Shown here: positions 1 through 43,002 of the stretch, one piece after another
Numbering within the stretch: the first letter of the stretch is position 1
How the letters are laid out: every line of letters begins with the position of its first letter
IMG/VR virus record: IMGVR_UViG_3300013136_000898
Coordinates: 1 to 43,002 of that record
Reading direction: 5' to 3' (one strand)
Origin: a virus
Length of the DNA: 43,002 bases
Program-made: the position numbers and the translations under genes
The notes under the pieces: generated by a model
Databases searched by the model: none
What the model saw: only the letters and a program-made list of their open reading frames with translations
What the model was told of the DNA's origin: nothing

Positions 1-1
1 G

Positions 2-802
2 AAGGCTATTAAATCGAAACCTGATCACATTAAAACATTTGAGGATTTTTTAAATTATGTAACTATTAATGATAGAGCATCTATTGTATATGGTATATAT
101 CATTCTACTTTTGGAGATATTAAAGAATTTTCTTTAACATGCTCTTCTTGTGGAAATACAACTCCTCCTAATATGAGATTTTCTTTAGATAAAATGGTTC
201 GTTTTAATCCTTATCCTAAATCTCCTAATTTTCAATCCAGCCAAAAGATGGCCGAGGCAATTGAAGGAACAACGGAAGATCAAGAGGAATTCTTAAAACA
301 AGAAGGTGTAAAATATGTTGAGGATGATAACACTTTAATCAGTACCATTGAAAATAAAGCAAATAAAGAGGTAAAACAAGAAATACAAAACCAATTAGTG
401 GATATATTATCTAAAAAAGTGGAAAAAACACTCCCTATATCTAAAATAAAAGTATATATTCAGCAACCTACTCTTAAAGATGAATCTGATTTATTTAATA
501 AGATGGCATTTAATAATTATGAGGAATTAGATCACGTTCTCCAAACATTGGTTATTAACAAATTTGCATATGATTCCCCTTCAGATGGATTAATTGTGGT
601 AGATGGTAGAGATGATATCGTTACGGGATATGACTCTTTACCTCCTCAAGATAGAGATATTATTACGGATACTTATATGGAAGAATTTGGCAAATATAGA
701 ATTGATGTAGGTTCTAAATGGATTTGCAGAAATTGTCAAAATGAAAATAACTTTAATATAAATATTGTTCAACAATTTTTTCGATTGGTTCAATCGAACT
801 AA
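2..802 (+). CDS. T4 gp26-like baseplate hub protein (5' partial)
   Basis: The reading frame is open from base 2, so the N-terminus lies outside the window; 266 residues are visible. Two cysteine pairs are seen, CSSC at bases 140-151 and CRNC close to the C-terminus (WICRNCQNENNF), spaced like the split zinc-ribbon of T4-type baseplate/hub assembly proteins of the gp26 family. The centre is charged and contains the run PPQDRDIITDTYMEEFG. It sits directly before gp25-like and gp6-like genes, which supports a role in the baseplate. The last 38 bases overlap the next gene. The assignment rests on cysteine pattern, size and context only; another zinc-ribbon baseplate protein is possible. Confidence 0.6.
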   Translation, partial: KAIKSKPDHIKTFEDFLNYVTINDRASIVYGIYHSTFGDIKEFSLTCSSCGNTTPPNMRFSLDKMVRFNPYPKSPNFQSSQKMAEAIEGTTEDQEEFLKQEGVKYVEDDNTLISTIENKANKEVKQEIQNQLVDILSKKVEKTLPISKIKVYIQQPTLKDESDLFNKMAFNNYEELDHVLQTLVINKFAYDSPSDGLIVVDGRDDIVTGYDSLPPQDRDIITDTYMEEFGKYRIDVGSKWICRNCQNENNFNINIVQQFFRLVQSN

Positions 803-1016
803 AGAGATAGAAAATTCCAGACAAAATTTAGAAGAAAATATTTACAGTGCAATTGAAATATTCCATGTAGGGTATAATGATGTTTTAGGCATGCCATATA
901 ATTCATTTCTTGGAATTCTAAAATGGAAATCAGATTTAGAAGAAGAGAGAAAGAAAAAAATGGAAGAAAAAATAAATGAAAATAAATCTAGACTTAGAAG
1001 ATCTAGAAGAAGATAA
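765..1016 (+). CDS. small basic tail/baseplate protein, tail-assembly-chaperone-like
   Basis: This 83-residue frame would start at TTG 765 inside the end of the preceding gene. No good ribosome site precedes it, so it is either translationally coupled or made by a frameshift from the upstream frame. The segment YNDVLGMPYNSFLGILKWK (roughly residues 36-54) resembles the short 'MP..xFLxxLxW' domain of phage tail assembly chaperone C-terminal parts. The C-terminus is a highly charged helix ending RLRRSRRR. It lies between gp26-like and gp25-like genes. The family is not certain; an independent small structural or assembly protein is also possible. Confidence 0.5.
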   Translation: MFNNFFDWFNRTKEIENSRQNLEENIYSAIEIFHVGYNDVLGMPYNSFLGILKWKSDLEEERKKKMEEKINENKSRLRRSRRR

Positions 1017-1088
1017 AAATTATTTAAAATGATTAAAAGGACAAATTAGAGAATATTTAAATCTACTCTAAATATAAGGATTAATGCA

Positions 1089-1508
1089 TTGGAAAAAAAT
1101 CCAACCACTTTACTAAATAATATTCCATATGTTAGGGATAAATTATTTGACATAGATAATTATTCTTCGGCTACAGGAGATTTTATTACTTTAGAAGGTA
1201 CTGCAGTTATAATTAAAAGAATAATGCATCAACTTTTAATTAAAAAGGGTACTTATATATTTGATCCTGAACTAGGGGAGGATATATTGCAGTATTTATT
1301 TGAGCCTTTAGATACTATTACATATACAAATATACAGAGAACAGTAAATGAAGTTGTAAATCAAAATAAAGGCAATGTAGATGTTAAAGGAGAGGTTTTA
1401 GCATTTCCAAATAAAAAGGGATTCAGAGTTAATATAACTGTAAATTCGGAAAATAAAATTAAGAAAGTAAGTATTGATGTTGATGAATCATTATTAAGGG
1501 AAAACTAA
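1089..1508 (+). CDS. baseplate wedge protein, gp25-like (GPW/gp25 family)
   Basis: The 139-residue protein matches the gp25/GPW fold by its pattern: a disordered start, then GDFITLEGTAVIIKRIMHQL, then the family hallmark KKGTYIFDPELGEDILQYLF, followed by a beta-rich C-terminus. Gp25 connects the baseplate wedge to the tail sheath in contractile tails. The start is TTG at 1089 with AAGGA about 10 bases upstream; an ATG at 1084 is in another frame and stops after ten codons. The next gene begins two bases after this stop, so the two are probably co-translated. Confidence 0.88.
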   Translation: MEKNPTTLLNNIPYVRDKLFDIDNYSSATGDFITLEGTAVIIKRIMHQLLIKKGTYIFDPELGEDILQYLFEPLDTITYTNIQRTVNEVVNQNKGNVDVKGEVLAFPNKKGFRVNITVNSENKIKKVSIDVDESLLREN

Positions 1509-1510
1509 TT

Positions 1511-2194
1511 ATGGGTTTATCTCAGCCTTGGATGAGGAATTATAATTATTTAAGTGATTATTTTTATACACTTTATAGATACTATCAAGAAGCAAACCGT
1601 ACGTATCCAATAAGTTATTATTCTATAGATAGAGATAATACAATTTGGGATAATATTAAGATAATGGGTGGGGCATATGAAAAAGCTGGTGTTGGAGAAT
1701 TATCTGGTGTGGTATGGAAGAAGATAATGATGTTCCCCGTTTTTAGTTCTGAACAAATTACACCTGAGAGTAATAGCGATGAAAAAGGACTAACATTATA
1801 TGATTCATTATCTTCTTCCATTGCCTTCCCTGCCTCATATGGACTTAAACCAATGGAAGGAGATGCTGTAGATTTAAATTATGCTTTTGCATATGATACA
1901 CCTAAAATAAATCCTATTTTTGTGGTCACCAGTGTTGATTCATCACATCATGGGGTTTACCATCAAATATATAAATGTACATTAAAAATAGCTCCTTTTG
2001 ATATAAGTGAAATTGAACAGCAGATTTCATCAATCTATTTATTTATGGAATCATTAACTAAAATAGTTGATATTAATAAAGCAAAATTATTAATTAAATT
2101 GGAACAAAAAGCAGGAGAGTTATCTACAAGACTTAATACTAGTTTATTTAATAATTCAACCGGTTTTTATCTGGTTAATTCTGGAGATTTATGA
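1511..2194 (+). CDS. putative virion structural protein
   Basis: A 227-residue protein that I do not recognise confidently. Visible elements are an aromatic N-terminus (YNYLSDYFYTLYRYYQEA), the segment TIWDNIKIMGGAYEKAG, a central KPMEGDAVDLNYAF followed by INPIFVVTSVDSS, and a helical C-terminal third. The 'GDxVxL ... FxVxxV' pattern is common in neck, tail-completion and baseplate adaptor proteins. It begins two bases after the gp25-like stop and ends one base before the next start, so it is part of the baseplate operon. Function in tail or neck assembly is inferred from position. Confidence 0.55.
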   Translation: MGLSQPWMRNYNYLSDYFYTLYRYYQEANRTYPISYYSIDRDNTIWDNIKIMGGAYEKAGVGELSGVVWKKIMMFPVFSSEQITPESNSDEKGLTLYDSLSSSIAFPASYGLKPMEGDAVDLNYAFAYDTPKINPIFVVTSVDSSHHGVYHQIYKCTLKIAPFDISEIEQQISSIYLFMESLTKIVDINKAKLLIKLEQKAGELSTRLNTSLFNNSTGFYLVNSGDL

Positions 2195-2195
2195 T

Positions 2196-3194
2196 ATGAG
2201 TTATGTTATTGTGGAGAATTATGTAGATTTTTTAGATAAAGGTGTTATTGCTTTATTAGAACAAACTACAGAAGATATAAAGAAAGAAATTGATTATTCT
2301 AAAGTAGATGAATTTAAAAAGAAAAAACAGCAGATATTTAATATTGTTAAAAAGGAAGGGGTATTAAAGAAGAAGCATTTAAGAGAAGTTAGAACTCTAG
2401 CTAAAATTGAGGCCAAAAAACTCTTTGAAAGAATTAAAGACAAAAAGGAAATAAAAAAAGAAGATATCAATTCAGAGGAAATTTCTCATAAGTTCTATAA
2501 TATTATAATGAATATAGATTTCAATCGTGTTTCTAAAAGAATTTTAGGAACCATAATAATGGCAACTATTGCTAGTTTAGTAATTGCATTTTTAGAAATA
2601 TATACTACAGTTTTTATATCTATGCTGTTTAAATTGGGACTGTCAGCCTTACATAATATACCTGCATTAGGTTCAACTATTACAGTATTATCAGTTTTTT
2701 TAGAACCCTTAACTTTATTAACTTCCTGGTATTTAAATGCTTTTGTTAAAGAATTATTTAATTATATTGCAATTTGCAAACATTATACTGTGGAATATGC
2801 AACTATTTTTGGAGTAGTTGATTCTGTTCGGCTTATTTTGATTGGTTCTCATGCTATGTTTTTACAATCTTTACCTCTACTACAAAAAGCAGCATTTGTG
2901 GTAGGTAATGTCTTAGTAAGGTATATGAATACTTTTCTTCAATATATAACTTCTTGGTTTGCCTCAGGAAGTATAGGAATTATATTATCAACTTATATTT
3001 CAATGGTATCAGAAGTTTTAATGCCTGCTCTATTTAGAGGGGAACCCTCTAAAAATGTAGGTAGTATTTATGATAAAGCAGTAAAAACTTTAATTCTAAA
3101 GAGTCCTCAATTAATTAATACAGTTAAGTTAGATCCCATATTAAAGGCTTTAAGTATGGGTCAAATACAGCCCATGTTTAATTTAGCTAGATAA
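2196..3194 (+). CDS. hydrophobic protein encoded in the baseplate operon
   Basis: The 332-residue protein has a strongly charged Lys/Glu-rich N-terminal third (about residues 25-95), then several long hydrophobic segments, roughly at 114-148, 155-180, 205-245 and 255-280, and a short polar tail. The pattern suggests a helical membrane-active or core tail protein. It starts one base after the preceding stop (TGATATG), and the next gene follows after 15 bases. A multi-span protein among baseplate wedge genes is unusual; it could be a virion protein that inserts into the host membrane at infection. I do not recognise a family. Confidence 0.55.
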   Translation: MSYVIVENYVDFLDKGVIALLEQTTEDIKKEIDYSKVDEFKKKKQQIFNIVKKEGVLKKKHLREVRTLAKIEAKKLFERIKDKKEIKKEDINSEEISHKFYNIIMNIDFNRVSKRILGTIIMATIASLVIAFLEIYTTVFISMLFKLGLSALHNIPALGSTITVLSVFLEPLTLLTSWYLNAFVKELFNYIAICKHYTVEYATIFGVVDSVRLILIGSHAMFLQSLPLLQKAAFVVGNVLVRYMNTFLQYITSWFASGSIGIILSTYISMVSEVLMPALFRGEPSKNVGSIYDKAVKTLILKSPQLINTVKLDPILKALSMGQIQPMFNLAR

Positions 3195-3209
3195 TCGGAG
3201 GTAATACCG

Positions 3210-5867
3210 GTGTTGTTCGATAATAATATAGAAATATTTTCCTCCAGAGATAAAATTAGAGATCAAATGATTGAATTTGCAAAATCTGAATTATCTCTAG
3301 AAAACTTTGATTTTAATAAAACCAGTTTTTTGTCCTATATTATTAATATATTGAGTGTATTGAGTGCTAACCACATTTACCACAATAGTAATGTATGGAA
3401 GCAATTTTTTTTAGTTAGTGCTGATCAAAAAGAATCTGTCTTAAATATTAGTGCTATGCTAGGATATGAACCCAACTTTGCACAACCCTCATATTCAACA
3501 GTATTAATGACTATACCTTTAGATTTTATTGTAGATAGTAATAATATAACCTTTAAACTATATGGTAGTACTAATTTAGAAAATAAAATAGCTTTTAGAT
3601 TCTATGCTAAAGATGTTATATTTAGTCTTTTAAATTCTATCGAAGTAACGGTGACAAAAACAACTAGTACCACATATTCTGCTGTAGTTAAAGAGATTTA
3701 TACGAAAGGTGATATTATTAGTTCTAGTGATATATTTGGATTATTACCTTATGAAATATTGACTACAGATAATGGTAAATCATTAAGATTCTTAGTAAAG
3801 GTGGCTCAATTATATAAATTAACAGGAGACCAAACCTCTTTCAATATACCAGCATTAAAACCATATGAGTTTTATATTAAAGATATTGATTTTAATTCTG
3901 GTCAAATTTCTAATGTGGAAATTATTACTGTTAATCAAAAATTAAAAACTTTATTAACTACAGGAAATATAAACACCACTATTCAGCCAAGAATTTGGGA
4001 AAGATATTCAAATATACCATTAATTCCTGAAAATAAATATGGTTATGTTATAAGAAATACTTCTAGAGGTATACGTATATACTTTGGCAATGGTTTATAT
4101 GGAAAGCAACCTGTTGAAGGTGATGAGTGTGATATAACCTTGCATTTAACAGATGGCTCTTCAGGAAATGTAGTTTCTGGTACAATAATTAAATCAGATA
4201 GTTTTTCGGTTTTAGATAATACAAAACTTAAACAAATTACTCCTGATGTTGTAAATCCTGAACCATCTTATGGAGGAATGGATAATCCAACAATCGATGA
4301 AATTAAATCAAATGCAATCATTCATGTTAAATCTGGAAGTAGATTAGTCACAAAAGACGATTATGATAGTTTTGGCAAAATTGCCGTTGATTTACCAGTT
4401 TCTACTACAGTACATGTTTTAAAAAGAAGTGATTTAAAAAGAAATGAAATTTGCTTGTTTACTGATCTTATTTATAATAATACTGTTGATAATTCTTCTT
4501 ATGTGGTTCCAACCAGAAATGCATTGTGGGATTTGGATACTACTTCAGGATCTGTTTATACCATTCGGAATGATGATACTATTACAATTGATAGTGAAAA
4601 TTATACTAGTCTATTTAATATTCAAATATATCCAGATATTTTAAGTACCAGATATTATTATACGGCAGATGATGTTGAATATCCAGTTGTAATTTCTAGA
4701 AGTCAAACAAGTGATACTAAAATAGTTCCTACTTATGCTAAATTTTATGTGGATAAAGCAGATAATCCAAGTAATGATAAATCTTATTTTGAATTATATT
4801 ATAATAAGGTAATAGAAGGGGATTTGCCTACACTAAGTTGTCAAGTAGAAGTACCTTGGTCAGGAAAATCTTATGATATGCCACATTCTGTTTCATCAAG
4901 TAAATTTTACTTAGATTTTGAAGATTATATAACAATACAGGAAATAACAGAAGGAGAGCAACAATATAAATTTACCATTTATGATACTTCTGGAAGTACA
5001 CCAACTATTATTAATATTTGTTATGTTAATGCTACAGCAGTAAAAGATTTAGATGAATTTATGTATAGTCAGGTTAGATATGCAACAGATAGTACAGAAA
5101 ATTATTTAATATATGATGTTCCTGTTATTAAAACAGATTATTATGATAGAATCGATCAAAGCAAATTTAATTATTATGTTCTAAATAAAATAGTTAATTT
5201 TGATCCCACTAAGTATAGAATGCTAACTGATTTTATAAATCTTAAATTTGCCAACACTACAGGAGAAATGCATAATATGCAATTAAATCCTGTAGATAGA
5301 GATCCTGTAATAAATATTAATGTTGAAGAGGAACCTCTATTTCCTGTTCAAGGAGATAGATATGCTATTTCCAATGATGATAATCCTTGGAATAGAGAAG
5401 GTGGTTTTATTGCAACAGCCTCTGATTATACGCCTTCTGGATGGTTGTTTGAAACTTTAAAAGTTAATGATATGTTTTATGTGGTAAATTTAGGAAAGTA
5501 TAGGGTATATAATGGTTCTGAATTTATTGAACCAGTGCAAAATATACCAATTGATATTAAAATTGTAGCTTGGATGGATTCTAGTTATAGTGGATCTGAT
5601 GCAGGACTAATTGAAAAAATAAAAAATACTTTGGTTGATACATTATATTCTAATTTTGGTTATAATAAAACATTACTTATCTCGGAAATAACTAGAATAG
5701 TTAAAGAGATTGATGGAGTATCTAACTGTAAAGTATTAAAACCAGAAATTGATATTCAATTTAAGTATGAAGTTGAAGATTTATCTGAAGATGAATTATT
5801 AACATATACACCAGAATTAACTTATTTTGATACTAACTCAATTGAAGTAGAATTAAGGGTCCAGTGA
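3210..5867 (+). CDS. baseplate wedge protein, gp6/BaseplateJ-like
   Basis: The 885-residue protein starts at GTG 3210 behind a strong CGGAGGT site. The N-terminus (RDQMIEFAKSELS, then TSFLSYIINILSVLSANHIYH and ADQKESVLNISAMLGYEP) is typical of T4 gp6-type wedge proteins. The middle has the BaseplateJ-like hallmark RIYFGNGLYGKQPVEGDECD followed by PSYGGMDNPTIDEIKSNA and a 'RLVTKDDYDSFG' segment. The C-terminus has the usual LIEKIKNTLVDTLYSNFGYN ... SEITRIVKEIDGVSNCKV module. In contractile phages this protein forms the wedge dimers that hold the inner baseplate together. The length is larger than T4 gp6 (about 660 residues), with an insertion in the middle. Confidence 0.88.
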   Translation: MLFDNNIEIFSSRDKIRDQMIEFAKSELSLENFDFNKTSFLSYIINILSVLSANHIYHNSNVWKQFFLVSADQKESVLNISAMLGYEPNFAQPSYSTVLMTIPLDFIVDSNNITFKLYGSTNLENKIAFRFYAKDVIFSLLNSIEVTVTKTTSTTYSAVVKEIYTKGDIISSSDIFGLLPYEILTTDNGKSLRFLVKVAQLYKLTGDQTSFNIPALKPYEFYIKDIDFNSGQISNVEIITVNQKLKTLLTTGNINTTIQPRIWERYSNIPLIPENKYGYVIRNTSRGIRIYFGNGLYGKQPVEGDECDITLHLTDGSSGNVVSGTIIKSDSFSVLDNTKLKQITPDVVNPEPSYGGMDNPTIDEIKSNAIIHVKSGSRLVTKDDYDSFGKIAVDLPVSTTVHVLKRSDLKRNEICLFTDLIYNNTVDNSSYVVPTRNALWDLDTTSGSVYTIRNDDTITIDSENYTSLFNIQIYPDILSTRYYYTADDVEYPVVISRSQTSDTKIVPTYAKFYVDKADNPSNDKSYFELYYNKVIEGDLPTLSCQVEVPWSGKSYDMPHSVSSSKFYLDFEDYITIQEITEGEQQYKFTIYDTSGSTPTIINICYVNATAVKDLDEFMYSQVRYATDSTENYLIYDVPVIKTDYYDRIDQSKFNYYVLNKIVNFDPTKYRMLTDFINLKFANTTGEMHNMQLNPVDRDPVININVEEEPLFPVQGDRYAISNDDNPWNREGGFIATASDYTPSGWLFETLKVNDMFYVVNLGKYRVYNGSEFIEPVQNIPIDIKIVAWMDSSYSGSDAGLIEKIKNTLVDTLYSNFGYNKTLLISEITRIVKEIDGVSNCKVLKPEIDIQFKYEVEDLSEDELLTYTPELTYFDTNSIEVELRVQ

Positions 5868-5868
5868 A

Positions 5869-7008
5869 GTGTTAGATAATGTAAAGATAATCAAAAATAA
5901 TATATCGGATCGTATGCGTGTTGTCCGTTTTATCTCCACTGTTATAGGTCGAGAATTATTTAATATAACTAGAGGTTGTTATTATTTAAAAAATGTGAAG
6001 TATGATAAAGAATTGGAAAACGTAACAGGGGTAAATGATATAATTATAAAGCAATTTAAGAAAAGTATGCCTGAGGAATTCTTATATATTTCACCTGAGG
6101 GAAAAAAAGGTCGTGCTATATTAACAGATAAACGAAATTTGGGTATTATTTATAATCTTATATCATATCTTAAAAATAAAGATTATGAGATGGCATTACT
6201 GTTTTCTAATTATTTAGCTTTGAGATTTTATGGTAACGTAATTCATTTATATATGAAAGAATATTGTAATGCTCAAATATGGGCCTTAGCCATGGATAAA
6301 GTATCTCCAAGGCATGTTTTTAAAATAAAATCTGGAATTTCTAATTCTCTAATTTATTTTTCGGAAGAAGAATTTAAAAAATTAAAGTTGAAATTTATTG
6401 AATTAAACAAAAAATTAGATCAGAAATCAGAGGCGCAAATATGGGATGTCATTAATAAATATGTTTATGCATTGAGACATCGAATAAATCAATCATTTAA
6501 GGCATTCGCTAATATTTACCATGATTTAATAAAGGATGAAAATATAATTGTAAAAGTAGATACAGAAGAGGAAGAAGGAGGTGAGCAATCAGAAATACAA
6601 GATTCTTATATTGATAAAATAACTAATTCAATTTGCACTTATAGGGAAGTAGATAAAACGTCTTTATCTGAAGCTATAAAGAAAAGTGGTATAAGAGGAG
6701 AACTGGGAATTTATATTATAAATAAAATTAGTGATGTTAATATTCATGAAGATATTAAATTTATAATAATGCTACTAAATAAAATTATACCATTAAAATC
6801 TATTTGTCAAGAAAAGAACAAAAATTTTTTGATAAGAAAAATAATTTTAAATTCTAATATTATGAATAAATATTTTATTAAAAATATTATTCTTGATTTG
6901 ATTAAAAGAGTGGATGATAATTATTATCTTACTACAATTAATGAATCTCAATTAGTAGTATTTTTTGCTAATTATATTGTTCTTTATATCAAAAATAGAA
7001 TTTGTTAG
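5869..7008 (+). CDS. hypothetical protein in the baseplate operon
   Basis: The 379-residue protein begins with GTG at 5869, one base after the gp6-like stop, with AAGGG about seven bases upstream. It is mostly helical and rich in Lys, Ile and Asn. It contains an acidic linker (EEEEGGEQ, near residues 233-241) between two helical halves. The N-terminal half contains FISTVIGRELFNITRGCYYL. No catalytic motif is visible. Its position makes a structural or assembly role likely; no family is recognised. A clear gap with AAAAAAAGGA before the PhoH-like gene suggests this is the end of the baseplate operon. Confidence 0.55.
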   Translation: MLDNVKIIKNNISDRMRVVRFISTVIGRELFNITRGCYYLKNVKYDKELENVTGVNDIIIKQFKKSMPEEFLYISPEGKKGRAILTDKRNLGIIYNLISYLKNKDYEMALLFSNYLALRFYGNVIHLYMKEYCNAQIWALAMDKVSPRHVFKIKSGISNSLIYFSEEEFKKLKLKFIELNKKLDQKSEAQIWDVINKYVYALRHRINQSFKAFANIYHDLIKDENIIVKVDTEEEEGGEQSEIQDSYIDKITNSICTYREVDKTSLSEAIKKSGIRGELGIYIINKISDVNIHEDIKFIIMLLNKIIPLKSICQEKNKNFLIRKIILNSNIMNKYFIKNIILDLIKRVDDNYYLTTINESQLVVFFANYIVLYIKNRIC

Positions 7009-7045
7009 TTAACGAATGTTTATATTTTAAAAAAAGGATTCATTA

Positions 7046-8236
7046 ATGAAAAAAAACTATATAATTGACACTAGTGTATTATTAGATGATCCGGCATGTA
7101 TGGAAGTTTTAAGAAACGGAGAGGAAAATGAAATATATATTCCATATACGGTAATATTAGAATTAAATGGATTAAAAAAAGATAAAAGACTATATGATAG
7201 TATATCAAGAACTATAGAAAAAATGGAAGAAAACGATTTTCTACATTTTCTTCCTGCAATAAGTAACGGTGATAAAAAAGATTTTGGTGATTTAAAAATA
7301 ATTGAAGAAGTACAAAAATCTAGTATAAATGATCCCATCATTATAACTAATGATAGATTGTTTAGAATATTATGTAGAAATCACCACATTAAAAGTGAGC
7401 AATATCAAGAATCTGTTCCATATCAGTCTGAATCACAGTTATATACAGGTTTTGCGGAAAGGCAAGATTATCTTCATCCTAACTCTTTTTATTGGGAGGA
7501 AGGAAAACCTTTCAGAAATATGCCAGATAATACTACTAAGTGTATATGTTATGAAAATAAACCATGGGGTATAGTTCCTTTAAATATTTATCAAAATTTA
7601 GCGTTAGATTTGTTATGTGATGATAATGTAAGTTTAGTATCTATCCAATCGAAAGCTGGTTATGGTAAAAGCTATATTACACTAGCTACTGCCATGCAAA
7701 AAACTATTCAAGAAAAAAAGTATGAAAAAATATATCTGATTAAACCAACAATTGAGATTGGTGATTCTTTAGGTTTTCTTCCTGGAACAATTGAAGAAAA
7801 AATAGATCCTTATGTTAGATATTTGAGAAATTTAATATATAAATTACATCAAAGTCGTGGAAGTAAATGTGGAAGAATATTTTTAGATGAATCAAATCTA
7901 ACCAAGTTAAGATTAAATCCTGATTTTTTCGAAATTCTTCCAATTGCCTACATGAGGGGAATGAATATTGATAATGCTTTTATTATAATTGATGAGTGCC
8001 AAAATCTTTCTCGTATTGAAACAAGATCAGTTTTAACTAGAATTGGTAGTAATTCAAAATGTGTTGTACTTGGAGATGTTGAGCAAATTGATAATAGATA
8101 TTTAAACAAATTTAATAATGGATTAAATTGGATTGTTAAGTGTCTTTTAGGTGAAAAACATTATGGACATATGGTTTTGCAAGGAGAAAAATCTAGAGGT
8201 CCTATATGTGATATGGTATTGAGAAAAGGTTTGTGA
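7046..8236 (+). CDS. PhoH-like ATPase with N-terminal PIN domain
   Basis: The 396-residue protein fuses a PIN nuclease domain to a PhoH-type P-loop ATPase. The PIN part (about 1-130) shows IIDTSVLLDDP (D8), PYTVILELNGLKK (E39) and NDPIIITNDRLF, the usual acidic residues. The ATPase part has Walker A SKAGYGKS (about 202-209), Walker B FIIIDECQN (D316, E317) and sensor-like LGDVEQIDN. This is the architecture of PhoH2/YlaK proteins, linked to RNA unwinding and cleavage. Start ATG 7046 follows AAAAAAAGGA. It is a stand-alone gene between the baseplate operon and accessory genes; a role in turning over host or phage RNA is inference. Confidence 0.9.
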   Translation: MKKNYIIDTSVLLDDPACMEVLRNGEENEIYIPYTVILELNGLKKDKRLYDSISRTIEKMEENDFLHFLPAISNGDKKDFGDLKIIEEVQKSSINDPIIITNDRLFRILCRNHHIKSEQYQESVPYQSESQLYTGFAERQDYLHPNSFYWEEGKPFRNMPDNTTKCICYENKPWGIVPLNIYQNLALDLLCDDNVSLVSIQSKAGYGKSYITLATAMQKTIQEKKYEKIYLIKPTIEIGDSLGFLPGTIEEKIDPYVRYLRNLIYKLHQSRGSKCGRIFLDESNLTKLRLNPDFFEILPIAYMRGMNIDNAFIIIDECQNLSRIETRSVLTRIGSNSKCVVLGDVEQIDNRYLNKFNNGLNWIVKCLLGEKHYGHMVLQGEKSRGPICDMVLRKGL

Positions 8237-8308
8237 TATATTATATATATTAAAAACTAGATAAGAATATTTAAAAATTTTTTTAAGGAGAGGTTCTTTG
8301 AAAATATT

Positions 8309-8932
8309 ATGGATGAGCAAGAGATGCGGTTTATTGAGGATGAAGAGAGAATGAAAAAGGAAGAAGAGAGGGTAAGAGAGGAGGAAATACTGTTGTATAT
8401 GAATGAAAAAGATAATTTGGAAACAACATATTTCAAAAGAAATCTGTCTTCGTTATTAAACAGGTTGTGTGATACTTCCCAATTTCCACTCATAATTACA
8501 GGAGTGGACAAGAGTAATATTACAATCTGTGACTATCATCTAAAGAATGTAACATTTATAACGTGCAATTTTATAGATGTATCATTCTTAAATATGTATT
8601 TCACTAATGTTTTCTTTAAAGATTGTAGGTTGAACAGAGTTAATTTTAATTATTCTCAAGGGATAACTCATTTGCAGTTTGCAAATTGTGAACTGCAGGA
8701 TCTAATTTTCCCATTTTGTGCCCCATGGGATTCCGGAGATTATATTTTATATTGGTTGAAAAATCAAAAGGAAGGAGAAGAATTGGTAAATGAGTGCCAA
8801 ATATTGAAGGGAAGAAATGGAGAGGACTCCATCATTACCGGTATCTGCCAGATGAAAAGCAAGTACCGGGATAAATTGATCAATCTGGTAAGAGATTCTC
8901 ATGGAGAATCTCTACCATTTTGGGTGGAGTAG
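8309..8932 (+). CDS. degenerate pentapeptide-repeat-like protein
   Basis: The 207-residue protein has a highly charged N-terminal helix (Met-Asp-Glu start, KKEEERVREEE) and then a stretch of about 70 residues in which C/N-F/L-x-x-V-x-F steps recur (NVTFITCNF, DVSFLNMYFTNVFFKDC, RLNRVNF, FANCELQDL). This resembles a loose right-handed beta-helix of the pentapeptide type. The C-terminal 70 residues are globular. The AAGGAGAGG site at 8285-8293 is 15 or more bases from ATG 8309, which is long; a TTG at 8298 has ideal spacing but opens only an 18-codon frame. The tRNA gene follows after 11 bases. Function unknown. Confidence 0.6.
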   Translation: MDEQEMRFIEDEERMKKEEERVREEEILLYMNEKDNLETTYFKRNLSSLLNRLCDTSQFPLIITGVDKSNITICDYHLKNVTFITCNFIDVSFLNMYFTNVFFKDCRLNRVNFNYSQGITHLQFANCELQDLIFPFCAPWDSGDYILYWLKNQKEGEELVNECQILKGRNGEDSIITGICQMKSKYRDKLINLVRDSHGESLPFWVE

Positions 8933-8943
8933 TGATTTAAAAA

Positions 8944-9016
8944 GGGCCTGTAGCTCAGAGGATAGAGCATCTGATTTCTAATCAGAGAGTCGTGTGTTCG
9001 AGTCACACCAGGCCTA
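8944..9016 (+). tRNA. tRNA-Arg(TCT)
   Basis: A complete cloverleaf is visible: acceptor GGGCCTG (8944-8950) pairs with CAGGCCT (9009-9015) with one G-T wobble. The D arm is TAGCTCAGAGGATAGAGCA. The anticodon stem TCTGA/TCAGA encloses loop TTTCTAA with anticodon TCT. The T arm is GTGTG-TTCGAGT-CACAC, and the discriminator is A9016. CCA is not encoded. It reads AGA/AGG, by far the most common Arg codons in this window. It lies between two + strand genes and would be cut from their transcript. Confidence 0.95.
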
Positions 9017-9045
9017 ATTTTTCATCCAATACTAAGGAGATAACT

Positions 9046-9309
9046 ATGAATTATCATGCCCCAATTTCTATAAAAAAAGAAGAGGAAGATTCCTTTGTTG
9101 ATTATTCTGTTGTAAATGTAAAAGATAAATGGATTCAGGTTGATGATATAGCATTTTCAGTTTCTGAATTATCCCATGTTGTTGGTAGGGAATCACCAAA
9201 AGTTTTTACAGAATCACGTTATACTACAGAATTACATTTTAAGAATGGGAATATGTTTGAAGTACACATGCCGTTAGACTCATTTCTAAATAAGTTAGAA
9301 AAAATATAA
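9046..9309 (+). CDS. small hypothetical protein
   Basis: An 87-residue protein starting at ATG 9046 behind a perfect AAGGAGAT site. The frame is open upstream to GTG 8992, but that codon lies inside the tRNA, so the ATG is preferred. The protein is beta-rich with an early EEEDSF segment, then VNVKDKWIQVDDIAFSVSEL and a C-terminal ELHFKNGNMFEVHMPLDSF, the kind of fold seen in small DNA- or protein-binding phage factors. No family recognised. Confidence 0.7.
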   Translation: MNYHAPISIKKEEEDSFVDYSVVNVKDKWIQVDDIAFSVSELSHVVGRESPKVFTESRYTTELHFKNGNMFEVHMPLDSFLNKLEKI

Positions 9310-9329
9310 AAAAGGCCGGTACGTGTAAC

Positions 9330-9410
9330 ATGTGTAAATTCTTTTCGTGTTTAACAGATATAACGGGAAAAAATATTAAATATTTCACACCTGAAAAGGA
9401 AATTAATTAA
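9330..9410 (+). CDS. possible 26-residue peptide or gene remnant
   Basis: A short frame ATG 9330 to TAA 9410 encodes MCKFFSCLTDITGKNIKYF plus seven more residues. The 'MCKFFS...' opening resembles the start of a small protein family found in several phages, which suggests the shortened end of such a gene. No convincing ribosome site precedes it. The remainder of the 9310-9554 gap is AT-rich, with TATAAT at about 9507-9512 as a possible -10 element for the Hsp20 gene but no clear -35. Confidence 0.25.
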   Translation: MCKFFSCLTDITGKNIKYFTPEKEIN

Positions 9411-9554
9411 GGAACGTAAAAAGGGTGTGTAAAAATAACATAGTTAAAGATTAGTATATTATGGTAAGTTATTGAATTTATTAAACTTAAAAATTGGCAT
9501 GAATATTGTTATATAATTTTATAAATAATCTTTTTAAAAAAAAGGAGTAACGCA

Positions 9555-9989
9555 ATGCAATATTTTAACGAATCACCATCATACGACATAATTGATGTGG
9601 CTAGTAGTTTACTAGGTAATTGGAATATTATGGATGTTATTGATCAAAACAAAGAGTTTTTCTTAAAAGAAGAATTGTTGGATTTTCCTGTTAAACGTAG
9701 AAGTTATCGGAGTTACTTTGAGGATGATAATTACGTTTTAGAAATGGAAGTTCCAGGATATTCAAAAGAGGATATATTAGTTAGTATATTTAATAATGTA
9801 TTAACGATTAAATCAAAAGAAAAAAGTAAGGAAGATTCAAAATCAAACTTTAGAGGTTTTGAGTATTCTCTTACTTTAAATTCCAAATTAGAAGTTGAGA
9901 AGACACAATGTTTTGTTAAAGATGGAATCTTAAAAATTATAATACCAAAGTTAGAAAAGAAAAAGTCTTTAGAGATTCCAATTCAATAA
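9555..9989 (+). CDS. small heat-shock protein, Hsp20/alpha-crystallin family
   Basis: The 144-residue protein has the alpha-crystallin domain from about residue 48 onward: NYVLEMEVPGYSKEDILVSI, NNVLTIKSKEK, then FEYSLTLNSKLEVEKTQCF and the closing KDGILKIIIPKLEKKK with a C-terminal IPI (I-x-I-type) anchor. Small heat-shock proteins hold unfolding proteins in a refoldable state. Start ATG 9555 follows AAAAGGAG. A strong terminator follows 18 bases after the stop, so the gene is probably its own unit. Hsp20 genes occur in various phages; assisting virion protein folding is the plausible role. Confidence 0.93.
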   Translation: MQYFNESPSYDIIDVASSLLGNWNIMDVIDQNKEFFLKEELLDFPVKRRSYRSYFEDDNYVLEMEVPGYSKEDILVSIFNNVLTIKSKEKSKEDSKSNFRGFEYSLTLNSKLEVEKTQCFVKDGILKIIIPKLEKKKSLEIPIQ

Positions 9990-10006
9990 TGATATTTTAA
10001 AACACA

Positions 10007-10041
10007 AAAGAGGAGAATAATTTAAAGTTATTCTCCTCTTT
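10007..10041 (+). terminator. intrinsic terminator after hsp20
   Basis: A perfect 14-bp stem (AAAGAGGAGAATAA / TTATTCTCCTCTTT) with a 7-base loop sits right behind the Hsp20 gene. The 3' arm ends in TTT but no long T-run follows (CCATCTG), so termination may be partial. Confidence 0.75.
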
Positions 10042-10062
10042 CCATCTGTAAAGGAGAATACA

Positions 10063-10236
10063 ATGCTTGTAAAGCTTGAAAATACAGATCAATTACAAAA
10101 GTTTGTTTATGATCAATTTGATTCTACATTAGAGACAATGAATGGAATGAAAATTGAATATATTGAAAGAGAACCAGAGGAAGAAATTCCTGAAATAATT
10201 AAATGCTATAGTTTGAATTTAAAAAAGGGAAGGTAA
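10063..10236 (+). CDS. small hypothetical protein (57 residues)
   Basis: ATG 10063 stands seven bases behind AAAGGAGA and opens a 57-codon frame to TAA 10236. The product starts MLVKLENTDQLQKFVYDQF and ends in a basic KKGR; the middle is acidic (EREPEEEIPE). The ribosome site of the next gene (GGGAAGG) overlaps its end. The good ribosome site and spacing make it a real gene; its function is unknown. Confidence 0.6.
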   Translation: MLVKLENTDQLQKFVYDQFDSTLETMNGMKIEYIEREPEEEIPEIIKCYSLNLKKGR

Positions 10237-10244
10237 ACCTACTT

Positions 10245-10466
10245 ATGAGAGCCATATTTTTAATTTTTGGATTGACTCTTTTACTGCACGAAAATTTATG
10301 GTTGTTTGTAGTATTAGTGGTTTCTGTAATATGCTCTCATCTAAAAATCTCTATGTTTGTAATGTTAATATCTATAATGGTATTAACTACAAGTAGTGTT
10401 GAAATATTATTAACTTTAATTCTATATGTATTTGCATCGTATGAATTTAAATATAATATGATATGA
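10245..10466 (+). CDS. small membrane protein
   Basis: The 73-residue protein is almost entirely hydrophobic with two to three predicted membrane helices (FLIFGLTLLL; WLFVVLVVSVICS; MLISIMVL through LTLILYVFASYEF). Start ATG 10245 follows GGGAAGG at 10228-10234, which overlaps the end of the previous small gene, so both are probably co-expressed. Possible roles such as holin-like or membrane-modifying activity cannot be separated from sequence alone. Confidence 0.6.
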   Translation: MRAIFLIFGLTLLLHENLWLFVVLVVSVICSHLKISMFVMLISIMVLTTSSVEILLTLILYVFASYEFKYNMI

Positions 10467-10517
10467 GAAAAACTTATGGTATATGATTATTATATATAAT
10501 CAATAATTGAATTAATG

Positions 10518-10575
10518 GAACTATCGAGAGATTATGCTATTTGTGATTAATTCACAAACAATCTCTCGATAGTTC
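10518..10575. other. long two-part inverted repeat in intergenic gap
   Basis: Arms GAACTATCGAGAGATT (10518-10533) and AATCTCTCGATAGTTC (10560-10575) pair over 16 bp. Inside lies a second hairpin, TTTGTGA (10540-10546) with TCACAAA (10552-10558). No T-run follows, so it does not look like a standard terminator. It lies within the 226-base gap before the second virion block; an RNA-processing or stabilising element, or an operator, is possible. The rest of the gap has TATAAT at 10495-10500 as a weak -10 candidate. Confidence 0.6.
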
Positions 10576-10692
10576 TCCAGATAATCTTAGAATACTCTGT
10601 TTTACAATTTTACTATCATGAATCCAATTTTTTATTACCAAATTTTCTTAAAAAAAGGATAAATTTTAAAATATTTAGGTGGTTTTCAAATT

Positions 10693-12324
10693 ATGTCAAT
10701 ATCTGCTATAGAAAGTATAAGTACTGCTGCAATGTTTGCAGGAGGAATATCCTCTAGTTTACCTAATTCAGAAGATTTTATAAACAAAGTAGGTCCAATT
10801 GATGATATAATTGGATTACCCCCAGCAGCTTACTACAGCAATCCATCTATATTAAATAGAGTGTTGGCATCTATACCTATGTTACTGATATTTCCAGCAA
10901 TGACACTGGAAGGAGATTTAACTAGTTCCAATGATGAAGGATTAAAATTATATGATTTGGATTTTCATAAAGGATGGGATCAATATAAAAAAATATGTAA
11001 CTCATGTGACATTAAAGTTTCTTCCAGCTCGAATCCACCTATAAGAGTGGCTTTTCTACATGAAGGACCTATCTCAGAATCTTTCAGTAATGAATATTCC
11101 GAAAGTATGATGGAACAAATATCTGGTATGGCGTCACCAATGCTAAAGGAATTAAAATATAGTACAGGAGCATCCTCAATACAAGGCGCTATCGACAAGG
11201 TTAAACAAGGAATAAAAGAGGGTAAAGGAAAAGGAGCTATTGAAAATTTTTTTAGTAATGTTGTGGGTATGGGACTTAGTGCAGCGGGATCTGCTGCAGG
11301 ATTTGTTGAAAGATTTGTGTCGGCTGCCCCAAAAGGTGCGCAACTATCTAAATTATTAACTGGATCAAATATAGACTTTCCTTTAATTTGGGCAGGGTCT
11401 AGTTTTTCTCCATCATATTCAATAACGGTTCGTCTGACAAATACTGATCCTCTAGATGATAATTTATATGAAGAAAGAATAATTAATCCATTAGTTAGGT
11501 TATTAGCTCTTGGTGTTCCAACATCAGATTCAAAAGGAACATATACTTATCCTCTTTTACTAAGAGCGAGTTGCCCAGGATTATTTAGATTAAATGCTGG
11601 GGCAGTAACATCATTTGAAATAGTTAAAGGACTAGACGGATCAGATATTGGATATCATCAGAGACCAGGATCAATTGACGTTAGAATTACATTCATTGAT
11701 TTATATTCTAGTTTAATTGCGATGATGAGTGAAGAGGATAGAACTGGTTCCGATTTAAATAGACCAACACTATCACGATATATAAATAATTTAAGAGGAA
11801 AAGCATTTTTCAACAATCCATATGATTTACAATTACCAACTGTAACAGATAATTCGATATCATTTAATAGTGAAGGTAAAAGTTTTGGTAATAATGTACC
11901 AATATACAGTGGTCATAAACAACCTAAAGATAATAATCATTATAACAATAATGTAGGGTTGGGTGGTCCATCTAGAGTATTACCTACTTCAGATGAAATG
12001 TCTTCCTCCGCTAATTTGCAAAGTCAATCTTCTAATACAACTATAGATGATTATTTAAGAAACTCAGAGATGTCTAATAATCCAAGTACTATAAAAAATA
12101 GTTGGGAAAATGTAGATTTGACAGAAGAATCTTTTGTAGATATGAATGAAATATATGATAATCTTTTAATTGATGGCATATCGGCTGAGTGGTATGCAGC
12201 TGGATCAGAAAAATGTCTTTTAACACCTGTAGATACGAATGGAATATATGATAATCTTTTAACTGATGGCATATCGGCTAAGAGTTATGCAATTGGATCA
12301 GAAACTTGTCTTTTAACACCTTAA
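10693..12324 (+). CDS. tail-tube/baseplate junction protein, gp48/gp54-like
   Basis: The 543-residue protein starts at ATG 10693 behind TTAGGTGG. The part from about residue 230 to 350 (FPLIWAGSSFSPSYSITVRL, then NPLVRLLALGVP, SCPGLFRLNAGAVTSFEIVKG and the closing IDVRITFIDLYSS) follows the pattern of T4 gp48/gp54-type proteins that start tail-tube growth on the baseplate. The middle (about 165-215) is Gly/Ala/Lys-rich and possibly membrane- or tube-lumen-facing. The C-terminal 90 residues are Ser/Asn-rich and end in two tandem 31-residue repeats. The gp48/54 assignment is by pattern, not by alignment. Confidence 0.65.
   Translation: MSISAIESISTAAMFAGGISSSLPNSEDFINKVGPIDDIIGLPPAAYYSNPSILNRVLASIPMLLIFPAMTLEGDLTSSNDEGLKLYDLDFHKGWDQYKKICNSCDIKVSSSSNPPIRVAFLHEGPISESFSNEYSESMMEQISGMASPMLKELKYSTGASSIQGAIDKVKQGIKEGKGKGAIENFFSNVVGMGLSAAGSAAGFVERFVSAAPKGAQLSKLLTGSNIDFPLIWAGSSFSPSYSITVRLTNTDPLDDNLYEERIINPLVRLLALGVPTSDSKGTYTYPLLLRASCPGLFRLNAGAVTSFEIVKGLDGSDIGYHQRPGSIDVRITFIDLYSSLIAMMSEEDRTGSDLNRPTLSRYINNLRGKAFFNNPYDLQLPTVTDNSISFNSEGKSFGNNVPIYSGHKQPKDNNHYNNNVGLGGPSRVLPTSDEMSSSANLQSQSSNTTIDDYLRNSEMSNNPSTIKNSWENVDLTEESFVDMNEIYDNLLIDGISAEWYAAGSEKCLLTPVDTNGIYDNLLTDGISAKSYAIGSETCLLTP
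12136..12321 (+). repeat. two tandem 93-bp coding repeats
   Basis: Units 12136-12228 and 12229-12321 are each 31 codons, in frame at the extreme C-terminus of the tail-tube/baseplate-like protein. Both contain IYDNLL-x-DGISA and end in CLLTP. They differ at about a dozen bases, so the duplication is recent but not new. Confidence 0.9.
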
Positions 12325-12339
12325 CAAGGAGAGATTAGT

Positions 12340-13635
12340 ATGTGTGATTGTGAAGAGTTAGAACTATATATGGATAATAGTAATGAGAGTTTGATGAAGA
12401 TGGCTGATGATGGAATTGCTGCCGCTAAAAAACCGCCTAAATCTGGTAGTATTAAAGATTGGGGAAGTAAGGCAAAATTCTGGCCAAAAAAGTCTAATAT
12501 AGCGGAAATTTTTAATGAAAATCAACAAGCCTTAACTAATACTAGTTCCGCCTTAAGTAACTTAAATTCTGTAGGTACTTCGTTTTCTGGAATGCTAACG
12601 GCAGTCGCTAATAGACCAGATATATTTAATAATGAAACTAACTTTTCTGGTTTTATGAGCTCCTTCGATACTGGTATAACTAATATGGGTTCAGCATTAA
12701 CCAATTTAAATGGTATGATTAACAATTTGGGACCTGTAAACAATATGTTATCTATACAAGAAATAGGCACAGAAATGGGGGGATCAGTTACAGATTTATT
12801 GGGTCAGGCATGTCAAATGCCCTCTACGATGGGATCAATTTTGCAACCTTTAGGTAATATATTATCTATATTAGAAACAACAAATCCTAGTATTATGAAT
12901 GATATAAGTAGTATTGCAAATAAAGTATCTAGTACCTTATTATCCCCTATAAATAGTATAATAAATACAACAGCAGGATATGCTAAAACAATAGTAGATT
13001 CTGGTGTGAATTTAACTGGAGGATTATTGACTCCTACTTTATCTTTAACATCCGGTATGAATGGAATTGTGAATGGTGTAAGCGGATTACTAGGAGGATG
13101 TTCTCAGCTATTAAATTCAGGTGCTGCTTCTCATATAGATTTAATGAGTAATTGTTGTAATGGATCTTTGAGTTGTCTTGATACTTTGCAGGAAATCTTA
13201 ACATGTGGTTTGGGATCGTTAGGTTCTACAACTATTAAAAATGGGGAATCCGTGTCATCGGTTTTTTCCGTAATGGATGGTTTAGGCCTTAATGTACAAA
13301 CATCCATTAATGATACTATAAATCCTCTTCTTACACAGGCATCTTCTGATTTTATAAAATCTGTTTCTGAACAACCTCAAGTACTGGCAACCTTAAATAA
13401 GGAAATTGCTACATCTACAAAAGATACAATTGATGTATGGGGATCAAAATCAAAATTCTTTCCTCCAGCGAAACCTAAAATAGGTAATACTATTATATCT
13501 AAAGAATTACCAGATTGGGTAACTTTGAGTGGAGATGCTCCTAAAGATTTACCAGATGAAGTTATATTAAGTGGAGGTAAAAAGATTCCTAAGCATATTG
13601 ATTCATGGGGATCAACATCTAGATATTTCGGCTAA
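12340..13635 (+). CDS. putative virion protein with three WGSxxxF motifs
   Basis: The 431-residue protein starts at ATG 12340 after AAGGAGAG. Most of it is a low-complexity Ser/Gly/Asn/Leu-rich region (about 60-345). A short motif recurs three times: DWGSKAKFW (about 40-48), VWGSKSKFF (366-374) and SWGSTSRYFG, which forms the extreme C-terminus (422-431). Two LP-D-x-V-x-LSG segments (WVTLSGDAPKDLPDEVILSG) lie between the last two. No family is recognised. Position between tube-junction and tape-measure genes makes it a likely tail or baseplate component; the repeated motif may dock onto a partner. Confidence 0.6.
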   Translation: MCDCEELELYMDNSNESLMKMADDGIAAAKKPPKSGSIKDWGSKAKFWPKKSNIAEIFNENQQALTNTSSALSNLNSVGTSFSGMLTAVANRPDIFNNETNFSGFMSSFDTGITNMGSALTNLNGMINNLGPVNNMLSIQEIGTEMGGSVTDLLGQACQMPSTMGSILQPLGNILSILETTNPSIMNDISSIANKVSSTLLSPINSIINTTAGYAKTIVDSGVNLTGGLLTPTLSLTSGMNGIVNGVSGLLGGCSQLLNSGAASHIDLMSNCCNGSLSCLDTLQEILTCGLGSLGSTTIKNGESVSSVFSVMDGLGLNVQTSINDTINPLLTQASSDFIKSVSEQPQVLATLNKEIATSTKDTIDVWGSKSKFFPPAKPKIGNTIISKELPDWVTLSGDAPKDLPDEVILSGGKKIPKHIDSWGSTSRYFG

Positions 13636-13658
13636 GTGAGATTTGGAGGATACAGTAA

Positions 13659-14123
13659 ATGGTTGATAAGAATCTACAATATTTGGATTTATATTTATCG
13701 GAAGGAATTATGGGAAAAGTTGTGGGAGGTTTAGCTGGTATAGTGGGAGGTTTTTTATTAGGAAATAAAGGAGCCTCCTTTTTTAACTCCGCTACAAATA
13801 ATAATCCTTTAGTTTCTCCGATAACTAGAGGATTTGGTACATTAGGTGGAAGTACTATAGGGATGATAGGTGGTGCGGCTTTAGGTGATAAAATTGATAA
13901 CTGGATAAGAGAAAATTTAAAACATACTGCTTTTGGAACTCCGAAAACAACTGATATAATGGAAGAAATGGAAAAGGTCCTTAGTGCTATTAATGATAAA
14001 ATCGGAGAATGTTATAAAACTTCAGATCCAAAAGTTTGTAAGAAAAAACTCAATATGCTAAAGAATGTTTTGGAGGATAAGTTACAAAACTTAAGAGCTA
14101 ATATGCATGTTGTTCCAAGGTAA
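13659..14123 (+). CDS. glycine-zipper protein
   Basis: The 154-residue protein starts at ATG 13659 with TTTGGAGGA upstream. Residues about 18-90 contain repeated small residues (GKVVGGLAGIVGGFLLGNKG and GFGTLGGSTIGMIGGAALGD), the pattern of glycine-zipper transmembrane segments that oligomerise in membranes. The C-terminal half is a charged helix with two cysteines (ECYKTSDPKVCKKK). Being in the tail block, it may be a virion protein that forms or helps form a membrane channel on infection; that is inference. Confidence 0.6.
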   Translation: MVDKNLQYLDLYLSEGIMGKVVGGLAGIVGGFLLGNKGASFFNSATNNNPLVSPITRGFGTLGGSTIGMIGGAALGDKIDNWIRENLKHTAFGTPKTTDIMEEMEKVLSAINDKIGECYKTSDPKVCKKKLNMLKNVLEDKLQNLRANMHVVPR

Positions 14124-14130
14124 ATGAATT

Positions 14131-15072
14131 ATGAATAATATTAATGAATTTTTTGAATTATCTCCAACTGGTTTAGAAAATTGGGAAACTGTAGCTGGAT
14201 ATAATATAAAATCCAACCAGACAATTGTAGATACAATTAAAGAATTATCAATTAAAGATAAAAGTACAAAAAATATATCTGATATTATATCTAAAGGGTT
14301 GGATAACAGAATAATTATAGTAGGTTTTTTAGATAAAAAATTTAATTTATCTACAATGTTTAAAGATATTAAAAAGTGGATTTCTCATATTGATATTTTT
14401 GGCTTATTAGGAAATGATGAATCAAATAAAATTTTAGGCGTTTTTTCAGTTGATGATAATAAAGTAGCTGTGATATTGGATGACAGTGTAGATTTTTTGG
14501 GAAATAGAACCAGAGATATATTACCAACTCTTACGCATGAACTTATACATTTTTGCGCAGCATACAATGCTAATAAATTTTTAAATACTACAATGTATAG
14601 TTTTTTATTACCATATTATAAAGATTTATTTTCTAGATTTTCTGTAAAATCTGTCGAAATTGATGATGAGAAACTTAAAAGAGCAATAATTAAAGTTTGT
14701 AAATTAGATACAAAACGACTGAGTTCTAATACACATTTATTGGAAGCTTTTGTGATTTGGGCAAAGTATCTTGAAGAAGAATATGAAAAAAAGGAAGCTT
14801 TTAATATATTAAAATATATGGTATTACCTTATTTAATGTTTATTGAAAAAACGGGTAAAGGTGTTTATCACCAAAGAGCCTTAGTTTCTGTAAAAAAGTA
14901 TTATGCTGCATACGAATCTATATTTGATATGTCTTTTAATCAAATATCTGAAATAACGTTACCTGGACAAGAGATTTGTTCAGTGTCAGAAGTAGCTAGT
15001 ATAACTAATCAAAATAATCCAGATCCAAGATTGGTCTCAATGATTAAACAATTACCCATGGAGTCTAGATAA
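14131..15072 (+). CDS. putative zinc metallopeptidase in the tail block
   Basis: The 313-residue protein has the zincin motif LPTLTHELIHFCAA with H136-E137-L-I-H140. A third ligand cannot be fixed; an acidic HLLEAFVIWAKY segment about 70 residues later is a candidate. The N-terminal 130 residues are beta/alpha mixed, with NRIIIVGFLDKKFN. It follows the glycine-zipper gene by 7 bases, and its stop overlaps the tape-measure start by one base (TAATG). Possible roles are processing of virion proteins or cutting a host surface or peptide target. No exact family is recognised. Confidence 0.65.
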   Translation: MNNINEFFELSPTGLENWETVAGYNIKSNQTIVDTIKELSIKDKSTKNISDIISKGLDNRIIIVGFLDKKFNLSTMFKDIKKWISHIDIFGLLGNDESNKILGVFSVDDNKVAVILDDSVDFLGNRTRDILPTLTHELIHFCAAYNANKFLNTTMYSFLLPYYKDLFSRFSVKSVEIDDEKLKRAIIKVCKLDTKRLSSNTHLLEAFVIWAKYLEEEYEKKEAFNILKYMVLPYLMFIEKTGKGVYHQRALVSVKKYYAAYESIFDMSFNQISEITLPGQEICSVSEVASITNQNNPDPRLVSMIKQLPMESR

Positions 15073-18000
15073 TGGTTGAACATAAAAAAGAAGATAAAAT
15101 AGAAAATTTGTCCCAACAAATTGAAGCATTAACTTCCGTCATCAAAACTAATGTAGAATTAATGAAATCTTCCAATTTGATGATGGGTAATGTAACGGGA
15201 GATGTAGTAGATAGAAAAACAGGTAAAAAGAAAATAACAGCTAGGAAAAGGAAGCTAAAGAAACCTTTAGTTGAATCAATAACAGATTTAAATACTTCTG
15301 TAGAAGAATTGTCTGAAGAAGAATCAGGTACATCTGATATACAAGAATCTTTATATGATGTTGATGCAGAAATATCTGCATTAAGAGAAGATAATCTAGC
15401 AAATACTGGATTATTATCCAAAACATATAATGTATTATCAACTGTTGGTAAGGGAACTGCAGGTGCCGCTTTAGGTGTTGGAGAATTCACAGCTAGTTCC
15501 ATGACTATGCCTTCTGTTTTTGATGCTAAAGCAGATCTAGAGCAACTTAAAGATAGTATAGTTAAATCAATGAGTTTAGCAATGGGAGGTCCAATTGGCA
15601 GTTATGTTTTAAATTTATCAGGTAATATTTTACAATCAGTTATTGGAGGTATACGTAAAGCTACAGGAGTTGGTGCGGAACAAAATATAGGTGATTATCC
15701 TACAGAAGAAATGCCTGAATTTGCTACAGGTGGTGTTGTACCAGGTCCTCCAGGTGCTCCGGTTATTATTAAAGCCCATGGTGGAGAAATGGTTGTACCT
15801 GAAAAAATTAAAACACGGGGAATGGAAGGATTTAATGATAGATTAGATGCACTCATCAAATATGATCAAGCCGATCTTATTAATAATGATAATACATTAA
15901 AAGAGTTAGTACATATTGCTGATATTCTAAATTTTGGTAACAGTATTTTTAGAGAACTAACGGGACCTATAATAGGGAGCTTAAACACAGTAAAAGAAGG
16001 TGTTGTTGATTTAGCTCATAATTCAAAAGAGTATAACAATAGTATTGCTGGTTTCTTAATTTCATTACCAAAATTTATTGTAAAGGATGTATTTATTAAG
16101 GCTTTGGGTAATGATATTTTATGGGAATTGATTGCTAAAAATATTATTAGTAAAGTGTTTTTGCGTGGTGTTGTTTGGGATCAAATAATGCTTCCAGCTA
16201 TGGAACATTTTATGGGTAAAAATGCTGGATTCGGGCAAATTACTGCTATGATGGCTGGTGGAGCGGGAATGTTATTTGGTTTACAAAAGTTGGTGGGAAA
16301 TAAATCAATAACCTCAATTCTGGGTAATATAATGCCAGATTTTATTTCCAATGGTATAGGCGCCATAAGTCGTACAGCAGGAAATATTATACCTGGACAT
16401 TTTATTTCTGGTACAGCTAAAACTATTTCTGGTGCAGCTAAAACTCCCGGTTTAATTGGACAAGGCATTGCAGGAGCCGGTAATGTAGTTAGTCAGGGAG
16501 GAAATTTAGCAACTAGTGCTGGTTTATCTGGAATCGGAAGTTCTGCTACAGGAGCCGGAGGAATGTTACAAGGTGTTGGTGGATCATTAGCTGCCAATCC
16601 TGCCTTAATATTAGGTGGAGCATTTGCTGGTAAAGTAATGTATGATTATTGGCAAGCAAAAAGAGATATTCCATTCCAAACTTTAATGGAAATACGGCAA
16701 ATTAGAAAGAATACAGAAGAAACTGCTCAACTATTAGGTGGTAAAGGTTTTGGAGCAATGGATTTTCGCACCAAGCTTGGGCATTTTATGGAAGATCAAT
16801 ATGCCTATATGTACGATCCATTAAAGACGATATATAAATACTCCGGAGCAAAAATGCTAACTAAAGGATTACTAGAACATGTATCACGATCTAGTAAAGA
16901 TTTAGGTAATTTTGCTGGTAGAAAATGGGGTCGTAGTGAAGCTGGAAAAACAAAAGGTTGGCATCCATTACAAGCGACAGGTAGGGCGTTAAAAAGTGGA
17001 GGAAAGTATTTTACAGGGAGTTGGGGGGAGAATAAAACCAAAACTGCAAAAGAAAGAGGTTCTCTTGAATATCAACAAGTAGATTATTTAGCAAAGATAT
17101 ATAGTGTATTAAGTGGAAATATTTCAGAAAATTTAGAAGTGATAAAACATGATAGCAAGAGTATTTCTAAATATTCAAAAGCAACGGCAAGAGCTACAAT
17201 TAAAGAATATCGTGAGACTAGTTTATTAAGAAGAATGGGTTTACTCGAGAATATGTTCTCAATTCCAATGGCAGCAGGTAAAGCTATTGGAGAGGCCGCT
17301 GTGAGCACTACAGCCAGTGTAGCTGGAGGTGTAGCTGCAGGTGCAGGTGCAGGTAAAGCGCTAAAGTCGGTTACCCGTAGAGTTCCTTCTGGTACAGCTA
17401 AAGCGCTACGGCCGGCTGCCAGTAAAATTTCTTCTGGTGCAGCTAAAGCACTACGGCCGGCTGCCAGTAAAATTCCTTTAATAGGTGGCGCGCTAGGGGC
17501 GGCTGCTCATAAAATTCCTGCAATAGGTGGCATGCTACGGGCGACTGCCGGTAAAGTTCCTTATGTTGCAGCTGCCTTAGCTGTATTTGATGCCATAAAA
17601 AGTAGTGCAGATGCTAATGAAATATTTGATAAAACTGCTACAAATATGCGGGAAAAAATATCTGCTGGATTAGCTGGATTAGTTCAAGGAGCTACCCTTG
17701 GTTTATCAAGCGTATTTATTTCTAAAAAGGATATGGCTGAAGGTATTAGTACTAATGTTGAAAAAATGTCTAATATGGGAGGAATATTCGATATAGGGGG
17801 AGCATATGCAAGGGCTGGTGGTGGTAGTGGTAATATTTGGGAGGATTATTATGGAACAGATAATTTTTATTGGGAACAACGTAAACCTGTAGGTGAAATA
17901 GTTGATAAAAGTAAACTAAAACCTAGCATTTATACAGGTCCAGAAGCTACAGGATACAAAGTTAATCGGGAAATAGATGGAGGATTATTTTATTCTGATT

Positions 18001-20804
18001 ATATTATATATGATGATGAAGGAAAAAATCCTAGAAAAATTACTACTGCTCAATATGAAAAAATGCTTAAAGATGGGGATTTACTTAAAACTCCAAATGG
18101 TGATGTTTATACAAAAAAGAAGGATGTTAAATGGGTTCACGTTGATCTTAACAATCCAAAGTCCTCTTTGGTTCCTTTAGATATTTGGGAAAAGTATTAT
18201 TCACCTGAAGTTAGAAAAGGAATAGTAAAACCATCTCAAGCAAAAGAATATGATAAAGACTATCAGTTTGAACCAGGTCAAGTTCCTCCTGAAATGTTAG
18301 AGCCATCTCAAGCAAAAGAATATGGTAGAGACTATCTGTTTGAACCAGGTCAAGTTCCTCCTGAAATGTTAGAGCCATCTTTCAAAGAACAGGCCACTCA
18401 AAAAAGTAAGATGTTACTAAAACAAGGAAAAGAATTGGTCTCAAATACAGTAGAAAAATCAAAAGAGTTATATTCTAAAACAAAGGAGAATTTTACATCT
18501 CTTAAAAATAAAGTAGAAAATTCTAACAAATCAGATATTGCTTTATTATTGGCTGAAACAGAATGGAAAGCTATCAATGATTTAGAATCTCTAGTTAATG
18601 TGTCAATTAAGGGTTTAGATTCAGCTGGATTTAGTAATTCCGCCCTTGCCATAAAAGCTAGATGTACACAATTAATAACAAATGCTAGAACTGATTTTCA
18701 AAAAAGATTTGGTAATGTACATTATGATGAAAATAATCGTGTTATCTCTATTGAAAAAATTCCAGAAGATTTAGATAAATTAATTAAAGATGATCAAAAT
18801 TTATCTGATTATATTAGAGAATTATACAATCAGGTGACACAAGCCGTTACCAATACAAAGGATGATTATTTATCTACATTAAAAGAAAAAACAAGTGAAC
18901 TTATAACTAAGGGTACTGATAAAGTTAAGGAAGGAGCAAAATATTTAGATAAGAAAATTGGTTCCGTAATAGCTCCCACAACATCTAAAGGATATTCAGA
19001 ACCATTTGGTCCTCAGCCAGTATCAGAAATGCCTAAATTAACTCCAGAACCATTTGGTCCTCAGCCAGTGGAAGAAACGCCTAAAACAATATCTAAAGGA
19101 TATTCAGAACCATTTGGTCCTCAGCCAGTTGTTGAACCTCCAAGGCCCACAGTTAGTGTAGTACCTCGACAAAATTTGGAGAAACCGGGAATTAAGTTGA
19201 GTTCTCTAGATGAAATGTTCATAAAACAATGTATGGAAGATATTACTGGTGAATCCTGGACAAAAGAGAAAAGTGAACAATTGATGAAAAATGTTGAAAA
19301 TTTAATTCAGAAGACTAAAGAAAATTCTAAAGACAAGAAACTTACACATTGGGGAGGTACTATTGAATTAAATGAAGAAAAGAAAGAAAATGTATTATCA
19401 GATATTATAAATTTTCCGACTAAAGATAATATGTTATCTCAAAATATTAGAACATCTCCTGAAATTGGTTTAGAATTTGATGAAGGTGGTTATGTACCCG
19501 GTAAAAAGGGAGAGGCACAACCTGCAATAGTACATACAGGAGAAAGAATTCTAAATCCAAAAGAAACTAATATATTTAAAAATACAACATTAGAAGATTT
19601 AATTTTAAGTTACGTTGATAAATTAAATCCTTTAAAGATAATAAAACACCAATTAGATATAGGTGATGAAGTTACGGGTTTGGGCAACACATATAGCAGA
19701 TCTTTGATAAGCAGCATTCCATTTATTGGCAAATTAATAAAACAGTTTATGCCAAAAGAAATCAATTTAATTGGTGGACCTAATAATGCAGTAGCTTCAG
19801 AATTATCAAAAATAACACCATCATCATTACCCACCGATTATAGTAAAGTAATTAGTGATAAGACACAAAGTGTAAAAGAAAAACTAGAAACAAAAACCAT
19901 TGCTTCTTTAAGTGGTTTAGGTGGATCTACAGCACAATACGAAGGTGGTAATGTAGGTACTGTATCCAGTGGTAAACATGATTATGTGTCATACGGCACG
20001 CACCAAATGACTCCAACTACAATGAAAGGATTTTTGGGAAGTTCATTTGGATCTCAATTTGACAAACAACTAGGAGGATTAAAACCAGGAAGTGCTGAAT
20101 TTACCTCAGCATATAAACAATTAGCGAAGACAAGCCCAGAATTACTAGATAATGCAATGAATGAATATTTAAAGGTTACTAACTTTGAACCAGTTAGGGC
20201 ATTAGCTGATAAATATGGATTGCCTAATGACCCCGTATTCAATGATATATTATGGAGTCAATCAATTCAACATAGCTATAAAGGTAATAAACAAATATTA
20301 GATACTGTTGCAGCACAATCTGGAGGATATTTGGGAGATGATGAAAAAAAACAGTTAATCTCCTCGATTTATGATACCAGAGAAAAATATGCTTTAAAAT
20401 TTGTAGATCCTAATTTGAAAAAAGGTATAGTAAATAGATATAATAATGAAGAAAACCAATTTTTAGCAATGGCAGAAAAACCTGCATTTGATAAAACTAG
20501 TTTAGCTAATATAGATATAAATAGAAGAGTTCAAGATAAAGAAGATTTGTTAAATATAATGGAAGAAAGTGGAAAAAGAGCCGATGAGTTAGCCGCTAAA
20601 ACTAGTAAAGAAACTAATGAAAAAATGGATGCCAATCTTGAAAAAATGAATGCTACAAGCAATATATTTAATAATAACAATTTCAATATACAGTCTCAAG
20701 GTGGAAATTCTTACCTAAATAGTGGAACAAATAAAGGTGGAAATGAAATTGAATCTTTAAAAGATATATTTGCTTTAGCATCTGGATTACCAGGAATAAT
20801 TTAA
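15072..20804 (+). CDS. tail tape measure protein with C-terminal lysozyme-like domain
   Basis: At 1910 residues this is the largest protein in the window. Its hydrophobic helical middle (about 330-560, 740-890) and the two 'GGxVPG...HxGExxxP' signatures (near 216-240 and 1468-1495) are typical of tape measures, which set tail length and travel into the host. Near residues 1620-1790 there is YEGGNVGTVSSGKHDYVSYGTHQM and a following helical region, as in lysozyme-like peptidoglycan-cleaving domains; E1624 is a candidate catalytic acid. Tandem repeats occur near 775-835, 1054-1101 and 1305-1352. The stop codon overlaps the convergent terminase stop. Confidence 0.88.
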   Translation: MVEHKKEDKIENLSQQIEALTSVIKTNVELMKSSNLMMGNVTGDVVDRKTGKKKITARKRKLKKPLVESITDLNTSVEELSEEESGTSDIQESLYDVDAEISALREDNLANTGLLSKTYNVLSTVGKGTAGAALGVGEFTASSMTMPSVFDAKADLEQLKDSIVKSMSLAMGGPIGSYVLNLSGNILQSVIGGIRKATGVGAEQNIGDYPTEEMPEFATGGVVPGPPGAPVIIKAHGGEMVVPEKIKTRGMEGFNDRLDALIKYDQADLINNDNTLKELVHIADILNFGNSIFRELTGPIIGSLNTVKEGVVDLAHNSKEYNNSIAGFLISLPKFIVKDVFIKALGNDILWELIAKNIISKVFLRGVVWDQIMLPAMEHFMGKNAGFGQITAMMAGGAGMLFGLQKLVGNKSITSILGNIMPDFISNGIGAISRTAGNIIPGHFISGTAKTISGAAKTPGLIGQGIAGAGNVVSQGGNLATSAGLSGIGSSATGAGGMLQGVGGSLAANPALILGGAFAGKVMYDYWQAKRDIPFQTLMEIRQIRKNTEETAQLLGGKGFGAMDFRTKLGHFMEDQYAYMYDPLKTIYKYSGAKMLTKGLLEHVSRSSKDLGNFAGRKWGRSEAGKTKGWHPLQATGRALKSGGKYFTGSWGENKTKTAKERGSLEYQQVDYLAKIYSVLSGNISENLEVIKHDSKSISKYSKATARATIKEYRETSLLRRMGLLENMFSIPMAAGKAIGEAAVSTTASVAGGVAAGAGAGKALKSVTRRVPSGTAKALRPAASKISSGAAKALRPAASKIPLIGGALGAAAHKIPAIGGMLRATAGKVPYVAAALAVFDAIKSSADANEIFDKTATNMREKISAGLAGLVQGATLGLSSVFISKKDMAEGISTNVEKMSNMGGIFDIGGAYARAGGGSGNIWEDYYGTDNFYWEQRKPVGEIVDKSKLKPSIYTGPEATGYKVNREIDGGLFYSDYIIYDDEGKNPRKITTAQYEKMLKDGDLLKTPNGDVYTKKKDVKWVHVDLNNPKSSLVPLDIWEKYYSPEVRKGIVKPSQAKEYDKDYQFEPGQVPPEMLEPSQAKEYGRDYLFEPGQVPPEMLEPSFKEQATQKSKMLLKQGKELVSNTVEKSKELYSKTKENFTSLKNKVENSNKSDIALLLAETEWKAINDLESLVNVSIKGLDSAGFSNSALAIKARCTQLITNARTDFQKRFGNVHYDENNRVISIEKIPEDLDKLIKDDQNLSDYIRELYNQVTQAVTNTKDDYLSTLKEKTSELITKGTDKVKEGAKYLDKKIGSVIAPTTSKGYSEPFGPQPVSEMPKLTPEPFGPQPVEETPKTISKGYSEPFGPQPVVEPPRPTVSVVPRQNLEKPGIKLSSLDEMFIKQCMEDITGESWTKEKSEQLMKNVENLIQKTKENSKDKKLTHWGGTIELNEEKKENVLSDIINFPTKDNMLSQNIRTSPEIGLEFDEGGYVPGKKGEAQPAIVHTGERILNPKETNIFKNTTLEDLILSYVDKLNPLKIIKHQLDIGDEVTGLGNTYSRSLISSIPFIGKLIKQFMPKEINLIGGPNNAVASELSKITPSSLPTDYSKVISDKTQSVKEKLETKTIASLSGLGGSTAQYEGGNVGTVSSGKHDYVSYGTHQMTPTTMKGFLGSSFGSQFDKQLGGLKPGSAEFTSAYKQLAKTSPELLDNAMNEYLKVTNFEPVRALADKYGLPNDPVFNDILWSQSIQHSYKGNKQILDTVAAQSGGYLGDDEKKQLISSIYDTREKYALKFVDPNLKKGIVNRYNNEENQFLAMAEKPAFDKTSLANIDINRRVQDKEDLLNIMEESGKRADELAAKTSKETNEKMDANLEKMNATSNIFNNNNFNIQSQGGNSYLNSGTNKGGNEIESLKDIFALASGLPGII
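18231..18374 (+). repeat. two tandem 72-bp repeats in the tape measure gene
   Basis: Units 18231-18302 and 18303-18374 encode PSQAKEY-(D/G)-(K/R)-DY-x-FEPGQVPPEMLE twice; they are almost identical at the base level, and a third PS start follows. In-frame, so only linker length changes. Confidence 0.85.
18984..19129 (+). repeat. EPFGPQPV repeats in the tape measure gene
   Basis: The octapeptide EPFGPQPV occurs three times, twice preceded by SKGYS, in a Pro-rich linker. The bases are nearly identical between copies, so this is a recent in-frame expansion. Confidence 0.8.
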
Positions 20805-21574
20805 AAATTTCCAAAGATAGAATTTAAAATTTTTTCCCGAGTTATTCCTCTCGGATCTTTATCTAATTTTCTTTTTAAATCTTTTTTGTATTGTTCAAAA
20901 TTACATCCAGGGTGAAAACTAGGAATTAAAGAATTCATTTCATATATAGAATCCATGGCATAAGTAGATTCTTCATTATATACTCCTGTATCTTCTTCTT
21001 GTAAAATAATGTTATTATAAAATTTTTTCACATAACAACCAAAGGCATAAGCTAAAACCAAATCATCATTAGAATTTTTATCTGCTTGCACTTTGCCATT
21101 TTTATTGACTAATGCTAATAATTCTAATTTTAGTCTTTCTGATTTAATTAATGAAGGATTTTCACATATAACATTATATAATGATTCAATAATTAAAGGT
21201 CTAGTTAATTTATTTGTGGATAATCCAGGCATTCTTTTATTTACTCTTACTTTTTTATTACCTTTAGTTATTTGTTCACTTTCATAAAAGATATTATATT
21301 CTTTTTCATCGTCCTCTAAATCGTTTAATATTGAAATTCCGTATCCACCTGAATTTTCCACTATAATTAAATTTTTAGGACATAACTCCGCTAACATCTT
21401 TATAATCTTTGTTAATTCTTTTGGTTTAATTTTTCCTTTATATTCATATATTTGCTCTAAAGTTAGATAATCTAGAACTTCAATTGCAGAATAATCTTTT
21501 CCATATGAAGTTGCAACATCAACAGAGATTAAATAAAATCTATTTAAGTCTATTTTCTCTGGAAATTTCCACAA
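20801..21574 (-). CDS. terL: large terminase, nuclease part (-1 frame)
   Basis: This 257-residue frame carries the RNase H-like nuclease of a phage large terminase: FYLISVDVATSYGKDYSAIE (first Asp), LIIVENSGGYG (Glu) and KNSNDDLVLAYAF (closing Asp pair). The marked start is TTG 21574, with GGAG only two bases in front, too close for normal initiation. The frame is open upstream past that codon and joins the ATPase frame exactly in -1 register at 21619. The two parts together give about 568 residues, the usual TerL size. It is therefore best read as the second half of one protein that cuts and packages phage DNA. It is convergent with the tape measure, the stop codons overlapping. Confidence 0.9.
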   Translation of the reverse strand: MWKFPEKIDLNRFYLISVDVATSYGKDYSAIEVLDYLTLEQIYEYKGKIKPKELTKIIKMLAELCPKNLIIVENSGGYGISILNDLEDDEKEYNIFYESEQITKGNKKVRVNKRMPGLSTNKLTRPLIIESLYNVICENPSLIKSERLKLELLALVNKNGKVQADKNSNDDLVLAYAFGCYVKKFYNNIILQEEDTGVYNEESTYAMDSIYEMNSLIPSFHPGCNFEQYKKDLKRKLDKDPRGITREKILNSIFGNF

Positions 21575-21594
21575 TTCTCCACTATTAACTAATC

Positions 21595-22506
21595 TTATTG
21601 TAGAACTTGGAAATGTTTGTTTTTTTGAAATTCTGTTGCAACAGAATCTGGAAATAATGTATCTTCATCTCCAATAAATTGTAACTCTAGTTCTTGCTGA
21701 ATTTTACGTGAATTATTATTTAGAATTCTCTTTTGGTTTTCATACCATGTAGGATCATTTTTGTATTCATCTACATCGGTCCAATGAACTTTGTAAGGTT
21801 TAAATGAATTTGTTCCTTCGTAGGCACCACACCACATATCAAAAAAGAATTTACCAATTCCATTCATTTTATTTGGTGTACTTAATAATATTGTTCCAAA
21901 TGGTACGCCATTTGCTTGAGCATCTTTTTGGGCTTTCGACAAAGCTGGTGCAACACCTGTCCAGGCATCCTCTGCATAATCTGCATGAGCAATTTCATCC
22001 ATTATTAATAAGGCTATTGATTTGCCACGAAATAATCCGTCTGGAGCTTTAGGGGATATTGCAGAAGAGAACAATTGAGAATTTGTTTTTTTTATGGAGA
22101 AATTCTGAGCATTATCTATATTAAACTCGGGACGAATCCAAGAGGGTAACTTAAGTATAATATCTTTTGTTTTTTTGCAAAAATCTGAAGCTTCTCCACC
22201 ATTTTTAGAGGTGACTCCAATTATAACATTTTTATAAAATGTACATAAATGAGCAGATACACATTGAAATAATGTAGAGAACCCAATTTGTCTAGATTTT
22301 AAGAAAATCATATTTCGAATACCACTGTAAAAGTCAGTGGCAATCATTCTTTGTGGTTTGTGTAATTTAATTAATTTATCACCACCAACAGTGGGTAACA
22401 TACATAATTCTTCAAAAAAATTAATTGGATTATTTTTATAAAATAACCATTTTTTAGCATCACGTAATTGTTTAGAATTGAAATTGATAGGCATAAATAT
22501 ATCCAA
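21595..22506 (-). CDS. terL: large terminase, ATPase part
   Basis: This 303-residue frame is the packaging motor ATPase: RNMIFLKSRQIGFSTLFQ (Walker A-like SRQIGFST, about 71-78), ALLIMDEIAHA (Walker B, D170-E171) and ILLSTPN (coupling motif III). It ends at TAA 21595, eight codons beyond an A AAA AAC heptamer. Its sequence up to EDTLFPDSVATEFQK then continues naturally in the -1 frame (QTFPSSTIRLVNSGELWKFP). The annotated start is TTG 22506; ATG 22494 (MPINFN) is an alternative. Neither has a clear ribosome site. A strong terminator of the upstream gene lies just before it. Confidence 0.92.
   Translation of the reverse strand: MDIFMPINFNSKQLRDAKKWLFYKNNPINFFEELCMLPTVGGDKLIKLHKPQRMIATDFYSGIRNMIFLKSRQIGFSTLFQCVSAHLCTFYKNVIIGVTSKNGGEASDFCKKTKDIILKLPSWIRPEFNIDNAQNFSIKKTNSQLFSSAISPKAPDGLFRGKSIALLIMDEIAHADYAEDAWTGVAPALSKAQKDAQANGVPFGTILLSTPNKMNGIGKFFFDMWCGAYEGTNSFKPYKVHWTDVDEYKNDPTWYENQKRILNNNSRKIQQELELQFIGDEDTLFPDSVATEFQKNKHFQVLQ
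21619..21625 (-). other. candidate -1 ribosomal frameshift site A AAA AAC in terL
   Basis: Read on the - strand, the zero-frame codons are CAA AAA AAC, i.e. the classical slippery heptamer A_AAA_AAC. Slipping back one base moves the ribosome into exactly the frame that encodes the nuclease domain. About four bases downstream, ATTTCCA can pair with TGGAAAT some 35 bases later (with TTCT/AGAA inside), a possible stimulatory stem. A single-base indel in the 7-A run would look the same. Confidence 0.65.
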
Positions 22507-22537
22507 TCGTTTTAATTTAATCCTAAAATTAGAGAAG

Positions 22538-22576
22538 AAAAAAAAATGGATGAAATAGCCTTAATTATTTCATCCA
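22538..22576 (-). terminator. intrinsic terminator of the DGQH gene
   Basis: On the - strand TGGATGAAATA (22576-22566) pairs with TATTTCATCCA (22557-22547) and is followed by nine T residues. It is a textbook terminator located between the DGQH gene and terL. Confidence 0.9.
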
Positions 22577-22603
22577 CAAGATATAGTTCATTATAGTATA
22601 ATT

Positions 22604-23626
22604 TTAAATGAATTCAGGACCATATTTTTCAAAATGAGAATTTAAAGATTCTAATAAGTTATCTAAGTCAATATTTATTATTCTTTTTGGATAATCTGTA
22701 TGACTTACCCAATCCGACCATGATATATGCTCTATAGTAGAATTCCAGGCATTTAAAAACAAACTCATTCCCCCAGTTTTTTGTAAACCAGAGGATTTGT
22801 CACGGTCCTCCAAGAATTTCTTAATATAAATTCTTGGGTCTCCAGACTGTAATAGCGTTGTATTATCAATAATTCCTCTGATGAAGTTTCTTGCTAAAAA
22901 TTCATTTTCTTCTATTAAAACTACTAAAACAGAAAAGAATGATGCATTTTTAAGTATATAATCAGAATATTTACTATTATAAAATTCTACAAAGTGGGTT
23001 GTTTTAACAAGGCTAGATTTTAGATATACCAGTGTAGCTACTCTTCTTGATAAATTATCAATAGTTTTATTTTGTAATCTTCCTAATATATAACCGGCAG
23101 CTGAACCGCATTTAGTTGTTCTACTTTTAGTTAGACCTAAATAATTAGGAGTACCAATAAATTCTAATTTATCTGATAAACTTCTTGCTTTACCATCACT
23201 TGCGGCCAGTAGTAAAACTTGAGCATCTTCTCTAGTTTGAACAGTGATTATTCGTATAAATGCTAGTATTGTAACATCTGCATCTGACGCACTTCTTAAT
23301 GTATGTTGTCCATCAATAAGTTCTGTTTTATTTTCTTTAATAATATGAATAATTGTTATCAATGAAACAGCAGATGAGTAAGTACCATCTTTCATTGATT
23401 GTACCATTGCTTTTAAATGTCTTTTAGATATAGATCTTTGATTGATATTAGTGTTAATCATTCTTAAAAGTTGCAAGGAATCTGTAGGAGTTAAATATAC
23501 TTTTAATTCCTCTATATTTATGATACCTGGATTAGTTTGAATAATTACATTTAACCAATTATCACATTTTTTATCTTTTAAAAATTTAATTCCAAGTTCA
23601 TAATTTTTTATTTCTTCTAGTGTCAT
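22604..23626 (-). CDS. ParB/DGQHR-like DNA-associated protein
   Basis: The 340-residue protein contains SISKRHLKAMVQSMKDGTY and, 20 residues later, ELIDGQHTLRSA. This is the core of ParB-like/DGQHR-domain proteins (a 'nucleotide-binding DGQHR' pattern also seen in DndB and phage ParB-like proteins). The C-terminal half is helical with no recognised motif. Start ATG 23626 is preceded by GAAAGGAT; a strong terminator follows. In phages such proteins are often of unknown role, with DNA binding, modification control or partition suggested. The gene is monocistronic. Confidence 0.6.
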   Translation of the reverse strand: MTLEEIKNYELGIKFLKDKKCDNWLNVIIQTNPGIINIEELKVYLTPTDSLQLLRMINTNINQRSISKRHLKAMVQSMKDGTYSSAVSLITIIHIIKENKTELIDGQHTLRSASDADVTILAFIRIITVQTREDAQVLLLAASDGKARSLSDKLEFIGTPNYLGLTKSRTTKCGSAAGYILGRLQNKTIDNLSRRVATLVYLKSSLVKTTHFVEFYNSKYSDYILKNASFFSVLVVLIEENEFLARNFIRGIIDNTTLLQSGDPRIYIKKFLEDRDKSSGLQKTGGMSLFLNAWNSTIEHISWSDWVSHTDYPKRIINIDLDNLLESLNSHFEKYGPEFI

Positions 23627-23825
23627 AATGATCCTTTCGTTTTTAAGTGATTGAGTAATTCACTTTAATTTTAAATATTTATCAATTAGAGTTTCATCCA
23701 ATATATTAGTATTTAGGTTATTAAGGAATTTAATTTTAGAAGACTCAATACCAAATTTTCTCTGTTAATTTGATATGTTTGAGAACACGTGGGTAATTTA
23801 AAATCAACATTACTATAATATGCAT
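23627..23825. other. gene-poor gap
   Basis: About 200 AT-rich bases between the DGQH gene and the pentapeptide gene remnant. It contains a short inverted repeat AAGTGA...TCACTT at 23645-23663 and no convincing frame, terminator or RNA gene. The DGQH promoter must lie here, but no clear -35/-10 pair stands out. Confidence 0.5.
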
Positions 23826-23942
23826 CTATAAGAGAGACTGAGGGTATGCTTCGTAAAGAGCCGCTTCTTGAAGATTTACTCCTTTAAGATCCGCTTCTCG
23901 AAGGTCTGCTTTCTCAAGACGTGCGTCTCGAAGTTTTGCTCC
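23826..23942 (-). pseudogene. in-frame continuation of pentapeptide protein A beyond its stop
   Basis: Directly after the TAA the same frame encodes 38 more residues (GAKLRDARLEKADLREADL, then GVNLQEAAL and YEAYPQSLL) before TAG 23826. The five-residue periodicity is unbroken, so the gene once ended here. The paralogue's C-terminal globular domain is absent. Confidence 0.75.
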
Positions 23943-24515
23943 TTAAAGATTTGCTCCTTGGAAGTTTGCTCCCCGGAGGTTTGCTTCTAGGAGGTTTGCT
24001 TCTAGGAGATCTGTTCCTCGAAGAAATGCTTCTTGAAGGTTTGCTCCATAAAGATTCGCTCCTCGAAGATATGCTTCTTGAAGGTTTGCTCCTTGAAGGT
24101 TTGCTCCATAAAGATTCGCTCCTTGAAGATATGCTACATAAAGGTTTGCGTCTTGAAGATTTGCGTCTTGAAGATTTGCTTCTTGGAGACCTGCTCTCTC
24201 AAGATTTGCTCCTTGAAGACTTGCTTCTTGGAGATATGCTTCTCTAAGATTTGCTCTATAGAGGTTTGCTCTATAAAGGTCTGCTCCTCTAAGATTTGCT
24301 CTATAGAGGTTTGCTCCTCTAAGATCTGCTTTCTCAAGATTTGCTCCTCGAAGGTTTACTTCTTGGAGATCTGCTCCTTGGAGATTTACTTCTTGAAGAT
24401 CTTCTCCTTGAAAATACGCTTCTAATAAATCTGGAGTAATTTCCGAGTTTTCTTTTCTCCACTTATTCCATTTTTCAACCCCTGATTTGAGTATTGCAAA
24501 ATGTTTCTTGTTCAT
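23943..24515 (-). CDS. pentapeptide repeat protein A (interrupted by TAA)
   Basis: The start chosen is ATG 24515 (MNKKHFAILKSGVEKWNKW), aligned with the paralogue downstream; an in-frame TTG two codons earlier is possible. After a 35-residue head with the motif EITPDLLEAYF the protein is a run of about 30 A-(D/N)-L-x-x pentapeptides (QGADLQEVNLRGANL and so on), which would fold as a right-handed beta-helix. Such proteins can mimic DNA, and some protect or inhibit gyrase, but the role here is unknown. A TAA at 23943-23945 takes the place of the expected Gln codon CAA; repeats go on in frame beyond it. Confidence 0.8.
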   Translation of the reverse strand: MNKKHFAILKSGVEKWNKWRKENSEITPDLLEAYFQGEDLQEVNLQGADLQEVNLRGANLEKADLRGANLYRANLRGADLYRANLYRANLREAYLQEASLQGANLERAGLQEANLQDANLQDANLYVAYLQGANLYGANLQGANLQEAYLRGANLYGANLQEAFLRGTDLLEANLLEANLRGANFQGANL

Positions 24516-24567
24516 TGTCAAATTTCCTTCTTTAGATAATTTTATATTTTTTAGATAGAAATTAATA

Positions 24568-24759
24568 TTAATCTATTTCTTCGTATATTTCATCTAACGC
24601 ATCTGCTCCAAATCTTTTAAATTGCTGATTTACATTTGTTCTTTTATAACCTTTATCCCCCTTTTTAGTAGAATGTACATCCTCAACTGGATTACGAGAC
24701 CAATTAAATCTTACCTTTTTTAACGGATTGTGTTTATTATCTTTGTTTGTTTTACTCAT
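24568..24759 (-). CDS. small basic hypothetical protein
   Basis: The 63-residue protein is polar and basic (MSKTNKDNKHNPLKKVRFNW, then STKKGDKGYKRTNVNQ) with an acidic end DALDEIYEEID. Start ATG 24759 follows AAGAAG closely. It lies 14 bases behind the hub-like gene and is probably co-transcribed with it. A small nucleic-acid-binding or assembly role is possible; nothing is recognised. Confidence 0.6.
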   Translation of the reverse strand: MSKTNKDNKHNPLKKVRFNWSRNPVEDVHSTKKGDKGYKRTNVNQQFKRFGADALDEIYEEID

Positions 24760-24773
24760 CTTCTTAAAATTTT

Positions 24774-26039
24774 TTAATCTCCTGTAATATAATAACCTCT
24801 AATGCAGTTCAATTGACAATTGCATTGAAAATAAGGTTGTTTTTCCCTTTCCCAAATTAGAAAAGAGTTTTTTACTATATATTTTCCCACATACTCCGCA
24901 TATACATTCTTAATACAATCTAAAGTGATTGAGACTCCCACTTTGCTTAAATTTAAAAATGGTAAATCTCCTGCATTAATATTAAATGTTATATCTGAAA
25001 AATCATTAATTTTATTTGTAAGGTTTTTCCGAACTAATGCATCATTATAATCTACAGCTGAAATATTGTTAAAAAATGCTCGCAAATTTTGTAATTCCTT
25101 ATTATATTGTAAAGAACTATCTCTATCTGTTAAACTGTTATCTTGAAATGTTTGAGATACATCTATATCAAATTTACTGAATAATTTATCGATAGGTTTT
25201 CCGGTACAGGTTGTTTTATAGGAGTTTAGAATTATTTTTTCATTTGATTTATATTTTGTTTTTATTTCAGAATATGTAAAATATGTTTTTCCATTATTCG
25301 GTGTTTTCCATATTTCATTTTGATCTTTTATTCCAGGACTAAGAAATATAATTTTATATTCTTCCTCTTTCAATTTCTTTTTTAGGTCCCAAATACATAA
25401 TGTGTTGTCAGAGAAACGGCAATATATAAATGGTGTTCTGCCATTATATAGAGGATATCGTCCATCTATATATCTTATGGCATTTATATAATTTGTAGGA
25501 GGAATCATTAGTTGAAATATTTTATTATCATTTATATTTGTCTTATCAATATTTTTATTTAATTTTCCAATATCTTTTAAAAAAGTATCTGTTATTTTTT
25601 GGCAAATTTCAATGGGGACTAAACCTTTGTCATCCTGTATAAGAGTATTTACAGGAGTATACATAACTTTAAAAGGAATTAAAGGAACACATACTAAAGT
25701 AACAAATCTTGGTTGATAAGTGGAATCCTGATTTAAACTACCTACCTTTTCTGATTCTTTATGAATTACAGGAAAGTTTGATTTGACTATTATTAAATCT
25801 AAATTTATATTTTCCCTAATATCTACAGATTCTGTTGTTAATGTTATATTTAGATTCGCAGTAGTCTGTCCCAGAAGTTGTTCATCTAAAATGGTGTCTG
25901 AATCTATTAATAATTTAATTAAGAAAATATCGAAAATAAAATTCAAACTAGAGGCGATTTCAACCCTTTTTATAGATCTGGAAAGCACAGTATTTCCAAT
26001 GGAAAAAGAAATATCATAAATTCTATTTAATTCTGCCAT
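24774..26039 (-). CDS. putative baseplate hub/tail protein (gp27-like)
   Basis: The 421-residue protein has a beta-rich N-terminus (IYDISFSIGNTVLSRSIKRV), a middle with NAIRYIDGRYPLYNGRTPF and CRFSDNTLCIWDL, and a C-terminal GKYIVKNSFLIWERE...FQCNCQLNCIRG. The last pattern (a 'G-x-Y-x-V' strand followed by a long beta hairpin ending in R-G) is typical of gp27/late-control-D type hub proteins. Start ATG 26039 has AGAGG upstream. It is the only virion-like gene besides terL on the - strand, which makes its location odd. Assignment is tentative. Confidence 0.5.
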   Translation of the reverse strand: MAELNRIYDISFSIGNTVLSRSIKRVEIASSLNFIFDIFLIKLLIDSDTILDEQLLGQTTANLNITLTTESVDIRENINLDLIIVKSNFPVIHKESEKVGSLNQDSTYQPRFVTLVCVPLIPFKVMYTPVNTLIQDDKGLVPIEICQKITDTFLKDIGKLNKNIDKTNINDNKIFQLMIPPTNYINAIRYIDGRYPLYNGRTPFIYCRFSDNTLCIWDLKKKLKEEEYKIIFLSPGIKDQNEIWKTPNNGKTYFTYSEIKTKYKSNEKIILNSYKTTCTGKPIDKLFSKFDIDVSQTFQDNSLTDRDSSLQYNKELQNLRAFFNNISAVDYNDALVRKNLTNKINDFSDITFNINAGDLPFLNLSKVGVSITLDCIKNVYAEYVGKYIVKNSFLIWEREKQPYFQCNCQLNCIRGYYITGD

Positions 26040-26072
26040 TAATGCCTCTTTTAAATTTTTCCAAATGAAAAT

Positions 26073-26106
26073 AAAGGGGATTGATCTATTTCAACCAACC
26101 CCCTTT
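26073..26106 (-). terminator. intrinsic terminator, possibly bidirectional
   Basis: On the - strand AAAGGGGGTTG pairs with CAATCCCCTTT (11 bp, one G-T) around a 12-base loop, followed by ATTTTC. On the + strand the stem is followed by TTTT. It ends the transcript of the 26110-26385 gene. Confidence 0.75.
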
Positions 26107-26109
26107 TTT

Positions 26110-26385
26110 TTATAACCATTTTAGCACGCAATATATAGCATATATTGCCAATATTACGTGCGTTTTTTCAAGAAGTATATTGTATATATTTGATATATGC
26201 TTCTTGAATGAAATTGCGTTCAATTCTTCGTTCCAGTTCCCTATTCCCAAACAGGAAAAACTGGTTTTCTTGTTTATAGGTATACTATATTTCATAAAAT
26301 ATAATATACCTCGCATTAATCCTAGGAGAGAAGATATGGTATAACCTTTTTCCTTTTTTCTTCTCTCCTCTAATTTGACTCTCAT
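26110..26385 (-). CDS. putative small membrane protein
   Basis: A 91-residue frame with a basic N-terminus (MRVKLEERRKKEKG) and a hydrophobic C-terminal helix (THVILAIYAIYCVLKWL). It ends directly at a terminator. A strong AAGGAGG lies 20 bases upstream and serves an ATG whose frame is only M-R-K-stop; that stop overlaps this start as ATGA, so initiation may be by coupling. The opposite strand is also open here (26081-26344), but its codons look like a shadow and it has no ribosome site. The sequence contains two inverted repeats (26123-26147, 26167-26208). Confidence 0.45.
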   Translation of the reverse strand: MRVKLEERRKKEKGYTISSLLGLMRGILYFMKYSIPINKKTSFSCLGIGNWNEELNAISFKKHISNIYNILLEKTHVILAIYAIYCVLKWL

Positions 26386-26450
26386 TTCCTCATACGTAAG
26401 TTTTTCCTCCTTTTCTTAAAATTATCCCTATCATATTTTAATATATATAA

Positions 26451-26822
26451 TTACATCTTTAAAGATTTATATATATCTGATATTGGTACAGAATTTAAAA
26501 TCTTTTCAATTTCATCTTTGTTTTGATAATCTATATCAGATGTACAAGATATTAAGTTATTATTATTTATTCGGCAACTCATACCTAGAGATAATAATAT
26601 TTCAGATAAAGAAGTCAAACAACTAGAATTATTATTTTCTTCACTTGGCATGTCAATATCTAAATGATTTAAACTTTCTTCCATCATTGCTGTATTTATA
26701 AATTTTTTTTCCAATTTATGGAAGTCTTTTACTTTTATATAATTCTGATTAAATGTAATAATGATTAAATAAACAAAATTTTTTATATCATTAGATATTA
26801 AAGAATTTTGTACTGCAACCAT
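26451..26822 (-). CDS. hypothetical protein overlapping the VWA gene
   Basis: The 123-residue protein starts at ATG 26822, 32 bases inside the 3' end of the VWA/metallopeptidase gene, which indicates translational coupling. It has an acidic Asn/Ser-rich central stretch (EENNNSSC) and a helical C-terminus (KDEIEKILNSVPISDIYKSL). No motif is recognised. The linkage to the MoxR/VWA pair suggests a third component of that module. Confidence 0.6.
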   Translation of the reverse strand: MVAVQNSLISNDIKNFVYLIIITFNQNYIKVKDFHKLEKKFINTAMMEESLNHLDIDMPSEENNNSSCLTSLSEILLSLGMSCRINNNNLISCTSDIDYQNKDEIEKILNSVPISDIYKSLKM

Positions 26823-28242
26823 TTAGAATGTTATCTCCTTTTAATTTTTCATTTCCTGTAATTAACCAAATAGTTTCAAAATTTTTAAGAAAATTATATC
26901 CCTTATAAATATTTTGTATATCTGAATAAAAATCTGTTAGAAATAAAATACTACTAACTTTTTCATATTGTGTTAATAATTCTATTTTGTCAAAAACCTC
27001 TTTATGAGATGTTCCCCCTCTTCCCTTGATTCCTTTTTTACGAAAGGCACTCATAATTTGTTCTTCAGAAAATAAAGAATTTATTATAATTGTATCATGA
27101 ATAATAGTATCATGTATATATACATACAATGATTTATAGTACATAAAACTATCACTTAATATACCTATAAATTTTCTTAATTCTTCCTCGTTTATTGAAG
27201 CTGAGGAATCTAATCCTGCAACTAATATAAAAGGAGTTTTATTGTATGATTTTCCTTTTAACCTGGGATACTTTTTTATACCCCTTGTTTTTTTGTATAG
27301 GGGTGTGGGAGGAATAGTTAAATTAGGAAATAACCATGTTTTTTTAGTTTGATTTTGTAAGGGGTATAATAACGTGTTCAAAAGTATTTCATTCCATGGA
27401 ACCTCAATCTTAAATATTTCATTAAATATTTTAGTTAAAAATCCAGGAGTTTCTCCTTTGAGTCTGGCCCAAATTGATTGAATGTTTTCCTGCTTTTCTT
27501 TTATATTATTTGAAATGGATTCTTTTGTTTCACCTTCTTGTATAGGTGGATTATTATCATTTGAAATAATATAACTTTTACCTGTTTCTTTATCTCTAAT
27601 TATATGAATCTTGGTTCCTTCAATATTTTCACTGTTCTCAAATTTCAAATTGTGGTTATTGAAATTATTGTCAGATTCATCTACACTATCTAAAGAAGAA
27701 TTGTCAGATTTTTCTTTTTGTAATTTATTATCTTTAATACAAAAAGTATTACTAATAAATCTATTTTTTTGGTTTATCAATATATTATAAACATCTTCTG
27801 CACTGCAATTTGGATGTTTAGAATGTATTTCAGGAAAGAATATACATCCTTCAGGAACCTTAATTATTCCCATATTTTCTGCAATTTCTTTACATAATCT
27901 GTTAACTACATGATCTGTAGCCATTTGCCAGATTTCTAGATCTTTGTTTATTGCTCTAAAAATATGGTTATAAAATATATGTAAAATTTCATGGATTGCA
28001 ACAAATAGGAATTCTTGTAAGGTAATGTTATTATGTATCAAAAAGACAATTTTTTTTCCATTAGTGAATCCTAAACTAGAGGTGGGAACACCTAATTTTT
28101 TACAAACTTTCGTATATTCTGAAGAAGAACAATAAATACGTTCTGCTGAATAATAAAAGGACGATAATATGGTTAAATCTGGTCTTCCTACAAAAATAAT
28201 GGTGGCATCAGAAATTATCTTATTAATTTTTTCGATACTCAT
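26791..28242 (-). CDS. VWA-like protein with putative metallopeptidase domain (DUF2201-like)
   Basis: The 483-residue protein has an N-terminal zincin-like domain with VAIHEILHIFYNH (H84, E85, H88) followed by ATDHVVN, the pattern of the DUF2201 putative metallopeptidase. An acidic linker (about 170-250) joins it to a VWA-like domain with a MIDAS motif GLDSSASI (D345-x-S-x-S349), GGTS (T411) and LFLTDFYSD (D437). It is next to a MoxR-type AAA ATPase, the usual bacterial partner: the ATPase remodels a target that the VWA protein recruits. Start ATG 28242, 13 bases after the ATPase stop. Confidence 0.85.
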   Translation of the reverse strand: MSIEKINKIISDATIIFVGRPDLTILSSFYYSAERIYCSSSEYTKVCKKLGVPTSSLGFTNGKKIVFLIHNNITLQEFLFVAIHEILHIFYNHIFRAINKDLEIWQMATDHVVNRLCKEIAENMGIIKVPEGCIFFPEIHSKHPNCSAEDVYNILINQKNRFISNTFCIKDNKLQKEKSDNSSLDSVDESDNNFNNHNLKFENSENIEGTKIHIIRDKETGKSYIISNDNNPPIQEGETKESISNNIKEKQENIQSIWARLKGETPGFLTKIFNEIFKIEVPWNEILLNTLLYPLQNQTKKTWLFPNLTIPPTPLYKKTRGIKKYPRLKGKSYNKTPFILVAGLDSSASINEEELRKFIGILSDSFMYYKSLYVYIHDTIIHDTIIINSLFSEEQIMSAFRKKGIKGRGGTSHKEVFDKIELLTQYEKVSSILFLTDFYSDIQNIYKGYNFLKNFETIWLITGNEKLKGDNILNGCSTKFFNI

Positions 28243-28255
28243 ATTTAGGTACCTT

Positions 28256-29476
28256 TCAGTATTGTTTAATAATACTAAAATCCACCTGCATATTTTTTAT
28301 AACGCTGGAATCTATTTCATGGTTATTTATCATACTTTTTATAATATCTAGTCCTGAAATCAAATTTAATTTTTCGTTAGTAGTTTTTCCACACAAATGA
28401 TACATCATTTTTATTGACAACTCTTTATTATTATTCATAAAATAGTTTAGTACTTTAATAAAACTATTGGATGCATTTTTATCATTTAAATCAAGTGATT
28501 TTCTTTGGTAAAACTCACTAACTACAATTGTACTATATGCCATTTTTCTAATCGGATCTTCTGGAACATTTAATATTCCTTTATCAAATAAAGGAGATAC
28601 ATCAATATCTTTATAAATTAGTAAATATTCAATAAATTTATTTGCAGGACCCGATCCAACACAACCTTCAAGTGCACATCTCATTATATTTTGAAGTTTT
28701 GGATCGGTTTTAATCTCATCCATTTTATTTGTTTTTTCAAGATTCCATAAAAATTCTGACACTCCTTGATCCCATGATCTTGGACTAGCAAATTGTTCAA
28801 AATTAGATTCCTCTGTGCAAAAATAGGATTCATGGTCAATTATGCTGAAAAAACTACATATAGTATCATGTACTCCATTTGGTACGGCATAATTTTGTAA
28901 CCAAAATTTAACATCTGGCTCTGCATATAAGGCCATACATCTATTTCTTATGGCTGTAAATGTAATTCTAGCTCCGGCCATAGGTGTTTCATTTCCAGCT
29001 AAAATTATTGCCACATTGTTTGGTATTTTGTGTCCGCTTATACTATTATGTGTAAATAATTCAAATTGTATGTTTTGCACAGCCTCCGAACATGTATGAA
29101 TATCATCCATAAAACAAATTACCCCGTTCGGATTTTGCTCGGACATTTCCCAAAGTTTACAAACTAATTCTGGCATTGACCATTCAGTAGTAAGAGTTTC
29201 TTTTTGAGAAATTATTTTAATATTACTATCGGGTAAGCCTCCAAATTTTTCTTCTCTTTCTAAACCAGGTTCGCATGGTAAAACTGCAAAACCTTTTTTG
29301 GACGCATAATATATAATCATTTCTGTTTTTCCAATTCCCGGAGAAGATATAATCCAAGGAATTAAAAATTTTTTGGTAGGATTTTCAATCTTTCTTTTAG
29401 CCATTTGTAACGCCAAGAAAACAGCATTTTGTATAGAGGTTGAAGAATGTTTTATAGTTTTCATTCCGCCATTCAT
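28256..29476 (-). CDS. MoxR-like AAA+ ATPase
   Basis: The 406-residue protein has Walker A SSPGIGKTE (about 43-51), a PGLEREEKFGGLPDS segment, Walker B VICFMDDIH, sensor 1 AIILAGNETP and arginine finger-like AIRNRC. This is the order seen in MoxR-type AAA+ proteins. The partner VWA/metallopeptidase gene follows directly. Such pairs act as chaperones or remodelling machines for metalloenzymes and other complexes. Start ATG 29476 follows AAGGAAAGG. The pentapeptide B gene ends 5 bases upstream. The target in the phage is unknown. Confidence 0.88.
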   Translation of the reverse strand: MNGGMKTIKHSSTSIQNAVFLALQMAKRKIENPTKKFLIPWIISSPGIGKTEMIIYYASKKGFAVLPCEPGLEREEKFGGLPDSNIKIISQKETLTTEWSMPELVCKLWEMSEQNPNGVICFMDDIHTCSEAVQNIQFELFTHNSISGHKIPNNVAIILAGNETPMAGARITFTAIRNRCMALYAEPDVKFWLQNYAVPNGVHDTICSFFSIIDHESYFCTEESNFEQFASPRSWDQGVSEFLWNLEKTNKMDEIKTDPKLQNIMRCALEGCVGSGPANKFIEYLLIYKDIDVSPLFDKGILNVPEDPIRKMAYSTIVVSEFYQRKSLDLNDKNASNSFIKVLNYFMNNNKELSIKMMYHLCGKTTNEKLNLISGLDIIKSMINNHEIDSSVIKNMQVDFSIIKQY

Positions 29477-29481
29477 TTCGT

Positions 29482-30444
29482 TTAAACCTTTCCTTCCTTA
29501 CAGATATTCAACAAGTGTTTTTTATTCTTATTCCAAAATTCCAATGCTCCTTCATTCATCTTATCAATTTCTTCATCCGTGAAATTTTCCCATTCTTCAA
29601 ATGAATGGAGTTCACATCCAATTTTCATATGTTCGTCAAGTATCAACACAAACCATCTAAGTCGTCCAGTAACCTGAATGGGTTCCTTCGAGATAGGAAC
29701 TCCTTTACCATAGGTGGTATTCTCGAATTTGGCTTCTCGAAGATCTGTTCCTCGAAGAAATGCTTCTTGAAGGTCTGCTCCTTGAAAATCTACTTCTTGA
29801 AGATTTGCTTCTCTAAGATTTGCTTCTAGAAGTTTTGCTTTTCGAAGACTTGCTCCTCTAAGATTTGCTCTCCAAAGATCTGCTTTCTCAAGATATGCTT
29901 CTCTAAGATATGCTCCTTGAAGGTTTGCGTATTGAAGATTTGCTTTATAAAGGTTTGCGTATCGAAGGTCTACTACTGGAAGTTTTGCTCCTTGAAGGTT
30001 TGCTTTTTGGAGGTCTACTCCCCAAAGATCTGCTCCTTGAAGATTCGCTCTCCAAAGACTTGCTCCTCTAAGATTTGCTCTCCAAAGATCTGCTTTCTGA
30101 AGATTTGCTCCTTGAAGATTTACTCCTTGAAGATTTACTCCTTGAAGATTTGCTTCTCGAAGACTTGCTTCTTGAAGATTTGCTTCTTGAAAATTTACTC
30201 CTTGGAAGTTTGCTCCTTGGAGGTTTGCTCCTTGCAGATCTGCGTCTTGAAGATTTGCTCCTCTAAGATCTGCTTTCTCAAGATCTGCTTTCTCAAGATT
30301 TACTCCTTGAAGATTTACTTTTTGAAAATGTTCTCCTTGAAGATACGCTTCTGATAAATCTGGAGTAATTCCAGGATTTTCTTTCCTCCATTGATTCCAA
30401 TTTTCAACCCCTGATTTAAGAATTGCGAGATGCTCTGAATTCAT
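29482..30444 (-). CDS. pentapeptide repeat protein B with C-terminal domain
   Basis: The start ATG 30444 (MNSEHLAILKSGVENWNQW) is chosen because it aligns with paralogue A and lies about 10 bases from GGAAG; an upstream ATG 30465 would add KRKKKK. The head and the GITPDLSEAYL motif match paralogue A. About 40 pentapeptides A-(D/N)-L-x-x follow. The last 75 residues form a non-repeat domain (TTYGKGVPISKEPIQVTGRL, then LRWFVLILDEHMKIGC and acidic FTDEEIDKMNEG) missing from A. A beta-helix with an effector domain is inferred; the target is unknown. Confidence 0.85.
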   Translation of the reverse strand: MNSEHLAILKSGVENWNQWRKENPGITPDLSEAYLQGEHFQKVNLQGVNLEKADLEKADLRGANLQDADLQGANLQGANFQGVNFQEANLQEASLREANLQGVNLQGVNLQGANLQKADLWRANLRGASLWRANLQGADLWGVDLQKANLQGAKLPVVDLRYANLYKANLQYANLQGAYLREAYLEKADLWRANLRGASLRKAKLLEANLREANLQEVDFQGADLQEAFLRGTDLREAKFENTTYGKGVPISKEPIQVTGRLRWFVLILDEHMKIGCELHSFEEWENFTDEEIDKMNEGALEFWNKNKKHLLNICKEGKV

Positions 30445-30498
30445 TTTCTTTTTCTTCCTTTTCATCTATTTTTGCACATCACCAATAATTTCTTTTTT

Positions 30499-31227
30499 TT
30501 AAGCTTTCCTAGGAATATAATAATTCATAATTGATTGACAAAAAGGCCACATATATATTTTCCAGTATTTTAATTTGTCAATTTCGCTATTATCGATTAA
30601 ATTAGTTGATTTTCTTTCAATAATAATATCATATCCTTTTAAATAAACAAGAAAATCACTATTTTTATGAGGTATCAAAAAATATTCTATATTATGTGAT
30701 TTAAAATAAGCTTGTCTTATTTTCTCAATACTTTGACAAATATTTTTTGGACTACTATAATTAATGTGATTGAAAAAATTATAGAAGGAAAGGTTATATG
30801 GTTTATTTAATATTCCTTTTACATACATTTTAGCATCAATATTATAAAGAAAAGATTTTCGATTTGGAGATATGATTAATTTATTTATTTTACCTTCATA
30901 TCTTATGGGGAGGGATAATAACTTAGTATTTAAAATTTTAGAACAAATAAAACCGTCTCTTTGTATAACGGCTATTTGATCCATATTAATATTATTTCTT
31001 TGCAAAAAACTCTCAATAGATAAATCTACCATGGAAATAAAATAGGAAGATAAAGTTGGATTCTTTTTTTGAATTAACCCTATCTTCCTATTTCTTAATT
31101 CTTTATCGTCTCTAAAAGATTTTGGTAACTCCTCCAATCCCAAAGAATTCATTAAATTAAAATAACAAGATGATATATCATATTGAAATAGATTTTCTTT
31201 TATTATTTCTTTACATAGTATTTTCAT
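30499..31227 (-). CDS. protein with polymerase palm-like motifs
   Basis: The 242-residue protein contains FQYDISSCYFNLMNSLG near the N-terminus, which resembles motif A of family B polymerase palms (D-x-x-S-L-Y-P), and AVIQRDGFICS about 70 residues later, which could correspond to motif C. The second half has FLIPHKNSDFLVYLKGYDII and ends basic. The size is far below a full polymerase. It overlaps the preceding gene by 17 bases. It may be a minimal palm-like nucleotidyltransferase or a degenerate polymerase; the motif A similarity is the only support. Confidence 0.5.
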   Translation of the reverse strand: MKILCKEIIKENLFQYDISSCYFNLMNSLGLEELPKSFRDDKELRNRKIGLIQKKNPTLSSYFISMVDLSIESFLQRNNINMDQIAVIQRDGFICSKILNTKLLSLPIRYEGKINKLIISPNRKSFLYNIDAKMYVKGILNKPYNLSFYNFFNHINYSSPKNICQSIEKIRQAYFKSHNIEYFLIPHKNSDFLVYLKGYDIIIERKSTNLIDNSEIDKLKYWKIYMWPFCQSIMNYYIPRKA

Positions 31228-31873
31228 TACATATCGTTTTTAGCAATAATAGTTCTTGTATTTGAATTATCTTAATCATGTAGTATGGATCAACTGTTTC
31301 GAAAAATAGTTTATCTAACTTTATATGTATATCTTTTAAGGTTTGGCATTCTTCTAAAAGTTTGCCAAATTTCTTGGAAACACTTACTAAAATTACTTTT
31401 TCCCTATCAGTTAACCTAGAATCTGGATTTTTATAATCTGTTAGTTGTCTAAGATTAAAATTTTCTTCCATTACAGTGGAAGGTTTACTAGAAGTTTGTA
31501 TAAATATAGGATAATGAATACCTTCTACATTTTGTGTTATATAAATAATTTTCTTATGATCGTTAAATGTAATATAACAAATATATCTATAGTTATTTTC
31601 TTCTTGAAAAATCATAATACCATTATTATAAGATTTATTACAAGTATTATTAATTCGTATATTGGGTTTAACGGATGTACTGGTATTCATTAATGGTATT
31701 GAATGTTCTTTAGTACTAATTTTTATATCAGTATATTCAGGATATTTTATAGATAAAACAATTGAATTTTTATTAAAATTTTCAATACTATCAAATAAGG
31801 AATTTATTATTTTAATATCATTAGTATAATTACATAAATCATTCCAATTAAAATTTTTTATGGATAGCATCAT
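31211..31873 (-). CDS. hypothetical protein
   Basis: The 220-residue protein has a helical start (FNWNDLCNYTNDIKIINSLF), a beta-rich middle (YRYICYITFNDHKKIIYITQ) and a helical end. The segment DSRLTDREKVILVSVSKKFG looks like a helix-turn entry but no known motif can be named. Its 3' end overlaps the palm-like gene by 17 bases, so the two products are probably functional partners. It begins 17 bases behind the GTP cyclohydrolase stop. Confidence 0.55.
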   Translation of the reverse strand: MMLSIKNFNWNDLCNYTNDIKIINSLFDSIENFNKNSIVLSIKYPEYTDIKISTKEHSIPLMNTSTSVKPNIRINNTCNKSYNNGIMIFQEENNYRYICYITFNDHKKIIYITQNVEGIHYPIFIQTSSKPSTVMEENFNLRQLTDYKNPDSRLTDREKVILVSVSKKFGKLLEECQTLKDIHIKLDKLFFETVDPYYMIKIIQIQELLLLKTICNENTM

Positions 31874-31890
31874 ATTTTGTTTCCTTCATT

Positions 31891-32493
31891 TTAAAGTTTT
31901 AAAAACTCGGATTTAATTGTACTACATGTTTCAAAGATTCCTCTAACTGCTGATGTAACAACCCAACATTCAGAAGATGTTTCCACTCCACGACATAGCA
32001 TACAACCATGTTGACCCTTAACAATTACCCCACAACCTTCAGGTTCTAAAAACTCTACAAAATAATCAACTATTTTTGTAGTAAGATCTTCTTGTAGAAT
32101 GGGGGCCTTTGCCAACAGTTTTATCATTCTAGGAATTTTACTTAATCCTACAGCATGTCCTCCTGTTTTTGGCATATATCCAAATGTTGCTTTATAAGAT
32201 ACCGTTTCAAAATGGTGGGGGCATACTCCATAAGCGTCTATAGGACCTACTTTAATTAATCCATTATAATTAGTCGGAAATGTTTTGGATAATATCTCTT
32301 TAATTTCTTTTCTCGGATTTATACCTCTGCACTTTTCCAGAATCAAGGCCTTGGCAATTCTAGAAGGAGTTTCATCAAAGTTAACATCATTTTGATAATC
32401 CAATTGATAGACTAAAGACAAGGCAGGAAAAATATATTTTTCCCATCCTGTTTTAACCATATCTAAAGCAGTTTCAACATTAGTATCATTCAT
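31891..32493 (-). CDS. folE: GTP cyclohydrolase I
   Basis: The 200-residue protein has all three family blocks: GVCPHHFETVSY (C91, H94, zinc; the usual CEHH is CPHH here), VGLSKIPRMIKLLAKAP followed by QEDLT, and GQHGCMLCRGV (H162, C164, zinc and catalysis). The enzyme converts GTP to dihydroneopterin triphosphate, the first step of folate and of 7-deazaguanine (queuosine) synthesis. Phages use it to make 7-deazaguanine DNA bases, but no queD, queC or queE homologue is seen here. Start ATG 32493 follows GGAGA. It lies between RNAP beta and two unknown genes. Confidence 0.93.
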   Translation of the reverse strand: MNDTNVETALDMVKTGWEKYIFPALSLVYQLDYQNDVNFDETPSRIAKALILEKCRGINPRKEIKEILSKTFPTNYNGLIKVGPIDAYGVCPHHFETVSYKATFGYMPKTGGHAVGLSKIPRMIKLLAKAPILQEDLTTKIVDYFVEFLEPEGCGVIVKGQHGCMLCRGVETSSECWVVTSAVRGIFETCSTIKSEFLKL

Positions 32494-32565
32494 ATATATC
32501 TCCTATATTATAAAATTATGAGTAATACAAAATATATTGTATGAGTTAAAAAAATCACCAAAACT

Positions 32566-35500
32566 TCATTCTTTTTTTATCTGTATTCCAACAGTCTTAA
32601 GATTGCTTTCCAATAAATCTAAAGAAATCGGTTTTTCTTCATTTAACTCCTCATCTTCCTCATATAATCTGGGGTTTTGTAAAATTTTAGACAATTCTTT
32701 ATTTTTTAATCCACTAGAATCTGAATGAATTGTTAAAAAATCTGTTAGTAGGTTTAAAGCATCATATCCAATTAAAGCCCAAACTTCCATTTCTCCCAAT
32801 CTGTGGCCACCTTGATTACTTTTTCCACCTAGGGGTTGTAACGTTCGTTTGGAATACGGACCAATAGATCTTACAGACATTTTTTCTGTAGCTCTGTGCA
32901 CTAATTTTAAAAAATACATATATCCACAAGCGATAGGATTTGTTATAGTTATTTTAGATTCTGGATCATAAATTTGATATTTATCAATTATATTATTAAT
33001 ATAAAAATCAATTAATTCTTTTTCAGTCATACTATCTGGATTTTCAGGATAGTTTCTCATTAGTCCAACATAACCCATACATTGCATTAATTCCTCAAAA
33101 TTTATACTTTGAAAAGCTGGTTGTATTAAAGTTATATTTTGAATAGCATATTTAATTCCGTGTTCTTTCCGTCTTTTTTCAAAATCATTCAAAATAATTT
33201 CCGTTACCCACTTATTTTTCGTTTTATCAATTATTTCAAGAAACCCTTTAAGAACTTTGCATATTTCAATATCTGAATCTTCTTTTGTCTGATCTAATAA
33301 ATTATACTTTAATTGGTTTAAGCATTCAGTTAAATGTAGTTCATATATTTGACCTACATTCATTCTACTAATTATACCAAGAGGATTTAGTATTAATTCA
33401 AATTTTCTTCCATCTGGAGTATTAGGCATAAGTTCATCTGGTAGTATACGACTAATTGTTCCTTTATTACCATGCCTATTGGAAAGTTTATCCCCATTAT
33501 TCAATTTCTCCATATATATAGCAGTAATTTTAATATGACATCCTTTAATTCTCTTACTATCAATAGTATATTTTCCAAGATTTTCTGAAATATTTAATCT
33601 ACTTAGTGTATTCTCCAAAATAGAATTTGCTTTTTCTTTTCCAAGATGTGAAATTAATTTTTCTCGTATAGAATTATATCGTTTATTCTCTTTATTTATA
33701 AATTTTTCGAGAAATCCATTATAATCTTCAATATTACGATTAAAATTATTGGGATATATTTCAATATTAACTATTTTACAATCGACAGGAGCAGTTTTTT
33801 CTAAGGGTTCTATATTTATCATCTCTAAATCTGCATCCATATCTATAGTTTTTAATTTGGCGAATATTTCACCCTTTTTTAGAAAATCATTAATTTCTGG
33901 TAGGGGTTTATATGTTCCAGAATCTAAACTAAGTAATACTTGAGTTGAATCAATATCAAATGATAAATCTACAATATGTATACTCTTAAATTTTTCACTG
34001 GCTGATTTACTAATAATTATACCATCATCAACATTCCAACCTTTCCAAGAACAAATTCCAACCAATAAATTTCTTCCTAATTGTAAACTACCATTTCTTA
34101 AAAATAGAGATTCACAAAGTATTTCTCCTTTCTGAAATGTATCTCCCTCATTCTTTTTAGGTATCATATAGTCCATTATACTTTCTTTAAAGAAAGGTTT
34201 TATATATGCACCTTCATTTAGATTATCATAATGAATAATCATTCCATCTTCATTTAAAGTTAATACCTTACCATTATCCTTTGCCCGACATAAGAAAGTA
34301 CCACTATCAACAAACATATCTTCTGTACCAGATCTAATAAGAGGTTCATCTGTTTCAGATAATAATATTGTTTGTTTAACTTGACTAGAAGCCATTTGTA
34401 ATCGCGTTTGATCATCATTACATAAAAATGGAGTTAAAGAAATAGGATAACTGAAAACAATATCTTTATTGGGTTCTACAAATAGTCCTTTTTCATTTAT
34501 GACACAGTTGGGAACTAAATTTAATATTACTCCACAACCTTCTCTATCAGGAGTATCTGCAGGACAAATAAATCCTTTTTGAGAATCATCTAATGTTCGA
34601 AGATGTGTAGGAACATTTTCTTTTTTGAATCCACCTGGTCCGGTAAGCGATAATTGCATTAAAGATGCAATTTCAGAAACAGGGTTTATGCAAAAATTAA
34701 AATGAATGATATCTGATACATTACATTTTTCTAAAATTATATTTTGATGAATTCTAAACGTACTTTTTTTACTATTCTTTACTGATACTAGCATATCATA
34801 AACTTTTTTAAGTAAAGGACTTATAATGTATTCAAGAAATCTAATTCTTTTATATTTTAAATCAGTATCTGAACGAGGTCCTTCATATAAAGCAAATAGT
34901 ATTTCAAATAAAATAGAATTGGTTTTAAAATAATCATGAATAAAATAATCCATATAATATGCTAATGTTAAGGAGAAAATAATACTAGATCCTTTTTTCT
35001 CCTCATCATTTTTAATCGTACTAAAATATTTTCCTACATGGCATATTAAATCTGTTTTGTTAGAATTATTCCATATATTATAACAAGAGCTTATAATAGA
35101 TTTTAAATTTTCATTAACAATATTGGGATCTAATAGTGTTAAAAAATCATCTAGTTCTTGTTTTGTATGATTTGCACATATTAGTAATGGAAGACTAATT
35201 TTTCTTCCAAATAGAGAAACATAATATTCATTATCTTTATGATTTTTATTAATATTAAGGGATAAAATATTAGTTCTAAGTTTAATCTGGTTTGGTTTGT
35301 TAAACCTATATATAATTGGAAAATCATATAACTGTAGTACTGGTATTTTTAAATGTCCACCAATATAGAAAAATTGATTTTCAATCAAATTTGGAATTTT
35401 TAAGAAAAATTCCTGTTTCTTGTTTTTATCATCCTCAACAATGATTTTTAATAAACTTAGACTATTATTTTTTAATTCCTCATGTCTTATTTTTTTTAAT

Positions 35501-35640
35501 TCCATCCACTCACAAAATACTACCTTCCATCCAAGAATATCTGTTTTGTTAAATATTTTAATTATACAATCTTTTAAGTTATCTGGATTCCATTCTTTAG
35601 CTCTAAAATCTAATAAGGTTGTTTGAAATCTGGGATCCAT
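32566..35640 (-). CDS. phage RNA polymerase beta subunit (RpoB-like)
   Basis: A complete beta subunit in one 1024-residue chain. Motifs in order: SLTGPGGF followed by FICPADTPDREGCG (rifampicin/fork region, about 330-370), GRNLLVGICSWKGWNVDDG (522-540), GDKLSNRHGNKG with the catalytic-centre lysines and His (716-727), DGRKFELILNPLGIISRMNV (743-762) and GGKSNQGGHRLGEMEVWAL (938-956). E. coli RpoB is 1342 residues, so lineage-specific insertions are missing. Start ATG 35640 follows AAGAAAGGAA. Unlike phiKZ-group phage polymerases, the subunit is not split. It works with the beta' gene directly upstream. Confidence 0.96.
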   Translation of the reverse strand: MDPRFQTTLLDFRAKEWNPDNLKDCIIKIFNKTDILGWKVVFCEWMELKKIRHEELKNNSLSLLKIIVEDDKNKKQEFFLKIPNLIENQFFYIGGHLKIPVLQLYDFPIIYRFNKPNQIKLRTNILSLNINKNHKDNEYYVSLFGRKISLPLLICANHTKQELDDFLTLLDPNIVNENLKSIISSCYNIWNNSNKTDLICHVGKYFSTIKNDEEKKGSSIIFSLTLAYYMDYFIHDYFKTNSILFEILFALYEGPRSDTDLKYKRIRFLEYIISPLLKKVYDMLVSVKNSKKSTFRIHQNIILEKCNVSDIIHFNFCINPVSEIASLMQLSLTGPGGFKKENVPTHLRTLDDSQKGFICPADTPDREGCGVILNLVPNCVINEKGLFVEPNKDIVFSYPISLTPFLCNDDQTRLQMASSQVKQTILLSETDEPLIRSGTEDMFVDSGTFLCRAKDNGKVLTLNEDGMIIHYDNLNEGAYIKPFFKESIMDYMIPKKNEGDTFQKGEILCESLFLRNGSLQLGRNLLVGICSWKGWNVDDGIIISKSASEKFKSIHIVDLSFDIDSTQVLLSLDSGTYKPLPEINDFLKKGEIFAKLKTIDMDADLEMINIEPLEKTAPVDCKIVNIEIYPNNFNRNIEDYNGFLEKFINKENKRYNSIREKLISHLGKEKANSILENTLSRLNISENLGKYTIDSKRIKGCHIKITAIYMEKLNNGDKLSNRHGNKGTISRILPDELMPNTPDGRKFELILNPLGIISRMNVGQIYELHLTECLNQLKYNLLDQTKEDSDIEICKVLKGFLEIIDKTKNKWVTEIILNDFEKRRKEHGIKYAIQNITLIQPAFQSINFEELMQCMGYVGLMRNYPENPDSMTEKELIDFYINNIIDKYQIYDPESKITITNPIACGYMYFLKLVHRATEKMSVRSIGPYSKRTLQPLGGKSNQGGHRLGEMEVWALIGYDALNLLTDFLTIHSDSSGLKNKELSKILQNPRLYEEDEELNEEKPISLDLLESNLKTVGIQIKKE

Positions 35641-35658
35641 ATAATTTTTTTTCCTTTC

Positions 35659-37437
35659 TTATAATCTAAATAAAGACGACAGAGAAGATTCTACATCCTC
35701 TCTGTTTCGAACTAGACCATCTATTATTTTACCTTTTAGATCTGAAAATGCACATCCTACTAACCAACTACTCATATAAGGTATTTTTAATATACTATTC
35801 CATTCTCTGGTGATAGATGTATGATCTCTATTTTTAATTGTTCTCCATAATTTGTTTTGATACCAAATCATACAACTAATCAATACTTCAACATGAACCA
35901 TATAAAGAGATCCATGATTTATCAATAATTGAAATAATCCTTTTACTAAATTTTCAGGTTCATACGGAGAAGTATATTCTTGAGGTTTATGCAGAAATGT
36001 ATTAATAATGCTCATATCTGAAATAATATCATTATTGCCACCTTTGGATGTTGTAGAACTAGCAACTCCAGATAGATGGAAAGTTCTTAAAACTAATTGA
36101 GTAAGTTTTTCAGAAATACTATGTGTGGCAATGATTCCAATTTGAGTGGTATTAATTTTTTTATAAAATTCTCCATAACACTTTTTGCATATTTTATCGG
36201 ATTTACAGAAAATGGGAGATCTTAATTTTAAGAATTTAAATTTTTTAATAAATTCTTCTTCTTGTTTAGGTTTCATTTCTTTTATAATTTTTTCTTTACC
36301 AACTTCTGGATCTAAATACCATCTAAATTTTAAACCATGTAGTATTTTTCTAGATGCCTCAATATCCTCTATCCGCTCACCGTCAATATTTTTATAACAC
36401 ATTAATTCTAAATTTAAATAGTCATTAGTAAAACAATCTTCAACATCACCTAATTTACAAAATTGAGTACTATATATTAATTGTCTTGTTAAAAATCCAC
36501 TATCTCCAGTTGATGTTGCTGTATCTAGTAATCCTTTACGACATCCCCAACAACTATCAAAAAATTCATCAGGAGTTAAACCTTGAACTAAACTTGATTT
36601 AATTAAATTCGGCCTAATTTGATTATTGTGATCAGCCACATAACCTCGAGAAAAAACTAATTGCTGAGCCTGTAGCCAACTGCCTCTTGCTCCAGAATCA
36701 ATAAATACAGCAAAAGGCATTTTTTTCATCAACGAATGTAAAAATTTATCATGTTTAATAAATTTTATATCTTCTTGATAATTGCCAGATAAGTTATTAG
36801 CAATTTTAACTAATTCTGGATTATATATATCTTTTAAAGATAATGTATATCCATCTAAAGTACATTTAGCAAAACCAATAGTTTTTATTTTATCTAGAAT
36901 TCTAGATAAACTAGCATTACTAATGGTACTCTGTATTCTATTTAAGATATGATTAAGTAACCCTTTTTCAATATATGAATGCACTATAGGATAATTTTTA
37001 GGTAATAATTCATTGAAAATTATTTGTCCTTCCGTCAATAATGCAGAATCCTCTTTTTCAATAATATTACCATCATCATCTGTATATTTAATTATTTTTT
37101 TGTATTCTCGTTTTTCTTCATCATTATCTTTTGTTAAACTATAAATTCCCAGTACGGTATCTTGGGTAGGAGTTGCTACTGGTTCTCCATTTGCTGGAGA
37201 AACTAAATTATTAGTTATTAGTATTTTATCGAGAATATCTTGTTTTGATCTATCTGTTAAAGGAATATAAAATGCCATACAATCAAAAACAGATACTCCA
37301 TCTTCCGTTAAGAAAGTATAAAAATCCTCAACAGTAAAATCATAAGCAGTATTTTTTGTTTCGTCTTTTTCAATAATTAAATCTGAAACAGGTATTAGCT
37401 TGAGATTTTTTTGTTCCAAATATTCTCTAGTTATCAC
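35659..37437 (-). CDS. C-intein fused to RNA polymerase beta' C-terminal part
   Basis: The best start is GTG 37437, seven bases behind AAGGAG; the frame is open to ATG 37461. The first 52 residues are a C-intein (MITREYLEQKN, then YDFTVEDFYTFL and GVSVFD). Beta' resumes with CMAFYIPLTDRS and LVSPANG (canonical ILSPANG). Further landmarks: GARGSWLQAQQLVFSRG, GCRKGLLDTATS (bridge helix), the second zinc site (C335, C411, C417, C420) and TQLVLRTFHLSG (trigger helix, with R and H present). 592 residues, of which 540 are extein. Its start overlaps the membrane-protein gene by 11 bases. Confidence 0.93.
   Translation of the reverse strand: MITREYLEQKNLKLIPVSDLIIEKDETKNTAYDFTVEDFYTFLTEDGVSVFDCMAFYIPLTDRSKQDILDKILITNNLVSPANGEPVATPTQDTVLGIYSLTKDNDEEKREYKKIIKYTDDDGNIIEKEDSALLTEGQIIFNELLPKNYPIVHSYIEKGLLNHILNRIQSTISNASLSRILDKIKTIGFAKCTLDGYTLSLKDIYNPELVKIANNLSGNYQEDIKFIKHDKFLHSLMKKMPFAVFIDSGARGSWLQAQQLVFSRGYVADHNNQIRPNLIKSSLVQGLTPDEFFDSCWGCRKGLLDTATSTGDSGFLTRQLIYSTQFCKLGDVEDCFTNDYLNLELMCYKNIDGERIEDIEASRKILHGLKFRWYLDPEVGKEKIIKEMKPKQEEEFIKKFKFLKLRSPIFCKSDKICKKCYGEFYKKINTTQIGIIATHSISEKLTQLVLRTFHLSGVASSTTSKGGNNDIISDMSIINTFLHKPQEYTSPYEPENLVKGLFQLLINHGSLYMVHVEVLISCMIWYQNKLWRTIKNRDHTSITREWNSILKIPYMSSWLVGCAFSDLKGKIIDGLVRNREDVESSLSSLFRL
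37282..37437 (-). other. C-intein of a split intein in RNAP beta'
   Basis: 52 residues. MITREYLEQKN matches the opening of C-inteins such as Npu DnaE-C (ATRKYLGKQN). Block F is AYDFTVEDFYTFLTEDG (canonical VYDLTVE-x-x-HNF) and block G is VSVFD followed by Cys. The usual block F His is Tyr, the penultimate His is Phe, and the terminal Asn is Asp (codon 37284-37282). The +1 nucleophile is Cys (37281-37279). Confidence 0.85.
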
Positions 37438-37684
37438 CACTTGACTCCTTTTTAAACCCATTTATTATTCTAATTCGAATTTTTTCATAAAACAATGTAC
37501 CAAATGAAACAAATATTATGAAAATTAGAAATAGTAATACTAATGGCCATACAATAATGAATACAATAGACCAAATATAGTCAATATCCCTAGAAGAATC
37601 AGATTCTGCTAAAATAATAAATAGCCATAATGTAAATAATATTAAACAAATGATACCATAAATGAATATAGTAAATTCATACAT
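37427..37684 (-). CDS. small two-helix membrane protein between the beta' halves
   Basis: The 85-residue protein has two long hydrophobic helices (FIYGIICLILFTLWLFIILA and IVFIIVWPLVLLFLIFIIFV) separated by a short acidic loop (ESDSSRDID) and a basic tail. Start ATG 37684 lies six bases behind AAAAGGAA, which is inside the last codons of the N-intein gene. The C-intein gene starts within its last codons. In reported fractured genes a homing endonuclease often fills this place; this protein has no nuclease motif. Function unknown. Confidence 0.75.
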   Translation of the reverse strand: MYEFTIFIYGIICLILFTLWLFIILAESDSSRDIDYIWSIVFIIVWPLVLLFLIFIIFVSFGTLFYEKIRIRIINGFKKESSGDN

Positions 37685-37685
37685 T

Positions 37686-39296
37686 TTAATTTCCTTTTTG
37701 AATAAAATATTTCCCTTCTGGATTATTAATTAATTCTTGAGGAGTTATTCTCTTAATAATTTTTTCATTCTCATCAAAAACGATTAATGAATGATCTTTA
37801 GAAGACCAAAAAGGTTTAAATCTATTTTCTTTATCTGTAATTTTATATAACTCTAAATTTTCATGTACACTATAATCTAAAATTTTCTTCCATTCTATAT
37901 CACCAGTCTCAAGATTTATTGCTTGAATTTTTAAATTTTCTACAGGAGAATAATGAGTAACTTTCACATTATCTTCTCTAATTTTTTCTGAAGTTTTATT
38001 AAATGTAAAAATTTCATTAATATCACAGATTGAACAATTTAATGATTCAGAAATAATAGTATCTAAAATTGTAACATCACAAACAACACTATCTCCATCA
38101 AAATCAGCATTATATGGAGAAGTGGCTAATGGGGGAATTTGTATAGTATTACCTTTAGTTGGTTTAATCTTAAAACCTAATATTGATAGTCTATGTAAAG
38201 AAGGTTGTCTATTTAAGATACAGACTTTATCTTTACAGAACTCCTCCACAATATCATATAGACCATAATTATGATTTTTAATATGTTCATCAATTGTTTT
38301 AATAACAGAGTTATATCGTTTATTTAATCTTTTGTTAATCAAATAAGGAATTAATTGGGGCTTAAATATCTCCAATAACATAAAATATGGAATTCTACAT
38401 TCATCTAAATTTAATGTAGGATTTGGTGTAATAACGGCACGCCCCGAGAAGTCTAATCTCTTTCCTAAAATATTAGAACGAATTAATCCCGATTTCTTAC
38501 TCAATTTTTCAAAAATATGATTATAAAGTTCCAATACCAGTCTATGTAAATGCTTACAATTCATATTATATATCATATCATTTTCTTGACATCTGACGGA
38601 AATAGATCGAATACTGTTACAACGAACTATAATATCTGTATACAGTCTATTTATGCTATCCAGTACATGTAAACCATTATTATCCCTACCACAAGGTCTA
38701 CATCCAGGAGGAATAACTAATACATTACTTATAATCCACTTGTCTTGGTGTTCTCTTACAAAATTTGAAACGGAATCTGTTTTATCTTCAATTAAAAATT
38801 CTATATATTTACACATGCCTTTTACACCAAATAAAATATCTTCTGGTTTTATTAAATTTTGATTTTCAGAATTTATTGCACATAATGTTTTAACTTTTTT
38901 GGTTATACCCTTCTTTGTTATTTCTTCTTCTTTAATATAATATGATTGTTTAAAATCAATCATATTATCTAAAACAGTTTTAGATGAAGATTTAGAAGAG
39001 GTTAGTAAATAATAAAAAATGGGGTTTAGTATGGGTATTGGAAGTACGATTTTTCCAAAACGTTTTCTTCTAATACTAGATGAGTTAATTTCAGTATGAC
39101 AAACCTCACATTTTTTATTTTTATATTTTCTGCCGGAATATTTTCCGCATAGACATCTATATGAATGTACCGGTCCGAATTTATATACTGAAAATAATCC
39201 ATCTTTATTATATTTGTTATTCTCAATGGCCTTATGACTAGTTACTTCTGGAAAATTTTCACATATTTGATCTATATTAATCAACTCTAGATGCAT
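37686..39296 (-). CDS. RNA polymerase beta' N-terminal part fused to N-intein
   Basis: Residues 1-402 are beta': zinc site C48-x-C50 ... C63-x-x-C66, IRRKRFGKIVLPIP, LGKRLDFSGRAVITPNP (277-293), CILNRQPSLHRLSILGF (359-375) and catalytic NADFDGD (396-402), whose three Asp residues bind the metal. Residues 403-536 are an N-intein that begins right after D402. The start ATG 39296 lies inside the previous gene's end (20-base overlap). This part cannot form a working active site alone; joined to the downstream part it gives a 942-residue beta'. Confidence 0.95.
   Translation of the reverse strand: MHLELINIDQICENFPEVTSHKAIENNKYNKDGLFSVYKFGPVHSYRCLCGKYSGRKYKNKKCEVCHTEINSSSIRRKRFGKIVLPIPILNPIFYYLLTSSKSSSKTVLDNMIDFKQSYYIKEEEITKKGITKKVKTLCAINSENQNLIKPEDILFGVKGMCKYIEFLIEDKTDSVSNFVREHQDKWIISNVLVIPPGCRPCGRDNNGLHVLDSINRLYTDIIVRCNSIRSISVRCQENDMIYNMNCKHLHRLVLELYNHIFEKLSKKSGLIRSNILGKRLDFSGRAVITPNPTLNLDECRIPYFMLLEIFKPQLIPYLINKRLNKRYNSVIKTIDEHIKNHNYGLYDIVEEFCKDKVCILNRQPSLHRLSILGFKIKPTKGNTIQIPPLATSPYNADFDGDSVVCDVTILDTIISESLNCSICDINEIFTFNKTSEKIREDNVKVTHYSPVENLKIQAINLETGDIEWKKILDYSVHENLELYKITDKENRFKPFWSSKDHSLIVFDENEKIIKRITPQELINNPEGKYFIQKGN
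37689..38090 (-). other. N-intein of a split intein in RNAP beta'
   Basis: 134 residues after NADFDGD. Block A is SVVCDVTILDT (Ser as residue 1; compare Npu CLSYETEILT). Further on are VENLKIQAINLETGDIEWKK and LELYKIT (compare VYSVDNNGNIYTQPVAQW), and block B WSSKDHSLIVFDENEK (compare ATKDHKFMTVDG). After it come the PQELI segment and a stop. There is no endonuclease domain. The position of the junction is fixed by the C-extein register. Confidence 0.9.
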
Positions 39297-40068
39297 ACTT
39301 TTTCTCCTGAGATTTTATAAAGCTTAAATATTTTTTTGGAACCTGATAACAGCTATTTAAATTACAAATTTTGATTCTGTTTATCATATCCCTTAAACCA
39401 ATATCTGAAAATTCAATAGTGTATACATTATTAAAACAATAAAAGTTAACTTCATCAATATTAGGATGAATTATTTTATTTAAAATCTGAACATTTAAAA
39501 TATATTCCATATTATTTTTATATTCTGTCCAAATCTTTATTTTATTAATTTTATATTTTAAATTAGGAGGAATATCCAATAAATTTCCATTAGTTGTAAA
39601 TATTTTTTCTAAATAAAAGGAATAATGAAAATTATATAGACTATAAGAGGAGTAATTTGGAGAAATCTTTTCAATAAATGGAGAAAATTTTATAATTTTA
39701 TTATTCATTATAGATGTAACTTCATTATAAGAATTTAATATTAATTCTGTAATGTTAAAATCATCTATAAATTGTGTTTCTAATTTTGCCAGGAAATTTT
39801 TTATGGAGTGAATATCATTAATTATACAATATTGTACATTATTATTCATTAATAAACAAGTATATGAATCATTATTTTCTAAAATTTGAAATTTAATATT
39901 ATTTTTGTTAAAAATAGAAATTAAATCCCCATAATATTCTGTATCCGATACTAATATTTTTATACCTTTATTTTTTTCTAGAAATTTAAATATAGTTATA
40001 AAATTTAATTCAAATAAAAAGTCAAACTTACTTAATTCATTTTTTGAATGGTTTCTAAATAGTATCAT
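39277..40068 (-). CDS. hypothetical protein upstream of RNAP beta'
   Basis: The 263-residue protein is Ile/Asn/Lys-rich with mixed alpha/beta pattern. An early GIKILVSDTEYYGDLISIF could be a Rossmann-like strand-helix unit. The C-terminus (RIKICNLNSCYQVPKKYLSF) is basic. No family is recognised. Its end overlaps the beta' start by 20 bases, which suggests coupled translation and a role with the polymerase. A strong terminator lies just before the gene, so the promoter of the RNAP operon must be within the few bases between or be read through. Confidence 0.55.
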   Translation of the reverse strand: MILFRNHSKNELSKFDFLFELNFITIFKFLEKNKGIKILVSDTEYYGDLISIFNKNNIKFQILENNDSYTCLLMNNNVQYCIINDIHSIKNFLAKLETQFIDDFNITELILNSYNEVTSIMNNKIIKFSPFIEKISPNYSSYSLYNFHYSFYLEKIFTTNGNLLDIPPNLKYKINKIKIWTEYKNNMEYILNVQILNKIIHPNIDEVNFYCFNNVYTIEFSDIGLRDMINRIKICNLNSCYQVPKKYLSFIKSQEKKYASRVD

Positions 40069-40088
40069 GTTATACTCTCTAGAATTTA

Positions 40089-40121
40089 AAAGGGGGAAGT
40101 ACTTTATATACTTCCCCCTTT
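40089..40121 (-). terminator. intrinsic terminator, possibly bidirectional
   Basis: A perfect 13-bp stem AAAGGGGGAAGTA / TACTTCCCCCTTT around a 7-base loop. It follows the zinc-ribbon gene and precedes the RNAP operon. After the stem the - strand reads TAAATTC, so the T-run is within the arm. Confidence 0.85.
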
Positions 40122-40132
40122 CATTAGGTATC

Positions 40133-40432
40133 CTAATGTTCTTTACTATTATCTGGTTTAGTATAAATTAAGCCAGATTGATTTGTTATAGTACCATTCA
40201 AAATACCTTTAATTCTATCTGGAGTAAGTATATTATGACAATTTGCACATATCATGGGTCCTTGTAATGGACCAATATCTGGTATGCCTTTTTTAGATAC
40301 TAATGCTGAAATTTTGGTTAAAATAATAGTGGGAATAAATACTTCTGAACCGCAATTACTGCAAGTAATTAGTTCAGGAATATTTTCTAAGTTATTTTCC
40401 GGATGATTAACTACGTGTAATTTATCGTTCAT
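40133..40432 (-). CDS. zinc-ribbon protein
   Basis: The chosen start is ATG 40432 (MNDKLHVVNHPENN) behind AAAGGA with six A spacer; the frame is open further to 40489 but without a ribosome site. The 99-residue protein has ITCSNCGSEVFIP and, 35 residues later, MICANCHNILTP: two CxxC knuckles forming a zinc ribbon with a long insertion. Similar proteins in large phages have no proven role; nucleic acid or protein binding is likely. It is the last gene of the E1-like operon. Confidence 0.75.
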   Translation of the reverse strand: MNDKLHVVNHPENNLENIPELITCSNCGSEVFIPTIILTKISALVSKKGIPDIGPLQGPMICANCHNILTPDRIKGILNGTITNQSGLIYTKPDNSKEH

Positions 40433-40496
40433 TTTTTTCCTTTCTTGAACAACAACATAATTTATTATGGTCATTTTTGAAAAGTTCAATTATAGT

Positions 40497-40766
40497 TTAT
40501 GCAGATCCTGGATTGGGAATTATTTTTATAATTCGTTTAGTACTACTATTCTCAACTTCCGATATTATATATCTAATATTACGTAATTCTGGATATTTTA
40601 AAAAATATGCTTCTAATTTATTATATGTGACGTTGACTATAATTTCTCCTGTCGGAGTAATTATAGTTAATACTTTAAAAGTATTATCTATATTACATTT
40701 TATAATAGAAAATAAATTATCTTGAATTGTAGAATTTGGTTCTATTTTAATTAATGTATTATTCAT
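40497..40766 (-). CDS. small protein, possible ubiquitin-like (PRTRC protein C-like)
   Basis: The 89-residue protein starts at ATG 40766 in a 4-base ATGA overlap with the E1-like gene, so translation is coupled. The beta-strand pattern (FKVLTIITPTGEIIVNVTY), the helix LEAYFLKYPELRNI and the C-terminus PNPGSA resemble PRTRC protein C, a beta-grasp ubiquitin-like protein with L-x-x-Y-x-x-x-YPEL and a short glycine-containing tail. There is no GG at the end. The ubiquitin-like reading is an inference from motif and neighbour. Confidence 0.5.
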   Translation of the reverse strand: MNNTLIKIEPNSTIQDNLFSIIKCNIDNTFKVLTIITPTGEIIVNVTYNKLEAYFLKYPELRNIRYIISEVENSSTKRIIKIIPNPGSA

Positions 40767-41329
40767 ATCATTATCCTAAATTCTTTTAAATCTAGAATAA
40801 ATTCTGCTCGATCTTTATAATTCAATAAATTTTTCCAACTATTTACAATTAATGTACAAAACAATTGGCTATAAAATCTATTCTTTCTTAACCTATATGG
40901 TTCTTTTTTATTAATATTATTATCTTTAGGATTTACAACTATTTTTCCAAATGATCCATCTATACTCAATTTTAATTTAAAATTTGAGAATTCATTTAGA
41001 TTATCTCTACAATCAATTAACATAGTATTATTATTGATAGATAAATCGGTATTGTCATAATATATGCCCAATGGCACTATATGAATATTATTATCAAATC
41101 TTATATAATGCTCTAATATATCTTTTAAAGCATATACTTTTTTATTGGAGATATATTTTTTACCAATACGATTTCTTGAATTTATAAATAAATAAGGAAA
41201 ATTTTTTGGTTCCAATATATCGTTATCTATTAAATAAATTGTATTTATTTTATTAGGTATTATATTTTGATAAAGAAAATAAGATAAATAACTTCCTATA
41301 TTACCACATCCTACAATACCAATATCCAT
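40763..41329 (-). CDS. E1/ThiF-like adenylyltransferase
   Basis: The 188-residue protein has a Rossmann-type start MDIGIVGCGNIGSYLSYFL, then IYLIDNDILEPKNFPYLFI (D-x-D-x-x-E-x-x-N), a conserved Lys region (ISNKKVYALKDIL) and MLIDCRDNLNEFSNFKL, equal to the 'D-x-x-DN...R/K' block of MoeB/ThiF/E1 enzymes. These activate the C-terminus of ubiquitin-like or sulfur-carrier proteins by adenylation. It is shorter than ThiF (about 250) and lacks the CxxC zinc site and a clear catalytic Cys. A strong AAGGAGA precedes it; an ATG four bases before the true start opens a 10-codon frame. Confidence 0.8.
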   Translation of the reverse strand: MDIGIVGCGNIGSYLSYFLYQNIIPNKINTIYLIDNDILEPKNFPYLFINSRNRIGKKYISNKKVYALKDILEHYIRFDNNIHIVPLGIYYDNTDLSINNNTMLIDCRDNLNEFSNFKLKLSIDGSFGKIVVNPKDNNINKKEPYRLRKNRFYSQLFCTLIVNSWKNLLNYKDRAEFILDLKEFRIMI

Positions 41330-41351
41330 ACATTTTTATCTCCTTTTTCAA

Positions 41352-41387
41352 AAATGGAGGAGTATAATGATGAATACTCCTCCATTT
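41352..41387 (-). terminator. intrinsic terminator of the 41402-42553 gene
   Basis: A perfect 14-bp stem AAATGGAGGAGTAT / ATACTCCTCCATTT with 8-base loop, followed on the - strand by TTGAAAAAGG; the arm itself ends in TTT, giving five T in a row. Confidence 0.85.
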
Positions 41388-41401
41388 AATAAAGCAATTA
41401 A

Positions 41402-42553
41402 TCAGGATAGGCTCTTAATAATAAGTGATCGAATCATAATAAATTCACTCAATTTATATTCTTCTCCTAAACTAAGAGAAAGAGCAATCAAAACATTATA
41501 GGCATTCTTCATATCACCTATTAAACCGGAAGTAATTCTTCCAAAAATCTCTTTAGAATCTTTAGATAGTTTAGTTGTAATATCTTCGATTAATTTTTCT
41601 ATATTTTTAGTATTTGTTTTAAGATTATTGATATTCGTTTTTATTTCTTCATGAAAATCTTTCCTTAAAAGATTTTCATTATTAATTTTTCCTAAATGCT
41701 CAATTGAATCAGAATAGTTATAAAGTGTGAATAAATCATAAAACTTCTGAATTTTACCTTGAATATTTACACTAAATGAAAGAATTAAATCACGGAATAA
41801 TGATCGAGTACCATTATAACTATTAGTTATTTGTAAATGAATGTTGTTAGATACAAATTCTAATTCTTCTTTTGGAACTTGTGTGAATAATGAAAATACG
41901 GTTTTATCCGTATCATCTTGAAAAACATTAAATTCGTTAATATCAAGATCACTTCTTAGAGAAAGAATGAAAGGATCTTTCTTATAAATTTTAGGTTCCC
42001 CTTTTAAATTCATCTTGGTTTTTAAATCATCAAAATATTTTTCTAAATGAATATAAGCATAAGAATCTGAAAGTAATCCTGTATGTACAACTAACTTATC
42101 ATCTTGTTTAACAGCACATACAAATTTCTTGGTTTTTTCACCATCAATAACTATTTGTTTATAAATATATTCTCTTAATCCAAATTCTTTAAAACGAGTT
42201 TCATCTTCCACTAAAGCTAGATTTTTGGCATAAGGTAAATCTAAATCTTTTGTATTTTTGATATTATTTCTAGTAATAGTATTCTGTATACTATTTTTAT
42301 TATGTTCCTCTACTTTACTCTCTTCTCCACCGTTTGTAACTACTTGTACCTCTTTAATAGCCTCTGTCTTGTTGGTAGTTTTACTCACAGTATTAATCTC
42401 CTTTTCATTAGGTTGTTTTAATGCAATTATTACATCTTCATCCTTTTTAGATCCATCAAATTTAATATTTTGAAATATTTTATCTAAATCTAATTCTTCC
42501 ATTGAAAAATCATTTTCTAAAGCGGCATCGATTTCTGTTACTATTTTATTCAT
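41402..42553 (-). CDS. hypothetical protein, DUF932-like
   Basis: The 383-residue protein has an acidic, Asn/Thr/Glu-rich, probably unfolded N-terminal third (1-110). A folded part follows with FGLREYIYKQIVIDGEKTKK, SDSYAYIHLEKYFDDL and HLQITNSYNGTRSLFRDLI. The last resembles the NS-(H/Y)-(D/N)-G-x-x block of DUF932 phage/plasmid-like proteins. The C-terminus is coiled-coil-like (NINNLKTNTKNIEKLIEDIT). Start ATG 42553 follows AAAGGAA. Function unknown; DUF932 proteins often sit in plasmid/phage maintenance clusters. Confidence 0.55.
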   Translation of the reverse strand: MNKIVTEIDAALENDFSMEELDLDKIFQNIKFDGSKKDEDVIIALKQPNEKEINTVSKTTNKTEAIKEVQVVTNGGEESKVEEHNKNSIQNTITRNNIKNTKDLDLPYAKNLALVEDETRFKEFGLREYIYKQIVIDGEKTKKFVCAVKQDDKLVVHTGLLSDSYAYIHLEKYFDDLKTKMNLKGEPKIYKKDPFILSLRSDLDINEFNVFQDDTDKTVFSLFTQVPKEELEFVSNNIHLQITNSYNGTRSLFRDLILSFSVNIQGKIQKFYDLFTLYNYSDSIEHLGKINNENLLRKDFHEEIKTNINNLKTNTKNIEKLIEDITTKLSKDSKEIFGRITSGLIGDMKNAYNVLIALSLSLGEEYKLSEFIMIRSLIIKSLS

Positions 42554-42600
42554 GAAAATTCCTTTCTATATAAATTATTTCCAGGCCTAGCCAAGGAAAA

Positions 42601-42620
42601 CCACTAACTTCAGTTAGTGG
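42601..42620 (+). other. IS200/IS605-type hairpin
   Basis: CCACTAAC-TTCA-GTTAGTGG is a perfect 8-bp stem with a 4-base loop followed by ATGAATTTC. Subterminal hairpins of this kind mark IS200/IS605 ends. It lies 57 bases before the TnpB frame, so it is probably the element's left-end hairpin; the same shape also occurs at the 3' end of TnpB guide RNAs. Confidence 0.6.
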
Positions 42621-42676
42621 ATGAATTTCTTTTGGACAAACTTTCAAATATATCCTTTTAATTTCAGGAGATTTAC

Positions 42677-43002
42677 TTGTTAGTCAGAAAAACTTATTCG
42701 GGATTGATTGCTGGAAATAAATCAAAAATCCTCCACTTGGAGAATCTTTTGAAATACTTACAGCAATCTTCTGAATATGTTTTCTCCAAAGGTAGCTCTT
42801 CTTGGACCTATAATGGGTTAAAACAGATTTATCACGAACTTCGAAAAATATTCCCTGAATTGAATTCCAAAGTTCTTCAGAATTTTCTTAATAAGTACAA
42901 ACTCATTAAAGGGAAAAAACTTCCGAAACATCCCATAAAGCCGAGTATTCTTCTTGATAATCAAACCTTTGATTTTAAGTTAAATGATAATAATATCACA
43001 AA
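42677..43002 (+). CDS. tnpB: TnpB-like (IS200/IS605 OrfB) protein, 3' truncated by the window
   Basis: Start TTG 42677 follows CAGGAG by six bases; an in-frame TAA at 42659 limits the N-terminus. 108 residues are visible. LVRKTYSGLIAGNKSKILHL and YLQQSSEYVFSKGSSSWTYN are followed by GLKQIYHELRKIFPELNSKV and FLNKYKLIKGKKLPKHPIK, the N-terminal wedge pattern of TnpB (Y-x-x-L...LR...P-x-L-x-S...Q). The RuvC nuclease part lies beyond the window. It is on the opposite strand to its neighbours and uses more C/G-ending codons than the phage genes, which suggests insertion from outside. Confidence 0.8.
   Translation, partial: MLVRKTYSGLIAGNKSKILHLENLLKYLQQSSEYVFSKGSSSWTYNGLKQIYHELRKIFPELNSKVLQNFLNKYKLIKGKKLPKHPIKPSILLDNQTFDFKLNDNNIT

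What the first reader, a model, noticed from the sequence alone, without database searches (positions are those of the whole stretch)
37282..38090. Split intein that breaks the RNA polymerase beta' gene at the catalytic NADFDGD motif
Seen: one gene ends NADFDGD-SVVCDVTIL...stop with an N-intein (block A, block B SSKDH). A separate downstream gene opens with a C-intein (YDFTVEDFYTF...VFD) and then CMAFYIPLT. Cellular beta' reads NADFDGD-QMAVHVPLS, so the two exteins join with no residue lost or added. Known: fractured genes carrying split inteins have been reported from environmental phage-like DNA (gp41-1, NrdJ-1, IMPDH-1 types). Inference: polymerase activity depends on trans-splicing, since the third catalytic Asp is the residue next to the junction. 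This could serve as a timing step for phage transcription.
Basis: partly seen in the sequence, partly recalled or inferred. Interest (0 to 1): 0.92.

Follow-up and report, generated by a model that had tools for sequence, protein, structure and literature searches.

The report
Split intein in phage RNA polymerase
A large phage encodes the catalytic subunit of its own RNA polymerase as two separate genes, cut exactly at the metal-binding catalytic motif, with the two halves of a self-removing protein splicer (a split intein) at the cut ends; related phages show this is a real, mobile and unusually built family rather than a broken gene.

Summary
The finding is real. The beta' gene of a phage RNA polymerase is split after NADFDGD: the N gene ends in a 134-residue N-intein, the C gene begins with a 52-residue C-intein and then CMAFYIPLT. 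The 809-bp insert is 37282-38090, with an 85-aa membrane-protein ORF between the halves. Relatives L009 and L010 have an uninterrupted beta' there; split L163 and empty L061 match at 74-77% DNA identity on both sides, right up to the splice codons. Foldseek returns inteins and the catalytic blocks are kept. I found 12 further viral inteins at this codon: 5 split like the window, 2 split earlier, 5 contiguous. In one phage the halves lie about 77 kb apart on opposite strands. All 13 end in Asp, not Asn, without penultimate His. Intein identity to four relatives stays at 48-50% while host-subunit identity varies from 27 to 46%, so the intein moves horizontally. Most likely it trans-splices to a 942-residue beta'; splicing itself is inferred. 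The timing idea has no support here. The kind (fractured gene with split intein) is known; the gene, catalytic site and uniformly Asp-ended family appear new.

The parts
38091..39296 (-). beta' N-extein (402 aa, ends NADFDGD)
   Evidence: Pfam RNA_pol_Rpb1_2 4e-27; 50% identical to intact beta' of L009 over residues 1-403
37686..38090 (-). N-intein (134 aa, Ser1, block B SSKDH) plus stop codon
   Evidence: 44-46% identical to N-inteins of four other split loci; AF2 pLDDT 85.7, best Foldseek hit an intein
37427..37684 (-). 85-aa membrane-protein ORF lying between the intein halves; place taken by an endonuclease-like ORF in L011, L163, L164
   Evidence: no homolog among fetched loci
37282..37437 (-). 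C-intein (52 aa from the GTG start; block F YDFTVED, ends VFD)
   Evidence: C-intein plus flank 50% identical to L011; 22 invariant columns over three loci
35659..37281 (-). beta' C-extein (540 aa, starts CMAFYIPLT)
   Evidence: Pfam RNA_pol_Rpb1_5 8.7e-24 and Rpb1_3 1.7e-12; 41-45% identical to the C part of intact beta' in L009/L010
37282..38090 (-). whole 809-bp insert relative to intein-free relatives
   Evidence: synteny with L009; homologous insert bounded at DNA level in L163 vs L061
32566..35640 (-). RNA polymerase beta subunit gene, immediately downstream
   Evidence: Pfam RNA_pol_Rpb2_6 2.6e-44; 49% identical to L009 beta

Best explanation
A naturally split, horizontally mobile intein sits in the beta' gene of a phage multisubunit RNA polymerase, between the last Asp of NADFDGD and the next residue. 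The two half-genes are translated separately. The N-intein (134 aa) and C-intein (52 aa) associate and fold into a HINT domain. Ser1 attacks the Asp(-1)-Ser1 bond, the N-extein moves to Cys(+1), the terminal Asp cleaves in place of the usual Asn, and a seamless 942-residue beta' with the complete metal-binding loop results. Shown: sequence, site, precise insertion in relatives, conserved catalytic positions, predicted fold. Inferred: that splicing takes place, that Asp performs the third step, and that the polymerase is inactive before joining.
For: Empty site: split L163 and intein-free L061 are 74% and 77% identical in DNA on the two sides, with the alignments ending and resuming within 3 bp of the splice codons. 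The nearest intein-free relatives of the window have one continuous beta' in the same gene order. Two half-genes with intein ends also in L011, L163, L164, L090 and (cut off at its contig end) L174; L090's halves are about 77 kb apart on opposite strands. Contiguous forms at the same codon: L091 and L168 with LAGLIDADG domains and, by reading, L364, L389, L405. Ser1, block B [ST]xxH, block F Asp and +1 C/S/T are kept in every member where readable. Joined window halves match Pfam Intein_splicing colinearly, E 0.0011. The AF2 model of the L091 intein returns 22 inteins as its top Foldseek hits, best 9hth E 3.9e-4; the window N-intein alone also finds 9hth first, prob 0.99. Intein identity of the window to four split relatives is 48-50% while extein identity runs 27-46%: the intein is under constraint and moves independently. 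The best structural match, Aes123 PolB1, natively has Asp(-1) and Ser1 (PMC13014065).
Against: No splicing was observed. The Pfam score is below the curated cut-off (19.2 vs 35.8 bits), NCBIfam intein models do not fire on the window, and sequence-profile searches against the PDB find no intein. The terminal Asn and penultimate His of typical inteins are absent; Asp-ended inteins are documented but rare (PMC4031507; rarity from own knowledge). The Foldseek E-value for the window half alone is 0.086.
Confidence: 0.92

Rival explanations
1. The two beta' pieces work as separate polypeptides held together without a peptide bond, as in other jumbo phages with naturally divided beta'; the intein pieces are relics or merely a docking domain.
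For: Phages such as phiR1-37 and IME392 do encode beta' in two genes without inteins.
Against: In those phages the N subunit keeps 53-55 residues beyond DGD, so the catalytic loop stays whole; here the cut falls inside the loop and about 186 intein residues would lie at the active site. Both intein halves keep their catalytic residues and are as conserved as, or more conserved than, the exteins.
Confidence: 0.05
2. The split is an assembly or sequencing error, or a decayed pseudogene.
For: The same contig carries a probable frameshift in the terminase gene.
Against: The beta' break is not a frameshift: stop codon, separate ORF, separate start with Shine-Dalgarno, and five other contigs with the same arrangement, one (L174) truncated at its contig end. 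No decay is seen in extein or intein.
Confidence: 0.02
3. The split intein is a deliberate timing or AND-gate control of phage transcription (an addition to, not a replacement of, trans-splicing).
For: In L090 the halves lie on opposite strands about 77 kb apart and must be transcribed separately.
Against: In the window and in L011, L163, L164 the halves are neighbours in one run of genes. The sporadic distribution over the beta' tree (8 forced changes for 8 intein rows) and the accompanying endonucleases fit selfish homing. No expression data.
Confidence: 0.06

Closest known systems
Fractured genes with split inteins and free-standing endonucleases (Dassa et al. 2009; gp41-1, NrdJ-1, IMPDH-1)
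   Same: N gene with N-intein, C gene with C-intein, often an endonuclease gene between (L011, L163, L164: DUF7487 proteins whose relatives are annotated homing endonucleases)
   Different: Host gene is RNA polymerase beta', cut at the catalytic Asp; the window has a membrane-protein ORF instead of an endonuclease; terminal Asp. The Dassa paper was not held, so this comparison rests partly on memory.
Split PolB intein of jumbo phage MIJ3 and the Aes123 PolB1 split intein (PDB 9hth)
   Same: Split inteins in a polymerase gene (MIJ3 is a phage); Ser1; Aes123 natively has Asp(-1); 9hth is the best fold match
   Different: DNA polymerase B, canonical terminal Asn (N159 in 9hth; VHN in MIJ3)
Inteins of archaeal RNA polymerase A'/A'' and of eukaryotic/viral second-largest subunits (Goodwin 2006, PMC1635734)
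   Same: Inteins in multisubunit RNA polymerase
   Different: Not reported there as split, nor from phages. Whether Mja rPol A' uses the same codon was not tested.
Atypically split inteins (AceL-TerL, GOS TerL)
   Same: L081 and L175 are split early; in L081 the cut follows the first helix region (N-intein 44 aa), like the S2 position
   Different: At the same codon as canonically split and contiguous relatives, in beta'; the window itself is canonically split

Membership tests
Intein (HINT splicing domain) | Nucleophile Cys/Ser at position 1 | tested here: met
   Ser1 in the window and all members with a readable start
Intein (HINT splicing domain) | Block B TxxH | tested here: met
   SKDH in the window; [ST]xxH in the members tabulated; Ser more often than Thr
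Intein (HINT splicing domain) | Block F Asp | tested here: met
   YDFT in the window; D kept in the alignment of seven members
Intein (HINT splicing domain) | Terminal Asn (Asp/Gln/Glu as documented exceptions) | tested here: met
   Only through the exception: Asp in 13 of 13; PMC4031507 states that Asp-, Gln- and Glu-ended inteins use the same route
Intein (HINT splicing domain) | Penultimate His (typical, not universal) | tested here: not met
   F, Q, Y or W at that position in all 13
Intein (HINT splicing domain) | +1 Cys/Ser/Thr | tested here: met
   C in the window; C, S or T in all 13
Intein (HINT splicing domain) | Profile match above curated cut-off | tested here: not met
   Pfam Intein_splicing 19.2 bits (E 0.0011) vs 35.8; a detection threshold rather than a defining property
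Intein (HINT splicing domain) | HINT fold | tested here: met
   L091 model, splicing-domain pLDDT mostly 77-96; top 22 Foldseek hits are inteins; window half prob 0.99 to 9hth
Intein (HINT splicing domain) | Exact removal restores the host protein | tested here: met
   L163 vs L061 DNA comparison; window vs L009/L010
Intein (HINT splicing domain) | Autocatalytic splicing | not testable with these tools
   Needs co-expression and mass spectrometry
Split intein | Halves on separate genes, break between blocks B and F | tested here: met
   Window, L011, L163, L164, L090, L174
Fractured gene with free-standing homing endonuclease | Endonuclease gene between the halves | tested here: not met
   Window has an 85-aa membrane ORF; met in L011, L163, L164 by DUF7487 E 1.6e-15 to 6.7e-25

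The most novel reading that the evidence does not exclude
A virus-borne intein family specific to the catalytic DGD codon of multisubunit RNA polymerase, in which the third splicing step is done by Asp throughout (13 of 13, split and contiguous alike, none with a penultimate His), and which has been split at two different places within one allele family; in at least one phage the halves are dispersed in the genome, so transcription capacity depends on co-expression of two unlinked loci.
Probability: 0.6. Interest if true: 0.8.

Novelty: new variant of a known kind. Interest (0 to 1): 0.74.

Why it matters
It puts a mobile, split protein splicer in the metal-binding loop of a polymerase, where unspliced enzyme should be dead. 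It offers a natural family of uniformly Asp-ended, His-less inteins for asking how the third splicing step works without Asn, and a series (empty, contiguous with endonuclease, split with endonuclease, split without, split and dispersed, split early) at a single codon that makes the origin of split inteins testable. It also warns that phage polymerase genes may be annotated as two unrelated fragments. No report of a split intein in beta' turned up in the searched library, which holds only open-licence papers.

Tried and rejected
Single-protein and first alignment queries in viral contigs gave nothing; an N-extein alignment of four phages opened the family. MAFFT and tblastn let the first residues of the N-intein align with the beta' continuation; rejected because homology in L163/L061 stops at the splice codon. 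The terminase break in the window was suspected as a second split intein; no intein sequence was seen and it reads as a frameshift at a run of seven A. Group I intron or other RNA element: only the tRNA was found by Rfam. PDB sequence searches with the joined intein: no intein hit. Profile-profile comparison with trigger-loop inteins: only blocks F/G aligned, probability 16. Opposite-charge halves as a split signature: not seen, both window halves are acidic. The 85-aa ORF has no homolog among the fetched loci. The N half of L175 was not found in its contig.

Full report
WHAT IS THERE. The window is a 43,002-base IMG/VR virus record, probably a fragment, carrying baseplate, terminase and PhoH-like genes. 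On the - strand it encodes an RNA polymerase beta' in two genes and beta next to them. The N gene (37686-39296) is beta' up to NADFDGD (402 residues), followed by 134 residues that end in a stop codon. The C gene begins, from the GTG at 37437 behind an AGGAG motif, with 52 residues ending VFD, then CMAFYIPLT and the rest of beta'. Between them is an 85-aa hydrophobic ORF.

IS IT AN INSERT AT A PRECISE SITE? An alignment of the N-extein with three phage beta' proteins retrieved 80 viral loci. Of those whose continuation could be read, nearly all run straight through the motif, with Q, T, A or rarely V, S, R as the next residue. The nearest, L009 (50% identical in the N part) and L010, have one continuous beta' within the same gene order as the window. 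The sharpest test is the pair L163 (split) and L061 (intein-free): 74% DNA identity up to the DGD codon and 77% from the next codon onward, with 1,748 bp inserted between (L163 3007-4754). The blastn ends overlap or fall short of the splice codons by at most 3 bp.

A FAMILY AT ONE CODON. The same intein occurs at the same codon in 12 other viral contigs. Split like the window: L011, L163, L164, L090/L154 and L174, whose N half is cut off by the contig end. Split early: L081, whose N-intein has only 44 residues, and L175, whose N half was not found. Contiguous: L091 and L168, with LAGLIDADG domains by Pfam, and L364, L389 and L405, read by eye; L405 has a frameshift just after the intein. In the phage of L090 the N half lies at about 10.4-11.9 kb on the - strand and the C half at about 88.4-90.4 kb on the + strand of a 118-kb contig, unless the contig is chimeric. 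L164 and L174 come from phages that also carry an intein-free beta' (L014, L065; contig names).

INTEIN CHEMISTRY. Ser1, block B [ST]xxH, block F Asp and a +1 Cys/Ser/Thr are kept. The terminal residue is Asp in all 13 and the penultimate His is absent in all 13. A review (PMC4031507) states that Asp-, Gln- and Glu-ended inteins use the class 1 route with cyclisation of that residue. The -1 residue is the last catalytic Asp; the closest structural match, the Aes123 PolB1 split intein, natively has Asp(-1), which bonds to the block B His (PMC13014065).

FOLD AND PROFILES. Sequence profiles are weak: Pfam Intein_splicing E 0.015 for the window N-intein alone and 0.0011 for the joined halves, aligned colinearly, below the curated cut-off. 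Structure is stronger: the AF2 model of the L091 contiguous intein has splicing-domain blocks mostly at pLDDT 77-96 and its first 22 Foldseek hits in the PDB are inteins. The window N-intein (pLDDT 85.7) also finds 9hth first, at probability 0.99 but E 0.086, as expected for half a domain.

HOW IT SPREADS. On a tree of 80 beta' exteins the 8 intein rows need 8 changes, all forced by well-supported branches (quick tree, some long branches). The intein of the window is 48-50% identical to those of L011, L163, L164 and L090, while the exteins are 46, 35, 31 and 27-29% identical. Intein and host are therefore decoupled, which fits homing between divergent phage polymerases. A small intein tree allows, but does not show, one origin of the canonical split. 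In L011, L163 and L164 the intervening ORF is a DUF7487 protein; relatives in Salmonella phages are annotated as homing endonucleases. The window has lost or never had it.

MECHANISM. The most likely reading is trans-splicing to a complete beta'. Shown: the sequence anatomy, the exact site, conservation and predicted fold. Inferred: splicing in vivo, the role of Asp, and inactivity of the unspliced enzyme. Non-covalent assembly, known from other jumbo phages, is unlikely because there the N subunit keeps 53-55 residues past DGD. A regulatory or timing role is possible but has no evidence here; selfish mobility explains the pattern.

RELATION TO KNOWN SYSTEMS. It works like, and is best filed with, naturally split inteins in fractured genes. 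RNA polymerase inteins are known from archaeal largest-subunit and from eukaryotic and viral second-largest-subunit genes (PMC1635734), and a split intein from a jumbo-phage DNA polymerase (PMC6892783). I found no report of a split intein in beta', nor of one at the DGD codon, in an open-licence library; this is a limited check. No relative of the C-intein was found in 84,980 cellular genomes, and none of the N-intein in 50,697 annotated phage records, at the sensitivity of those searches.

Noticed in passing
window 20801-22506 (-): Large terminase is in two ORFs that look like one gene broken by a frameshift near a run of seven A; could be a sequencing error or a real frameshift site. No intein sequence seen.
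   Followed up: partly
L011 10674-14036; L066; L078; L091 6360-11204: A second, contiguous intein in the beta' trigger-loop region (around FHxSG), ending in the canonical His-Asn, in several phages; L011 and L091 carry inteins at both catalytic sites.
   Followed up: partly
L168 3573-9596; L405 (reverse complement) 422-5869: Beta and beta' fused in one ORF, with a contiguous DGD-site intein.
   Followed up: no
L174 1690-2590: Beta' C part is broken again near the trigger loop, with a 293-aa endonuclease-like ORF between; mechanism not examined (intron?).
   Followed up: no
L091 4831-6360: Beta' is also divided upstream of the DGD motif without an intein, by a 194-aa ORF.
   Followed up: no
L163 3007-4754 and window 37282-38090: The codon before the insert and the last codon of the intein both encode Asp; the uniform terminal Asp might reflect the target site. 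Untested idea.
   Followed up: no
window 23943-24521 (-) and 29482-30465 (-): Two pentapeptide-repeat-like proteins sharing a start motif; also GTP cyclohydrolase at 31891-32493 (-) and tRNA-Arg at 8944-9016 (+).
   Followed up: no
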